Position numbers and translations under genes: made by a program. Below are positions 1-45,827 of a stretch of DNA of 45,827 bases, in pieces. Source of the stretch: a virus; IMG/VR virus record IMGVR_UViG_3300027747_001090, positions 1-45,827 of that record. One strand, 5' to 3'. A model generated the notes under the pieces. The model was not told the origin of the DNA. It made no database searches and saw nothing but the letters and a program-made list of their open reading frames with translations. Within the stretch, counting starts at the first letter, position 1; the number at the start of each line of letters is the position of its first letter.

Positions 1-91
1 GCTCTTCGCCGTACTTAGCGTACTCCAGACCGAACAAAGCGTTCAAGCCGGGGAGCAATTCCTTGAGCAGTTGTGCGCGTGAAATAGCCAT
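1..91 (-). CDS. Major capsid protein, N-terminal fragment (runs off window)
   Basis: This gene starts with ATG at 91 on the minus strand and continues past base 1, so only about 30 codons are visible. The peptide begins MAISRAQLLKELLPGLNALF and continues GLEYAKYGEE, which I recall as the usual start of the major head protein in a group of environmental tailed phages. It would form the icosahedral shell. It lies directly downstream of the scaffold and the decoration-like gene, where a capsid gene is expected. The identification rests on this short N-terminus and on gene order; the rest of the protein, including any HK97 fold, cannot be seen. Confidence 0.65.
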   Translation of the reverse strand, partial: MAISRAQLLKELLPGLNALFGLEYAKYGEE

Positions 92-102
92 GATTTAGCT
101 CC

Positions 103-717
103 TTAGATACCGGTAGTACTGTTGTACTGGGCGGTGTTGAACTTCACGAGGAACTCGTAGTACGTAGTAGCAGCAACGTTGGCAGCGCCAGTTGCTGTAT
201 CAGGCACAACGTCAACCACGCGGACGGGCAAGGTGTTGGTAGTGTTGGCGGAAGAACCGTCAATACCGTAGTACGAATCACCGGTGGTGGTCGAACCAAC
301 GTTTGCAACCAAAGCCACGTTAGCGCCAACAATCGCACGGCTGTAAGCCGTAGGAGTAGTTGAGCTAGCGACAGTAGCGCAGACCTTGAACACAGCACTT
401 GGATCATCCACAACATAGCCAAACGACATGTTGGTAGATGTGGATTGAGCTGCTGGGTAGTACTGACCCTGAACTGGCTGACCAGACGAGTTAGTGTACG
501 AGCAACCAACCAACACGCCAATGATGCTGCCGGAGTCAGTGGTAGATGCAGCGACCAAATAGCCGCTGGTGTTAACAGCAACAGTGTCGCCGTTCAAAAT
601 CGCAGTAGCGTAAGCAGGTGCGATGGGGATTTGACGGATCGCTCCGGCGTAAGGCAAACCATCCAAGCGATTGAGTGGTTTAAAGCCATACGTCTTGTCA
701 ATGGTAGGATATGCCAT
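103..717 (-). CDS. Capsid decoration-like structural protein
   Basis: The 204-residue protein starts MAYPTIDKTYGFKPLN and is rich in Ser, Thr, Val and Gly, with alternating beta-prone stretches and no membrane segment or signal peptide. A central stretch (VLVGCSYTNSSGQPVQGQYY, about residues 68-87) resembles structural proteins I recall beside capsid genes in environmental phages. It lies between the accessory gene at 736-1194 and the capsid gene, with only 11 bases before the capsid start. A decoration or head-stabilising role is inferred from position and composition. A head-completion protein is an alternative. Confidence 0.6.
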   Translation of the reverse strand: MAYPTIDKTYGFKPLNRLDGLPYAGAIRQIPIAPAYATAILNGDTVAVNTSGYLVAASTTDSGSIIGVLVGCSYTNSSGQPVQGQYYPAAQSTSTNMSFGYVVDDPSAVFKVCATVASSTTPTAYSRAIVGANVALVANVGSTTTGDSYYGIDGSSANTTNTLPVRVVDVVPDTATGAANVAATTYYEFLVKFNTAQYNSTTGI

Positions 718-735
718 TATCAGACTCCAAAAAGA

Positions 736-1194
736 TTAAATACCTTTACCAAAAGTCACCTTAGAGCTTCGTTCTTTGAACATCGGCATCCGAGGATCGT
801 TCTCGCGCATGAAGGTGTTATCTACTGATTGCATCTGCGCCTCTGCCTGTTGGCGGTAATACGCATCACGCTGTTCAGTAAACTCCACCGGGGTTTTGCA
901 AAGCAACAAACCACCTACCTCGATACTGTCTGGGAATTTATTCTGCGCCGCAGAAAACAGACGAATCTCGGGATGTTCGGAAGCCTTAACGGGTTCCCAG
1001 CCTTCGGCAAGCTTTGAGGAATAGTTCGTGGCATCGTCTTTGCCGAGCGATGAAATACGAATCCAGCGAAACGCATAACCCTCTTCCGGATTCGGATCGG
1101 GCAGAAGTTTGGGGGGCATCCATTGTTTAGGACGCTCAGCCCTCTCGCGGGTATCAAGCTCACGACTCATACGGTTGGACTTATCCATTTTCAT
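736..1194 (-). CDS. Conserved head-module protein of unknown function
   Basis: The 152-residue soluble protein is charged and rich in Pro, Arg and Glu. It has a central WIRISSLGKDDATNYSSKLA segment and a Gln/Arg-rich C-terminal third (YYRQQAEAQMQ). The start ATG overlaps the scaffold stop codon by four bases, which indicates translational coupling to the scaffold. I do not recognise a domain. Its location between scaffold and decoration protein suggests a role in head assembly, but this is inference from position only. Confidence 0.7.
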   Translation of the reverse strand: MKMDKSNRMSRELDTRERAERPKQWMPPKLLPDPNPEEGYAFRWIRISSLGKDDATNYSSKLAEGWEPVKASEHPEIRLFSAAQNKFPDSIEVGGLLLCKTPVEFTEQRDAYYRQQAEAQMQSVDNTFMRENDPRMPMFKERSSKVTFGKGI

Positions 1195-2147
1195 TTCCTC
1201 ATTTCTTCAGCAACCTTACGAGCATAGAGTTCCAAAGGAACACCAAGCCGTTTGGCGATATTCACCTGTGTCTGCGTCAGCACGATCTTTTTGGGCGCTG
1301 TGCTACGTGTTGCAGGTGCAACGTTGTTGGATTTAGTACGTTGAGGTTTCGCATCAACGGACTCTCCGGTTCCAAACTGATCCGGGAATCTTTCCTTTAC
1401 GTCAGCGTTGATACGTTTATAGTATTCATCGCTGCCCGCTGGGATACCTTCTTCAAGCAAATCCTCGTGCAGTCCCAGAGCATAAGAGGTCATGCGTCTG
1501 TTCTTGCCAAACCACGGATTTTCTTCCTGCCAAGCAAGCAGTTTTCCATCCACGGGCGCAGGTTGTGCCTGTTGTGCTGGCATTTGTACAGGAGTTTCAT
1601 CCACCTGTAAAGGGGTCGGTTTGAAATTGTTAACTTTATCTGCCCTAATTTTGGCATTGGTTAACGCTTCCTGAGCTTCAATCAGCTTTTCCGAGTCGCC
1701 AGACTCGTACGCTTCCTTGTAAAGACGTTTGGCATCCTCGATTTCGTTGCCAACAACCCGCTTTGCCTGCTCCAAAAGGGCGGCTTGGTTCTGATTTACA
1801 GACCCTTTGAGACGTTGGTTTTCCTCGAAAACAGCCTGCGCGACCCGCAAAGCTTCTTCTTTTTCACGCTGAGCTGTCTCTTTTGCGCGACGTTCTTCGT
1901 GATAACCCTTGGAAAAATGCTTGATCCGCTTCTGAACGCCCTCGTCGTACTTGGCCAACTCATCGTCGGTCACTTCCTTGGGGGGCTCAGCCATTGGCTT
2001 GCGGCCACGGTCTTCTGGTGGGGTGTCATCCACCACTTCGATTTCGGTTTGATCCTCTGCTTCAGGTTCAACAACCTTACCGCCTTTGCGGGGGTTATCT
2101 ACTTCTTCGTCAGGGAAAGTAAATTCGGTTTTTTCGATTTCAGCCAT
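1191..2147 (-). CDS. Scaffolding protein (probable)
   Basis: The 318-residue protein has features typical of capsid scaffolds. The N-terminal 75 residues are strongly acidic and Pro-rich. Residues about 80-175 are a long charged, heptad-like helical region (EERRAKETAQREKEEALRVA and following). A Pro/Gln-rich linker comes next, and the C-terminus is basic (KRLGVPLELYARKVAEEMRK). Scaffolds use a basic C-terminal helix to bind the inside of the capsid shell and leave or are cleaved after assembly. It sits downstream of the portal and upstream of the capsid gene, the normal scaffold position. No protease domain is visible. There is little sequence conservation to lean on, so the call relies on composition and position. 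Confidence 0.7.
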   Translation of the reverse strand: MAEIEKTEFTFPDEEVDNPRKGGKVVEPEAEDQTEIEVVDDTPPEDRGRKPMAEPPKEVTDDELAKYDEGVQKRIKHFSKGYHEERRAKETAQREKEEALRVAQAVFEENQRLKGSVNQNQAALLEQAKRVVGNEIEDAKRLYKEAYESGDSEKLIEAQEALTNAKIRADKVNNFKPTPLQVDETPVQMPAQQAQPAPVDGKLLAWQEENPWFGKNRRMTSYALGLHEDLLEEGIPAGSDEYYKRINADVKERFPDQFGTGESVDAKPQRTKSNNVAPATRSTAPKKIVLTQTQVNIAKRLGVPLELYARKVAEEMRK

Positions 2148-2149
2148 GA

Positions 2150-2383
2150 TTACTCCTTAACGGGCGGTTGTAACGCCGCAATTTGGCGTTTTAAAACTGC
2201 ACGTTCAGCCAATAAATCGGCAATCATTTGCAGATGCTCTTTGTGGCGAGCCTCCATAACGTTAACCAATTTTTGGAAATCATGCTCCCAAAAAGACATC
2301 TTGGCCGTGAGAAGTTTGGCGTTATACCAAACATGGTCAGTCGTAATGCCTTCGACAATTACGCCTTCTTCAATGTTTTCCAT
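2150..2383 (-). CDS. Small hypothetical head-module protein
   Basis: This 77-residue protein of unknown function is mostly helical and amphipathic. A likely coiled-coil half begins at about residue 35 (FQKLVNVMEARHKEHLQMIA) and ends in a basic stretch. It is packed tightly between the GroES-like gene (10 bases upstream) and the scaffold gene (2 bases downstream), so it is clearly part of the leftward late transcript. No domain is recognised. Confidence 0.65.
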   Translation of the reverse strand: MENIEEGVIVEGITTDHVWYNAKLLTAKMSFWEHDFQKLVNVMEARHKEHLQMIADLLAERAVLKRQIAALQPPVKE

Positions 2384-2392
2384 GATGATTCC

Positions 2393-2791
2393 TTATGGGC
2401 GCTGGATGCCGCGTGGGTCCTGTACAACTGCTTGTACAGAATCGTCGTTGATAAGACGCCACTCAGTGCCGTGGATTTTCATCCGCGTACCGGTGTTAGG
2501 ACGGGTGATGATGAAGTCGCCGACTTTGCAAGACGGCCCAGACGGGAACCGCTTTTTGTCTTTGAACGCATCAGGCCCGATCTTGGCCACAAACAACACG
2601 GGGGAGAGGAGCTCCTCGTGCAGCATGGTTTGGCTGGCTTTGAGCAAGCCGCCTTCATATTCCTCTTCTGCTTGGGGGAGCATACACAGGATATGGTAAG
2701 TCGCTGGATCAGGAACCTGCTTGGCTTTTTCCTCAACGGGTTTGTTGAGAATGCCAGACAAATCTACTGCCTGCACATCGAAGTTAGTCAT
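2393..2791 (-). CDS. GroES-like co-chaperonin
   Basis: The 132-residue protein shows the GroES pattern. A first strand (TYHILCMLPQ, residues 31-40) is followed by a loop with GGLLKAS (48-54), matching the hydrophobic mobile loop that docks on GroEL. Next come LSPVLFVAKIGPDAF (62-76), then KVGDFIITRPNTGTRMKIHG (89-108), the conserved VGD turn, and a final strand WRLINDDSVQAVV (111-123). A 30-residue N-terminal extension is unusual for host GroES. T4 gp31 is the precedent for a phage co-chaperonin that redirects GroEL to fold the capsid protein. Its place between portal and scaffold fits that role. The start overlaps the next upstream gene by 8 bases. Confidence 0.72.
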   Translation of the reverse strand: MTNFDVQAVDLSGILNKPVEEKAKQVPDPATYHILCMLPQAEEEYEGGLLKASQTMLHEELLSPVLFVAKIGPDAFKDKKRFPSGPSCKVGDFIITRPNTGTRMKIHGTEWRLINDDSVQAVVQDPRGIQRP

Positions 2792-2984
2792 CGTCAGAGT
2801 CTTTCAATTTACGCACGAGGTCACCGAGTTCGTACTGAGCGAGTTGGAGACCTCGGATAGTCCCGCTCAGTTCTTTGTAGTGATCGTAGGATTTCGCTCC
2901 ACCATCACACAAAACCGACCTGAAGCTCTCAATCTGAACTTCAAGTTTTTTGTTTAACACCTCAAAAAGTTTCGGGTCCATCAT
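2784..2984 (-). CDS. Small hypothetical helical protein
   Basis: The 66-residue, probably all-helical protein ends in an acidic SDDD tail. Two adjacent ATG codons (2984 and 2981) could start it. It overlaps the portal stop codon by four bases and the GroES-like start by 8 bases, indicating coupled translation in the late operon. No domain is recognised. Confidence 0.6.
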   Translation of the reverse strand: MMDPKLFEVLNKKLEVQIESFRSVLCDGGAKSYDHYKELSGTIRGLQLAQYELGDLVRKLKDSDDD

Positions 2985-5563
2985 TCATCCTTTGGCTTCT
3001 GGTTCATCCGCGCCATCTCAGCGTGAGCTAACTTCTGGCGGTGGGCCATGTCGGCGTGTGAAAGTTTTTGCCCGTGAACTTGGCCACCATGCGCCAATTT
3101 CTGACCGTGGGCTTGTTGTTGCTGCGCCATAGCTGCTTGTTGTTGCTGCGCTGCCATCTGTTGTTGTTGCTGCGCCGCTTGCATCTCTTGCGCGTGCCGC
3201 TCTATTTGCATCTGCATCTCAATGCGGTGCTGCTCAGCTAACATAACTGGGTCAGGATTCTGACTACCCTGTGCTTGCGCTTTGAGTTCAATCTCTGCTT
3301 GGCGGAGCAACAATTCACCCTCGACCTTCTTAGCCTTGGTGTCGGCGTCTTGCTTCTTAATCTGCAACTCTTGCTGCTGCATCTGGATGATCGGGTCTTG
3401 CTGTTGCTGCTGTGCTTGTTGCTGAGCCGCTTGCGCTTTGTCCATGTTGAGCAACTGAGCCGCAGCCTGAGCTACAAGCTTAGACAACTCAACTTCAGTG
3501 TCCTCATCAAGTTCGGCATCAGGTGCTGGCAGTGTCGCGCCAAGCTGCTCTTGAATCTTGTTGCGGTACGAGAACGCAACGTGCTCAGCAACGTGGGCCA
3601 TGATGGCCGCTTGCATCTGCTGCGCCATCGGATTCTGTCCGATCTGCGCCATGATGACCGGGTCTTGCATCATTGACATGTGAACTGCAATGTGAGATTC
3701 GTGGTCTTGGAAGATAAACGCTTTAGTGGGCTTGGCTGTCAAGAAACTCATGTTCTCGCTGACCGGGTCACGAGGTTTCAAGTCATCATCAGTGGGCACG
3801 AGCTTGTCAGCGTTCTTCACGCCCAACACCTCAATCATCTGGCGGTGCAACTCGGGCAAGTTGTAAATCTGCGGAGCGCCTTGGGCCAACTGAATGACCG
3901 CTTGATACTGCATGATCCGCTGCGCCATCGTCGCACTGTTCGGGTCCGACACTGGAATAACGTCCACCATGTCGTAGTCTTCGCGCTTGGCCTTGCGGTC
4001 ACCAGACGCCGGATCAAAACTGTACTCGCCCGGAGTATTGTCACGAATAATGTCGCGCAGTAATTTAAACTCCTGTTTCATCGAATAGTGAATACGCGCC
4101 TGAACCGCGCTCATCGTCTTGAGTTGACGCTCAAGCAGAGCCAGTGTTGTACCCACAGGAGCGTTCGCCCCCATGTCGCTGACGTTCATATCCGCAACAG
4201 AACCTAAACGACGGCCCTCTTCGGTAATCTTATCCAACAACCCCGCCAAAACTTGACTTGGTTCTTTGTACGGCAGGGGCATGATGTTGTCGCGCACCGA
4301 ACCGCTTGGTACATCCACATCTCTCCACTCGCCGGGAGTGATCGGAGTGTCGTCACCTTTGATCCGCAGACCCCGGGCTTTCAAGCCGCCGGGCAAGTTA
4401 GCCAGCGTACCAGCATCAATTAACTGACGAACCAGTGAAGTGCCAGCACGGGCATAACCCCCAATCAAATGTATCAATCCCAACCCATACGCGCCGAAGC
4501 CGGGCACGTACGTGTACTGCACGAAGTGTTGACGCTTAAGTTGGCGCTTGTCGTCTTCTTCCCAGTTACGGCGGATGGCCAACACCTTTGTCGTACCGCG
4601 CTCAACAGTGATGACGTATGGACGGGCGATGCCGTCCTCATCCTCGTAGCCCGCCAAGTCGTAGTCAACGTGTATCTCAAGAATCTGGAACCGATCATCA
4701 TCAGTCAGTGAGTAGCCCTGATCCTCGGCTTTCTTCTTCTCCACATCAGTGTGAATAGTCTGCGGATCACCCAACTCCACGTCGCGGTAGAACCCAGCCA
4801 CCTGCAACTTCAGAACCTCGTTCTTGGTCTTACGCATGATGTGCGTAAGACGCTCGGATGTGTTCGCGCTGGACGCGCCGTACGGAATGATGATGTCTTC
4901 AGCAGGGATGAACATCGCCACCTGACGATCAAGCGACGGATCAAAGTACACCTTCTTGAACGCGCTGCCCGCCAGACCCAAGTTGTACAACATGCGCTCA
5001 TGTTCAGGGCGATACTCCTGCATCACCTCGGTGAGCTGATAGTTCATGTCATCACGAACGCGCTCCGCTGCTTCTTCTTTAAGTCTGTCAATCGCTCCAA
5101 TAATCTCAGTTTTGACGGGACCCGCAGCCGGGAAAGTCTCAATAATAGTCTCGCTCTGGAATTTAACGGCAGCTTCTGTGAGGACTGTAGAGTAGACACC
5201 ACACGCCCCCAGCCACGGTTCGGTACGCTCTTCATACTTCATCCCCAGAACATCAAGACCCTTGACGTACATCTCAACCCAGTCCTTGCGACTGTTGATG
5301 TCCGCATCCACCATCTCCAGCAAGTCACCCGCAACCTTCTGAAGTTCGCCCTCGTCCATCTCTTCGGCCAAGTTGGCGTTGAAATCTTCCTCTTCTTCCT
5401 TGGGCATCAAGTCAATGACCATGCCGTCAAGCCCGATCTGCACGCCCTCTGGATTCTCGATGGCAATCTCAATGCCCGGACCATCTGCGATGTCCTCTGG
5501 TTGTGCCAGTGAGTCCAAGCCCAGCGGAGCTTGCGACAGTGAGGGGAACATATTTGTTGCCAT
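2981..5563 (-). CDS. Portal protein
   Basis: The 860-residue protein follows the large terminase by 8 bases, the standard portal position. It would form the dodecameric ring through which DNA enters and leaves the head. An acidic N-terminal region (residues about 20-75) leads into a core with DWVEMYVKGLDVLGMKYEER and ETIIETFPAAGPVKTEIIG, which I recall from portals of podovirus-like environmental phages. The last roughly 190 residues are strikingly Gln/Ala/His-rich, with poly-Gln runs and repeated QKL[AS]H units near the C-terminus. The length is at the long end for portals, largely because of this tail, which may form a helical barrel like that of P22. No other candidate for a portal is present. 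Confidence 0.87.
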   Translation of the reverse strand: MATNMFPSLSQAPLGLDSLAQPEDIADGPGIEIAIENPEGVQIGLDGMVIDLMPKEEEEDFNANLAEEMDEGELQKVAGDLLEMVDADINSRKDWVEMYVKGLDVLGMKYEERTEPWLGACGVYSTVLTEAAVKFQSETIIETFPAAGPVKTEIIGAIDRLKEEAAERVRDDMNYQLTEVMQEYRPEHERMLYNLGLAGSAFKKVYFDPSLDRQVAMFIPAEDIIIPYGASSANTSERLTHIMRKTKNEVLKLQVAGFYRDVELGDPQTIHTDVEKKKAEDQGYSLTDDDRFQILEIHVDYDLAGYEDEDGIARPYVITVERGTTKVLAIRRNWEEDDKRQLKRQHFVQYTYVPGFGAYGLGLIHLIGGYARAGTSLVRQLIDAGTLANLPGGLKARGLRIKGDDTPITPGEWRDVDVPSGSVRDNIMPLPYKEPSQVLAGLLDKITEEGRRLGSVADMNVSDMGANAPVGTTLALLERQLKTMSAVQARIHYSMKQEFKLLRDIIRDNTPGEYSFDPASGDRKAKREDYDMVDVIPVSDPNSATMAQRIMQYQAVIQLAQGAPQIYNLPELHRQMIEVLGVKNADKLVPTDDDLKPRDPVSENMSFLTAKPTKAFIFQDHESHIAVHMSMMQDPVIMAQIGQNPMAQQMQAAIMAHVAEHVAFSYRNKIQEQLGATLPAPDAELDEDTEVELSKLVAQAAAQLLNMDKAQAAQQQAQQQQQDPIIQMQQQELQIKKQDADTKAKKVEGELLLRQAEIELKAQAQGSQNPDPVMLAEQHRIEMQMQIERHAQEMQAAQQQQQMAAQQQQAAMAQQQQAHGQKLAHGGQVHGQKLSHADMAHRQKLAHAEMARMNQKPKDE

Positions 5564-5571
5564 ATCAATCC

Positions 5572-7101
5572 TTAGTAGAACGCAGCTTTCTTGCTGCGGA
5601 AATATCTGATCTCTTCTGGCTCGTCCGACGGCAGTCGAAGGAACCCGCCTTGGCGGAACCGCATCAGTGCAAGCGTCATCGAGTCAACCAAGTCATCGTG
5701 TTCGCCCGACGGGAACGAACCTACTTCGTCAACCAATTCTTCAGCCCACTGCGTGCGCGGTAACCACACTTTCCCAGACGCAATTATGTCTGAGACCGAG
5801 TTCAAGCGGGCAATTTTGTCTTGACCCCTACTGGGCGTGTACTCCTGCACCGGAATCCCCATTGCTCTAAGCTCGTAGATTAGAGGCGCACCTGTCGCCT
5901 TCTTCTCAATCAACACACTGTCAGGTTCCCACTCCTCGTATTCCTTGAACACATCCTTCTTGAGCTCCACCCACTCAACCCGCTTCTTGTACGTATTGAG
6001 TAAAATAATGTTGGGTGTTGAGTTATCTTCATCATTGATAAACACCCCCCACGTCGTGCCCGCCGAGTAGTCAGCCCTCTGACTTTTCTCAAACGCCGTA
6101 TCCCAAGCCTGCAAAATGTAGTCACACTGCGGCGGCGTATCAGTCTCCCACCACTTCCACCAGTCGCGCTTCACAATCGCCGACTCGTTACCTACAGGGT
6201 TCTGCTGATACTGCGCTTGCCACTTCGCGTTCGGAAGTTCTTGACGCAACGCCTCCAACTCATGCAGCGACCAGAACTCTGGCCATAGGGGTTTACCCGA
6301 GGGCATGATGGCGGGGAACTCAATCACCTCCCACTGCTCACCACCTCGCGCCGCTGCTGCTTTGAGCACCTGACCCGTCAAGTCCCGCTGAGCCCAGCGT
6401 GTCATCACGATCACGATCGCCCCGCCCGGCTGCAAACGCTGACGCGGGCCAGACGTATACCACTCCGTCACCTTATCAAACACATCTGGGTTCGTCGCGG
6501 CGAGCGCAGCTTCCTGTTCTGAGTGCGGATCGTCAATAATCAGCAGGTTCGCACCCTTACCGGTGACCGTTCCGCCCACACCAATCGCAAAATAGTCGCC
6601 GCCCTTGCTGGTATTCCACCTACCAGCCGCTTTCGAGTCCTGTTGCAGCTCCAAATTCGGAAAAATCGTCTTATAAGTCTCCGAATCAACCAAATTTCGC
6701 ACTTTTCGACCAAATCCAACCGCTAATTCACCCGTATTTGAGCTCTGGATCACCTTTTTATTAGGGTATTTACCTAGAAACCAAGCGGGCAACAAGTAAC
6801 TCGCAAACTCCGACTTCGTATGGCGGGGTGGCATGTTAATAATCAGCCTTTTACACTCCCCGTTGGCCACTCGCTCGAACGCTTTGGCCATAATCTTGTG
6901 GTGACGCCCGCCGATGAACTCCGGCCACACCCTAGTAACGAACCCCATGAACGTATCTTGTGCAAGCTGCTTCTCCAGCATCTGCTCACGACGCTCCAAG
7001 TCCTGCAAAATAATCATCTTCTGCGAATCGGGCAGCTTATCCAACTGCGCCAGCAAAACTTTGAACTCCGGATCGAGTGTGTCAGACGCTTGCGCTGTCA
7101 T
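5572..7101 (-). CDS. terL: Terminase large subunit
   Basis: The 509-residue packaging motor contains the ATPase and nuclease of DNA packaging. The ATPase has the variant Walker A PPRHTKSE (residues 91-98) and Walker B NLLIIDDPHSE (185-194). The C-terminal RNase H-like nuclease shows an acidic residue in AWDTAFEKS (D334) and the HDDLVDS motif (468-474). These motifs match the family in which the P-loop is PPRHGKSE. The start overlaps the small-subunit gene by 20 bases and the stop is 8 bases before the portal. It acts at the portal vertex, translocating and cutting concatemeric DNA. The motif set is complete, so the enzyme should be active. Confidence 0.95.
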   Translation of the reverse strand: MTAQASDTLDPEFKVLLAQLDKLPDSQKMIILQDLERREQMLEKQLAQDTFMGFVTRVWPEFIGGRHHKIMAKAFERVANGECKRLIINMPPRHTKSEFASYLLPAWFLGKYPNKKVIQSSNTGELAVGFGRKVRNLVDSETYKTIFPNLELQQDSKAAGRWNTSKGGDYFAIGVGGTVTGKGANLLIIDDPHSEQEAALAATNPDVFDKVTEWYTSGPRQRLQPGGAIVIVMTRWAQRDLTGQVLKAAAARGGEQWEVIEFPAIMPSGKPLWPEFWSLHELEALRQELPNAKWQAQYQQNPVGNESAIVKRDWWKWWETDTPPQCDYILQAWDTAFEKSQRADYSAGTTWGVFINDEDNSTPNIILLNTYKKRVEWVELKKDVFKEYEEWEPDSVLIEKKATGAPLIYELRAMGIPVQEYTPSRGQDKIARLNSVSDIIASGKVWLPRTQWAEELVDEVGSFPSGEHDDLVDSMTLALMRFRQGGFLRLPSDEPEEIRYFRSKKAAFY

Positions 7102-7783
7102 CTGACTCCTCTTTTGGCGTTACATTTTCCAGAACTTCCGCTTTACCGAATGCGGCTTCCACATCCACCTCGATCGGTGAGATATCCACGGCATGCAGCC
7201 GCATCATCTTCCTGATCTTGTCCTTGATCGCCTCATCCAAATCTTCCACCTTGTTGTAGGTGACGGTAATCTCAGTCTTCTCAGAGAACAACCCGACGTC
7301 TGAAATCTTGCCCAGCATCTCTGTGGCTTTGATCTCAATCCTTGGATCACCGCAGCTGGCTAAGTCGAGTAACTTGTTCGTCACGACCAAGCGCATTTGT
7401 GCAGCGTCAGCAACAAACTGATTGTTGTACTCGCTGAGCATTGTGCCGATGCGGGCAGCGACAGATGGGCGCTCCAGCGAAATCGGGTTCTTGTCAATCG
7501 TCAGAGAGGGCAGTGGATGTTTGCGCGGGCGTCCGCCTTTGTTCTTCGGCGGCTCTTGCATCGCCTCGTTGAACTGTTGCGCGGCGAGGTCGGCAAAGTT
7601 CTTGAACACCTCGTTGGCTTCATCGGCGGCAGCGGCATCATCGTCGAAATCTGCACCCAAGCCCTCCAACACCGCTGCCGTGTTGGCAGCGATCTGCATG
7701 TTCTCGCGCAGAGTCGACGCCACCTCCGGTTCGAGGCTATCCGGATATGGCACAGTTTTTTCAGGCGTGATTCGCAAGGTCAT
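7082..7783 (-). CDS. terS: Terminase small subunit (probable)
   Basis: This 233-residue protein precedes the large terminase gene and overlaps it by 20 bases. It contains an AT-hook-like KGGRPRKHP stretch (about residues 84-92) that could bind DNA, a central helical region, and an acidic C-terminal tail of the kind that contacts the motor. Small subunits recognise the packaging site. The start chosen is the ATG at 7783 (MTLRITPEK); the frame stays open to a GTG at 7825 and other GTG starts are possible. Sequence similarity among small subunits is weak, so the call rests mainly on position and the DNA-binding motif. Confidence 0.72.
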   Translation of the reverse strand: MTLRITPEKTVPYPDSLEPEVASTLRENMQIAANTAAVLEGLGADFDDDAAAADEANEVFKNFADLAAQQFNEAMQEPPKNKGGRPRKHPLPSLTIDKNPISLERPSVAARIGTMLSEYNNQFVADAAQMRLVVTNKLLDLASCGDPRIEIKATEMLGKISDVGLFSEKTEITVTYNKVEDLDEAIKDKIRKMMRLHAVDISPIEVDVEAAFGKAEVLENVTPKEESDDSASV

Positions 7784-7839
7784 AGAGGAAAAAGGCACTC
7801 CATGTAGATGGGCGGAATGTAACACAGATTTTTAACCCC

Positions 7840-7863
7840 GTCACCCTAGCCGGTTAGGGTGAC
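7840..7863. promoter_or_regulatory. Perfect inverted repeat in divergent control region
   Basis: Arms GTCACCCTA (7840-7848) and TAGGGTGAC (7855-7863) are exact complements around a six-base loop. No T-run follows on either strand, so it is not a standard terminator. It lies 57 bases upstream of the small terminase start, between the leftward late and rightward early units. An operator or activator site for the late promoter is a reasonable inference. Confidence 0.55.
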
Positions 7864-8187
7864 AAAAATAACTATGCCCGCCTCGCCCGCTCGGGGTACC
7901 TTGACGGGGGGTGTTTCTATATTGAGGGGGTGGGGTAAACCCTAAGCCTTTTTATTTTTGCTAAGTGATTTTAATTTTTGCTAATCGTTTGCGCGGAACA
8001 CTGTGTATGTGTGACGGGACTCTCCGTTGCCTATATTTGGGTGGTGCCCCTCCGGTGGGTCAGCCGGAGACGGACTTTTTTCGAACTGCCAACGGTCTAG
8101 CCGGAGACAAGTCGATTTTTTTTGGGCGATTTATCCGAAGCGGGCAAGGCGAATCCGAATCCATCATCATTCAATCGCTGTGGAAAA
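7864..8187. other. Gene-free divergent region with short direct repeats
   Basis: No convincing gene is seen. The stretch holds a G-rich segment near 7904-7936 and a direct repeat of ATTTTTGCTAA at 7954-7964 and 7974-7984, exactly 20 bases apart. A degenerate copy of the dispersed 29-base inverted repeat may lie near 8103-8136 (AAGTCGA and GCGATTTATCCG). An open frame from 7965 continues into the next gene but lacks a ribosome binding site at its upstream starts. Confidence 0.5.
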
Positions 8188-8217
8188 TTACCCTAAAGTA
8201 TACCAGAATGATATTAT
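8188..8217 (+). promoter_or_regulatory. Candidate extended -10 promoter
   Basis: TGATATTAT at 8209-8217 is an extended -10 element, with a weak -35 (TTACCC, 8188-8193) 18 bases away. Transcription would start near 8224, so the inverted repeat at 8251-8279 would be in the 5' leader of the gene at 8319. The -35 match is poor. Confidence 0.4.
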
Positions 8218-8250
8218 ACATACATGGGGAAAGCGATCACTTTCCCTGTC

Positions 8251-8279
8251 GGACAAGTCGACACGATGTCGATGTGTCC
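8251..8279 (+). repeat. 29-base inverted repeat, copy 1
   Basis: The left half-site GGACAAGTCGACA and right half-site TGTCGATGTGTCC are separated by CGA. Six inner and five outer base pairs form, with a two-base mismatch between them. It is followed by G, giving TCCG, as in most other copies. The start codon of the next gene is 40 bases downstream, after TTCTATATTGGAG. Other copies are at 9126, 10593, 11447, 15645 and 17566. Confidence 0.8.
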
Positions 8280-8318
8280 GTGGCGCTTCTGCCTACCTTC
8301 TATATTGGAGAAAAGATC

Positions 8319-8972
8319 ATGGCAAATACTGCTAACACTGCGACCTCTGCTGTCGCTTCGCCCGCTGTCTTGATGATTGGCGACCGTCCCGCTGTCGAGT
8401 TGCAGGACACAATCTTCACCATCGGTGAAGAAACCTTGGCGGCTGAGTCGCTGATGGCTCAGGGTAAGCAAGCACTAGATGTGCTCGATTCAAACCTGCA
8501 CGATATTATCAAGGGCGCTTCGTATGAGGTGTTCATGTGGGTTCGGGATCAGCACAAAGCTGGCTCTATCGACAAGGGCAAGTCTGACGATGCGGCTCAG
8601 AAAATCTGGGAGCGTCAGATCAATCGCATTGGCTCAGCGTTCGAGTTCGTCAAGCCTAAGTCCGAATCCAAAGATGCTGAGCGCAAAGCGGCGAAGCGGG
8701 CTGAGGAAATCCAAAAGCTCGCCGAGTTTGGTGATGGCGAGTTGCTCGATCTGCGTGATGCTCATCTGCGCAAGGGAGATAGCAAGTCGATTGCTCAGGC
8801 TCAGAAACTGGCGAAAGAACTTGAGCGGCGCAATTCTGTGGAATTGGATGCCGAGAAAAACCAGCGCAAGGCCACTGCTGACAAGATCATTACCCGCGTA
8901 AAAGAGTTAGCCAAAGCGGGCACGGATGATGCTGACTCTATGCTGTATCAAGTCTTGATGTTGCTTAGCTAA
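8319..8972 (+). CDS. Early hypothetical protein
   Basis: The 217-residue protein starts with ATG at 8319 behind a good GGAG site (8307-8310). The N-terminal 20 residues are Ala/Thr-rich. The middle contains EVFMWVRDQHKAGSIDKG, and residues about 105-200 are highly charged and helical (Lys/Glu/Ala-rich, coiled-coil-like). I do not recognise a family. It is the first gene of the rightward early region, with its own leader containing the 29-base inverted repeat, and is followed by a strong terminator, so it is probably expressed as a single-gene transcript. Confidence 0.78.
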   Translation: MANTANTATSAVASPAVLMIGDRPAVELQDTIFTIGEETLAAESLMAQGKQALDVLDSNLHDIIKGASYEVFMWVRDQHKAGSIDKGKSDDAAQKIWERQINRIGSAFEFVKPKSESKDAERKAAKRAEEIQKLAEFGDGELLDLRDAHLRKGDSKSIAQAQKLAKELERRNSVELDAEKNQRKATADKIITRVKELAKAGTDDADSMLYQVLMLLS

Positions 8973-8978
8973 ACCCAC

Positions 8979-9035
8979 GGGGCTTCGGCCCCTTTCGCTT
9001 CGCCCGCTACGCTTCGGCGTGGCGGGCTTTTTTTT
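8979..9035 (+). terminator. Rho-independent terminator
   Basis: A small hairpin GGGGCTTCGGCCCC (8979-8992) precedes a strong one. Arms GCCCGCTACG and CGTGGCGGGC (9002-9027) surround a CTTCGG loop and are followed by eight T residues (9028-9035). It ends the transcript of the gene at 8319-8972. Confidence 0.92.
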
Positions 9036-9075
9036 GGCCTAGCGGTGGCTCTGCCCGCCCGATACCAGTTCCCCC

Positions 9076-9109
9076 GCAACGGGCCAGTCCGAGCAACGGG
9101 TTAGTCCAA
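9076..9109 (+). repeat. Tandem pair of 17-base repeats
   Basis: GCAACGGGCCAGTCCGA (9076-9092) is followed without a gap by GCAACGGGTTAGTCCAA (9093-9109); 14 of 17 positions agree. They lie 17 bases before the inverted repeat at 9126. They could be iterons or paired protein sites. Confidence 0.7.
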
Positions 9110-9125
9110 GCCGCATGGCGGGCAT

Positions 9126-9154
9126 GGACACATCGACAGCCCTGTCGACTTGTC
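9126..9154 (+). repeat. 29-base inverted repeat, copy 2
   Basis: Half-sites GGACACATCGACA and TGTCGACTTGTC surround GCCC, and the inner stem is extended to seven pairs (TCGACAG with CTGTCGA). This copy lies downstream of a terminator in non-coding DNA and has TCTT rather than TCCG after it. Confidence 0.78.
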
Positions 9155-9348
9155 TTTGAAGCATTAGGTTTTCGTTTTCACGCCCGCTACGCCCGCAAGG
9201 GGCCTCGCTTGGTGTGTAATCAGTCAAGTATTGGGCATGATTGATGACTTTTTGGATAGTAATAGCGGGCATGGCCCTAATAAGAGCAAACTACTTTCCC
9301 CACCTAGCAACGCAATGCCCAATTATAGAAAGTCCCTAAAAAGGTGCG

Positions 9349-9367
9349 TGCGGATAGCAAGACTGTA
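9349..9367 (+). repeat. Arm 1 of a perfect 19-base inverted pair
   Basis: TGCGGATAGCAAGACTGTA is the exact reverse complement of 9704-9722. The pair encloses 336 bases that include the G-quadruplex hairpin and a sigma70 promoter. A nearby TATAGAAAGTCC at 9324-9335 recurs at 9671-9681 (11 bases) and, inverted, at 9851-9862. Confidence 0.85.
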
Positions 9368-9484
9368 TTTAACCTCTGTGGCTTATATCGACCTTTTATC
9401 CCGAATTTTCGCAAGTCCTTGATTTTCCTAGGTTTCTCTCTCTTCTTCTATCTTAAAAGATAAATAATATAAGAGGGACTAGTC

Positions 9485-9588
9485 TTTTTTTGAGATTGAG
9501 AGAAAAGGTTTTTCCAAGCCCCGACCCCACCCGACCCCGCACCGCCCATCGCCAAAAAAATCTTCCCTCTCTCTCAATTCCAAAAAAA
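9485..9588. repeat. Imperfect 24-base inverted repeat with G-quadruplex motif in the loop
   Basis: Arm 9485-9508 (seven T, then GAGATTGAGAGA) and arm 9565-9588 are complementary at 20 of 24 positions. Between them the plus strand has C-runs at 9519-9522, 9525-9528, 9530-9532 and 9535-9538. The minus strand therefore reads GGGGTCGGGTGGGGTCGGGG, four G-runs with loops of one or two bases, a strong quadruplex pattern. Confidence 0.75.
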
Positions 9589-9631
9589 GCTCAATCCGTT
9601 TCTTTCTTTTGTATTTAAACGGCTCAACCCC

Positions 9632-9660
9632 TTGACATCTCTCTGTACAGCCCATATCAT
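9632..9660 (+). promoter_or_regulatory. Sigma70-type promoter
   Basis: TTGACA (9632-9637) and TATCAT (9655-9660) are separated by 17 bases. The spacer contains the palindrome CTGTACAG. Transcription would start near 9667 and read into the gene at 9761. The promoter lies inside the segment bounded by the 19-base inverted pair. Confidence 0.75.
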
Positions 9661-9703
9661 CTGACTGTGGTATAGAAAGTCAGTATAAAACACAGTGTGT
9701 TCG

Positions 9704-9722
9704 TACAGTCTTGCTATCCGCA
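9704..9722 (-). repeat. Arm 2 of a perfect 19-base inverted pair
   Basis: TACAGTCTTGCTATCCGCA is the exact reverse complement of 9349-9367. It lies in the leader of the HNH-like gene, about 40 bases after the expected transcription start. Confidence 0.85.
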
Positions 9723-9760
9723 TTGACCCTCTTAATATAACCTTGCTAAAGGACGCCATC

Positions 9761-10471
9761 ATGCCAAGAAAGCTCAAATTCGCCAACGCTGACGACCTGA
9801 TCGACAACTGCGATGTCGTCGACGGCTGCTTCATCTGGAGGCACAAACACGGACTTTCTATAGATAACCCATGTCTTGCCCCACTTTCGCCCCTTGCCGT
9901 TGCCCTGCAAACGACCACCATCGTTCGTGCCCTATTCATCACCTGTAGGTTCCTTCCAGCATCGGGACGGCTCGTTAAGTGGTGCAACACCCCCAACTGC
10001 GTCAACCCCTACCATCATTCCGAAAGCCGCAAAGTGGTGGAGTACCGGACGAGGCAAGGCGGGCAAGACGGGACGGGCTTCTACACGGGCCTCCTCCCCG
10101 ATCAGGAGAAAATCCGCCATATGCTTCCATCCGAGGCGGTCATCTCGCAGACCAGCCCAACTCGACCCGCCACGATCAAACTCCTGATTGCAGCGGCAGC
10201 ATCAGCGGGCTTCGATTGCCAGAAGCTCCCCGCATCCAAACTCCAGCAAAAAATCTCCAACGCTCACCGATCCGTAGCAAGCGACGAGCCCACCGCGCCC
10301 GTTCTGGTTCTCTCAAGCCGCCTGACCCCCAAGCGGGCAGAGCGCACCGAGGAAGAAGAAGCCGCACTGAAGAAAGAATCGGACGAGTGGATGACCACGG
10401 GAATCTTTGCCGCCATCGAGGAGCGAAAGAAAGCCAAGATCAAGAAGATGATTGCCGATTGGGACGAGTAA
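9761..10471 (+). CDS. HNH-like zinc-binding protein, possibly catalytically inactive
   Basis: The 236-residue protein starts with ATG at 9761 after an AAAGGA site. The N-terminal part has GCFIWRHKHG, and KWCNTPNCVNPYHH (about residues 73-86) matches the CxxxxCxNPxH zinc loop of HNH/homing-type endonucleases. In that family a His normally sits two residues before the first Cys (vxHxC); here the stretch reads VKWC, so the catalytic base may be lost. The C-terminal half is charged and Lys/Glu-rich, ending in KKAKIKKMIADWDE, with no known domain. It may be a DNA-binding regulator derived from an HNH enzyme or an active variant nuclease. It is expressed from the promoter at 9632. Confidence 0.62.
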   Translation: MPRKLKFANADDLIDNCDVVDGCFIWRHKHGLSIDNPCLAPLSPLAVALQTTTIVRALFITCRFLPASGRLVKWCNTPNCVNPYHHSESRKVVEYRTRQGGQDGTGFYTGLLPDQEKIRHMLPSEAVISQTSPTRPATIKLLIAAAASAGFDCQKLPASKLQQKISNAHRSVASDEPTAPVLVLSSRLTPKRAERTEEEEAALKKESDEWMTTGIFAAIEERKKAKIKKMIADWDE

Positions 10472-10511
10472 CCCAGAAAGCGGACGAGGTGCCTATAACA
10501 CGGACAGCCCC

Positions 10512-10540
10512 TTGACAAAGTCTAATTAGTATGCTATAAT
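10512..10540 (+). promoter_or_regulatory. Strong sigma70 promoter with shared TTGACAAAGTCTA
   Basis: TTGACA (10512-10517) and TATAAT (10535-10540) are both perfect consensus with a 17-base spacer. The first 13 bases are identical to the promoter at 25007. It drives the gene set starting at 10650. Confidence 0.92.
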
Positions 10541-10555
10541 GTACTTTGTACATTA
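10537..10555. promoter_or_regulatory. Inverted repeat over the -10 and start site (operator)
   Basis: TAATGTAC and GTACATTA are perfect eight-base arms around TTT. The repeat overlaps the last four bases of the -10 element and the expected transcription start near 10547. A protein bound here would block RNA polymerase, so a repressor operator is likely. The repressor is unknown; the HNH-like protein just upstream and the HTH protein at 26337 are candidates. Confidence 0.65.
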
Positions 10556-10590
10556 GATGAGTTAACGATTGTGTTACTCGCTAGCGTACA

Positions 10591-10623
10591 GCGGACTTTT
10601 CGTCAGCCTGTCGACTTGTCCGC
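10591..10623 (+). repeat. 29-base inverted repeat, copy 3 (degenerate left arm)
   Basis: The right half-site TGTCGACTTGTCC (10609-10621) is complete. The left half (GGACTTTTCGTCA, 10593-10605) matches with several substitutions. GCGGAC and GTCCGC add a six-base outer stem. It lies in the 5' leader of the gene at 10650, followed by TTCTTTATTGGAG. Confidence 0.65.
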
Positions 10624-10649
10624 TTTGTTCCTTCTTTATTGGAGTTCTT

Positions 10650-10886
10650 ATGACTACCCTCAATCATGACGAGCACAACGCTCGCCTCATCGAGCAATGC
10701 AAACCAATCGTTGAGTTGCATCTTAACCATCTCATCACCGACTACGAGTTGCTCAGCAAGCTGGCGGAGTTTGCATCTCAGGCGTTCATCCCCAACGTCA
10801 ACACCTTCGACCGCAACACGGGCTTGAAGTACACGCCCGCTATGGTCATCGAGTACATGAACAAGCGCACCAAGGAGCTGGCATGA
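10650..10886 (+). CDS. Small early hypothetical protein
   Basis: The 78-residue helical protein starts with ATG at 10650 behind GGAG (10641-10644); upstream in-frame starts lie inside the leader and lack ribosome sites. It contains HLNHLITDYELLSKLAEFAS and ends with YMNKRTKELA. No family is recognised. It is the first gene behind the strongest promoter in the window and is followed by four-base ATGA coupling to the next gene, so it should be abundant early in infection. Confidence 0.75.
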   Translation: MTTLNHDEHNARLIEQCKPIVELHLNHLITDYELLSKLAEFASQAFIPNVNTFDRNTGLKYTPAMVIEYMNKRTKELA

Positions 10887-10975
10887 AACTCACACCCTTC
10901 CAACGCTTCGAGCGTGTTGTGTTCCTGTTGTGCATCATCGTTGTGCTGCTCGACCTGTACTACTGGAGACCGTAA
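10883..10975 (+). CDS. 30-residue membrane micro-protein
   Basis: This tiny gene starts at ATG 10883, overlapping the previous stop as ATGA, and ends in TAATG that starts the next gene. The product begins MKLTPFQRFERV and continues with a single hydrophobic helix rich in Val, Leu, Ile and Cys (residues about 12-26), ending YYWRP. It is predicted to be a single-span inner-membrane peptide. Coupling on both sides makes it a real gene rather than chance. Its role is unknown. Confidence 0.7.
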   Translation: MKLTPFQRFERVVFLLCIIVVLLDLYYWRP

Positions 10976-11181
10976 TGAAGAGCGCATTCAGAATGAACCT
11001 GCGCGAGTACATGGCTTGCGATTGGATGGAATTCAAGCCCACCGTCAAGCGGGCAGTGCTTGAGATGGGTTGCATCTTTGCCACTGCCGAAGCCAAGCGG
11101 GCGGGTATACCCTACACGCCGCTGTACTGGAACCAGATCAGCAATGGTAAATGGCTCTATTCACTTTGGGAAATCGAATGA
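10975..11181 (+). CDS. Small hypothetical protein
   Basis: The 68-residue protein begins MKSAFRMNLREYMACDW and is rich in aromatic residues towards its end (YWNQISNGKWLYSLWEIE). The ATG at 10975 uses the last base of the preceding stop codon. A longer frame from 10930 exists, but it would overlap the membrane peptide gene and lacks a ribosome site. No domain is recognised. Confidence 0.65.
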   Translation: MKSAFRMNLREYMACDWMEFKPTVKRAVLEMGCIFATAEAKRAGIPYTPLYWNQISNGKWLYSLWEIE

Positions 11182-11453
11182 GATACATAGCTAGAGAATA
11201 CGATGACGTTGGCGTAGCAGCCGACGACATGAATTGGCGTCACTGCACACAATGCGGTGATGACATGCACTCAGAGCGGTGGGCCTTGGGCTACCGACTC
11301 TGTTTGTTTTGCGGCGAAGAAGCCGCACAGACCGAACGCGCATCTTGGTGCGTTGTTCAGCCGTATGGCAAGGGGCCGTATATGTTGGTGACCGAGGCGT
11401 CTGCACCCCAGACACTAAAAGACACCAACCAGAAAGCCACCCGATCGGATTAA
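11178..11453 (+). CDS. Small zinc-ribbon-like protein
   Basis: The 91-residue protein starts at ATG 11178 with a four-base overlap with the previous gene. It has two Cys pairs, HCTQCGDDM (about residues 20-28) and LCLFCGEEA (about 40-48), spaced as in a zinc ribbon. The C-terminal part is unstructured. Such small zinc proteins in phages often bind host proteins or nucleic acids, but no function can be assigned. Its final codons overlap the inverted repeat at 11447. Confidence 0.65.
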   Translation: MRYIAREYDDVGVAADDMNWRHCTQCGDDMHSERWALGYRLCLFCGEEAAQTERASWCVVQPYGKGPYMLVTEASAPQTLKDTNQKATRSD

Positions 11454-11475
11454 TCGACATGGTGTCGATGACTCC
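11447..11475 (+). repeat. 29-base inverted repeat, copy 4
   Basis: The core TCGACA/TGTCGA hairpin has loop TGG, with outer GGA and TCC, and is followed by G to give TCCG. It overlaps the stop codon of the upstream gene (TAA, 11451-11453). A second hairpin, GCCCC with GGGGC around GTAT (11483-11496), and the leader CTCTTTTATTAGGA follow before the ATPase gene at 11521. Confidence 0.75.
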
Positions 11476-11520
11476 GCCAACCGCCCCGTATGGGGCAACA
11501 CTCTTTTATTAGGAAATCAA

Positions 11521-12597
11521 ATGTCAGATATCAAATTCACCCGCCGCGTCAACTTCACAGAAACGGTTGACTTGCTTCTCAACTCGGGCCACAACAGCGT
11601 TCACCTGCAAGGCGAGCCGGGCGTTGGCAAGACGGCTATTCAGGATGTACTGGTTGAACGTACAGGGTTCCGTAAAGTCTATATCGACGGGCCGAACACC
11701 GATGTGGGTCAGGCGGGCATGCCCATCCCCAACCACACCTCGCGTACGCTGGACTTCTACCCTGCCGATTACTTTGGTTTGCATCTCAACGTGCCGCAGA
11801 TCATCATGATCGACGAGTGGACCAAGACCGATGACTATGTGCGTAACACGCTACACCCGCTGTTGCACGAACGCCGCTTGGGTACATTCAACCTGCACCC
11901 AGAGACTATCGTGTTCACAACGGGCAACATGGACGGGGACGGAGTAGGCGACAGTGCGAAGGCGCACACTCGTAACAGGCAGACGTGGATGACCTACATG
12001 AAGCCCACTGCTGAAGAATGGCTGGTGTGGGCGGGCAATGCGGGCGTGGCCCCCGAGATCATGGCGTGGGTCACCGAGTATCCGCACTGTTTGGCATCGT
12101 ACATGGACGGTGGACAGAAAGAGAATCCATATATCTTCAACCCGTCGGACGCATCGCAGGTTGCGTTTGTCTCGCCTCGTTCGTTGTTCAAAGCATCGCA
12201 CTGGGTTAGCGTTCGTGATCGCATCACACAGAACTCGTTGATTGCGGCGCTCGATGGCACTGTGGGTATCTCTGCGTCTCGTGATTTGCAAGCATACATC
12301 ACGCTTGCCGATCAGCTCCCGACCCGTGACGCTATCGAGCGTGACCCCGATGGTGCTGTGGTTCCGACCAGCCCTGCGGCTCAATGTATCTTGATGTTCA
12401 AGGCCGTGACTGCTACCAAACGGGAGACGTTCGGTACATGGATGCGCTATGTCAAGCGTATGCCGAAAGAAGCACAAGCGTTGTTCATCAACAGCTTGCT
12501 TGAAGTCAAGACGCAGAAGGCATGGGCGCTTGCTCATCCTGCGTTCGTAGCGTGGGCTCGTGAGAATCAGTATATGTTTGCTGGCTTGAAAGGATAA
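11521..12597 (+). CDS. AAA+ ATPase, MoxR/CbbQ type
   Basis: The 358-residue protein has Walker A GEPGVGKT (residues 31-38), Walker B IIMIDEW (D98, E99), a sensor-1-like FTTGN stretch and downstream arginines (RNR) that could serve as fingers. This is the MoxR/CbbQ branch (AAA_5), whose members act as chaperones with a VWA-domain partner encoded next door. Here the partner follows after 4 bases. The ring would remodel a protein target selected by the VWA protein. The target is unknown; a host complex or a phage replication or virion protein are both possible. Its leader contains the 29-base inverted repeat, suggesting that the module is regulated with other early genes. Confidence 0.85.
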   Translation: MSDIKFTRRVNFTETVDLLLNSGHNSVHLQGEPGVGKTAIQDVLVERTGFRKVYIDGPNTDVGQAGMPIPNHTSRTLDFYPADYFGLHLNVPQIIMIDEWTKTDDYVRNTLHPLLHERRLGTFNLHPETIVFTTGNMDGDGVGDSAKAHTRNRQTWMTYMKPTAEEWLVWAGNAGVAPEIMAWVTEYPHCLASYMDGGQKENPYIFNPSDASQVAFVSPRSLFKASHWVSVRDRITQNSLIAALDGTVGISASRDLQAYITLADQLPTRDAIERDPDGAVVPTSPAAQCILMFKAVTATKRETFGTWMRYVKRMPKEAQALFINSLLEVKTQKAWALAHPAFVAWARENQYMFAGLKG

Positions 12598-12601
12598 CAA
12601 A

Positions 12602-13870
12602 ATGATTAAGAAACTAACCGCTGAACAGCGCATAGAGTTGGTACACGTTAGCCTCATGCGCTCGTCTGAGTTCGCGTTGTTCGCGGGCTTGTTCATGGTG
12701 GGCAAGACGAGCGTGGTCGACCTGCCGATCACTGCCCGCACCAACGGGCGTGACGCACAGTACGGGCGCGAGTTCGTGAATGGGTTGAGTGACAAGGAGC
12801 TTGCCTTTCTTGTGCTGCATGAGAATATGCACAAGGCATACCGCCACCTAACAACGTGGAAATCGTTGCATGACATCGACCATAACTGTGCAAATCATGC
12901 GTGTGACTACGTCATCAACATTCAGCTCGTCGACCTCGACCCGAACGAGAAGCTGATCGCCATACCCCGTTTAGACGGTAAGGTGATGGGCTTGCTCGAC
13001 CCTGCGTATCGTGGGATGGATACACGCCAAGTGTTTGATATCCTGCGCAAGAAGAAGAAAGAAAAGGGCGGCGAAGAAGGTGAGGAAGGTGAAGACGGCG
13101 GCGACGAAGGTGGAGTCGGCGGCAAAGGGAAAGATCGTCAAGATGGCGATAAGTCCGGGCATGGCGGGTTTGACGAGCATGACTGGAAGGAAGCAGTTGA
13201 TGGCATGACCGAGGAGGAGAAGCGAGAACTTGCTGACGACATCGACCAAGCCCTGCGGCAAGGCGGTATCTATGCGGGCAAGGTCGGTGGCAAGATGAGC
13301 CGCGAGATGGCAGAGATGCTGACACCCAAGGTCAACTGGCGTGAGGTGTTGCGTAGGTTCATCAAGACCAGCCTGAAAGATCGTGATTCTCCGTCATGGC
13401 GCAAGGCTCACAAGAACTACCTGTGGCAAGACATCATCCTGCCGTCGATCATGGGCAAGCGCATCAAGCACTTGGCTGTGGGTCTCGATACATCGGGTTC
13501 CATACAAGGGCCGATCTTGGATGCGTTCCTGTCGGAGTTGAACAAGATCATCAAAGACGTGAATCCAGATCGCGTCGATGTGATGTATTGGGATACTGAA
13601 GTAGCAGGTCATGAGACCTATACGGGCGCGAAGGGTGACATCGTGAAACGCACCAACCCTGTGGGTGGTGGCGGCACTGACCCCGACTGCGTACCTGTGT
13701 TCATGAAAGAGAACGGCATAGCCCCTGATGCGCTTGTCATTCTCTCGGATGGGCATATGCACAGTGAACCGGCGAACTGGGTCGGGGGTAAGTATCCGGT
13801 GCTGTGGTGCATCATCGGCAACGATAGCTACACGCCACCCCGTGGCCAGCTTGTCAATGTGAAGGAGTAA
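12602..13870 (+). CDS. HExxH/VWA protein, DUF2201-like partner of the AAA+ ATPase
   Basis: The 422-residue protein has two parts. The N-terminal half contains LHENMHKAYRHL with HExxH at H73-E74-H77 and a following ACDYVIN stretch, the pattern of DUF2201 putative metallopeptidases. After a Gly/Glu/Asp-rich linker (about residues 155-195) comes a VWA-like domain with a complete MIDAS: DTSGS (D296, S298, S300), T359 in GGGGTD and D383 in LSDGH. It pairs with the AAA+ gene 4 bases upstream, as MoxR-VWA systems do. The VWA domain would bind metal and a protein ligand. Whether the HExxH site cleaves anything is unproven in this family. Confidence 0.85.
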   Translation: MIKKLTAEQRIELVHVSLMRSSEFALFAGLFMVGKTSVVDLPITARTNGRDAQYGREFVNGLSDKELAFLVLHENMHKAYRHLTTWKSLHDIDHNCANHACDYVINIQLVDLDPNEKLIAIPRLDGKVMGLLDPAYRGMDTRQVFDILRKKKKEKGGEEGEEGEDGGDEGGVGGKGKDRQDGDKSGHGGFDEHDWKEAVDGMTEEEKRELADDIDQALRQGGIYAGKVGGKMSREMAEMLTPKVNWREVLRRFIKTSLKDRDSPSWRKAHKNYLWQDIILPSIMGKRIKHLAVGLDTSGSIQGPILDAFLSELNKIIKDVNPDRVDVMYWDTEVAGHETYTGAKGDIVKRTNPVGGGGTDPDCVPVFMKENGIAPDALVILSDGHMHSEPANWVGGKYPVLWCIIGNDSYTPPRGQLVNVKE

Positions 13871-13872
13871 GT

Positions 13873-14043
13873 ATGAAAACGTACGAAGTAGAACTGCAAC
13901 GCACGAGCTACATCACCGTCACGGTGGAGGCTGAGAGCGAGGACGAAGCTGAGAAGAAAGCGTGGCAGCACATCGAGCACAACTGCGTCAACATCAGTGA
14001 CTCAGATTGGAATTGCGAATCAATCGAGGAGATATTCACATGA
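13873..14043 (+). CDS. Small acidic hypothetical protein, DpnD/PcfM-like
   Basis: The 56-residue gene follows the VWA gene by 2 bases with a good AAGGAG site. The product begins MKTYEVELQRTSYITVTVEA, then ESEDEAEKKAWQHIEHN. This strand-strand-helix pattern, with a V-x-A-x-x-x-x-x-A motif, resembles the DpnD/PcfM-like small proteins. No function is assigned. The next gene overlaps its stop by four bases. Confidence 0.68.
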   Translation: MKTYEVELQRTSYITVTVEAESEDEAEKKAWQHIEHNCVNISDSDWNCESIEEIFT

Positions 14044-14288
14044 ACTACGAAGACGAAGTTATTCTGAACGTGGAGAGCGGGCGGTACGTGCTCTCGATGG
14101 ACGAGGCAATGCGTGTGGCTGAGATACTAGGCGCGGCTGTGACCGTCGGCACTGAGTGGCGCAAGGGTACGTCTGACTTTGTGGTCTACCGCAAGGTGAA
14201 CCCAATGTCGGCATCGATCACTCCGTTTCACGGCGCACTGCGTATGGAAGTGGAATCAAACATGCGTGAGAAAGAGAAGAACCCATGA
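14040..14288 (+). CDS. Small hypothetical protein
   Basis: The 82-residue protein begins MNYEDEVILNVESGRYVLSM. The start at 14040 overlaps the previous stop (ATGA), and the end overlaps the following gene in the same way. It has an amphipathic helix (MDEAMRVAEILGAAV), a short beta region and a charged C-terminus. No family is recognised. The run of coupled genes after the VWA protein suggests one transcript. Confidence 0.68.
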   Translation: MNYEDEVILNVESGRYVLSMDEAMRVAEILGAAVTVGTEWRKGTSDFVVYRKVNPMSASITPFHGALRMEVESNMREKEKNP

Positions 14289-14458
14289 AAGAAAGCCTGT
14301 ACGCAATCAACCTGAACCGCGAGACGTTCGACCTGTTACAGGACGTGCGCGGGGAGTTGACTGCATCGCTTGGGTTTAAACCCACGAACGGTCAGGTGAT
14401 TCGTCACTTGATCGCCTTGTACTTCAACGAAACGGAATGGCCGACAGCTTGTCGGTAA
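14285..14458 (+). CDS. Small hypothetical protein, possible DNA-binding fold
   Basis: The 57-residue protein begins MKESLYAINLNRETFDLLQD and continues with a helical region. A short N-terminal strand followed by two helices is compatible with a ribbon-helix-helix fold, but the match is not diagnostic. The last codons form the hairpin CCGACA GCT TGTCGG (14441-14455), reminiscent of the core of the dispersed inverted repeat. Confidence 0.6.
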   Translation: MKESLYAINLNRETFDLLQDVRGELTASLGFKPTNGQVIRHLIALYFNETEWPTACR

Positions 14459-14474
14459 ATCCAAGGAGAACACT

Positions 14475-14654
14475 ATGCCTTTATTGGTTAAGGAACGTGG
14501 ACGAGTTGTCCATGTGAAAGAAGAGCATCCAAAGATTGGGAGTAGATCAGGAGAGAACCTGACGTTACAGCAGTTCAAGAGACTGCATTACTTGGGCACG
14601 CTGTCAGAAGGCATGTCTATTATTCAACGCGCTTTATTGAAACGAGGAAACTGA
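14475..14654 (+). CDS. Small basic hypothetical protein
   Basis: The 59-residue protein begins MPLLVKERGRVVHVKEEHPK and ends in a helix. It is basic and starts behind AAGGAG (14462-14467). The gene lies one base before the start of the next. No family is recognised. Confidence 0.6.
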   Translation: MPLLVKERGRVVHVKEEHPKIGSRSGENLTLQQFKRLHYLGTLSEGMSIIQRALLKRGN

Positions 14655-14655
14655 A

Positions 14656-15669
14656 ATGGGATACAACACAGCATGCGTGCGAAGACTGCACGACTTTGCA
14701 CAGGCAAAGAAATGGTACACGGGCACGCCCCCTATCCGTGGCAACCCGAACAACATTCGGCCCTTGGGTAGCCGCCGTCATCACTATATGGCGAGCATGG
14801 CCATGCCCGACGACGACACCGTCGACTTGTGCTTCTTTAGCAAGCCGTTCGTGCGGTGGCACGCAGACGACACGTTTGAGGTCTTTTGCCCAACTTACTA
14901 CTCTGCGTTCACGCCAGACAACATCACGCCGTTCCTGCCTAACACTATGCGTATGAAGTGGGTAAAGACTCGCTTGTTCTTGATGTACGGGGACAAGGGT
15001 TACTTGATGCAGCCGGGGGATGTGTTCAAGTTCTCCAAGGTGGGCGACAAGTATTTCTTTCTCAACAAGCCTGTTGCGTATGCGTTCCGTAAACGCAGGG
15101 GCGTGCTCGACAAAGTGATGAAGAAGTACGAGCCGTTCCGTGATTGGCTAACGATCGTGACTGCAATCACCAACGAGATACCGCATGACGAGCGCCATTA
15201 CATTGAAGAAATGTTCAGCGGCGTAGCGGGCGTGGCTACATACAAGCAGGTCGAGGAGGAACGTGACAAGCGTAGTAAGAATAACGAGCCGTATTCTTAC
15301 GCACTGAGCGAGTTAATCAATCGGTTGTGGAGAGCACCGTACAGTAACTACCGCTGTGCGGGGTTCTGCACTGACCACTGCGCTGTGCTGGACAAGTGGG
15401 TGACGAGCGACAACGCCGAGGATTGGGTGAGCGCCATGAAAGTTATCGCCTTACGCTACGGGCAGTATATGTACAGGCAGGAGGTTTACAAACTCAAGTT
15501 TGCCGAGGCCGACCGTGTACTGCAAGAGATCGCATCACACCTGCACCGTGACAAGGTGTTTGAGATTGTGCGTCTACCCGATGGCAAGATACCGAGCCGC
15601 ACAAACGCCAAGTACTTCAACAGCTACAAGCTGCCAACCTTCGAGGAATTATCGACATTCGGTCGATAA
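14656..15669 (+). CDS. Conserved early protein of unknown function
   Basis: The 337-residue soluble protein begins MGYNTACVRRLHDFAQAKKW behind an AGGAA site. It is rich in aromatic and basic residues and has no recognisable enzymatic motif, signal peptide or membrane segment. A predicted mixed alpha/beta N-terminal half with repeated Tyr/Phe/Lys is followed by a helical C-terminal half. It lies in the operon after the ATPase/VWA pair and may belong to that module. Its stop codon lies inside the inverted repeat at 15645. Confidence 0.78.
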   Translation: MGYNTACVRRLHDFAQAKKWYTGTPPIRGNPNNIRPLGSRRHHYMASMAMPDDDTVDLCFFSKPFVRWHADDTFEVFCPTYYSAFTPDNITPFLPNTMRMKWVKTRLFLMYGDKGYLMQPGDVFKFSKVGDKYFFLNKPVAYAFRKRRGVLDKVMKKYEPFRDWLTIVTAITNEIPHDERHYIEEMFSGVAGVATYKQVEEERDKRSKNNEPYSYALSELINRLWRAPYSNYRCAGFCTDHCAVLDKWVTSDNAEDWVSAMKVIALRYGQYMYRQEVYKLKFAEADRVLQEIASHLHRDKVFEIVRLPDGKIPSRTNAKYFNSYKLPTFEELSTFGR

Positions 15670-15673
15670 GTCC
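15645..15673 (+). repeat. 29-base inverted repeat, copy 5
   Basis: Arms TATCGAC and GTCGATA surround ATTCG, with outer GGA and TCC, and are followed by G. The repeat contains the TAA stop codon (15667-15669) of the upstream gene and is in the leader of the gene at 15707. Confidence 0.72.
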
Positions 15674-15706
15674 GTTAATTAACTTTCAAACTTTCAAGAG
15701 GATATC

Positions 15707-16615
15707 ATGATGCTAGAGAATACGACTACGGTCACCAACCCCGGCGCTAACGCAAACGTACTTCCCATGTCATTGTCATCAATGGCAATGCTGGTCGAGT
15801 TGCGTATCAGTACGTGGACTGCGCGTAAGCGTGACAACGAAACCACAATGGAGATCAATACTTCCAAGGAAGCCGACCAAGACTCGGGCTCGGTGTACAA
15901 GTACCTAATGGCGGGCAGTGACCATCTCAAGAAGATAGAGAAGTATGCGGCCAAGTGTCGTGCGTGGAACGGTACGCAGACCCTGCCTTGGATGAAGGGC
16001 ATTGGCTTACTGCCGATGGAGAACTTTTTCAAGTATCGGGAACAACTTGCAACGATGGAGGCCAACTACTTTGCGTTGGTCAGTGACTTCATTGCCGCCT
16101 ACCCGCAACTCAAGAACGATCAGGCGTTCAAGCTAGGCAAGTGGTACAAGGCCGACGAGTTTCCTGATGTAGAGACGTTGCCCCGTAGGTTCAAGTTCGA
16201 GTACAACTTCCTGCCTGTGCCAGAGAGTGGTGACTTCCGCATCAACTGCGAGGCCCGCATCAAGGCTGACTTGCAAGAACAGTACGAGAAGATGTTCAGC
16301 GACAAGTTAGCGGAGGCGATGCGTGACCCGTGGGACAGGTTGCACACCATGCTCAATCGCATGGCTGAGCGACTGACTGACAACGAGGACGGTGATCGTA
16401 AGATTTTCCGTGACTCGATCATCGACAACGCCGTAGAGCTTTGCGACTTGCTGACTCGGTTGAATGTGACGAAAGACCCTGAGCTGGAGAAAGCGAGACG
16501 TATGCTTGAGCAGGCGGTGACAAGCACTGACATCAAAGACTTGCGGGCGATGCCGAGTGCGCGGCTTGAGCTGAAGACTGATGTGCAAAATATTCTCAAC
16601 AAATTTCAATGGTGA
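15707..16615 (+). CDS. Hypothetical protein, possibly DUF3150-like
   Basis: The 302-residue protein starts at one of two adjacent ATG codons (15707 or 15710) after AAGAGGAT. It is mainly helical and charged. The central region has KGIGLLPMENFFKYREQLAT, then ANYFALVSDFIAAYPQ, which recalls DUF3150, a family often encoded beside MoxR-type ATPases and VWA proteins. That resemblance is from memory and not tested. If right, it completes a three-component module with the genes at 11521 and 12602. No catalytic motif is visible. Confidence 0.65.
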   Translation: MMLENTTTVTNPGANANVLPMSLSSMAMLVELRISTWTARKRDNETTMEINTSKEADQDSGSVYKYLMAGSDHLKKIEKYAAKCRAWNGTQTLPWMKGIGLLPMENFFKYREQLATMEANYFALVSDFIAAYPQLKNDQAFKLGKWYKADEFPDVETLPRRFKFEYNFLPVPESGDFRINCEARIKADLQEQYEKMFSDKLAEAMRDPWDRLHTMLNRMAERLTDNEDGDRKIFRDSIIDNAVELCDLLTRLNVTKDPELEKARRMLEQAVTSTDIKDLRAMPSARLELKTDVQNILNKFQW

Positions 16616-16619
16616 CAAC

Positions 16620-17525
16620 ATGGCAAACTTTGCAAACATACAACTTCATACAGGGTTCGTTGTCGACCCGTTCCTCTCGGAGCTGGTGGATAAGATCGCC
16701 CTGCGTAATCCAACCTACACGATCGGTACCAAAGGCATAGACGAACAAATGCGCGAGCGGTTGTCGAGCGTTCGCCCTCGCGGGCGTGGCAATTTCAACG
16801 AACGTGTGGACGGGCTGCGTTATATCTACAAACTCAACGTGCACTGCGGCTCGGAGCTTCTCGGCTCCATATCCGTCGACGTGCGGTACGTGCGTACCAG
16901 TGGGTCTGAGCTTGTGTACTGTATCAACTCATGGCGCATCAACAATGAGCGCGGCAGTCAGAACGTGACGAAGACCGCCAAACTGGATGTGGCCGTACGC
17001 ACAGCCAAGCGTGTATTCGTTCCACAGAATATGAATGAGTTGATGGAACAGACTGAAAACACAGTGAGCAACTCAATGAGGGATACACTGATGGACTTGC
17101 GTAGGCCCATAGCGTCGGGCCATTTGGTGGGCAGGACTATTGACTTGCATCACTATCTGTACTTACATCTCAACAACATGGAGATACCACCCGAATTGAA
17201 GCGAGATGTAGAGCCAACATTTACTTCGGCCAAATATCACAATGCAATGTCGGAGTATCGGCTTGCCAACCACATGGCTAACATGCCGTATAGATATTAC
17301 CGCGCACACAACGGAGGTTACATACATTGGCGGCAGGATACGCAAGACAGCGGGACTGCTGTGTCGCAAGACAACAGGACTGCTGTGTTCAGCGCGTTTG
17401 AGGAGCTATCTGAACAAACACAGAATCACATATCTGTGCTCCAGCTTATGCAAGACAACGAGCTTGTGCTCGACGTAGGTTACAGATACAACGGAGACTG
17501 CTTCGCTGTTGTAGACCATACTTAA
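16620..17525 (+). CDS. Early hypothetical protein
   Basis: The 301-residue protein starts with ATG at 16620, 4 bases after the previous stop; a longer in-frame reading from 16581 would overlap the upstream gene by 35 bases. It begins MANFANIQLHTGFVVDPFLS and contains basic central segments. The C-terminal third holds DSGTAVSQDNRTAV, a short imperfect repeat of [DS]xxTAVxxDNxTAV type. No domain is recognised. It is the last gene before a strong terminator, so the operon beginning at 11521 ends here. Confidence 0.76.
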   Translation: MANFANIQLHTGFVVDPFLSELVDKIALRNPTYTIGTKGIDEQMRERLSSVRPRGRGNFNERVDGLRYIYKLNVHCGSELLGSISVDVRYVRTSGSELVYCINSWRINNERGSQNVTKTAKLDVAVRTAKRVFVPQNMNELMEQTENTVSNSMRDTLMDLRRPIASGHLVGRTIDLHHYLYLHLNNMEIPPELKRDVEPTFTSAKYHNAMSEYRLANHMANMPYRYYRAHNGGYIHWRQDTQDSGTAVSQDNRTAVFSAFEELSEQTQNHISVLQLMQDNELVLDVGYRYNGDCFAVVDHT

Positions 17526-17535
17526 CCAACCAACT

Positions 17536-17561
17536 GACCCGCCTAGTGCGGGTCTTTTTTT
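17536..17561 (+). terminator. Rho-independent terminator
   Basis: GACCCGC and GCGGGTC pair around CTAGT and are followed by seven T residues (17555-17561). It ends the ATPase/VWA operon. Confidence 0.9.
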
Positions 17562-17565
17562 GTCT

Positions 17566-17594
17566 GGACACATCGACAAGTTGTCGACGAATCC
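17566..17594 (+). repeat. 29-base inverted repeat, copy 6
   Basis: GGACACATCGACA and TGTCGACGAATCC surround AGT. The left half-site is identical to that at 9126. It follows a terminator, as the 9126 copy does, and precedes a promoter at 17642. Confidence 0.78.
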
Positions 17595-17641
17595 GCAACC
17601 CTATTAGTGTTTCCACCTACAAAATATTTTTTAAAAAAGCC

Positions 17642-17670
17642 TTGACATAGTCTAGCTGTGCCGCTATATT
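17642..17670 (+). promoter_or_regulatory. Sigma70 promoter for the replication genes; probable leaderless start
   Basis: TTGACA (17642-17647) and TATATT (17665-17670) have a 17-base spacer that begins TAGTCTA, close to the shared motif at 10512 and 25007. The start codon of the nuclease gene is at 17677, only 6 bases after the -10 element, which is where transcription should begin. Confidence 0.88.
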
Positions 17671-17676
17671 TAAGGC

Positions 17677-18042
17677 ATGGCACAAACACCAGAAAAGAAA
17701 GTCAAGGACAAGGTAACGGCGTTACTCAAGCAGTACGGCGCTTACTACTTCTACCCACCGAGCAACGGCTTTGGCCGTGCTGGTATCCCAGATATCGTAG
17801 GCTGTCTGCACGGTCACTTCATAGCGATTGAGTGCAAGGCGGGCGGTAACAAACCCACGGCATTGCAACTGCGGGAACTTCAAAGTATATACCTTGCGGG
17901 CGCGACTGCGTTGCTCATCCGCGAGAGCAACATACATGAAGTAGAACAACATCTCCAATACATCAAGGAACAACACCATGCTGACCAAGCTACTGCGCTG
18001 GCCCATCCCCGATCAAATCAAAGCTTTGTTAGAGAAGATTGA
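17677..18042 (+). CDS. VRR-NUC domain nuclease
   Basis: The 121-residue protein is a stand-alone VRR-NUC nuclease of the PD-(D/E)XK superfamily. Visible catalytic elements are GIPDIVG (D39), IECKAG (E52, K54) and Q64 in TALQLRELQ. Phage members of this type are Holliday-junction or structure-specific nucleases that work with SNF2 helicases in recombination and repair; one is encoded at 23631. Its conserved N-terminus begins at the first codon, so the ATG at 17677 is needed. That places the start codon at or next to the transcription start. The last 65 bases overlap the next gene. Confidence 0.88.
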   Translation: MAQTPEKKVKDKVTALLKQYGAYYFYPPSNGFGRAGIPDIVGCLHGHFIAIECKAGGNKPTALQLRELQSIYLAGATALLIRESNIHEVEQHLQYIKEQHHADQATALAHPRSNQSFVRED

Positions 18043-18355
18043 CAACGAGGGCGCGGCCCTTGATGCCAGTTCCCGAAGGAAGATTGAATCGTTGATACAC
18101 GTGGACAATCTGACGCGATACGAACGGTACTTGCTTAAGCAGGGATTGGCTAAATACGAACGGGCTAAGACCTTGGATAAGGCCATGTGCATCGTACTCA
18201 ATCAGGAAGATGAACGTGATAAGGCTGAACAAATTATTTCCAAAATGACAACGGCCATGTGGAACGGAACAGTGCCGGGGCAGCAAACCGTTCACCCGTT
18301 GCAAAACGCCACATACACCGACCCCCGTGCGGTCTACGGAAACGCCATCAAATGA
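17978..18355 (+). CDS. Hypothetical replication-operon protein
   Basis: The 125-residue protein begins MLTKLLRWPIPDQIKALLEK and is helical, basic and soluble, with a flexible C-terminus. It overlaps the nuclease gene by 65 bases and its stop codon overlaps the polymerase start (ATGA). The tight placement between nuclease and polymerase suggests a replication accessory role. No family is recognised. Confidence 0.7.
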   Translation: MLTKLLRWPIPDQIKALLEKIDNEGAALDASSRRKIESLIHVDNLTRYERYLLKQGLAKYERAKTLDKAMCIVLNQEDERDKAEQIISKMTTAMWNGTVPGQQTVHPLQNATYTDPRAVYGNAIK

Positions 18356-20181
18356 TTACCATCGACTTTGAGACGTTCTACTCCAAGGACTTTTCGCTCA
18401 CCAAGCTGACGACCGAGGAGTACGTGCGTGATCCGCAGTTCCAAGTGATTGGGCTGGCGGTCAAAGTGAATGACGAGCCCACCGAGTGGTTTTCCGGTAA
18501 CCATCAAGCAACGGCTGAGTGGATCGCGGGCTTCGATTGGGCGAATCATTTCGTGTTAGCCCATAACGCTATGTTCGACGCCGCCATCCTGACATGGGTG
18601 TTTGGTCAGAAACCCAAGGCGTGGCTTGATACGCTGTCAATGGCACGGGCCATGTTCGGTACGCAGGTGGGCGGCAGTCTCCGTGCGTTGGTTGAACATT
18701 TCGGTCTGGGTGCAAAGGGTACAGAGGTTGAGGACGCCAAGGGCTTTCGCCGTGAAGACTTCACTCCCGAGCATCTGGCCCAGTACGCAAGCTACTGCAT
18801 CAATGACGTTGACCTGACGTACAAGCTGTACGGTGAGATGAACAATGGCTTTCCTGTATCAGAGAAGCGCCTGATTGACATCACCATCCGCATGTTCAGC
18901 GATCCACTGCTGGAGCTCGACACTGAGCGCCTTGAGCAACACTTGATCGGTGTGCGTGAGCGCAAAGAGAAGTTGTTCACCGATGCCCAGATTACCAAAG
19001 AGGTACTCAACAGCAACGCGAAGTTTGCAGAATTGCTCGTACAAAATCGTGTTAGGCCACCGATGAAGATCAGTCCGGCTACGGGCAAAGAGACCTATGC
19101 GTTCGCTAAGAGTGACAAAGAGTTTATGAGCTTGCTTGAGCACGAAAATGAAGTTGTGCAAGCATTGGTTGCGGCTCGTGTTGGCGCTAAGTCTACGCTC
19201 GAAGAAACCCGCACCGAGCGTTTCATATCCATCGCCAAGCGCGGGCCGATCGGCGGCGCTCTTCGTCGCCTACCTATTCCGTTGAAGTACTATGCGGCCC
19301 ATACCGGGCGGTGGGGCGGGTCCGATAAGGTCAACTTGCAGAACCTGCCGAGCCGTGGCGCGGAGGGCGGCAAGCTCAAGCGTTGTCTGGTTGCACCTCG
19401 CGGGCATGTCATCATCGACTGCGACTCGTCTCAGATCGAAGCCCGTGTGTTGGCGTGGCTGGCGGGCGAGAACTCTATCTTGCGCCTGTTCTCAGAGAAG
19501 AAGGATGTGTACAAGCACATGGCCAGCGCGATCTTCGGCGTAGCGGAGAACGAAGTGTCGGCTGACCAGCGATTCATTGGCAAGACCACCGTGCTTGGCG
19601 CGGGCTACGGCATGGGCGCGATCAAGTTCCAGATGCAGTTGTCCTCGATGGGTAAAGAGTTAGACATCGACATGTGCAAGTACATCATCAAGCAGTACCG
19701 TGCGGTCAACGTCAACATCTCGTCGTGGTGGACCCATCTGAGTACCACCGTTATGCACAAGATGCTCCAGAACGAACCCGCCGAAATTGACAGCGTTGGT
19801 CTTATGCAGTTGTCACCGTTCACGGGCATCCTGTTACCCAACGGGCTGTATCAGAACTATCCAGAGTTGACCCGCCACAGCAATGGCGAGTTCACTTACA
19901 TGACACGGATGGGACCGAACAAACTGTACGGCGGCAAGATCGCAGAGAACCTGTGCCAAGCCGTGGCCCGTTGCATCATCGGCGAACAGATGATCCAGAT
20001 TGAGAAGCGGTATCGCGCAGTGTTGACCGTGCACGATGCCATCGCTTGCGTAGTGCGTGAGGATGAGGCTGACGAGGCCCGCGCCTACATCGAAGAATGT
20101 ATGAGGACTCCCCCCGCATGGGCGCGTGGGTTGCCTCTTAACTGTGAGTCCGGCATGGCTCAAAATTACGGAGATTGTTAA
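18352..20181 (+). CDS. DNA polymerase, family A with 3'-5' exonuclease
   Basis: The 609-residue polymerase begins at ATG 18352 (MITIDFETF), directly at exonuclease motif I (D5, E7). A longer frame upstream would overlap the previous gene. Exo II is AHNAMFD (N72, D76) and Exo III is YCIND (Y148, D152). The polymerase domain has motif A DCDSSQIEAR (D356 to R365), motif B around RFIGKTTVLGAGYGMG, and motif C VHDA (H561, D562). All expected catalytic residues are present, so it should be an active, proofreading replicative enzyme. There is no 5'-3' exonuclease domain, as in T7-type phage polymerases. Confidence 0.95.
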   Translation: MITIDFETFYSKDFSLTKLTTEEYVRDPQFQVIGLAVKVNDEPTEWFSGNHQATAEWIAGFDWANHFVLAHNAMFDAAILTWVFGQKPKAWLDTLSMARAMFGTQVGGSLRALVEHFGLGAKGTEVEDAKGFRREDFTPEHLAQYASYCINDVDLTYKLYGEMNNGFPVSEKRLIDITIRMFSDPLLELDTERLEQHLIGVRERKEKLFTDAQITKEVLNSNAKFAELLVQNRVRPPMKISPATGKETYAFAKSDKEFMSLLEHENEVVQALVAARVGAKSTLEETRTERFISIAKRGPIGGALRRLPIPLKYYAAHTGRWGGSDKVNLQNLPSRGAEGGKLKRCLVAPRGHVIIDCDSSQIEARVLAWLAGENSILRLFSEKKDVYKHMASAIFGVAENEVSADQRFIGKTTVLGAGYGMGAIKFQMQLSSMGKELDIDMCKYIIKQYRAVNVNISSWWTHLSTTVMHKMLQNEPAEIDSVGLMQLSPFTGILLPNGLYQNYPELTRHSNGEFTYMTRMGPNKLYGGKIAENLCQAVARCIIGEQMIQIEKRYRAVLTVHDAIACVVREDEADEARAYIEECMRTPPAWARGLPLNCESGMAQNYGDC

Positions 20182-20849
20182 TGAGTAAGCCTATTACATG
20201 GTCGTACAGTACGCTGTCGTTGTATCAGCAGTGTCCTAAGAAGTACTACCACCTCAAGATTGCCAAGGACGTTGTTGAGCCGCCGGGCGAAGCAATGATG
20301 TTCGGCAACAAGATTCATAAGATTGCCGAAGAATACATTGCCAAGGATGTACCTATTCCAGAAGAACACAAAGAGATCGAGCCAGCACTCGCGTCCATAA
20401 AGGCCATGTCGGGCGATAAGCTGTGCGAGAACAAGCTGGGCCTGACCGCTGACCTCCAGCCGTGCGGGTTCTTCGATAAAAAAGTTTGGTGGCGCGGCAT
20501 CGCTGACATCATCATCCTGCAAGGCGATCGCGCTCTGACCATCGACTACAAGACGGGCAAGAAGAGCCAGTACGCCGATCTAAAACAACTGGAAGTGCTG
20601 TCGCTTGCGATCTTCAAGCACTTTCCGCAAGTCAAGAAAGTCAAAGCGGGCCTGATGTTCCTGTTCGCTGACGATTTCGTTAAGGCTGAGTACCTTGCTG
20701 ACGACCAAGAAGCGACTTGGGGTCAGTGGGTTTCAGATGTTGGGCAGTTGCAGTCATCGGTTGAAAACGATATCTGGAACGCCAAGCCCAACTTTACATG
20801 CCGTGGCTGGTGCCCGGTTACATCATGTGTTCACAACCAAGGAAAGTAA
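20181..20849 (+). CDS. Cas4/RecB-like PD-(D/E)XK nuclease
   Basis: The 222-residue protein starts at ATG 20181, which shares a base with the polymerase stop. It begins with WSYSTLSLYQQCPKKYYHLK, the typical N-terminal motif of PDDEXK_1 nucleases with its first Cys. The catalytic segment is GIADIIILQGDRALTIDYKT, continuing GKK (about residues 100-124). A C-terminal cluster CRGWCPVTSC provides three more cysteines, as in the iron-sulphur site of Cas4, AddB and similar enzymes. It probably resects DNA ends for recombination or degrades host DNA. No cas genes are nearby, so the CRISPR role of Cas4 does not apply here. Confidence 0.87.
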   Translation: MSKPITWSYSTLSLYQQCPKKYYHLKIAKDVVEPPGEAMMFGNKIHKIAEEYIAKDVPIPEEHKEIEPALASIKAMSGDKLCENKLGLTADLQPCGFFDKKVWWRGIADIIILQGDRALTIDYKTGKKSQYADLKQLEVLSLAIFKHFPQVKKVKAGLMFLFADDFVKAEYLADDQEATWGQWVSDVGQLQSSVENDIWNAKPNFTCRGWCPVTSCVHNQGK

Positions 20850-21488
20850 ATGGCTAAAAAGCAAACCATCACAAACAAAATTCTCGAACTGTTAAACAAA
20901 GACCTGAACAGGCCAGCTAAAGAGATTGCCAAGATAGTGGGAACTTCGACTTCTTATGTGTATTCCGTAAAACACAAAAGTTTAAAAACTTATGCTGAGA
21001 AAAACAAGGCCGCAATTGCACGGCACGTTTACCCCAACGTCCTTGTCTACGAAGACAGCAGGCTGAATCTTAGCAACGGAGTGATTGAAAAAGTTGCAAA
21101 AGAACTGGGGCCAAACCCCCCCGTCCAACCGTTTGACAAGCCAGAGAAATGGGTCACCTCGTTCTTGGGTACAACGATCGCCAAAGACGACATTACAAAT
21201 TTAACCGACGAGCAAATCGGGCGCTTGCGTTTGAATCTTGAGAAACCCAAGCAGCGCATGCAAGCCAGTGAGATTGAAATGATTGAGCCGCAAGCCGATC
21301 CAGTCAATCATCCAGCGCACTACAAAGCGGGCGGTATTGAAACGATCGACTTCATCGAAGCCAAGAAGCTGAACTACAACTTGGGTAACGTGGTGAAGTA
21401 CATCGCCCGTTCCGACTTGAAAGGCAACCGCAAGCAAGACCTTGAGAAAGCCCTGTGGTATCTCAACAGGGAACTGGGCAATTCATGA
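20850..21488 (+). CDS. HTH plus DUF3310 (SaV-like) protein
   Basis: The 212-residue protein starts immediately after the previous stop. Residues about 5-45 (ITNKILELLNKDLNRPAKEI then AKIVGTSTSYVYSVKH) form a helix-turn-helix. The C-terminal 60 residues carry HPAHYKAGGIETIDFIEAK (154-172), then GNVVKYIAR and DLEKALWYLNREL, the DUF3310 domain common in phage replication operons and sometimes annotated as a nucleotide kinase. Fusion of an HTH to DUF3310 suggests a DNA-binding or regulatory role. The biochemical function of DUF3310 is not settled. Confidence 0.85.
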   Translation: MAKKQTITNKILELLNKDLNRPAKEIAKIVGTSTSYVYSVKHKSLKTYAEKNKAAIARHVYPNVLVYEDSRLNLSNGVIEKVAKELGPNPPVQPFDKPEKWVTSFLGTTIAKDDITNLTDEQIGRLRLNLEKPKQRMQASEIEMIEPQADPVNHPAHYKAGGIETIDFIEAKKLNYNLGNVVKYIARSDLKGNRKQDLEKALWYLNRELGNS

Positions 21489-21733
21489 GCCATGATGACA
21501 ACTTGCGGGATTTAGCCGCGATGTTTGCCATGAACGGGTTGATTGCGCGGGAGAGTAGCGGAGCGTTTAACTTCGCTGTTCACCCGCAAGACCCGTGGCG
21601 TGTGGCTCAATGGGCCTACGACGTTGCTGACCAGATGATGCGGGTGCGGGAGAACAAGGAGTGCGCCCCGCCTCCACTGCCCGAAGACTATGGGATCGCA
21701 TCCCTCAAACCACGCAGAAAGAAAGCAGAGTAA
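21485..21733 (+). CDS. Small hypothetical protein
   Basis: The 82-residue protein begins MSHDDNLRDLAAMFAMNGLI and ends in a basic tail. The start overlaps the previous stop (ATGA). The segment PWRVAQWAYDVADQMM suggests a helical fold. It is the first of ten tightly packed small genes. No function is assigned. Confidence 0.7.
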   Translation: MSHDDNLRDLAAMFAMNGLIARESSGAFNFAVHPQDPWRVAQWAYDVADQMMRVRENKECAPPPLPEDYGIASLKPRRKKAE

Positions 21734-21937
21734 ATGCCCGATGAATTAAACACACTGTTAGAGATAGCCACGAGCGTTCTGATTGTTGTCACTTTTGTCT
21801 TGTTCATTTCGTTCTGCGCGTGGATGTATCCGTCAATGACGGAGGTCAAAAAGATGGACTGCTCGATGGTGGAGTTTTCACCAGACGTAGCGTTGGAAGT
21901 TAAACAAGCATGCCGAGAGGCGAGGATGAAGAGATGA
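21734..21937 (+). CDS. Small single-span membrane protein
   Basis: The 67-residue protein has one hydrophobic helix (IATSVLIVVTFVLFISFCAW, residues 11-30) after a short acidic N-terminus and a charged C-terminal domain with two Cys. It starts directly after the previous stop. It could be an inner-membrane early protein; a holin is unlikely because there is one span and the gene lies in the replication region. Confidence 0.7.
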   Translation: MPDELNTLLEIATSVLIVVTFVLFISFCAWMYPSMTEVKKMDCSMVEFSPDVALEVKQACREARMKR

Positions 21938-22155
21938 AAACAATCATTCATGTAAATCAACACGTCATCAAAGCCAACGCAAAGAATGGTGTAAACGACC
22001 CTGTGCTGACGGTTAAAACTTACAAGACCACAACCTACGCTCACGAAGTCACGATCAACGGGCCAAGCAGAGTAATCTATTCAGAAAAGCCTCTGTCCTG
22101 CGGTGCGCGAGTGTGGATTGAAACACAAGCCGAAGTATTCATTGACAAGGAGTAA
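21934..22155 (+). CDS. Small hypothetical beta-rich protein
   Basis: The 73-residue protein begins MKTIIHVNQHVIKANAKNGV, with alternating beta-type strands. It shares an ATGA overlap with the membrane protein gene. No domain is recognised. Confidence 0.65.
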   Translation: MKTIIHVNQHVIKANAKNGVNDPVLTVKTYKTTTYAHEVTINGPSRVIYSEKPLSCGARVWIETQAEVFIDKE

Positions 22156-22158
22156 AAA

Positions 22159-22224
22159 ATGACTGAACGCAAGTGGCCCGACAATTGGCCTTTCCCACCT
22201 TACCCACTTAGGAGTGAAGCATGA
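22159..22224 (+). CDS. 21-residue micro-protein (tentative)
   Basis: A 21-codon frame starts at ATG 22159 behind AAGGAG (22147-22152) and ends in a four-base overlap with the next start. The product is Trp/Pro-rich (MTERKWPDNWPFPPYPL and four more residues). The good ribosome site and coupling support it; it could also be a leader peptide that couples translation of the next gene. Confidence 0.5.
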   Translation: MTERKWPDNWPFPPYPLRSEA

Positions 22225-22430
22225 CTGACGATTTTTATACAGCCAAGGGCGAATACAAACTTTTTACCCAGCCCGGTAGGTCCGAATGGAAGTGCTACAT
22301 GTTTGGCAACAAGCCTGAAATCAACGATGGGCTTGCGTATGTTCCCGCTAAAGGCCAAGAGCCAAATTGGTTTGTACGCTGGATGATGAAGATTTGTTTT
22401 GATTGCACATGGGTAAAGGAGCAATTATGA
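22221..22430 (+). CDS. Small hypothetical protein
   Basis: The 69-residue protein begins MTDDFYTAKGEYKLFTQPGR and is aromatic-rich, with two Cys close together near the C-terminus (CFDC). It has an AGGAG site inside the preceding micro-gene. No domain is recognised. Confidence 0.65.
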   Translation: MTDDFYTAKGEYKLFTQPGRSEWKCYMFGNKPEINDGLAYVPAKGQEPNWFVRWMMKICFDCTWVKEQL

Positions 22431-22681
22431 GCGGCTGGAGAAAACGAACCATTATGGAGATGGCGCGGGAGGCTGGGTTTGAACAGGCGGGTCACGATTC
22501 TTTCCAAGAACTCACTGCTCGTGTTGAAGCTTTTGCCGCTATGGTGCGTGAAGATGTCTTGGCACAGCAGGAGCGAAACTTCTGCCCCCGATGCGGTAAA
22601 CGCACACGAGACCTGACACACATCCACACTTGCACACCACCACAGGATAAGCACCATGCAAATACCCAAGCACCTACGTAA
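22427..22681 (+). CDS. Small zinc-finger-like protein
   Basis: The 84-residue protein starts with a four-base overlap with the previous gene. Residues about 5-45 are helical. CPRCGKRTRDLTHIHTC (about residues 52-68) offers Cys and His ligands for one zinc. It is probably a nucleic-acid or protein binder. No family is recognised. Confidence 0.67.
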   Translation: MSGWRKRTIMEMAREAGFEQAGHDSFQELTARVEAFAAMVREDVLAQQERNFCPRCGKRTRDLTHIHTCTPPQDKHHANTQAPT

Positions 22682-22874
22682 ACAACTCAAGGAATACGAG
22701 TCGGCAGGGTTCCATGTCACTGATCTGGAACGAGCCGCAGGGTCACACTACAAAGCAAAATTTGCGGAGTTTCCTGACCTTGTAGTCCTAACGGCGAGTA
22801 CCATTGAATCACGAGCCCTAAAGAACAACATCGCCATGTTCAAACGCATGGCCAGACAAACGGAACACGTATGA
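22656..22874 (+). CDS. Small basic hypothetical protein
   Basis: The 72-residue basic protein begins MQIPKHLRKQLKEYESAGFH and ends in helices rich in Lys and Arg. The start overlaps the previous gene by 26 bases, with a nearby AGGA site, and the end overlaps the next start. The pattern KHLRKQLKEYESAGFHVTDL appears in small phage proteins of unknown role. Confidence 0.65.
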   Translation: MQIPKHLRKQLKEYESAGFHVTDLERAAGSHYKAKFAEFPDLVVLTASTIESRALKNNIAMFKRMARQTEHV

Positions 22875-23092
22875 AAGAAATCCCACTCTCCCCATTTCGC
22901 TGGAAAGAAGACCCGCGCCCAAGTATTTTTTATCTTGACCCGCACTTTCGCAGTCGCCAGAAAGCTGGCTTGATTGAGGACACCACAGGTCTTGGATACA
23001 AACAGTTCGGCACATACAGCCGAGCCGCAAAACCTTCACCCAATAAGCATGCAAATAGCTATGACAAAATCCCGACACCCAGAAATACGTGA
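22871..23092 (+). CDS. Small hypothetical protein
   Basis: The 73-residue protein begins MKEIPLSPFRWKEDPRPSIF and is rich in Pro, Arg and Lys with little predicted structure. It is coupled to the previous gene by ATGA. Its last 44 bases overlap the following gene, so either end could be misjudged. Confidence 0.55.
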   Translation: MKEIPLSPFRWKEDPRPSIFYLDPHFRSRQKAGLIEDTTGLGYKQFGTYSRAAKPSPNKHANSYDKIPTPRNT

Positions 23093-23294
23093 GTTGTTGT
23101 TAGCATCTGAAGACGGCTTAACCGTAACCCAAATGGCTCGCCATTTTGCCTGTAATCCTGACACCCTGTACACCACAATGAAAATGGTGTGGGGGGTCTA
23201 CATTGACCGATGGATGGGGCCAAAACGCGGGCAGTACGAAGCTGTTTACATGTGCGTTGAAATCCCGCCCAATGCCCCCCACCCAAAAGATTAG
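23049..23294 (+). CDS. Small protein with HTH-like segment
   Basis: The 81-residue protein contains EDGLTVTQMARHFACNPDTL, then YTTMKMVW (about residues 20-47), a helix-turn-helix-like pattern. It could be a small DNA-binding regulator. Two starts are possible, ATG at 23049 or 23061 (77 residues); neither has a clear ribosome site, so coupling to the upstream gene is likely. Confidence 0.58.
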   Translation: MQIAMTKSRHPEIRELLLASEDGLTVTQMARHFACNPDTLYTTMKMVWGVYIDRWMGPKRGQYEAVYMCVEIPPNAPHPKD

Positions 23295-23319
23295 TTAGGT
23301 CTTAGAAAGGAACCCTGCT

Positions 23320-23634
23320 ATGCCATACGTAAACAAACCCCGCCCCTACAAAAAAGAATATGAGCAACAAAAAGACCGAGGAGAACTTGACAACCGAATG
23401 GAGCGCCAACGCGCTAGACGCGCAATCGACAAGACAGGCCGTGACGCCGACCATGACGGAAAGGCTGACAAACGCGAAGGCAAAGATGTTGCACACATCA
23501 AGGCTTTATCTACTGGCGGGTCGAACGCAGACGGCGTGAAGATTGAGTCAGCCGCAAAGAACCGTTCGTTCAAGCGCAGCTCCAATCACGGGCTTGTATC
23601 CGAGACCTCTACGAAAGAACGTAAGAAAAAATGA
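23320..23634 (+). CDS. HNH-like nuclease (tentative)
   Basis: The 104-residue basic protein starts at ATG 23320 after GAAAGGAA. It contains RDADHDGKADKREGKDVAHI then KALSTGGSNADGVKIE and KNRSF (about residues 48-88), which resembles the D-H / GGxN / N core of compact HNH domains with a DxxHI motif. The zinc Cys pairs of many HNH enzymes are absent. It is coupled to the helicase gene. Cleavage activity is plausible but unproven; the family is known to me only by pattern. Confidence 0.55.
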   Translation: MPYVNKPRPYKKEYEQQKDRGELDNRMERQRARRAIDKTGRDADHDGKADKREGKDVAHIKALSTGGSNADGVKIESAAKNRSFKRSSNHGLVSETSTKERKKK

Positions 23635-25010
23635 AAAACTATAAGTGGCCAAGGCCAATGGGGTTTACCCCTTTTGACCATCAGCGCGAGACAGCTCAGT
23701 TTCTGTCCAGCAATGCGCGGGGCTTTTGTTTTAACGAGCAAGGCACGGGCAAGACGGCCTCTGTCATTTGGGCGGCGGACTATCTCATGACGGCGGGCAT
23801 TATTAAGCGTGTCCTCGTAGTATGCCCCCTGTCCATTATGCAGTCCGCATGGCAAGCTGACCTGTTTAAGTTTGCTGTGCACCGCACGGTGGATGTGGCC
23901 TACGGTAGCGCCGACAAACGCAAGCGAATTGCCAACAGTTCAGCGGAGTTTGTTGTCATCAATTACGACGGTATCCCTGCGATTGCAGAATCCGCCATCG
24001 CCAACAAGATGTTTGATCTGATCGTTATCGACGAGGCCAACGCCTATAAGAACGTACAGACAAAACGCTGGAAGCTGATGAAGAAACTTGTCACGCCCGA
24101 CACATGGCTGTGGATGCTGACGGGCACACCCGCCGCTCAGTCCCCTGTGGATGCGTACGGGCTGGGCAAGCTGTGCGTACCTAACCGCGCCCCACGATTC
24201 TTTGGCGACTACCGCGAGTCCGTGATGCAGCAAGCCGGGCCGTTCCGTTGGGTCCCCCGGCCAAACGCTGAGCAGACAGTGTTTGATATGCTCCAGCCAG
24301 CGATCCGGTTTGAAAAAGCTGACTGCCTTGACTTGCCAGCGGTGACCCATGTGAGCCGCGTTGCCCCGCCAACGCCACAACAGCGCAAGTACTACAAAGA
24401 ATTAAAAAATCAAATGCTGATGGAAGCTGCTGGTGAAGAAGTTAGTTCTGTTAATGCGGCGGCAAAGATGAACAAACTTCTGCAAATTTCTTGCGGCGCA
24501 GTTTACACAGACAGCGGTGCAATAATCGATTTTGATGTCAGCAACCGCCTTGCCGTGGTGGAGGAAGTGATTAACGAATCCAGCCACAAAGTGCTTGTGT
24601 TTGTTCCGTTTCGCCACACCATCACACTGTTGCAGGACTACATCACCAAAGCGGGCGTGAAGTGCGATGTGATCCACGGCGATGTACCAGTGAGCAAGCG
24701 TACGGAAATTTTCAAGAAGTTCCAAGAAACAAACGACTTAAAAGTGTTGGTCATCCAGCCGCAAGCTGCCGCCCACGGGGTTACCCTTACTGCGGCCAAC
24801 ACGATTATTTGGTACGCTCCCGTTACGTCGACGGAGACGTACCTGCAAGCCAACGCTCGTATTGACAGGCCCGGCCAGCGCAATCCGATGACTATCGTTC
24901 ACATTGAAGGTAGCCCTGTGGAACGCAGGTTGTACACCATGCTTCAGAGCAACATCAACAACCATGAAAAAGTTGTTGACTTGTACAAAAAAGAGCTTGA
25001 AGAAGCTTGA
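23631..25010 (+). CDS. SNF2-type superfamily 2 helicase
   Basis: The 459-residue protein has both RecA-like lobes. Motif I is QGTGKT (residues 37-42), motif II DEAN (134-137) in place of the usual DEAH or DEGH, motif III TGTP (164-167), and motif VI ANARIDRPGQR (about 407-417), which is typical of SNF2 proteins. It would translocate on double-stranded DNA, probably in recombination or repair together with the VRR-NUC nuclease at 17677; the two occur together in other phages. The start overlaps the previous gene by four bases. Its stop codon lies within the -35 element of the next promoter. Confidence 0.9.
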   Translation: MKNYKWPRPMGFTPFDHQRETAQFLSSNARGFCFNEQGTGKTASVIWAADYLMTAGIIKRVLVVCPLSIMQSAWQADLFKFAVHRTVDVAYGSADKRKRIANSSAEFVVINYDGIPAIAESAIANKMFDLIVIDEANAYKNVQTKRWKLMKKLVTPDTWLWMLTGTPAAQSPVDAYGLGKLCVPNRAPRFFGDYRESVMQQAGPFRWVPRPNAEQTVFDMLQPAIRFEKADCLDLPAVTHVSRVAPPTPQQRKYYKELKNQMLMEAAGEEVSSVNAAAKMNKLLQISCGAVYTDSGAIIDFDVSNRLAVVEEVINESSHKVLVFVPFRHTITLLQDYITKAGVKCDVIHGDVPVSKRTEIFKKFQETNDLKVLVIQPQAAAHGVTLTAANTIIWYAPVTSTETYLQANARIDRPGQRNPMTIVHIEGSPVERRLYTMLQSNINNHEKVVDLYKKELEEA

Positions 25011-25035
25011 CAAAGTCTAGGTATAGACGCATAAT
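25007..25035 (+). promoter_or_regulatory. Sigma70 promoter with shared TTGACAAAGTCTA
   Basis: TTGACA (25007-25012) and CATAAT (25030-25035) have a 17-base spacer. The first 13 bases equal those at 10512. The spacer includes the inverted GTCTA GGTA TAGAC (25015-25028). It provides extra transcription for the ssDNA-binding and primase genes. Confidence 0.85.
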
Positions 25036-25058
25036 ATCCACACAACTAGGAGTTAAAA

Positions 25059-25466
25059 ATGGAAGAAAAATCCGTGGACAAACTGTCCGCCGAATACATC
25101 TCTGTCCGTACGCGCAGAGACTTGCTCAAAGAAAAATTTGAAGCCGAAGACGCTCTGCTGGCAGAGCAATTAAGTAACATTGAGAGCCAGCTTCTGGAGG
25201 TGCTCAACAGCACTGATGCAGATAGCATCTCAACCTCACACGCTACTGTGATGCGCCGCGTATCCAAGCGTTACTCAACAACAAACTGGGACGCGGTGTA
25301 CAAGCTGGTCGCTAAGCATGGGGCATTTGCTGTCCTTGAAAAGCGCATCCACAACACCAACATGCGCCAGTTTTTAGAAGAACATCCTGACGAGTATCCT
25401 GCTGGTCTGAATGTAGATAGCCGCTATGCGGTAACCGTGCGTCGTAAGACATCAACTTCGGAGTAA
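25059..25466 (+). CDS. Hypothetical coiled-coil DNA-metabolism protein
   Basis: The 135-residue protein starts at ATG 25059 behind TAGGAG. The N-terminal half is a charged coiled coil (SAEYISVRTRRDLLKEKFEA and following). The C-terminal half has TTNWDAVYKLVAKHGAFAVL and RQFLEEHPDEYPAGLNVDSR, then a basic tail. This organisation recurs next to ssDNA-binding protein genes in environmental phages. Position suggests a recombination or replication accessory factor; no catalytic site is visible. Confidence 0.72.
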   Translation: MEEKSVDKLSAEYISVRTRRDLLKEKFEAEDALLAEQLSNIESQLLEVLNSTDADSISTSHATVMRRVSKRYSTTNWDAVYKLVAKHGAFAVLEKRIHNTNMRQFLEEHPDEYPAGLNVDSRYAVTVRRKTSTSE

Positions 25467-25469
25467 ACC

Positions 25470-26336
25470 ATGACACAAGTAACAACATTTAAACAAGACC
25501 TCCCCGCCCACTTGCAAAACGTCAAGTTGGACGACTTCACTAAAGCCTTCTCGTCCTCTGGCGGTAGCGTCAAGCGCATCACACTGCGCGGGCGTGTCTT
25601 CCGTTTGATTGATGGCGGCAAAGAAATTGCCAAGAACACCGATCCCTACATGGATGTTGTGATCGTCAATGGTAGCCGCGCTGTGCAGAAGACCTACTAC
25701 GGCGCTGAGTACAACCCCGATGAGACCAGCACGCCAGACTGCTGGTCGAGCGATGGTGAGCGCCCCGATGCTGACGTGCCAGACCCACAGGGTGCACGTT
25801 GCAAGGAGTGCAAGCAAGCTATCAAAGGCTCTGCTGGTTCTGGTCGCGCTGCATGCCGCTACTCTATGCGTCTGGCTGTTACCATGCGCAACAATGTTGG
25901 CGGTGATATATACCAGTTGATCCTGCCGCAGAAGTCGTTGTTTGGTCAAGGCGATGTTGACCACATGCCCTTCTTGCAATATGCCAAGTATGTTGCACAG
26001 TCCGGCTACAACCTGAACATGCTGGCCACCCGCATGACGTTTGACACCGACAGTGACTTCCCCAAGCTGACATTCAGTAATGCTGAATTTTTGGATAAAG
26101 ACACTTACGATGCCGCTATCGAACAAGGTGAATCCCCCATTGCAATCAATGCGGGTAAGCTGAACTTTACTAAGAAAGATGCCCCTGCCTTGCCCAAGAT
26201 GATTGCACCCGCAGGCTCTGCCGCCGCGCAGATTGCACCGCCTGTTAAGCGCGAAGAAAAACCCAAATCCGCCGCCTCTAAAACGCCCGGCAAAAGCGGC
26301 TTGTCGACTTTGGTTGACGAGTGGGGGGATGAGTAA
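25470..26336 (+). CDS. Probable ssDNA-binding protein with zinc site
   Basis: The 288-residue protein follows the previous gene by 3 bases. A beta-rich N-terminal half (RGRVFRLIDGG, DVVIVNGSR) is compatible with an OB fold. CWSSDGERPD (C91), CKEC (C111, C114) and C129 could bind zinc. The C-terminus is a Pro/Ala/Lys linker ending in the acidic LVDEWGDE, the layout of phage ssDNA-binding proteins whose acidic tail binds partner enzymes. It lies between helicase and primase genes. No named family can be assigned from sequence alone. Confidence 0.62.
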   Translation: MTQVTTFKQDLPAHLQNVKLDDFTKAFSSSGGSVKRITLRGRVFRLIDGGKEIAKNTDPYMDVVIVNGSRAVQKTYYGAEYNPDETSTPDCWSSDGERPDADVPDPQGARCKECKQAIKGSAGSGRAACRYSMRLAVTMRNNVGGDIYQLILPQKSLFGQGDVDHMPFLQYAKYVAQSGYNLNMLATRMTFDTDSDFPKLTFSNAEFLDKDTYDAAIEQGESPIAINAGKLNFTKKDAPALPKMIAPAGSAAAQIAPPVKREEKPKSAASKTPGKSGLSTLVDEWGDE

Positions 26337-26564
26337 GTGATCGGATACTCACAGCGGGTCGTGCAGATCAACCGGAAAGCTGATTCAAAAAATGTCGGGG
26401 TTCAACTCGGCAGGTTCTGCATCAGCCGGGAGATTCCTGTGACTGACGTCATGGAGTTCTTCGGCGTTACCAAGCAAACTGTCTACAACTGGTTTGCTGG
26501 TAAGTACGAACCCGGTAATCTTTTTACCGCCGCGATTACGGAATACCTTAAACGCGCTCGGTGA
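26337..26564 (+). CDS. HTH DNA-binding protein
   Basis: The 75-residue protein appears to start with GTG at 26337, directly after the preceding stop. Residues about 30-60 (REIPVTDVMEFFGVTKQTVY then NWFAGK) form a good XRE-type helix-turn-helix. A small regulator of phage transcription is likely. It is the only clear short HTH repressor-type protein in the window and a candidate reader of the inverted-repeat operators. Confidence 0.75.
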   Translation: MIGYSQRVVQINRKADSKNVGVQLGRFCISREIPVTDVMEFFGVTKQTVYNWFAGKYEPGNLFTAAITEYLKRAR

Positions 26565-26569
26565 GTTTC

Positions 26570-26625
26570 GGGGGTGACTAGCTCGACGGAGCGAAAGGGG
26601 ATTCCGTCTGCCCCTCGTCACCCCC
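26570..26625 (+). ncRNA. Structured leader with pseudoknot potential
   Basis: An outer stem pairs GGGGGTGAC (26570-26578) with GTCACCCCC (26617-26625). Inside it GACGGA (26585-26590) pairs with TCCGTC (26603-26608). The loop AGGGG (26596-26600) can pair with CCCCT (26611-26615) beyond that stem, giving an H-type pseudoknot. It ends 27 bases before the primase start. Confidence 0.6.
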
Positions 26626-26652
26626 TCCTTTGTGATGGATTTAGGATTCAAA

Positions 26653-29490
26653 ATGGCGGACATTGAATTGTTGCGTTGTGTAGTACCCGCCACTGATGGT
26701 TGGTACTGCACACTGGGGTTGCTGGATGGTAGACCACCAATTCAGGAATTCCACAAAACGCTGGAAGAAGTAGAAAAAGAAGCTGAGCGTTTGGTAAAGA
26801 TGGGGCGTAATGCGTATTTCGGTTGCGGCAAATTTAAAACAGACGAGAATCGCGACGCATCAAACTGCGATATGTTGCAGTCGTTTTTTCTGGACATTGA
26901 TTGCGGCCCCACAAAAGCTGTACCCGACAAACACGGGCGCATAAAAGGTTACATTGACCAAGATACAGGGTTTCAAGCACTCAAAGATTTGTGCAAAGCG
27001 CTCAAGTTGCCAAGACCCACGATTATAGATTCTGGCCGTGGCTGGCATGTGTACTGGCCACTGACTGAGCCAGTGGAACGCGACAAGTGGTTGCCCGTGG
27101 CGACTACGTTTAAATCCCGTTGCACTGAACTTAACATCATCATTGATCCTGATGTGCCAGCGGACGCCGCTCGGGTGTTACGTATTCCGGGTACGCTGAA
27201 CTTCAAAGATGATCCGGCCAATGAAGTGGTGCTGATGCACACAGCACAGCCGATGACGTTTGAAGACTTCACGGCGTTGATGGGGCCGATTGTTCAGCCC
27301 AAGCCAGTGTTTGCACCCAAGCAGTTGGATGAGTTCACTCGCTCCCTGCTGGGTAATCGCCAGTCACGTTTTCGCACGATCTTTGACAAGACTATGCAAG
27401 GCAACGGCTGTGAGCAGTTAAAGTACTTGATGGAGAACCAAGCGGATGTTGAGGAACCGCTATGGCGGGCGGGGCTGTCTATTGCCAAGCATTGCGTGGA
27501 CGGCGACAAGGCCATCCATATTATTTCCAAGAAGCACCCGCAGTACTCCGCCGATGCCACGGAGCGCAAAGCGTTCTCGATCAAAGGCCCATACACTTGC
27601 GATACGTTCAATGACTTCCGTTCTGGTGTGTGCCCAAGCTGCCCACACTGGAAGCAGATCAAGTCACCGATCGTGCTGGGCCATGAGATCGCCAAGGCCG
27701 ACGAAACTAAACCAATCTTGGCAGTCGCTGCTGATGGCACAACCTCTGAGTTTGTTATGCCCGTCATCCCGTCACGGTACTTCCGTGGCAAGAACGGCGG
27801 CATCTACGCCTATGCCCAGAAGGGCGACGACGACACCGAGTCTGAGGACGGTGACGACAGCAAAGTTATATGCGTGTACGAGTACGACCTGTTTGTCATC
27901 AAGCGTATGTTTGACGTCGGGCACGGCGAGACGATCCTGATGCGGCTGACATTGCCGCGTGACGGGGTGAAAGAATTTACCGTATCTACGGAAGATTTGC
28001 TGAGTAAAGAAGAGTTCCGCAAACAAGTATCGTTCCAAGGTATTTTGGCCAAGCAAGGGCAGATGGCCAACATCCTGAACTACGTTATTGATTGCGCCAA
28101 AGAACTGCAAGTAGCACAAGAGGTGGAGATGATGAGAATTCAATTTGGCTGGGCGGACGACGACTCAAAATTTATTTTGGGGTCACGCGAGATTGGCCCA
28201 AGCTTTGTGAAATACAGCCCGCCATCGCGGGCGACACGGGAGATTGCATCAGCACTGCGGCCTATGGGCAGCATGGACGAGTGGAAAAAGATTATCAACG
28301 TGTACGACATGCCGGGCTTTGAGCCGCATGCCTTCGCAGTGTTTACAGCCTTCGGCGCACCGCTCATCAAGTTTATGGGCATCAAGGGCGGTGTTATCAA
28401 CCTTGTGAACAACCGCTCCGGTACGGGCAAGTCAACGATCCTGCAAGTCATGAACAGCGTATGGGGCCACCCAGACGAGCTGATGCTCCAGTGGCGTGAT
28501 ACGTTGAACGTGAAACTGCACCGCATGGCTGTGATGTGCAACCTCCCGTTGGGTATCGACGAAGTGACAAAGATGAGCGGCGATGACTTTTCCGATCTGG
28601 CCTACAGCGCCACGCAAGGTGCGCCACGCCGCCGTATGAAAGCCTCGGCCAATGAGGAACGTGAGTCACAGGGGTACTGGGCCACGATGATGGTGTGCAC
28701 ATCTAACTCCAGCATGACCGACAAACTGGAGGCGCTCAAGGCCACCTCTGAGGGTGAGCTTATGCGGCTGATGCAGTACAAGATTGACCCAACCAGCAAT
28801 CTGGATAAGCGCGAAGCCAAGCAGTTGTTCGGCAGACTTCAGACCAACTACGGCCATGCGGGCGGTATATACGCGCAGTACCTCACGCAGAATTTGGAGG
28901 AGATTATTGACCAAGCCATGAAGACTCAAGCCATCTTTGACAGCCGCGCAAAGATCGACACACGGGAGCGATTCTGGTCGGGCATGGCGGCAGCAAACCT
29001 GACTGGCGGGCTCGTGGCACAGAAGCTGGGCCTCCACGACATTGACGTATCCCGTGTCTTTGACTGGGCGGTCAAGGAAGTCATCACCATGCAGGGCAAC
29101 ACCCAGTTGCGCATGGAGGACTATGGCGCTGTGATTGGTGAGTTTTTGCTTAAACACAACCCTAACATTCTGGTCATCAACAAGCACAGCACATCTAAGT
29201 CAGGGATTGCATCCACACCGATCGTCAACCCACGAAGCGCAATCATGGTGCGCTATGAGCCTGACACCCGGCGTATATACATCATTCGTTCTGCCCTGCG
29301 TACGTTTTGCGTAGATAAACAGATTACATTCAATGACATGCTTGAAAGCTTGAGCCGCGACGGCTCTTACCTTGCGACCGTACGTGTCCGTCTGGACATC
29401 GGCACTGACACCCACGCGCCACCTGTGGAAGCTTTGGAGTTTGATTCCGACCTGCTCGGCGTAGCCCCACCTTCGGCCAATGAGAATTGA
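26653..29490 (+). CDS. Primase-helicase: AEP-type primase fused to DUF927-like ATPase
   Basis: The 945-residue protein is read from ATG 26653, which follows TAGGA at a good distance; an upstream ATG at 26635 is possible. The N-terminal third is an archaeo-eukaryotic-type primase with FLDID (about residues 79-83), DSGRGWHVYWP (about 128-138) and a DPDVPADAARVLRIPGTLNF segment. A Cys-rich FRSGVCPSCPHW lies near 325-335. The C-terminal ATPase has Walker A GTGKST (about 588-593) and a Walker B-like LGIDEV. It would prime and unwind DNA for the polymerase at 18352. Fused enzymes of this kind are common in phages and plasmids. Confidence 0.87.
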   Translation: MADIELLRCVVPATDGWYCTLGLLDGRPPIQEFHKTLEEVEKEAERLVKMGRNAYFGCGKFKTDENRDASNCDMLQSFFLDIDCGPTKAVPDKHGRIKGYIDQDTGFQALKDLCKALKLPRPTIIDSGRGWHVYWPLTEPVERDKWLPVATTFKSRCTELNIIIDPDVPADAARVLRIPGTLNFKDDPANEVVLMHTAQPMTFEDFTALMGPIVQPKPVFAPKQLDEFTRSLLGNRQSRFRTIFDKTMQGNGCEQLKYLMENQADVEEPLWRAGLSIAKHCVDGDKAIHIISKKHPQYSADATERKAFSIKGPYTCDTFNDFRSGVCPSCPHWKQIKSPIVLGHEIAKADETKPILAVAADGTTSEFVMPVIPSRYFRGKNGGIYAYAQKGDDDTESEDGDDSKVICVYEYDLFVIKRMFDVGHGETILMRLTLPRDGVKEFTVSTEDLLSKEEFRKQVSFQGILAKQGQMANILNYVIDCAKELQVAQEVEMMRIQFGWADDDSKFILGSREIGPSFVKYSPPSRATREIASALRPMGSMDEWKKIINVYDMPGFEPHAFAVFTAFGAPLIKFMGIKGGVINLVNNRSGTGKSTILQVMNSVWGHPDELMLQWRDTLNVKLHRMAVMCNLPLGIDEVTKMSGDDFSDLAYSATQGAPRRRMKASANEERESQGYWATMMVCTSNSSMTDKLEALKATSEGELMRLMQYKIDPTSNLDKREAKQLFGRLQTNYGHAGGIYAQYLTQNLEEIIDQAMKTQAIFDSRAKIDTRERFWSGMAAANLTGGLVAQKLGLHDIDVSRVFDWAVKEVITMQGNTQLRMEDYGAVIGEFLLKHNPNILVINKHSTSKSGIASTPIVNPRSAIMVRYEPDTRRIYIIRSALRTFCVDKQITFNDMLESLSRDGSYLATVRVRLDIGTDTHAPPVEALEFDSDLLGVAPPSANEN

Positions 29491-29680
29491 TGGAGTAAGT
29501 TACGAATTGGACTGGCAGGAGTTCACCATTGGTAGCTCCTTTTTTGTGCCATGTGTTGGCGTCACAGCCGCAAAAGAAAGAATAGAGCGCAAGATGGCGC
29601 GGCTTGGCTTTGCCGTAATTGTAAAAATAGTTGTAGAGGACGGGGTTAGGGGCTTGCGGGTCTGGCGCAAAAAGAAGTAA
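29480..29680 (+). CDS. Small basic hypothetical protein
   Basis: The 66-residue protein starts at ATG 29480 and overlaps the primase gene by 11 bases. It has strand-helix-strand character (KERIERKMARLGFAVIVKIV) and a very basic tail ending RKKK. It is the last gene of the rightward replication region, followed by a terminator. Confidence 0.6.
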   Translation: MRIDGVSYELDWQEFTIGSSFFVPCVGVTAAKERIERKMARLGFAVIVKIVVEDGVRGLRVWRKKK

Positions 29681-29727
29681 ACTAGGTGCGCAACCGCAGT
29701 TGCACTCCTTGTTGTTGGGACTTAAAC

Positions 29728-29760
29728 ACCCCGCTAGGGTAACTTAGCGGGGTTTTTTTT
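29728..29760 (+). terminator. Rho-independent terminator between converging units
   Basis: ACCCCGCTA and TAGCGGGGT pair around eight bases and are followed by eight T residues. A weaker hairpin with GTGC and GTTGCAC arms precedes it near 29685-29704. The T-run runs into the stop codon of the minus-strand gene. On the minus strand the T-run is poor, so it mainly stops rightward transcription. Confidence 0.88.
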
Positions 29761-32700
29761 ACGAGTTATCGTCCAGCACACCGCGCAGACGTTTGTCGAT
29801 GTACAACCCGTTTTCAGTTTGCGCAGACTTGGTCATACGCTCCTTAATGGATTTCGTCAAAGTACCCGCTGGGATGGCCACGCTTGGGTGCTTGATGTTG
29901 AACTTGTCGATGCGGTCGTAAGCTGTTTCCAGCGTATCCGAATCGTTTGCCATGAATGCAATCCCGTAAAGGTTCAGCAGGTTCTGGCGTTCCTTCAAGA
30001 TCGCTTGCTCTTGGCCCTTGATCGTGATGTTCTTGTATTGCAATTCAGCCACTTCGGCTGGCCGCAAACCAATAGATTGCATCAGCAAAGCAAACGAGCC
30101 CACATCCTCAACCAGCGGATCACCACGCAAAGTGTTTACGCCCTCGTTGGCATAGCGGGCAGCGACCAATGGGTTCTTGATGAACGCCGGGGCGATCATC
30201 TCTATTGCGCGGTCAGTATGGCCAGTATTAAACAACTTCATCGCCTCGGCTGCGTTAATAGCTAAACCAACTGTTGGGCCTAATTGTTCAACTAAGAACG
30301 ACTGTAAAGCTTCAACTTCATCTTGGTTCTTGCGGCTATCGCGGTACCACATGTCATCGAGCTTTGTACGGCTGGCCAAATCCACGCCCGCCATGTTACC
30401 CACACCGCGTGTAAGCAACGTACCGGCGTTCTGACCAAACGTATCAGCAGCCCACTTGGTGAACTCCAACTCAAAGTCAAACACTTCTTCGTCGTCTTCA
30501 TCCTTCAGGCCGTTGACCAGTGCGTTGGCAATCATTGCAACTGTGGAGAAACCCCACAATCCGGTCACGCCAGAGAAGATACCAGCCATACCCATTGTGC
30601 CAACAAACCGCGCCCGTGCTTCGCGGCGGTCTTCAGGAGACATGCCCTTCCACATGTTGATCGCGTTGTGGGTCAGGAAGAACGTCATCTGCTGCGGGAA
30701 CTGCTTGAATTGCAACACCACACGAGCGACTGGGTTCTGAAAATAACGCGGCTTGTTTGCCGACGAGTAGTCAAACATCGACCGCTGCGTAGAGTCTTTT
30801 GCAACCGCAATAGATTCATCAAACGCAAGGGCTTGGTCTTTGTAATCTTTGCGCTGCGCCATAGCCGCACGGAACGCAGACATCGCCATCACTTCACGGT
30901 TGAACCGTTCAGCGTTGTGGAATAACGCCGACAGCAATTCAATACTCCTGTGGTACTTGCCACCGTAAGCATCCGTGGGAGTAGAGGCCAGACCAGACTG
31001 ATCGTACGCAGCGGTAATGTCAATCACGCCGTCTGCTACAAATCGGTTGTAAGCGGCTTTGTCAATGCCGCTCAGTTCTGAAGAACGGCTCAACGATGGG
31101 AAGTCAACGCGGTTGTCACGGAGGCGTTTACCCCGTTCGACGGAGAAGCCCGTGGCAATGATCTGGCCAGCAACTTGTTTCATGTGCCAAAGAGCGTTTA
31201 CCGTTGCCTGTGCGTAAGACATCTTTGGGTTGGCTTTTACTTCTTGCCCAACCAAAGTAGGCAAGCCAATAATCATGCCGCCTAATACGTTGACGATTGC
31301 CGATGCGGGCGCGGTCAGGTACCATACAAACCCCACGTTGGACAGAAACGATGGTATTGTTCCGACGTCTGTTGGGTTGAGCATCAGACCCAAACGCCGT
31401 TCCATTTCTTTTACGTAATCGCTCAGCTCGTTGTTCTCGCGGGACAACTCAACATTACGAGCAGCCCCAGCTTCACTACGATCTTTGATCTGCAATCGAG
31501 CCGCTTCAATGTTAGAGAATAAATCGGGCGCGTGCTCAAACCGGGCCAGTTGGTAGGCCATGTGAAATGACGAAGCAGCAAAGTTACGCAGGGCGTCTTC
31601 TGAGTAACCAGCCACGTTGTTGCGGTGCATGAATTGGCTTCGGAAGCTGTGCTCTGGCTGGTTGGACAAGAAGCTTTGGTACAAGCTGTCCTTCAACTCT
31701 TGCTTTTGCGCGGCGGCGGTTGGACCCGTAAAGTTGGTGCTATCAATTGCCTCAAACGCACTCTTCAAAAAGTTTGATTGCTGGGCGTGTAAGTCCATCT
31801 GCTGCGCGTATTCGGAACCTTCCTTGATAGAATCTTCCAAGGATGGGTCTTGCGCAAGGCGCTCAGCCATGTGCATTTCTTTTTGGCCCGCTGTCTCAAA
31901 CATGTAGTACTCGCGGTTTTTGCCAGTGCCAACCTGATACCAGAATCGCCCGTGGCGCATCAGTGGGAAGTACGGCCCTTTGCGTTTGTTCTTTTCAAAC
32001 TCGTTGCGAATTTCAGTAGTTGTTGCTTCCGACACACCAAGCTGTCGCATCTGGATAATGCGTCGATTCATGACCTGCTTGTACTCAGAATAGCGGCGAT
32101 CGTAGAAGTCACGAGCCTTACGGTAGATTTCTTTTGACTGCGGCGTGAGTGCATACCAGTCCTGCATCAACTGCACGTTGGCGTTACGCTGATTGGGCGT
32201 TGCCACATCTGGGTCTACTTCCGCGATGGTGGCAGCGTGCATAACTTTGGCCAACGCCCGAGACTCCTCGGGGTTAGACGATTGCATGCGTTCCCATGTC
32301 TTGAGAATATCGCTCGACTCTTTCAAGATACCGTTCTTGCGGGACAGGAATTCTTCGGTTACGCGAATGAAGTTGTTTACCTGCGGAATACGGTTACGCA
32401 CCAGATCGCCGATCTGACGCAAAGTCAGGAAACCCAACAAAACAGGACGCAAACTAGCCTTGGCGCTGTTGTATGCAATCGGGAACGTAGTTTTAACTTC
32501 ACTCCAACTTTTTGGGTGTATTAACTTACCTATAGCTGTAGGAGTGTTCTGCAAACCGGGCGGGGTGGGTCTGGCCATCGCCGCCGACATGGCCTTGGGG
32601 CCAGTGGTTTCAGTTGCTACATCAAACGAGATTGGGCCGCTCATCATGATGTCGGTGGCGTTCATCACCTCAACCATAACGTTGCTCTCAGCATCTGACG

Positions 32701-35700
32701 ACACGCCAAACAACTTCTTAATAGCGCTTGTGAACTCGTTCCAAACAGAGATTGGAGCGGCCTTGTAACGAATGGCGCGGAGCAATGCTTGCAACTCAGG
32801 GTTGGTCATTGCTTCCGAGACAAACTCGTGCAGGTCTTGGATGTTGTTGATGTTCATCCCGTCGCGTGACAGGATGCCTTTGGAATAGTTGTACAACTCA
32901 TTCAGGCGGTTGTACGCATCAAGCCGCGCACCCTGCAAGGACTTGGGGTTGTCAATCAGGCGAGATGTGGCAGCGTGCAGTACTTCGTGCAGGAACAAGT
33001 GATTGGTCAGGTAGCCCTGACGCATTGTGATCTTGTTGGTGCGAGGGTCGTACTTGCCCAGCCAGCCGTATTCTTTGTTCAGGAGCGCGATGGTCTCGCT
33101 GAGAATCTGCCGCTGCGACAGGTTCTCAATGTTGTCCTCCAACTCAGCGATGGCTTCTTTCAAGTCATACAAGTTGTTGGACTTCAACCCTTTGATGATC
33201 GGCTTTTGCTTGTCCTCGGGGAACCCTGCAAGCACCATGTCAGTCAACGCACTCAGTTGTGCGTCAAGCGTTTCTTTGACGGCGGGATCGTTTGACAACG
33301 ACACCATCTCATTTTTGCCGACAATTTCAGTCTTGGCGTCAACGTCCGACTCCAGCAGGCGTTTAGCAAGTGCGGAGTAATATGCGTTCTTGGGTGCTGC
33401 GGCCAAAATCTTTAACGCACCTTTGGTGTCGCCCTTGTCAAGCAAGCGCATGATGTCAGGGTGTTGCAACTCCGTGAGCTTCTGCACGGTCGGTAAGTTT
33501 TTACCAACTCGTTGCTCTTCTGTAAGCTGTTTAACGGGCGGCGCTTTGGGGATTTTTACACCCGTGGCTTTTTCAACTTTTTGGCGCTGCTCTTCAGCGT
33601 ACTTGTCTAAAGACGCTTGGTACTTAGTAATAGCCGCATCAAACTTTTCTTCTTCTCGCAAATTGTTGCGGTAGTCCTCAGTCATGTTGTTGAGCACATC
33701 AACAGTATCTTGGTTTAGATTCTGCTCAATCCACTCTTTAAACTGGACAGCGTACTTGCCGCCTTCGTTTACGTAGATTGCATTGGCCCGGCCAACACCG
33801 GCTTCGTGCATTGCAATGTCGTATGCCAGCGCAGACAGCACATCCCCAAAGTTCTTGCGGTTGGGGTTTGTGATGTAGCTACGTGCAGCGGCCATGCCTT
33901 CGGTGACGCTACCCCGTGCATCAATCGCGCTCTTCAAGAAGTTCCAAGCTGAGCGCAGCTTGTTGTCGGAGATTACGTACCGCTTAGACTCGTTACTTGT
34001 CATTGGCCTGCGGGCTTTGCCTTCAGGCGATGGTGCACGCTCAACTGTTTTACGGGTGACAGTTGTGGCTTCGCTTACATACGGCAGCTTACCAAACGGA
34101 ATCTTTACGCCGCCCGCTTCGGTGAAAGTATCTGTTTGGAACGATTTCAACTCATCGTTGAACTGCTCCATACCGCGACGGGTCGTGAGGTCTGGGAGCC
34201 CTGCGTTCTCAAGGATGTTGCTCTGTGATCGACTGCCGGGCTTGCGCAAGTCTTCGATCAGTTGCGACAGCGCAGCTTGGCCACCCACACGGCGGGCCAA
34301 GTATTTGAGCGCCTTCTGCATACCGGGCGTTGTTGTTTCACCGGGTTTAGCAATGTCGTATTCAGTGGTCAAAAGATCACGGCCCGTTTGCTTCAGGGCG
34401 TCGTGCTTTGTCTTTTCGCTAGGTGTGTTTGCAGCAGGCTGGATCGCATCAAAGAACGCGCCTATCGTGGCCGCTTCTTCAGTACCGGCAACGTGCTCAG
34501 TGCTTTCTTTTGGTGCTTCTTGCTTTTCGTTAACCTTGTCCCGCAAAGCCTGACGTTCGGCCTCAAGCGCCGTCTCTTCTTCTGTCAGTTCGGTTTCGTT
34601 GGGCAGTGCTTCAAAGTACGTATCGAGCTCATTTGGCTCGGTGCGTCGAATAGGTTGCGTGGGTTGTTTGGTCGTTTGCGTTTCTAATAGCTTGCGTTGT
34701 GGGGACGGCACTGGCAGTTCCCCAAACAAACCTGTTTGTTCTGGCGCTAATTTTTCTTTTGTTGCAGCGGGCTGTACGGTTTGTTTACCAGATGCAATAT
34801 CTGCTTTAACCGTTTCAATTTCCCGCTGTATTGCACTTAAAGTTTGCCCATAACTTGTTATTGCGTCTTTGGCTTTTTTGGCTTTAGCCTGTTCCAAATT
34901 ACGGGAAGTCTCAGCTTCTCTGGCAACCAAAATATTTAAACGTTCTTCGGACGTCAACGACGCGCCGCCCGTAACACCCACATTACGTTTTTCACTTTCA
35001 GCCGACCGTTTTTGTCGGTCTTGGTATGCCTCAAATGCTGCTTGGTTTTCTAACTCCAAAGCTTGACCCGCGCTACCGGTGTTGCCCGTTTTGGCAAACA
35101 CGTCCTCAAGGTTTTCTGCTGGTGGCCCTTCTTCCAAGGGCTTGTTAAACATATCCCCCTGCATCGCCTTGGGCTGGCCTTTGCGGCGTTCAACTTCCGC
35201 AATGGCTGCGTCAATCTCAGCCGTTAATTTTTGAACGTATTGTGCAGCAACGGCTTCAGGGTTTTTAACTCCTTCGGGCCGGGTCATGTTAAACATTTCC
35301 GCACGCTTACTAGCCCAAACACCGTTGTCTTTATTTTCTTCAGCGGTGGCTAATACTCGCTGGCGATAGTCCTCAAGCAACTGCACTGCCGCATCGGGGT
35401 CACCGCCAGCTTTTGCGAGGGCAAGTTGTGCAGCACGGTACGGCGCTTTTTCCCCACCAAACAAGTTGCCTTGCATGGCTTTGGGTTGGCCAGTGGTTTG
35501 TTCTTGATCCGCTAGCGCCCCGATTAAATTGGAACCGTCATAGATTGGGTTCTTCAAGTTTTTAACCAGCTCGGCATCTCCGATCAGAGCAGCGTGCTCA
35601 TCAATCGTGCGATTAAAGTCTCGCAGTGCGGCTTTGAGTTGGCCAGTCTTCTCAGGGGTCTGCACGCCCCCGCCCAACATTGGGAGAATCTCTGCCCGCA

Positions 35701-37024
35701 GCTCGTTGTACTGGCGCTGGAAATCGGTCAGTGAACCGGGCTGCGCTCCTGCTCCACCATCAGTGCTTGTAACATTCTGTCCAGCAGGAACCACTCCATC
35801 TGCCCGAGGTTCTCCAGCTCCTGTGGTGGTGGCTCTTGTATCGGACTTGCCAACCACGCCAGCGCCTGCTCCACTTGGTGGAGTGACAGATTGGTCAACA
35901 TTTTGCTCTCCTTCAAGGTCTCTCTTGATCCAGTCAGGTACATTGGTAGTCGTATCCACGACTTCAGTTGGTGCATTACGTTTGCCCCCTACGATACCAG
36001 TTATTCCCCCCATACCGCCCGCGCCAACCGTGGCCATAGCCGCAGTTTCGCCTGTGCCAGCCATCAAGTCACGATTCATGCCAGCCTGACGGGCAGCAAT
36101 GTTCTGTGCGATCTTGCCACCGACTTCTTCAATGTTCTCGCCGGGAATTTCTTTCAGTGCGCCAGTTAAGCCACCAACGATGCGACCAGCGCCCGTGCGT
36201 TCACCAGCCAACACTCGCTCCAGTGCTCCAGCGCCGGGCAAGTATTTGTTGGCCAAAAGAGACAGACCGTATCCGGTCAAACCAGCAGCGCGGGCAAGGT
36301 TAATAGTTTCCGAAGCAGCCGCCTCGGGCGACATTTTCTTTTCTTCGGTGAGGTACTTGTAAACCTCATCGTACGTACCAGCGCCGATGTCTGCACCTTG
36401 CTGAACCGCGCCCGTTTGGATGGCGGCGTTTGCGCCTGATTTGATGGCGGCTTTTTGCGCTACTTTTTCAGCGGCTTCTTTAGAGATGTTTCGCGCAGCA
36501 GCTTTGGCCAGCACGTTGCCGGATGTAAGCGCGGCTGTACCTCCGCCCGTGATAATGGCAGGGATCAGTTGGGGCGCTTGTTCAGCAAGGAACGAGAAGA
36601 ACAGCGCAGGATCAGAAACAGTCTGGCCAACAGCGGTTTTGAAAGCGTTCCACTGGCCTGTCTTTTCTGCTTCTTGTACGGCTTTAGAACGCATCTCTTC
36701 TCGCTCTTTCAGCCCTCTGGACTTCATCTCTTCGCCATATTTTTCAATGGCTTCGCCCATACCTAACGTACCGGTCTTGGAGAAGTTGCCCGTAGCCAAC
36801 CCATAAAGCTGGCCGGGAACCTGCACAAGCGAGCCAAGGCCGGACACCGCGCCCGCCCCAATGTCCTTGACAGACTCGCCCCAAGTGCGTTCGGTTGGCG
36901 CTGGCGCAGGCGCGGCTTTTTGGCTACCCATGTGGGTTGAGTACGCCCACTGCCACGCTGTATTCTCATCTGGCGCATCGACTTCGTACTTTGCGCCTTG
37001 AACGTCTACAGCGAACTTAGCCAT
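29759..37024 (-). CDS. Giant internal virion/ejection protein with HExxH motif
   Basis: This 2421-residue protein is the largest gene in the window. It begins MAKFAVDVQGAKYEVDAPDE then NTAWQWAYSTHM, a short N-terminal domain seen on several large phage proteins. Ala/Gly-rich, potentially membrane-active segments occur near residues 150-185. A Gln/Ala/Glu-rich central third is probably extended or coiled. HEVLH (H1346, E1347, H1350) is a zinc metallopeptidase signature. Hydrophobic stretches occur near 1895-1925 and 2145-2175, in a C-terminal region resembling the large polyvalent or PLxRFG-type proteins. It is probably injected with the DNA and may open a channel or process host proteins. Confidence 0.78.
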   Translation of the reverse strand: MAKFAVDVQGAKYEVDAPDENTAWQWAYSTHMGSQKAAPAPAPTERTWGESVKDIGAGAVSGLGSLVQVPGQLYGLATGNFSKTGTLGMGEAIEKYGEEMKSRGLKEREEMRSKAVQEAEKTGQWNAFKTAVGQTVSDPALFFSFLAEQAPQLIPAIITGGGTAALTSGNVLAKAAARNISKEAAEKVAQKAAIKSGANAAIQTGAVQQGADIGAGTYDEVYKYLTEEKKMSPEAAASETINLARAAGLTGYGLSLLANKYLPGAGALERVLAGERTGAGRIVGGLTGALKEIPGENIEEVGGKIAQNIAARQAGMNRDLMAGTGETAAMATVGAGGMGGITGIVGGKRNAPTEVVDTTTNVPDWIKRDLEGEQNVDQSVTPPSGAGAGVVGKSDTRATTTGAGEPRADGVVPAGQNVTSTDGGAGAQPGSLTDFQRQYNELRAEILPMLGGGVQTPEKTGQLKAALRDFNRTIDEHAALIGDAELVKNLKNPIYDGSNLIGALADQEQTTGQPKAMQGNLFGGEKAPYRAAQLALAKAGGDPDAAVQLLEDYRQRVLATAEENKDNGVWASKRAEMFNMTRPEGVKNPEAVAAQYVQKLTAEIDAAIAEVERRKGQPKAMQGDMFNKPLEEGPPAENLEDVFAKTGNTGSAGQALELENQAAFEAYQDRQKRSAESEKRNVGVTGGASLTSEERLNILVAREAETSRNLEQAKAKKAKDAITSYGQTLSAIQREIETVKADIASGKQTVQPAATKEKLAPEQTGLFGELPVPSPQRKLLETQTTKQPTQPIRRTEPNELDTYFEALPNETELTEEETALEAERQALRDKVNEKQEAPKESTEHVAGTEEAATIGAFFDAIQPAANTPSEKTKHDALKQTGRDLLTTEYDIAKPGETTTPGMQKALKYLARRVGGQAALSQLIEDLRKPGSRSQSNILENAGLPDLTTRRGMEQFNDELKSFQTDTFTEAGGVKIPFGKLPYVSEATTVTRKTVERAPSPEGKARRPMTSNESKRYVISDNKLRSAWNFLKSAIDARGSVTEGMAAARSYITNPNRKNFGDVLSALAYDIAMHEAGVGRANAIYVNEGGKYAVQFKEWIEQNLNQDTVDVLNNMTEDYRNNLREEEKFDAAITKYQASLDKYAEEQRQKVEKATGVKIPKAPPVKQLTEEQRVGKNLPTVQKLTELQHPDIMRLLDKGDTKGALKILAAAPKNAYYSALAKRLLESDVDAKTEIVGKNEMVSLSNDPAVKETLDAQLSALTDMVLAGFPEDKQKPIIKGLKSNNLYDLKEAIAELEDNIENLSQRQILSETIALLNKEYGWLGKYDPRTNKITMRQGYLTNHLFLHEVLHAATSRLIDNPKSLQGARLDAYNRLNELYNYSKGILSRDGMNINNIQDLHEFVSEAMTNPELQALLRAIRYKAAPISVWNEFTSAIKKLFGVSSDAESNVMVEVMNATDIMMSGPISFDVATETTGPKAMSAAMARPTPPGLQNTPTAIGKLIHPKSWSEVKTTFPIAYNSAKASLRPVLLGFLTLRQIGDLVRNRIPQVNNFIRVTEEFLSRKNGILKESSDILKTWERMQSSNPEESRALAKVMHAATIAEVDPDVATPNQRNANVQLMQDWYALTPQSKEIYRKARDFYDRRYSEYKQVMNRRIIQMRQLGVSEATTTEIRNEFEKNKRKGPYFPLMRHGRFWYQVGTGKNREYYMFETAGQKEMHMAERLAQDPSLEDSIKEGSEYAQQMDLHAQQSNFLKSAFEAIDSTNFTGPTAAAQKQELKDSLYQSFLSNQPEHSFRSQFMHRNNVAGYSEDALRNFAASSFHMAYQLARFEHAPDLFSNIEAARLQIKDRSEAGAARNVELSRENNELSDYVKEMERRLGLMLNPTDVGTIPSFLSNVGFVWYLTAPASAIVNVLGGMIIGLPTLVGQEVKANPKMSYAQATVNALWHMKQVAGQIIATGFSVERGKRLRDNRVDFPSLSRSSELSGIDKAAYNRFVADGVIDITAAYDQSGLASTPTDAYGGKYHRSIELLSALFHNAERFNREVMAMSAFRAAMAQRKDYKDQALAFDESIAVAKDSTQRSMFDYSSANKPRYFQNPVARVVLQFKQFPQQMTFFLTHNAINMWKGMSPEDRREARARFVGTMGMAGIFSGVTGLWGFSTVAMIANALVNGLKDEDDEEVFDFELEFTKWAADTFGQNAGTLLTRGVGNMAGVDLASRTKLDDMWYRDSRKNQDEVEALQSFLVEQLGPTVGLAINAAEAMKLFNTGHTDRAIEMIAPAFIKNPLVAARYANEGVNTLRGDPLVEDVGSFALLMQSIGLRPAEVAELQYKNITIKGQEQAILKERQNLLNLYGIAFMANDSDTLETAYDRIDKFNIKHPSVAIPAGTLTKSIKERMTKSAQTENGLYIDKRLRGVLDDNS

Positions 37025-38925
37025 TATCCGATCCTTTTAACCGCGTTGGGGGGTGGTGGCGGTATATTAGCAGAAGGAGCTTGAGTCAACCCTGACCTTC
37101 TTTCGATTTCCGCCAGAATGTCTTCAGCTCGTTTTTTCTTGGCTGGATCAGTTTCTGTCAATGCAGCCCGGTATTGGCTCATGTACAAGGGGTTGTTAGC
37201 CATCAACTGCTCACGCTTTATCTGCAACGCTTCTTGTGCAGTAGCTTGTCTTGCATCCCGCCCGGACAGCATGCCGCTAACTGCGGACATGGCTTCCAAA
37301 GGCGACTTACCCGCATTTTCCGGTTTGGCCAACCAATCTTTTGCAAATGCTTCTTTTTGCAGGTCGGAATAATTTGGCGCTTTCTGCATGCCAGCCGCAG
37401 CAAGATGCGCCGCATTGGTAGCCGCGTTTGTTTTTTCACGGCTTAACATTTCCATAACCCGGATGCGTTCTTCCTGCGCCAATTTAGCTGCTTCTTCTTT
37501 CGATTTATTCGACGCAATAGCGGCATCGTAAACTTCTTTTGCAGCACTGTCGGCGGCAGCAGAGCTTGCTGTGTACAACTGGGTCTTGTACGCGCGATTA
37601 GTGTCAGCAACCTTCTGCTGATGGCCAAGAATTTGTTCCAAGAACGCAGTATCAGCAGCTTCACGCTGAGCCGCTTTACTAGCCGCGTACTCTGAACCCG
37701 CAACACCAGACTGCCACCACTTCTGACCGGGTTTGGCGCTTGCAATCCCGCCCAACAAGTCCATCAATGGATCGGCGCTGGCTTGCGCCTTTTCGCGTTT
37801 AGCTTTCAGTGCAGCAATAGTCTCCAAGATTGCTTTGTTATCTGGCTCACCAATCATCTCGTTAATACGATTAATCACGGCCCGTCGTTTTTCCTCTGGG
37901 TCTTGGCGCATTCTTTCTTGGATGATTTGACTTTCTTCGCTGACTTGTGGAAAGTCAACACGGCGTGTAGCGTCTGTGCGGTCATACGGAGTGCCGGGGA
38001 TTTGTGGAGCAGCAGGCGCAGCGGCTTGTTGCTGTTTTTGTTTTTGCGCGGCAGCCAACAAAGCCAAAGCTTGAGGAGATGGAGCGTTGCGCAAACGAGG
38101 GTCATTTACCATTGTTGGACGACCACGCTCGACTTCTGCGGGTGCAGAGGCTTCTTTCTCTTCTTTGGCCCGAATATAACGGTCATAGAACGGAGTAGGT
38201 GTATCAGGATTTTGTGCCCCGGGGGTCAACGCAGGGCTAAGATACCCAACATCCGCGCCCATTGCACGAGCGGGGCGAATCAAAGCCGTATCCACTGCGC
38301 CAGCCAAACCACGAGGAATCAATGTGGCGATGTCTGCAAGAGCAGCCGCGCCTTTACCAGCAAATTCCCCACCGGTTTTGCCTAAGAAACGAGTAAGGGC
38401 ATCGAGCTTTGCCCTGTCTTCTTTACGTTGTGCTTCCAATTCAGCTTCAGTTGGCTCACTGCCTTCAACCTTATTCCCAGTAGCAAACGCCACAATACCG
38501 CCACCACCATAGTGCTGGCCAAGGTTAGACATCAGTTGAGCAAGGTGACCGCCATGCGCGGCTTGTACAGGCATACCTTGTGGGGGCATTTCCGGAGCGG
38601 CTTGAGGCATACCTTGTGGAGCGCCTTGTGGCATACCTTGCTGAGCCATTTCTGGTGGCCGACCTTGCATCTGCGGTTTAGGTGCAAGCATCTGACGGAG
38701 CTTATCAACAATTGTGGACTGTGGGCCTCCGGCTTGCATGGCTTGTTGGTTCTGCATAGCGTTGCGTTTTTGTTGAATTTTCTGGAGAGCTATCGCTTCT
38801 TCTAAATCTTTTGGCAAGCCACCGGGCGGTTGACCTTGCTGGTCTCGTTGAACTTTCTGTTCCAAGGGCTGAGGATTGCCCATGAACATGTCCACCAGTT
38901 TATTGATACCCATAGAATCGCTCAT
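37024..38925 (-). CDS. Internal virion protein candidate
   Basis: The 633-residue protein shares one base with the giant gene downstream and has an AAGGA site. Residues 30-121 are Gln/Pro/Met-rich with repeated PQGMP and PQGAP units. They are followed by HGGHLAQLMSNLGQHY and GGGGIVAFATG, a motif seen in internal proteins of podovirus-like phages. The rest is Ala/Lys/Glu-rich helix. Together with its neighbours it fits an ejectosome component. No enzymatic domain is recognised. Confidence 0.7.
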   Translation of the reverse strand: MSDSMGINKLVDMFMGNPQPLEQKVQRDQQGQPPGGLPKDLEEAIALQKIQQKRNAMQNQQAMQAGGPQSTIVDKLRQMLAPKPQMQGRPPEMAQQGMPQGAPQGMPQAAPEMPPQGMPVQAAHGGHLAQLMSNLGQHYGGGGIVAFATGNKVEGSEPTEAELEAQRKEDRAKLDALTRFLGKTGGEFAGKGAAALADIATLIPRGLAGAVDTALIRPARAMGADVGYLSPALTPGAQNPDTPTPFYDRYIRAKEEKEASAPAEVERGRPTMVNDPRLRNAPSPQALALLAAAQKQKQQQAAAPAAPQIPGTPYDRTDATRRVDFPQVSEESQIIQERMRQDPEEKRRAVINRINEMIGEPDNKAILETIAALKAKREKAQASADPLMDLLGGIASAKPGQKWWQSGVAGSEYAASKAAQREAADTAFLEQILGHQQKVADTNRAYKTQLYTASSAAADSAAKEVYDAAIASNKSKEEAAKLAQEERIRVMEMLSREKTNAATNAAHLAAAGMQKAPNYSDLQKEAFAKDWLAKPENAGKSPLEAMSAVSGMLSGRDARQATAQEALQIKREQLMANNPLYMSQYRAALTETDPAKKKRAEDILAEIERRSGLTQAPSANIPPPPPNAVKRIG

Positions 38926-38934
38926 GATTTTTCC

Positions 38935-41013
38935 TTAGCCAAGACCGAGAGCTTTAATTAAGTCGGCAAGAGTTTTTGCCCCACCTGCGCCAGCTTGAAA
39001 CGAATTGGGCTGCGCCATTGTGTAGCTCTGGCCAGAGATCGGCAAGCCGTTGAGCATCGACTGCTGGAACTGCAACATCTTAAATGGATTGTTTCGAGCT
39101 TCTTCCCACTGCGCACGTTGCGCATCCAAGCCCTGTTGCTCAATACCTCGTTGCATCTGTCCCGCGCCAAGTTGAGCCTGCAAGTTGGCCAGATTAGACT
39201 GGTTTTGCAGCCCGCCCAGTTGACCTTGAGTGTTGGCCGCTTGCAGTGCCGTATTAAGGCCAGCCAAACCGTGGCTTGCGCCGAACTGACGAGATTGCTC
39301 CCCGAGTTGCTGGCCAGCCAGTCCATACTGAGCAGCCAGTTGAGCAGAAGTAAGGCCTTGACCCGCACCAAACTGACGAGATTGCTCACCCATCTGCTGT
39401 GCTTGCAAGTTACGGGCTTGGTCTGCTTGGAAGTTCTGTGCGGCTTTATCAAACGCGGTGCTATAGCCCTGAGTCAGCATCTGGTTTTGTTTGTCCATCA
39501 GGTTACGGTTACCTTCAGACTCCATAATGGCTTGGCGGCTACCGCCAAACGCACCGGTCTGCGCTAAACGGCCAGCGTCTGCCATACGGCCAATACCAGC
39601 TTGGCGACGTGCCTCATCTAAAGCAGGGTTCAACGCCGACTGCAAGTACGGGTTCATGTACTTTTTAGATGCAGCTTCGTCAAACTCGCCGGTCTTAAAC
39701 TGCCCAGCTTGATACGCTTGTGGTGCTTGGAACTGATTGGTGAACTGGCCAGCTTGGTACGCAGGCATGTTCTGCGCTTGCTGTGCAATAGAGCCAGCCG
39801 TAGAGGCGGCGGACCCAATACTGCCCGGAACCGCTAAATTGCCAAAGCTTTGAAACGCTTGGCTTTGCAAAGGCGAGTAGCCCGCAGTCATTTGGCCACC
39901 GTACGATTGATACGGAGCATTGGTCAAAGCCTGTGTCTGACCCAGCATCTGCATGATGTAAGGGCCAATCCAGTTAGACAGCACGCCTTCCGAGCCCGTC
40001 ACGCCCGCTCCAGCAGCGGAAGCCGATGGCGCACTGCCAGTCAAAGTTTGAATGCCGTTGTTACCGAGGTTAAGTCCTGCACTAGGCGTAGTGCCGCCTT
40101 CCACAAAATGACTGACGCTACCGCCGTTAGCGTATGCACGGGCCAGACCACCCGGCATGAATTTGTCGGGGTTGATTTCCTTGCCTTGTTTCTTTGTGCC
40201 TGTACGGGCTTGGCGAATTTTGTCCATCATCTGATAGAGTTTTTTGGCCCCAGCATCAGAGTTGCCGTTACCGAGGTGGGAAACAACATCAGCAGGCACA
40301 ACAAATTCACCGTGGCTCAGCGCAGCGGGTTGGTGTCCGTCAATGGATGTATGCAGTTTGTCGGCCATGCCGTCGGTTGTACCTTGGAGATACTGGCCCT
40401 TGGCCATGCCGCCCATAGCGTAGCCGTTCTCACCAACCACTTGGTTCAGATAGTCGCCGTCGTTAAGCTGCATGATGCCGCCTTGCGCGGCTTTGACTTC
40501 TTCGTATTTCACATCGCCACCATAATCTTGCCCCATAGCTCCCTTGCTGGGGTCAAACTTTACTGGTTGAGCCATCACGCGGCTTGCCGTGTACACAGGC
40601 ATCTTGCCTTGGTAGCCAGTAGGGGTAACAGAAGATTTGCCCGCGCCCGCTATACCCAAGCCAGCGCCAAGCAAGCCAGCAATAGCTTGCATGTTTGTAG
40701 AGCCGTCTTTTTTAGTAAGAAGCTTTTTAAAGAGGTCGCCAATACCGCCGCCGGTGTAGCCAATATCGTCCAAAATTTTCTTGTTGGACGGCGAGTCCTT
40801 ATTCAACCATTGGCTTGCGGTCTTGGGGTCAACACCAATGGACCTCAACATCAAATCGTAATCGCTGGTCGTGCTGTCAATTTGTCTTTGCAAGTCATCG
40901 TCAAAATTGCTGTAATCGTAATCGCCGGTTAAATTATTACCGAACCCAGCGGTGCCTGTTCCAAAGTCATCGTTGCCAAAACCGTAATCAAAGTCATTGT
41001 CATCGTCACCCAT
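38935..41013 (-). CDS. Internal virion protein candidate with GEFVVPADVV motif
   Basis: The 692-residue protein starts with a very acidic, Gly/Asp/Tyr-rich N-terminus. A hydrophobic Gly/Ala segment (about residues 109-125) could insert in membranes. Residues about 177-290 hold GGIMQLNDGDY, ALSHGEFVVPADVVSHLGNG and KFMPGGLA, a motif set often seen in phage virion proteins. The C-terminal half is Gln/Ala-rich, with YQAGQF twice and GEQSRQFGA twice. It is one of three consecutive ejection-type candidates. Function is inferred from position and composition. Confidence 0.72.
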   Translation of the reverse strand: MGDDDNDFDYGFGNDDFGTGTAGFGNNLTGDYDYSNFDDDLQRQIDSTTSDYDLMLRSIGVDPKTASQWLNKDSPSNKKILDDIGYTGGGIGDLFKKLLTKKDGSTNMQAIAGLLGAGLGIAGAGKSSVTPTGYQGKMPVYTASRVMAQPVKFDPSKGAMGQDYGGDVKYEEVKAAQGGIMQLNDGDYLNQVVGENGYAMGGMAKGQYLQGTTDGMADKLHTSIDGHQPAALSHGEFVVPADVVSHLGNGNSDAGAKKLYQMMDKIRQARTGTKKQGKEINPDKFMPGGLARAYANGGSVSHFVEGGTTPSAGLNLGNNGIQTLTGSAPSASAAGAGVTGSEGVLSNWIGPYIMQMLGQTQALTNAPYQSYGGQMTAGYSPLQSQAFQSFGNLAVPGSIGSAASTAGSIAQQAQNMPAYQAGQFTNQFQAPQAYQAGQFKTGEFDEAASKKYMNPYLQSALNPALDEARRQAGIGRMADAGRLAQTGAFGGSRQAIMESEGNRNLMDKQNQMLTQGYSTAFDKAAQNFQADQARNLQAQQMGEQSRQFGAGQGLTSAQLAAQYGLAGQQLGEQSRQFGASHGLAGLNTALQAANTQGQLGGLQNQSNLANLQAQLGAGQMQRGIEQQGLDAQRAQWEEARNNPFKMLQFQQSMLNGLPISGQSYTMAQPNSFQAGAGGAKTLADLIKALGLG

Positions 41014-41014
41014 A

Positions 41015-42292
41015 TCAGCTCCTCAGTAATTGCAAAAGAGCGTGGACATTGCCGCCGCCCGAAAAACCCTGTTCATCGTCACTGCCAGCGCCCAGCGCCG
41101 CTAAAAGGGCGTCAGATGAAGTAGCGTTATCTTTTTGCGTCGAAGGAGCAGACGCCTTGTTTGAGCCAAAATAATCCTTGCCAAACAAGCTGTAGTCAGA
41201 TTTTATCTGAGCTCCGCCATTGTTACCAGCCATTTGTGCTTGCAGCAACGCCACCGGGTCTACGCCAGTTGGTTGGGCAGCGGGCATTGGTGTTGTAGGG
41301 GCGGCAGTCTGGGCGGTTGGTGTTGTTGGATTGGCGTCAGCTTGAGTTAAGCCCGCGTCTTTCAACGTGTTGACCACATCGTTTTGTTTTGTGTTGGCAA
41401 AGTTGGTAAGAGTTTTTAACGCTCCAGCGCCTTGTTTTCCGCCAAACATAGATTGCGCCAACTTGGCGTCTTTCAGCAACTCACCCACAGTGAAATCGCC
41501 GATTTTTAAATCCGAGCCGCCCGTTAAGCTGGCCGCGCCAGCCAAAGCGCCCATGAAATCGCCTTTTTGCGCAGCTTGAGCCATCTTTGCTGCGGTCATG
41601 GCGTCGCCAACCGAGAAGCCAGTATCGCCAATATCTACGCCGCCTAACCCGCCAAGCCCACCTGTCAACGCACCTTTAAGAATATCGCCGCCCGATAGGG
41701 CGGCTTTGCCTGCACCAAGTGCTGCGCCGCCCGCAGCAGTTCCAGCCGTTCCAGACAACCCAAACAAACTTTCACCCAAACCAGCTGCACCGCCAAGGCC
41801 CGCAGTCAAAGCAGACATTGCAACCATTTTCACAAAATCGCCAAACCCATCATGCGTATCATTGTTTATATAACTTACATTACCTTGTGCGTCCAAAGTT
41901 GGTAACCAATGATGCCCATTTTTATAAAACTCTTTACCGTAACCAACCCTAAAGTTACCATTTTCTTCAAATGTTCCCGTAAATTCTTGGTTACCTACTT
42001 TTACAGGAATTTGATATGTGCTTGGGCCTGCATGAGTTTCAAGTTGTTGGCCGTAATCTTGATCGCCAGTGGTATATGTTTCGTCAATTCTATTAACTAT
42101 TTTGCCACTTGGATCGGTGTAATACCCGGCCTTAAAGCCAGTAAAAGTTCTGTTTCCGTCTGCATCAATGGCAGGGGTTTGCTCACTTAAAGGTATAATT
42201 TCTTGCGGGTGATAAATAAATTTTGACGTATCTATGTCAAATTTAGAAGCGGCCCTATTTTGTTGAGTTGGTGTAATTAAAGTTTTTGCCAT
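41015..42292 (-). CDS. Gly/Ala-rich virion protein candidate
   Basis: The 425-residue protein has a beta-type N-terminal 150 residues (DADGNRTFTGFKAGYYTDPS and repeats of short Gly turns). A long Gly/Ala/Leu-rich stretch follows (about 155-250) that could be a membrane-penetrating region, then a Thr/Pro/Ala-rich linker. It is one base from the next gene and belongs to the tail and ejection block. No known domain is recognised. Confidence 0.68.
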   Translation of the reverse strand: MAKTLITPTQQNRAASKFDIDTSKFIYHPQEIIPLSEQTPAIDADGNRTFTGFKAGYYTDPSGKIVNRIDETYTTGDQDYGQQLETHAGPSTYQIPVKVGNQEFTGTFEENGNFRVGYGKEFYKNGHHWLPTLDAQGNVSYINNDTHDGFGDFVKMVAMSALTAGLGGAAGLGESLFGLSGTAGTAAGGAALGAGKAALSGGDILKGALTGGLGGLGGVDIGDTGFSVGDAMTAAKMAQAAQKGDFMGALAGAASLTGGSDLKIGDFTVGELLKDAKLAQSMFGGKQGAGALKTLTNFANTKQNDVVNTLKDAGLTQADANPTTPTAQTAAPTTPMPAAQPTGVDPVALLQAQMAGNNGGAQIKSDYSLFGKDYFGSNKASAPSTQKDNATSSDALLAALGAGSDDEQGFSGGGNVHALLQLLRS

Positions 42293-42295
42293 TTC

Positions 42296-42928
42296 TTACT
42301 CCGGTATAGAAGACACAAAGTTCAAGGTCGCAATCACCGACGCGGTAGTTGGACGAGTTGGGCTAGTGCCTGCGGCATAAGTTTGAATTGTGACTGCGGT
42401 ATTGGTGTTTGACCACCAGAGCTCAACGTAATCATTGCCTGCTAATTGAACAAAATAATTCCAGCTTGCAATCGTGTTACCGTTTACTGCGCTGTGAACA
42501 CCGGGGACGGAAACCCGGCCCAAGGACCCCGCAACGTCAGCCCCATTTTTTCTAAGCCATACAGAGGCATCTTGCAACGCAGCATCAGTATTTTGAAACT
42601 GCGCACTGAACTGCAAATTGTAAATGCCCGGTACGGTAACTGTGATCTTTGAATTGGTGACAACAGACACTCCGTTTACGTAATCCGACGTGTTGAACGT
42701 AACAGCTTGCGCGGTGTTAGCCGCTACGGTCTGCGATGTTGAGTCGGAAAATGCGCCGTATGGGGTGTTAAGAAACCGACTACCTTGTGGGCCTAACACT
42801 GAAGAAAACGACGAGTCAATCTCGTTAAAGTACAGACGCAATACGTTCTGGAATTGGTCCAACATGTCCGGGCTATACACCGGACTGGGAGCAGGCAGGC
42901 GCGGCGCTTTGGCAAATTTTAAGCTCAT
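42296..42928 (-). CDS. Fibre or appendage protein with C1q-like jelly roll
   Basis: The 210-residue protein has an N-terminal 45-residue anchor ([20 protein letters not shown], then a helix). A C-terminal beta domain follows with PGIYNLQFSAQF, SVWLRKNGADVAGS and AGNDYVELWWSNTN, the pattern of C1q/TNF-like jelly rolls found on phage fibres and capsid spikes. It probably forms trimers and contacts the host or stabilises the tail. Its start shares one base with the stop of the 818-residue gene upstream. Confidence 0.72.
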   Translation of the reverse strand: MSLKFAKAPRLPAPSPVYSPDMLDQFQNVLRLYFNEIDSSFSSVLGPQGSRFLNTPYGAFSDSTSQTVAANTAQAVTFNTSDYVNGVSVVTNSKITVTVPGIYNLQFSAQFQNTDAALQDASVWLRKNGADVAGSLGRVSVPGVHSAVNGNTIASWNYFVQLAGNDYVELWWSNTNTAVTIQTYAAGTSPTRPTTASVIATLNFVSSIPE

Positions 42929-45384
42929 TACGATTTCTTTCCATCAGTGCGGGAATCAATACGCATACTACCCAACTGCCATTGAACGCCAAGCCCGTCA
43001 GAGCCCAAGCGGAAAGACATCTGGCGACCACGCAAGCGTGTGTTCAGTTGCTGCGTAAACTGTTCCACGTTATATGTTTTGACCAACGGCGAGTAAGTTT
43101 GCGTGCTGGTGACCCCTGCAACTACGGACGTGCCGTATGGAGCACCGGGGTTTTGACGAGGCTTGAGCGTAACCGTGGCCGAAGGATTGGCTACCACAGA
43201 CCCAGTAAACGAAATGTCGGGCAACATACGCCATACAAACCTAAACTGATTACCGTCTTCGATGTCAAAGTCAGCGGACTGAATGTACGCATTGATAGGC
43301 GCAGCCACATCGGTAGTCACATCGTCGTTGCCGATCTCATGAACCACAAGGCGTCCGGTATTGGTGTCTCCAATAGCGGCCAACGGCCCAAGCTGCAAGG
43401 CAGAATCGTTCCAAGCAGTGCGGCTAAGCTGCCCGTAGTACCAGATTCTTTCCAAGTGGTTGAACACCACATACCGGTCTGGAAGTGGATTGCGACTCTG
43501 CGACAACGCAGCTTGCTCTTCCGTGTTGGAGACGTAGTTCCACCAGATTTCGTTGAAGCCTTCGTTGGTTCCGCAAATGGTTTGAAACTGCTGGTTATAC
43601 GACAGGTCTTCATAAATATACTGGCGCAGCGAACATGGCAGGGTTTCAACCCGACCGTTGTACATGTAAAACTTGTCCACGCCCATCCAGTAAGTTGTGT
43701 TGTTCACAGCAATTGCCGCGTTGGGGCTGATGATGGACAGGTTGGTCATGGACGTAGTGATACCCCACGCCGCTGGTGGGCCAAGGTACTGCATCGAATA
43801 CAGCGCCGTATCCGTCCAAATCAAGATTTCTTGTTTCATCTTGACCGAAGTCATGATGTACGAACCGTTTGACAGGCGCAATTCACCGGACTGGGTAAGG
43901 ATAGATGGAATCCAGTTGAGGTAGTTTTCTTGGTCAGACCAACGAACCAGTAAAGGATCAAACGTCGTACCTGAGTTGACAGGGTCGTAAGGGTTTGCCC
44001 CCATAGCAATTACAAAACGCGAAACATCCGACACAACAATTTGGTTGGTAAGAGTTGGCACAAAAGCGCGGTAGTCCGATGTATTACGAACAGCAACGGC
44101 GCGGGCAAACCCGCTGGTGTCTTTTGCCCAATAGTAAATAGGCCCACCGCGAGGAGCAAGTAAAAGGTCTTGTCCGTAAGTGTCGTTTGTCCACAGCCGC
44201 AATTGTTGGCCTACACCATAGGTAGCCGAAGCCTGACCCCAGCCCGTTGTGCCCGCCAGCGAAGTGACTTGGGTGACAGGAATGTTTGCGTAGGTGTAGC
44301 CCGTCATGGCCCGGCTGGCCACTGTCTGCGATGCGCTGACCGTGTAAGTTCCCACTCCGCCAGTACCCGTACCCAAAGCCGTTATATATGTTCCGGCAGT
44401 CACGCCCGTGCCGTAGATGGGAGAGCCAACTGTCAGCGTACCGGAAGCCACCGCAGTGACCGTCAAAGTTGTTGTGCTGATAGATGCGGTAATCCTGAAC
44501 GGAGCGACTTGACGCTGTGCGTGGTTGGCGGCAGTGGTTCCCGAGGTTCCGCGAGTGCAGCCAGTGAATGTGGTGGCTGTAACGCCACTGTACGTAATCA
44601 GCTCGGCATCAATCAAGATAGACCCGGAAGCAGGGAATCCAGTGGTGGAAACTACGTTAATGGTTGTACTGGAAGTGTTCAGCAACACGTTAGGCGTAGG
44701 CGTGCCAGATGTGTATTTCAGATTGGTCGTCGCCGCGCCAAGGATTGGGCCGTTCCAAACTCCAGCACCCCAGCCGTTACCAAGTGTATATACGGGTAAA
44801 CCCGCTGTAATCTCATATTTGGCGGTGACAGTACCGCCGCCTGTTGCACTGGATGTAGCCGCTGTAGGAACGGTAATGACGTAAGAGTTCAAGTCAGTGA
44901 CTGACGTAATTTGGAATCCTTGAACCTGATTAAGCGTATCGGCAGAAATGCCGCCCACCGCAGTGGCCCCGCTAAAAATCACAAAATCGTTGGTTTGCGC
45001 ACCGTGCGCTGTGTCGGCTACGGTGACTTTGGTGCTTCCGTTAGCAGTCGTAAACGGATTGGTAAGACCAGCCTGAGTGCTGGCCAGTGGGGTGATGTTG
45101 TAGTAAACCGAACCGTATTGAATGTAATAGCGCACATGCGTGCCAACGCCGATCAAGTTTTCGCTGGCCAATGACGTCCAGTTAATGATGCTGCGGGCAA
45201 CACCTTGGTAAAAGTATGCGTAATTTGTTGTGGAATACGGAGCGTTTAAAACCCAACCACCAATTTTTTGTGGTGTGCCAGAGCGGAAGCGGACCTTATC
45301 AATATCGTACCAACCACCTTCACTCGTGTAGTTGGTATTTTCTCGGTCAACACCGGGCTTGAACTGAAGTTTTTGAAGGGCCAC
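42928..45384 (-). CDS. Tail hub/connector-like structural protein with inserted beta modules
   Basis: The 818-residue protein starts with GTG at 45384 behind GAGGT. Its N-terminus ([20 protein letters not shown] then [14 protein letters not shown]) recalls the head-tail adaptor or tail hub of podovirus-like phages (P22 gp10 or T7 gp12 analogues). Residues about 108-361 contain three beta modules: [20 protein letters not shown] type, [20 protein letters not shown] type, and [18 protein letters not shown] type. The C-terminal part has repeated WY/YMGVD beta-propeller-like strands. It is the first gene of the second late block. Exact role is uncertain. Confidence 0.75.
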
Positions 45385-45559
45385 AAGCTACCTCAAGCAG
45401 TGAGTACATTAAGGGCGGTGTTAATGTGAGCAACCCTGTTGTCTAGCAGATTGTGCCATGATTGGGCATCCGTGTCACCCCCCTGTTGGCTGTATTGTAA
45501 TTGTCATTTTTAGCTTTTAGGATAGCAAGTGCAGCAATCCCGCTGCGTTAGGAGCAAAC
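45385..45559. promoter_or_regulatory. Divergent control region of the second late block
   Basis: No gene is seen. The region separates the leftward GTG start at 45384 from the rightward gene at 45560. It contains GTCACCC (45474-45480), the same seven bases found as an inverted pair before the first late block (7840-7863). No near-consensus sigma70 promoter is evident on either strand, so late transcription may need an activator. Confidence 0.4.
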
Positions 45560-45781
45560 ATGTTTAAATTTGAAATGAACCTTGGTTGGTTGGGTGATGG
45601 CAAAATGACGATTGAAACTCATGACTTTGACATGATCGAAGCTCTGAAAGAATTCGTTGAATTCCAAGAAGAGAACGGTTGGATCGGTAACTGGGACGCT
45701 GTTGATTCTGAAGAAGATGAAGACGGCGAAGAAGAGACTGAAGAAGAAGCAGTTGCTGAAGAAGCAGTTGCTACAGAGTAA
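45560..45781 (+). CDS. Small acidic protein
   Basis: The 73-residue protein starts at ATG 45560 after TTAGGAGC. A structured N-terminal half (MFKFEMNLGWLGDGKMTIET, then EALKEFVEFQEENG) is followed by an acidic tail of Glu, Asp and Ala with repeated EEAVA. It may mimic DNA or bind basic host proteins; such acidic proteins sometimes inhibit host nucleases. It is read against the surrounding late genes, which suggests separate control. Function is unknown. Confidence 0.7.
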   Translation: MFKFEMNLGWLGDGKMTIETHDFDMIEALKEFVEFQEENGWIGNWDAVDSEEDEDGEEETEEEAVAEEAVATE

Positions 45782-45788
45782 CTTTAAT

Positions 45789-45826
45789 CACACGGCCTCT
45801 AAACTCAATGGAGTCGGGGCCGTGTG
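45789..45826 (+). terminator. Hairpin at right edge, probable terminator
   Basis: CACACGGCC (45789-45797) pairs with GGCCGTGTG (45818-45826), nine base pairs, just after the acidic gene. Any T-run would lie beyond the window. It probably ends this gene's transcript before the converging capsid gene. Confidence 0.6.
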
Positions 45827-45827
45827 T

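Follow-up and report, generated by a model that had tools for sequence, protein, structure and literature searches.

The pairs RavA/ViaA, NorQ/NorD, CbbQ/CbbO and CobS/CobT are composed of a MoxR-class AAA+ ATPase and a VWA partner, and their enzyme clients are known. None of these pairs is known to include a DUF3150 protein. In phages, the related pair is represented by gp24 (AAA+ ATPase) and gp25 (vWFA) of N4, which are core genes of the N4-like phages (Schitoviridae) and whose function has stayed unexplained since the first comparisons of these phages. In the group 2.2 jumbo phages, a MoxR AAA+ ATPase accompanies a vWA protein with an N-terminal metallopeptidase, and no third component is described for this pair (PMC7824862). 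On plasmids, the cluster ORF101-103 of pCAR1 is reported to be conserved in R478, Rts1, SXT and R391; the ATPase and the VWA protein were named, the middle gene was given no role and the link to transfer was made by inference only (PMC2642839). Finally, the MoxR-vWA ternary conflict systems associate a chaperone pair with a third component such as VMAP, iSTAND, FtsH or others (PMC7159879).

The window analysed here is the whole stretch of 45,827 nucleotides of the viral record IMGVR_UViG_3300027747_001090. It contains the following genes:

11521..12597, plus strand: AAA+ ATPase of 358 aa (AAA_5; N4 gp24 type, PHROG 1297)
12602..13870, plus strand: VWA protein of 422 aa, DUF2201_N metallopeptidase-like and DUF2201 VWA (N4 gp25 type, PHROG 1314)
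13873..14654, plus strand: four small ORFs of 56, 93, 57 and 59 aa, variably conserved
14656..15669, plus strand: protein of 337 aa of no family, found beside the module in two positions
15707..16615, plus strand: DUF3150 protein of 302 aa (PF11348), candidate third component
16581..17525, plus strand: ORF of 314 aa (301 aa from the ATG at 16620) of no family, after the DUF3150 gene

The ATPase matches AAA_5 in Pfam above the cut-off (E 4e-6) and PHROG 1297 "ATPase" (E 7.5e-41). It is unmatched by the MoxR core model AAA_3 (PF07726), which could overlook divergent sequences and matches the homologue from IncC at only 0.024. The Walker A and Walker B motifs are GEPGVGKT and IIMIDE. In the alignment with the relatives, the residues G36, K37, N136 (sensor 1) and R220 are invariant, and D98 and R153 are conserved in more than 90% of sequences. 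Among its profile matches, the closest proteins of solved structure include midasin, CbbQ and NorQ. The domain CbbQ_C (PF08406) is found in the IncC ATPase and was not detected in the window ATPase at E values up to 1. Antisense ORFs across the gene, such as 11851-12876 on the minus strand, were judged spurious.

The VWA protein is recognized by DUF2201_N (E 9.5e-28), by the VWA-like DUF2201 (E 1.3e-16) and by PHROG 1314 (E 4e-80). Its zincin motif HExxHx4H is intact (H73-E74-x-x-H77), with H82 and D102 likewise conserved, and its MIDAS is complete (D296-x-S298-x-S300, T359 and D383). HExxH and MIDAS are nearly invariant among 38 aligned relatives; of 172 VWA homologues, 165 retain HExxH and 170 retain DxSxS. 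Profile neighbours of resolved structure comprise VWA/MIDAS proteins, the 60-kDa subunit of Mg-chelatase, the minigluzincin MJ1213 and, weakly, M48 peptidases. The ATPase, VWA and DUF3150 genes are intact in the window and all motor, MIDAS and zincin motifs are kept. The AAA+/VWA chaperone pair claimed in a preliminary description of this DNA is supported by the AAA_5 and DUF2201_N/DUF2201 matches, the intact motifs and the adjacency of the two genes.

Both N4 proteins align with their window homologues, and their genes are adjacent in both phages. The N4 pair belongs to the same PHROGs in the same order, in a block before the replication genes, and gp25 also contains DUF2201_N and DUF2201. 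However, N4 has no DUF3150, and its proteins are only 18% and 25% identical to those of the window. The jumbo-phage pair displays the architecture of the window pair, yet PA5oct and phage G lack DUF3150. The ATPase/VWA pair of the N4 gp24/gp25 type, noted also in jumbo phages, is therefore already known, and what is new is the strength of the case for DUF3150 as the third component of such pairs.

The downstream gene, previously described as a possible DUF3150 protein, encodes a real member of this family, since its PF11348 match (E 1.2e-6, 28.4 bits) exceeds the curated cut-off of 24.9 bits. The AlphaFold2 model (pLDDT 82.9, pTM 0.69) consists mostly of long helices. Against the PDB, no match was better than E 0.5; VIA-align gave Z scores up to 9.6, only with common helical bundles, and we therefore claim no function from this fold. 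The matches in BFVD are other DUF3150-like phage proteins. In the literature searched, no paper naming the family was found. PF11348 is too narrow for the plasmid forms, so our own DUF3150 profiles were used for them.

DUF3150 was found beside AAA+ and VWA genes in phages of the window type, in cyanophages, on plasmids and islands of Burkholderiales and on IncP-7 and IncC plasmids; the genes are arranged in at least three different ways. The order is ATPase-VWA-DUF3150 in the window, ATPase-DUF3150-small-VWA in cyanophages, ATPase-DUF3150-VWA on plasmids including pCAR1, and AAA-ssb-bet-exo-DUF3150-VWA on IncC plasmids. The pCAR1 cluster and IncC pAR060302 share the grouping of the three genes with the window, but their ATPase is of the CbbQ/CobS type and a CobT-like VWA protein replaces DUF2201. 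The Burkholderiales clusters contain all three families with a DUF2201-type VWA protein, as in the window; they differ by their gene order and their neighbours (PRTRC, VirB11/VirB2 T4SS) and have neither the 337-aa nor the 301-aa gene. In phages of the window type, DUF3150 is present in 57 of the 59 loci with 3 kb of sequence downstream of the VWA gene, and the three genes occur together in 49 of the 59 genome loci for which both flanks are available. DUF3150 proved neither to belong to an unrelated family nor to occur without the ATPase in related phages: all 23 window-type relatives with enough upstream sequence carry it together with the ATPase and VWA genes. The synteny inside these phages represents one lineage.

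Context counts were made on an even sample of 369 genomes. DUF3150 occurs in seven of them, with a VWA neighbour in all seven and an AAA+ neighbour in six; four of the six newly fetched loci also contain exo plus ssb and/or bet. DUF2201_N occurs in 112 of the 369 genomes, most of them without DUF3150. Pairs without DUF3150 include those of N4, phage G, PA5oct, CRP-7, a Rhizobium phage and At2. Two relatives of the window phages (L099 and L100) also lack it on contigs that are possibly incomplete. A hidden DUF3150 was found neither by profile nor by hhalign in the N4-like, L099 and L100 loci, and the positive controls worked. Since the majority of DUF2201 pairs, N4 included, do without it, DUF3150 is, judged by gene content, an accessory of these pairs rather than an obligate subunit. 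It is not tied to the VWA protein either, because a separate DUF3150 clade adjoins another AAA+ gene with DUF1257/DUF2997 and without VWA.

A single clade of DUF3150-bearing pairs was rejected in the phylogenetic analysis (AU p 4e-13 and 2e-54), long branches being present; the association was therefore gained or lost repeatedly. One cyanophage (L110) and one plasmid (L116) pair together in the ATPase, VWA and DUF3150 trees. Plasmid triads often lie beside T4SS genes (T2SSE is matched by 13 of 80 neighbours), a context that suggests a role in transfer more than in recombination.

The module sits in a plus-strand replication block, near genes for a PDDEXK nuclease, a DNA polymerase A and an SNF2-type helicase; the structural genes are elsewhere, on the minus strand. 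Across the elements the neighbours are ssb/bet/exo, PolA and nucleases, with T4SS genes on plasmids, and they speak for a role in DNA recombination/replication or transfer rather than in metal insertion. Neither the 337-aa nor the 301/314-aa protein matches any family. The 337-aa gene is upstream of the ATPase in 50 loci and after the VWA gene in 35; the model of its product (AlphaFold2 pLDDT 94.5, best PDB Z 4.1) resembles only uncharacterised phage proteins. The 314-aa ORF follows DUF3150 in the window phage group only. The six genes between and after had been suggested as possible parts of the system; of those in between, only the 337-aa protein accompanies the module across the phage group, and the small ORFs vary.

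Since AAA+/VWA pairs and a DUF3150 gene travel together in unrelated phages and conjugative plasmids, the three products probably form one machine. Recurrent synteny across independent elements strongly supports DUF3150 as the putative third component, as the preliminary description had supposed. We give a probability of about 0.6 to the reading that this is a mobile-element form of the MoxR-class AAA+/VWA chaperones in which DUF3150 is a third, accessory subunit. In such a machine, the ATPase would assemble as a ring on which the VWA protein would dock, gripping by its MIDAS a substrate that its zincin domain may also clip, and DUF3150 would bridge to the substrate or select it. The substrate might belong to the recombination/replication or DNA-transfer machinery of the element, or be a host protein acting on it. 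That DUF3150 is a portable adaptor of AAA+ motors on mobile elements, which joined at least three systems, namely the DUF2201-type pairs, the CobS/CobT-type pairs and the AAA-DUF1257-DUF2997 set, and which directs them to this machinery, is a tentative proposal; if true, phages and conjugative plasmids share an undescribed protein-remodelling machine.

Several other explanations were considered. The pair could fold or clip structural proteins during virion assembly, a role proposed for the jumbo-phage MoxR-vWA on the model of the Acidianus two-tailed virus (PMC7824862); according to its annotation, the ATPase of PA5oct was detected by ESI-MS/MS, and a structural module lies near the gp24/gp25 homologues of roseophage RPP1 (PMC4193335). 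We find this unlikely: the window genes are apart from the structural genes, N4 gp24/25 are middle genes, and the triad is common on virion-free plasmids and islands, a recurrence that argues against virion assembly as the sole explanation. A machine of host take-over or counter-defence, remodelling or cleaving a host complex, would suit the middle expression in N4, the preserved zincin domain and the presence on phages and conjugative elements, both entering a cell. It is nevertheless doubtful, as the pair is a core feature of N4-like phages infecting many hosts, which hints at a target that is general and not host-specific; PADLOC gave no match, with a library that does not test counter-defence. 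Scans of the window with PADLOC and Pfam also gave no match of the VMAP, iSTAND, FtsH or beta-propeller kind, and DUF3150 is a different protein from the third components of the ternary conflict systems.

DUF3150 could also be a mere neighbour, a replication-module gene inherited alongside the pair with no joint function, as many genes are syntenic in window-type phages and most DUF2201 pairs manage without it. This is improbable, given a linkage that recurs in unrelated elements with other gene orders (and in 7/7 sampled genomes) and given that DUF3150 also accompanies another AAA+. Metal insertion or enzyme maturation, as in NorQ/NorD, CbbQ/CbbO or CobS/CobT, has in its favour the remote profile similarity to NorQ and CbbQ and the resemblance of the IncC members to CobS and CobT. 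We consider it very improbable for the window, where no metalloenzyme or chelatase genes were recognised among the genes scanned and CbbQ_C is undetectable in the ATPase; the metal insertion mentioned earlier for bacterial pairs is accordingly not supported here.

With the chaperone reading, a third component recurring on phages and conjugative plasmids offers a handle on the role of gp24/gp25, and plausible roles are narrowed to needs of both kinds of element, namely the handling of incoming or replicating DNA. The DUF3150 family gains a genomic context, and N4 and pCAR1 are tractable laboratory systems for the question of the triad.

A palindromic leader element was detected in six copies, all on the same strand:

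8250..8280: before the gene 8319-8972
10592..10622: before the gene 10650-10886
11446..11476: before the ATPase gene, CGGATTAATCGACATGGTGTCGATGACTCCG
14433..14463: weaker copy with the core CCGACAGCTTGTCGG at 14441-14455, before the 59-aa ORF at 14475
15644..15674: before the DUF3150 gene
17565..17595: before the VRR/Hjc-type nuclease gene (17677-18042)

The core has 8 matches in the window against 1.9 expected. The ATPase had been credited with its own leader repeat; the palindrome, given as 11447-11476, is real, but it is common to about six genes and hence not private. At the outer-arm positions 9 and 10 there are no G-T pairs, and the spacing hardly varies, a pattern resembling that of a DNA operator; for these reasons an RNA hairpin is not preferred. 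An N4-type hairpin promoter was rejected, no virion RNA polymerase being recognised. In 40 of 60 loci, two or more of the leaders of the ATPase, DUF3150 and nuclease genes contain the same stem; for random pairings across phages, the figure is 229 of 1172. As this phage-specific palindrome is common to the leaders of ATPase and DUF3150, both genes of the window group are likely in one regulon.

We analyzed the following plus-strand features of the window: the genes of a putative AAA+/VWA/DUF3150 module and a family of leader elements.

11521-12597 (+), AAA+ ATPase, above the Pfam AAA_5 cut-off and matching PHROG 1297 at 7.5e-41
12602-13870 (+), VWA protein, fusion of a metallopeptidase-like DUF2201_N domain with a DUF2201 VWA domain
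15707-16615 (+), DUF3150 protein, above the DUF3150 family cut-off
upstream of genes 8319, 10650, 11521 (ATPase), 14475, 15707 (DUF3150) and 17677 (VRR/Hjc-type nuclease) (+), palindrome copies

Profile matches and residue conservation confirm the adjacent AAA+ ATPase and DUF2201-like VWA protein of the preliminary description; no match of the ATPase to AAA_3, the Pfam MoxR core model, was obtained. The HExxH and MIDAS residues of the VWA protein are near-invariant among 38 diverse relatives; of 172 homologues, 165 retain the former and 170 the latter, and both sites thus look to be under selection. In phage records, DUF2201 and DUF3150 proteins are widely labelled "HNH endonuclease", apparently wrongly; the domain content of the DUF2201 VWA proteins lends this label no support. 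The pair is of the N4 gp24/gp25 type, listed as core genes (PMC4193335, PMC7650795), but N4 lacks DUF3150.

The downstream protein, at first only a possible DUF3150 member, is a real one. DUF3150 is present in 57 of the 59 window-type phage loci having 3 kb past the VWA gene, and both partners occur in all 23 window-type DUF3150 loci having 5.5 kb upstream. Since these phages represent a single lineage, independent cases weigh more. In the cyanophages MinM2 and Pag-Yong1 the gene order is ATPase, DUF3150, three small genes and VWA (two genes past VWA, at 13051-14091, Pag-Yong1 has a gene that its annotation calls anti-CRISPR AcrVA2), and the order ATPase-DUF3150-VWA is found on plasmids of Burkholderia, Cupriavidus, Caballeronia, Variovorax, Rhodovastum and Simplicispira. 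Plasmid DUF3150 sequences, used to scan 84,980 genomes, recovered 79 loci; 59 of these have both flanks, and 49 of the 59 hold the three genes together. All three are also present in pCAR1 and in the IncC plasmid pAR060302. In the IncC set the ATPase resembles CobS/CbbQ and the VWA protein CobT, and ssb, bet and exo lie among the three genes. An even sample of 369 genomes, all from one class, contains seven with DUF3150 (the sample-centre genome included), with an adjoining VWA gene in 7/7 and an AAA+ gene in 6/7; of the six loci newly read, four also have an exonuclease gene plus ssb and/or bet. Four bacterial loci (L203, L204, L205, L206) display exonuclease, ssb/bet and AAA+/DUF3150/VWA clustered as in IncC.

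The pair is common without DUF3150, which makes DUF3150 an accessory to certain versions of the pair on mobile elements. With positive controls run, DUF3150 was not found beside the pair in N4, phage G, PA5oct, CRP-7, At2 and a Rhizobium phage. Of the 369 sampled genomes, 112 encode DUF2201_N, nearly always without adjoining DUF3150. Three relatives of the window pair (L098, L099, L100) lack DUF3150, and the last two have an unrelated ORF of 327-384 aa between ATPase and VWA. The 337-aa protein (14656-15669) flanks the module at two sites, 5' of the ATPase (50 loci) and 3' of the VWA gene (35 loci); within the window phage group this makes it a candidate fourth part, though a weaker one. It belongs to no known family, has a very confident model, and switches position between phage clades (L001-L102). 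The small ORFs between the VWA and DUF3150 regions vary across phages, and the 301-aa protein was seen in the window phage group only.

A single clade of DUF3150-bearing pairs was rejected in the ATPase and VWA trees (AU p 2e-54 and 4e-13; several long branches). This implies more than one gain or loss of DUF3150 among AAA+/VWA pairs. In all three trees (ATPase, VWA and DUF3150) the cyanophage Pag-Yong1 and the Rhodovastum plasmid are grouped, as joint movement of the three genes would predict. The DUF3150 family itself divides into a VWA-associated clade and a clade (Planctomycetes, Deltaproteobacteria, Bacteroidota, a Manganitrophus plasmid and phage Tunturi_3) where DUF3150 comes after another type of AAA+ protein, in most cases accompanied by DUF1257 and DUF2997. 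At the loci L119, L182-L199 and L112, DUF3150 has no VWA gene beside it; a classical AAA+ is present, usually along with DUF1257 and DUF2997, and RadC or a DUF6094 methyltransferase sometimes lies nearby. From these contexts combined, DUF3150 accompanies AAA+ motors of three kinds.

No paper naming the DUF3150 family was found in the literature searched. The pCAR1 cluster was noticed in 2009, when its ATPase and VWA protein were named and a role in transfer was suggested (PMC2642839). New here are the recurrent third component across phages and plasmids, the several AAA+ contexts of DUF3150 and the common regulatory palindrome.

The leader repeat at 11447-11476, initially described as the pair's own, belongs to a palindrome family preceding several window genes. 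The element is an interrupted palindrome some 31 bp long; its core stem measures 6 bp (TCGACA nnn TGTCGA), its spacers 3 nt and its outer arms 3-4 bp. Copies span 8250-17595 and precede many middle genes, also in L001-L102. In related phages architecture and locations are kept and the stem is exchanged wholesale (TCGACA, CCGACA, CCAACA, GTGTCA, GCGACA and others), with a single version per phage. An identical stem recurs in two or all three of the leaders of ATPase, DUF3150 and nuclease in 40/60 loci, versus 229/1172 random cross-phage pairings. This pattern would be expected of a site recognised by a phage-encoded regulator, and a stem differing between phages yet uniform within each suggests coevolution with a trans-acting regulator. 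An RNA element is a less simple reading than a DNA operator, because the outer positions that pair best show no preference for G-T pairs. Given the common stem, ATPase and DUF3150 appear to lie in one regulon, together with several other genes.

MoxR-class ATPases are rings working with VWA partners, whose MIDAS grips the client. ATPase, VWA protein and DUF3150 likely constitute a three-part machine, in which the ring would act with the VWA partner and the MIDAS would hold the client. The predicted DUF3150 structure consists chiefly of long helices plus a small N-terminal part containing strands, consistent with an adaptor role; no fold match pointed to a specific role. Metal insertion, mentioned at the outset as a job of such pairs in bacteria, finds no client gene near the module. 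Virion assembly, proposed as the job of the pair in jumbo phages (PMC7824862), leaves the plasmid sets unexplained. Judged from neighbour genes, the target of the three-part machine might belong to recombination/replication (window, IncC-type sets) or to transfer (T4SS, Burkholderiales sets): recombination and replication genes surround the window module and the IncC-type sets, and T4SS genes adjoin many Burkholderiales sets, where 13 of 80 neighbours match T2SSE. The module is placed at the beginning of the plus-strand block, which encodes DNA polymerase A, a PD-(D/E)XK nuclease, a SNF2-type helicase and a DUF927 primase/helicase-like protein. An Rfam int-alpA RNA (RF02996; 26571-26638 (+), 45.2 bits) lies between the replication genes and the primase-like gene. 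The minus-strand block of the 45.8-kb window contains packaging and structural genes, among them those for terminase, portal and large virion proteins. The product of 29759-37024 (-), 2421 aa long, carries LPD39 (3e-23), a large polyvalent protein associated domain.
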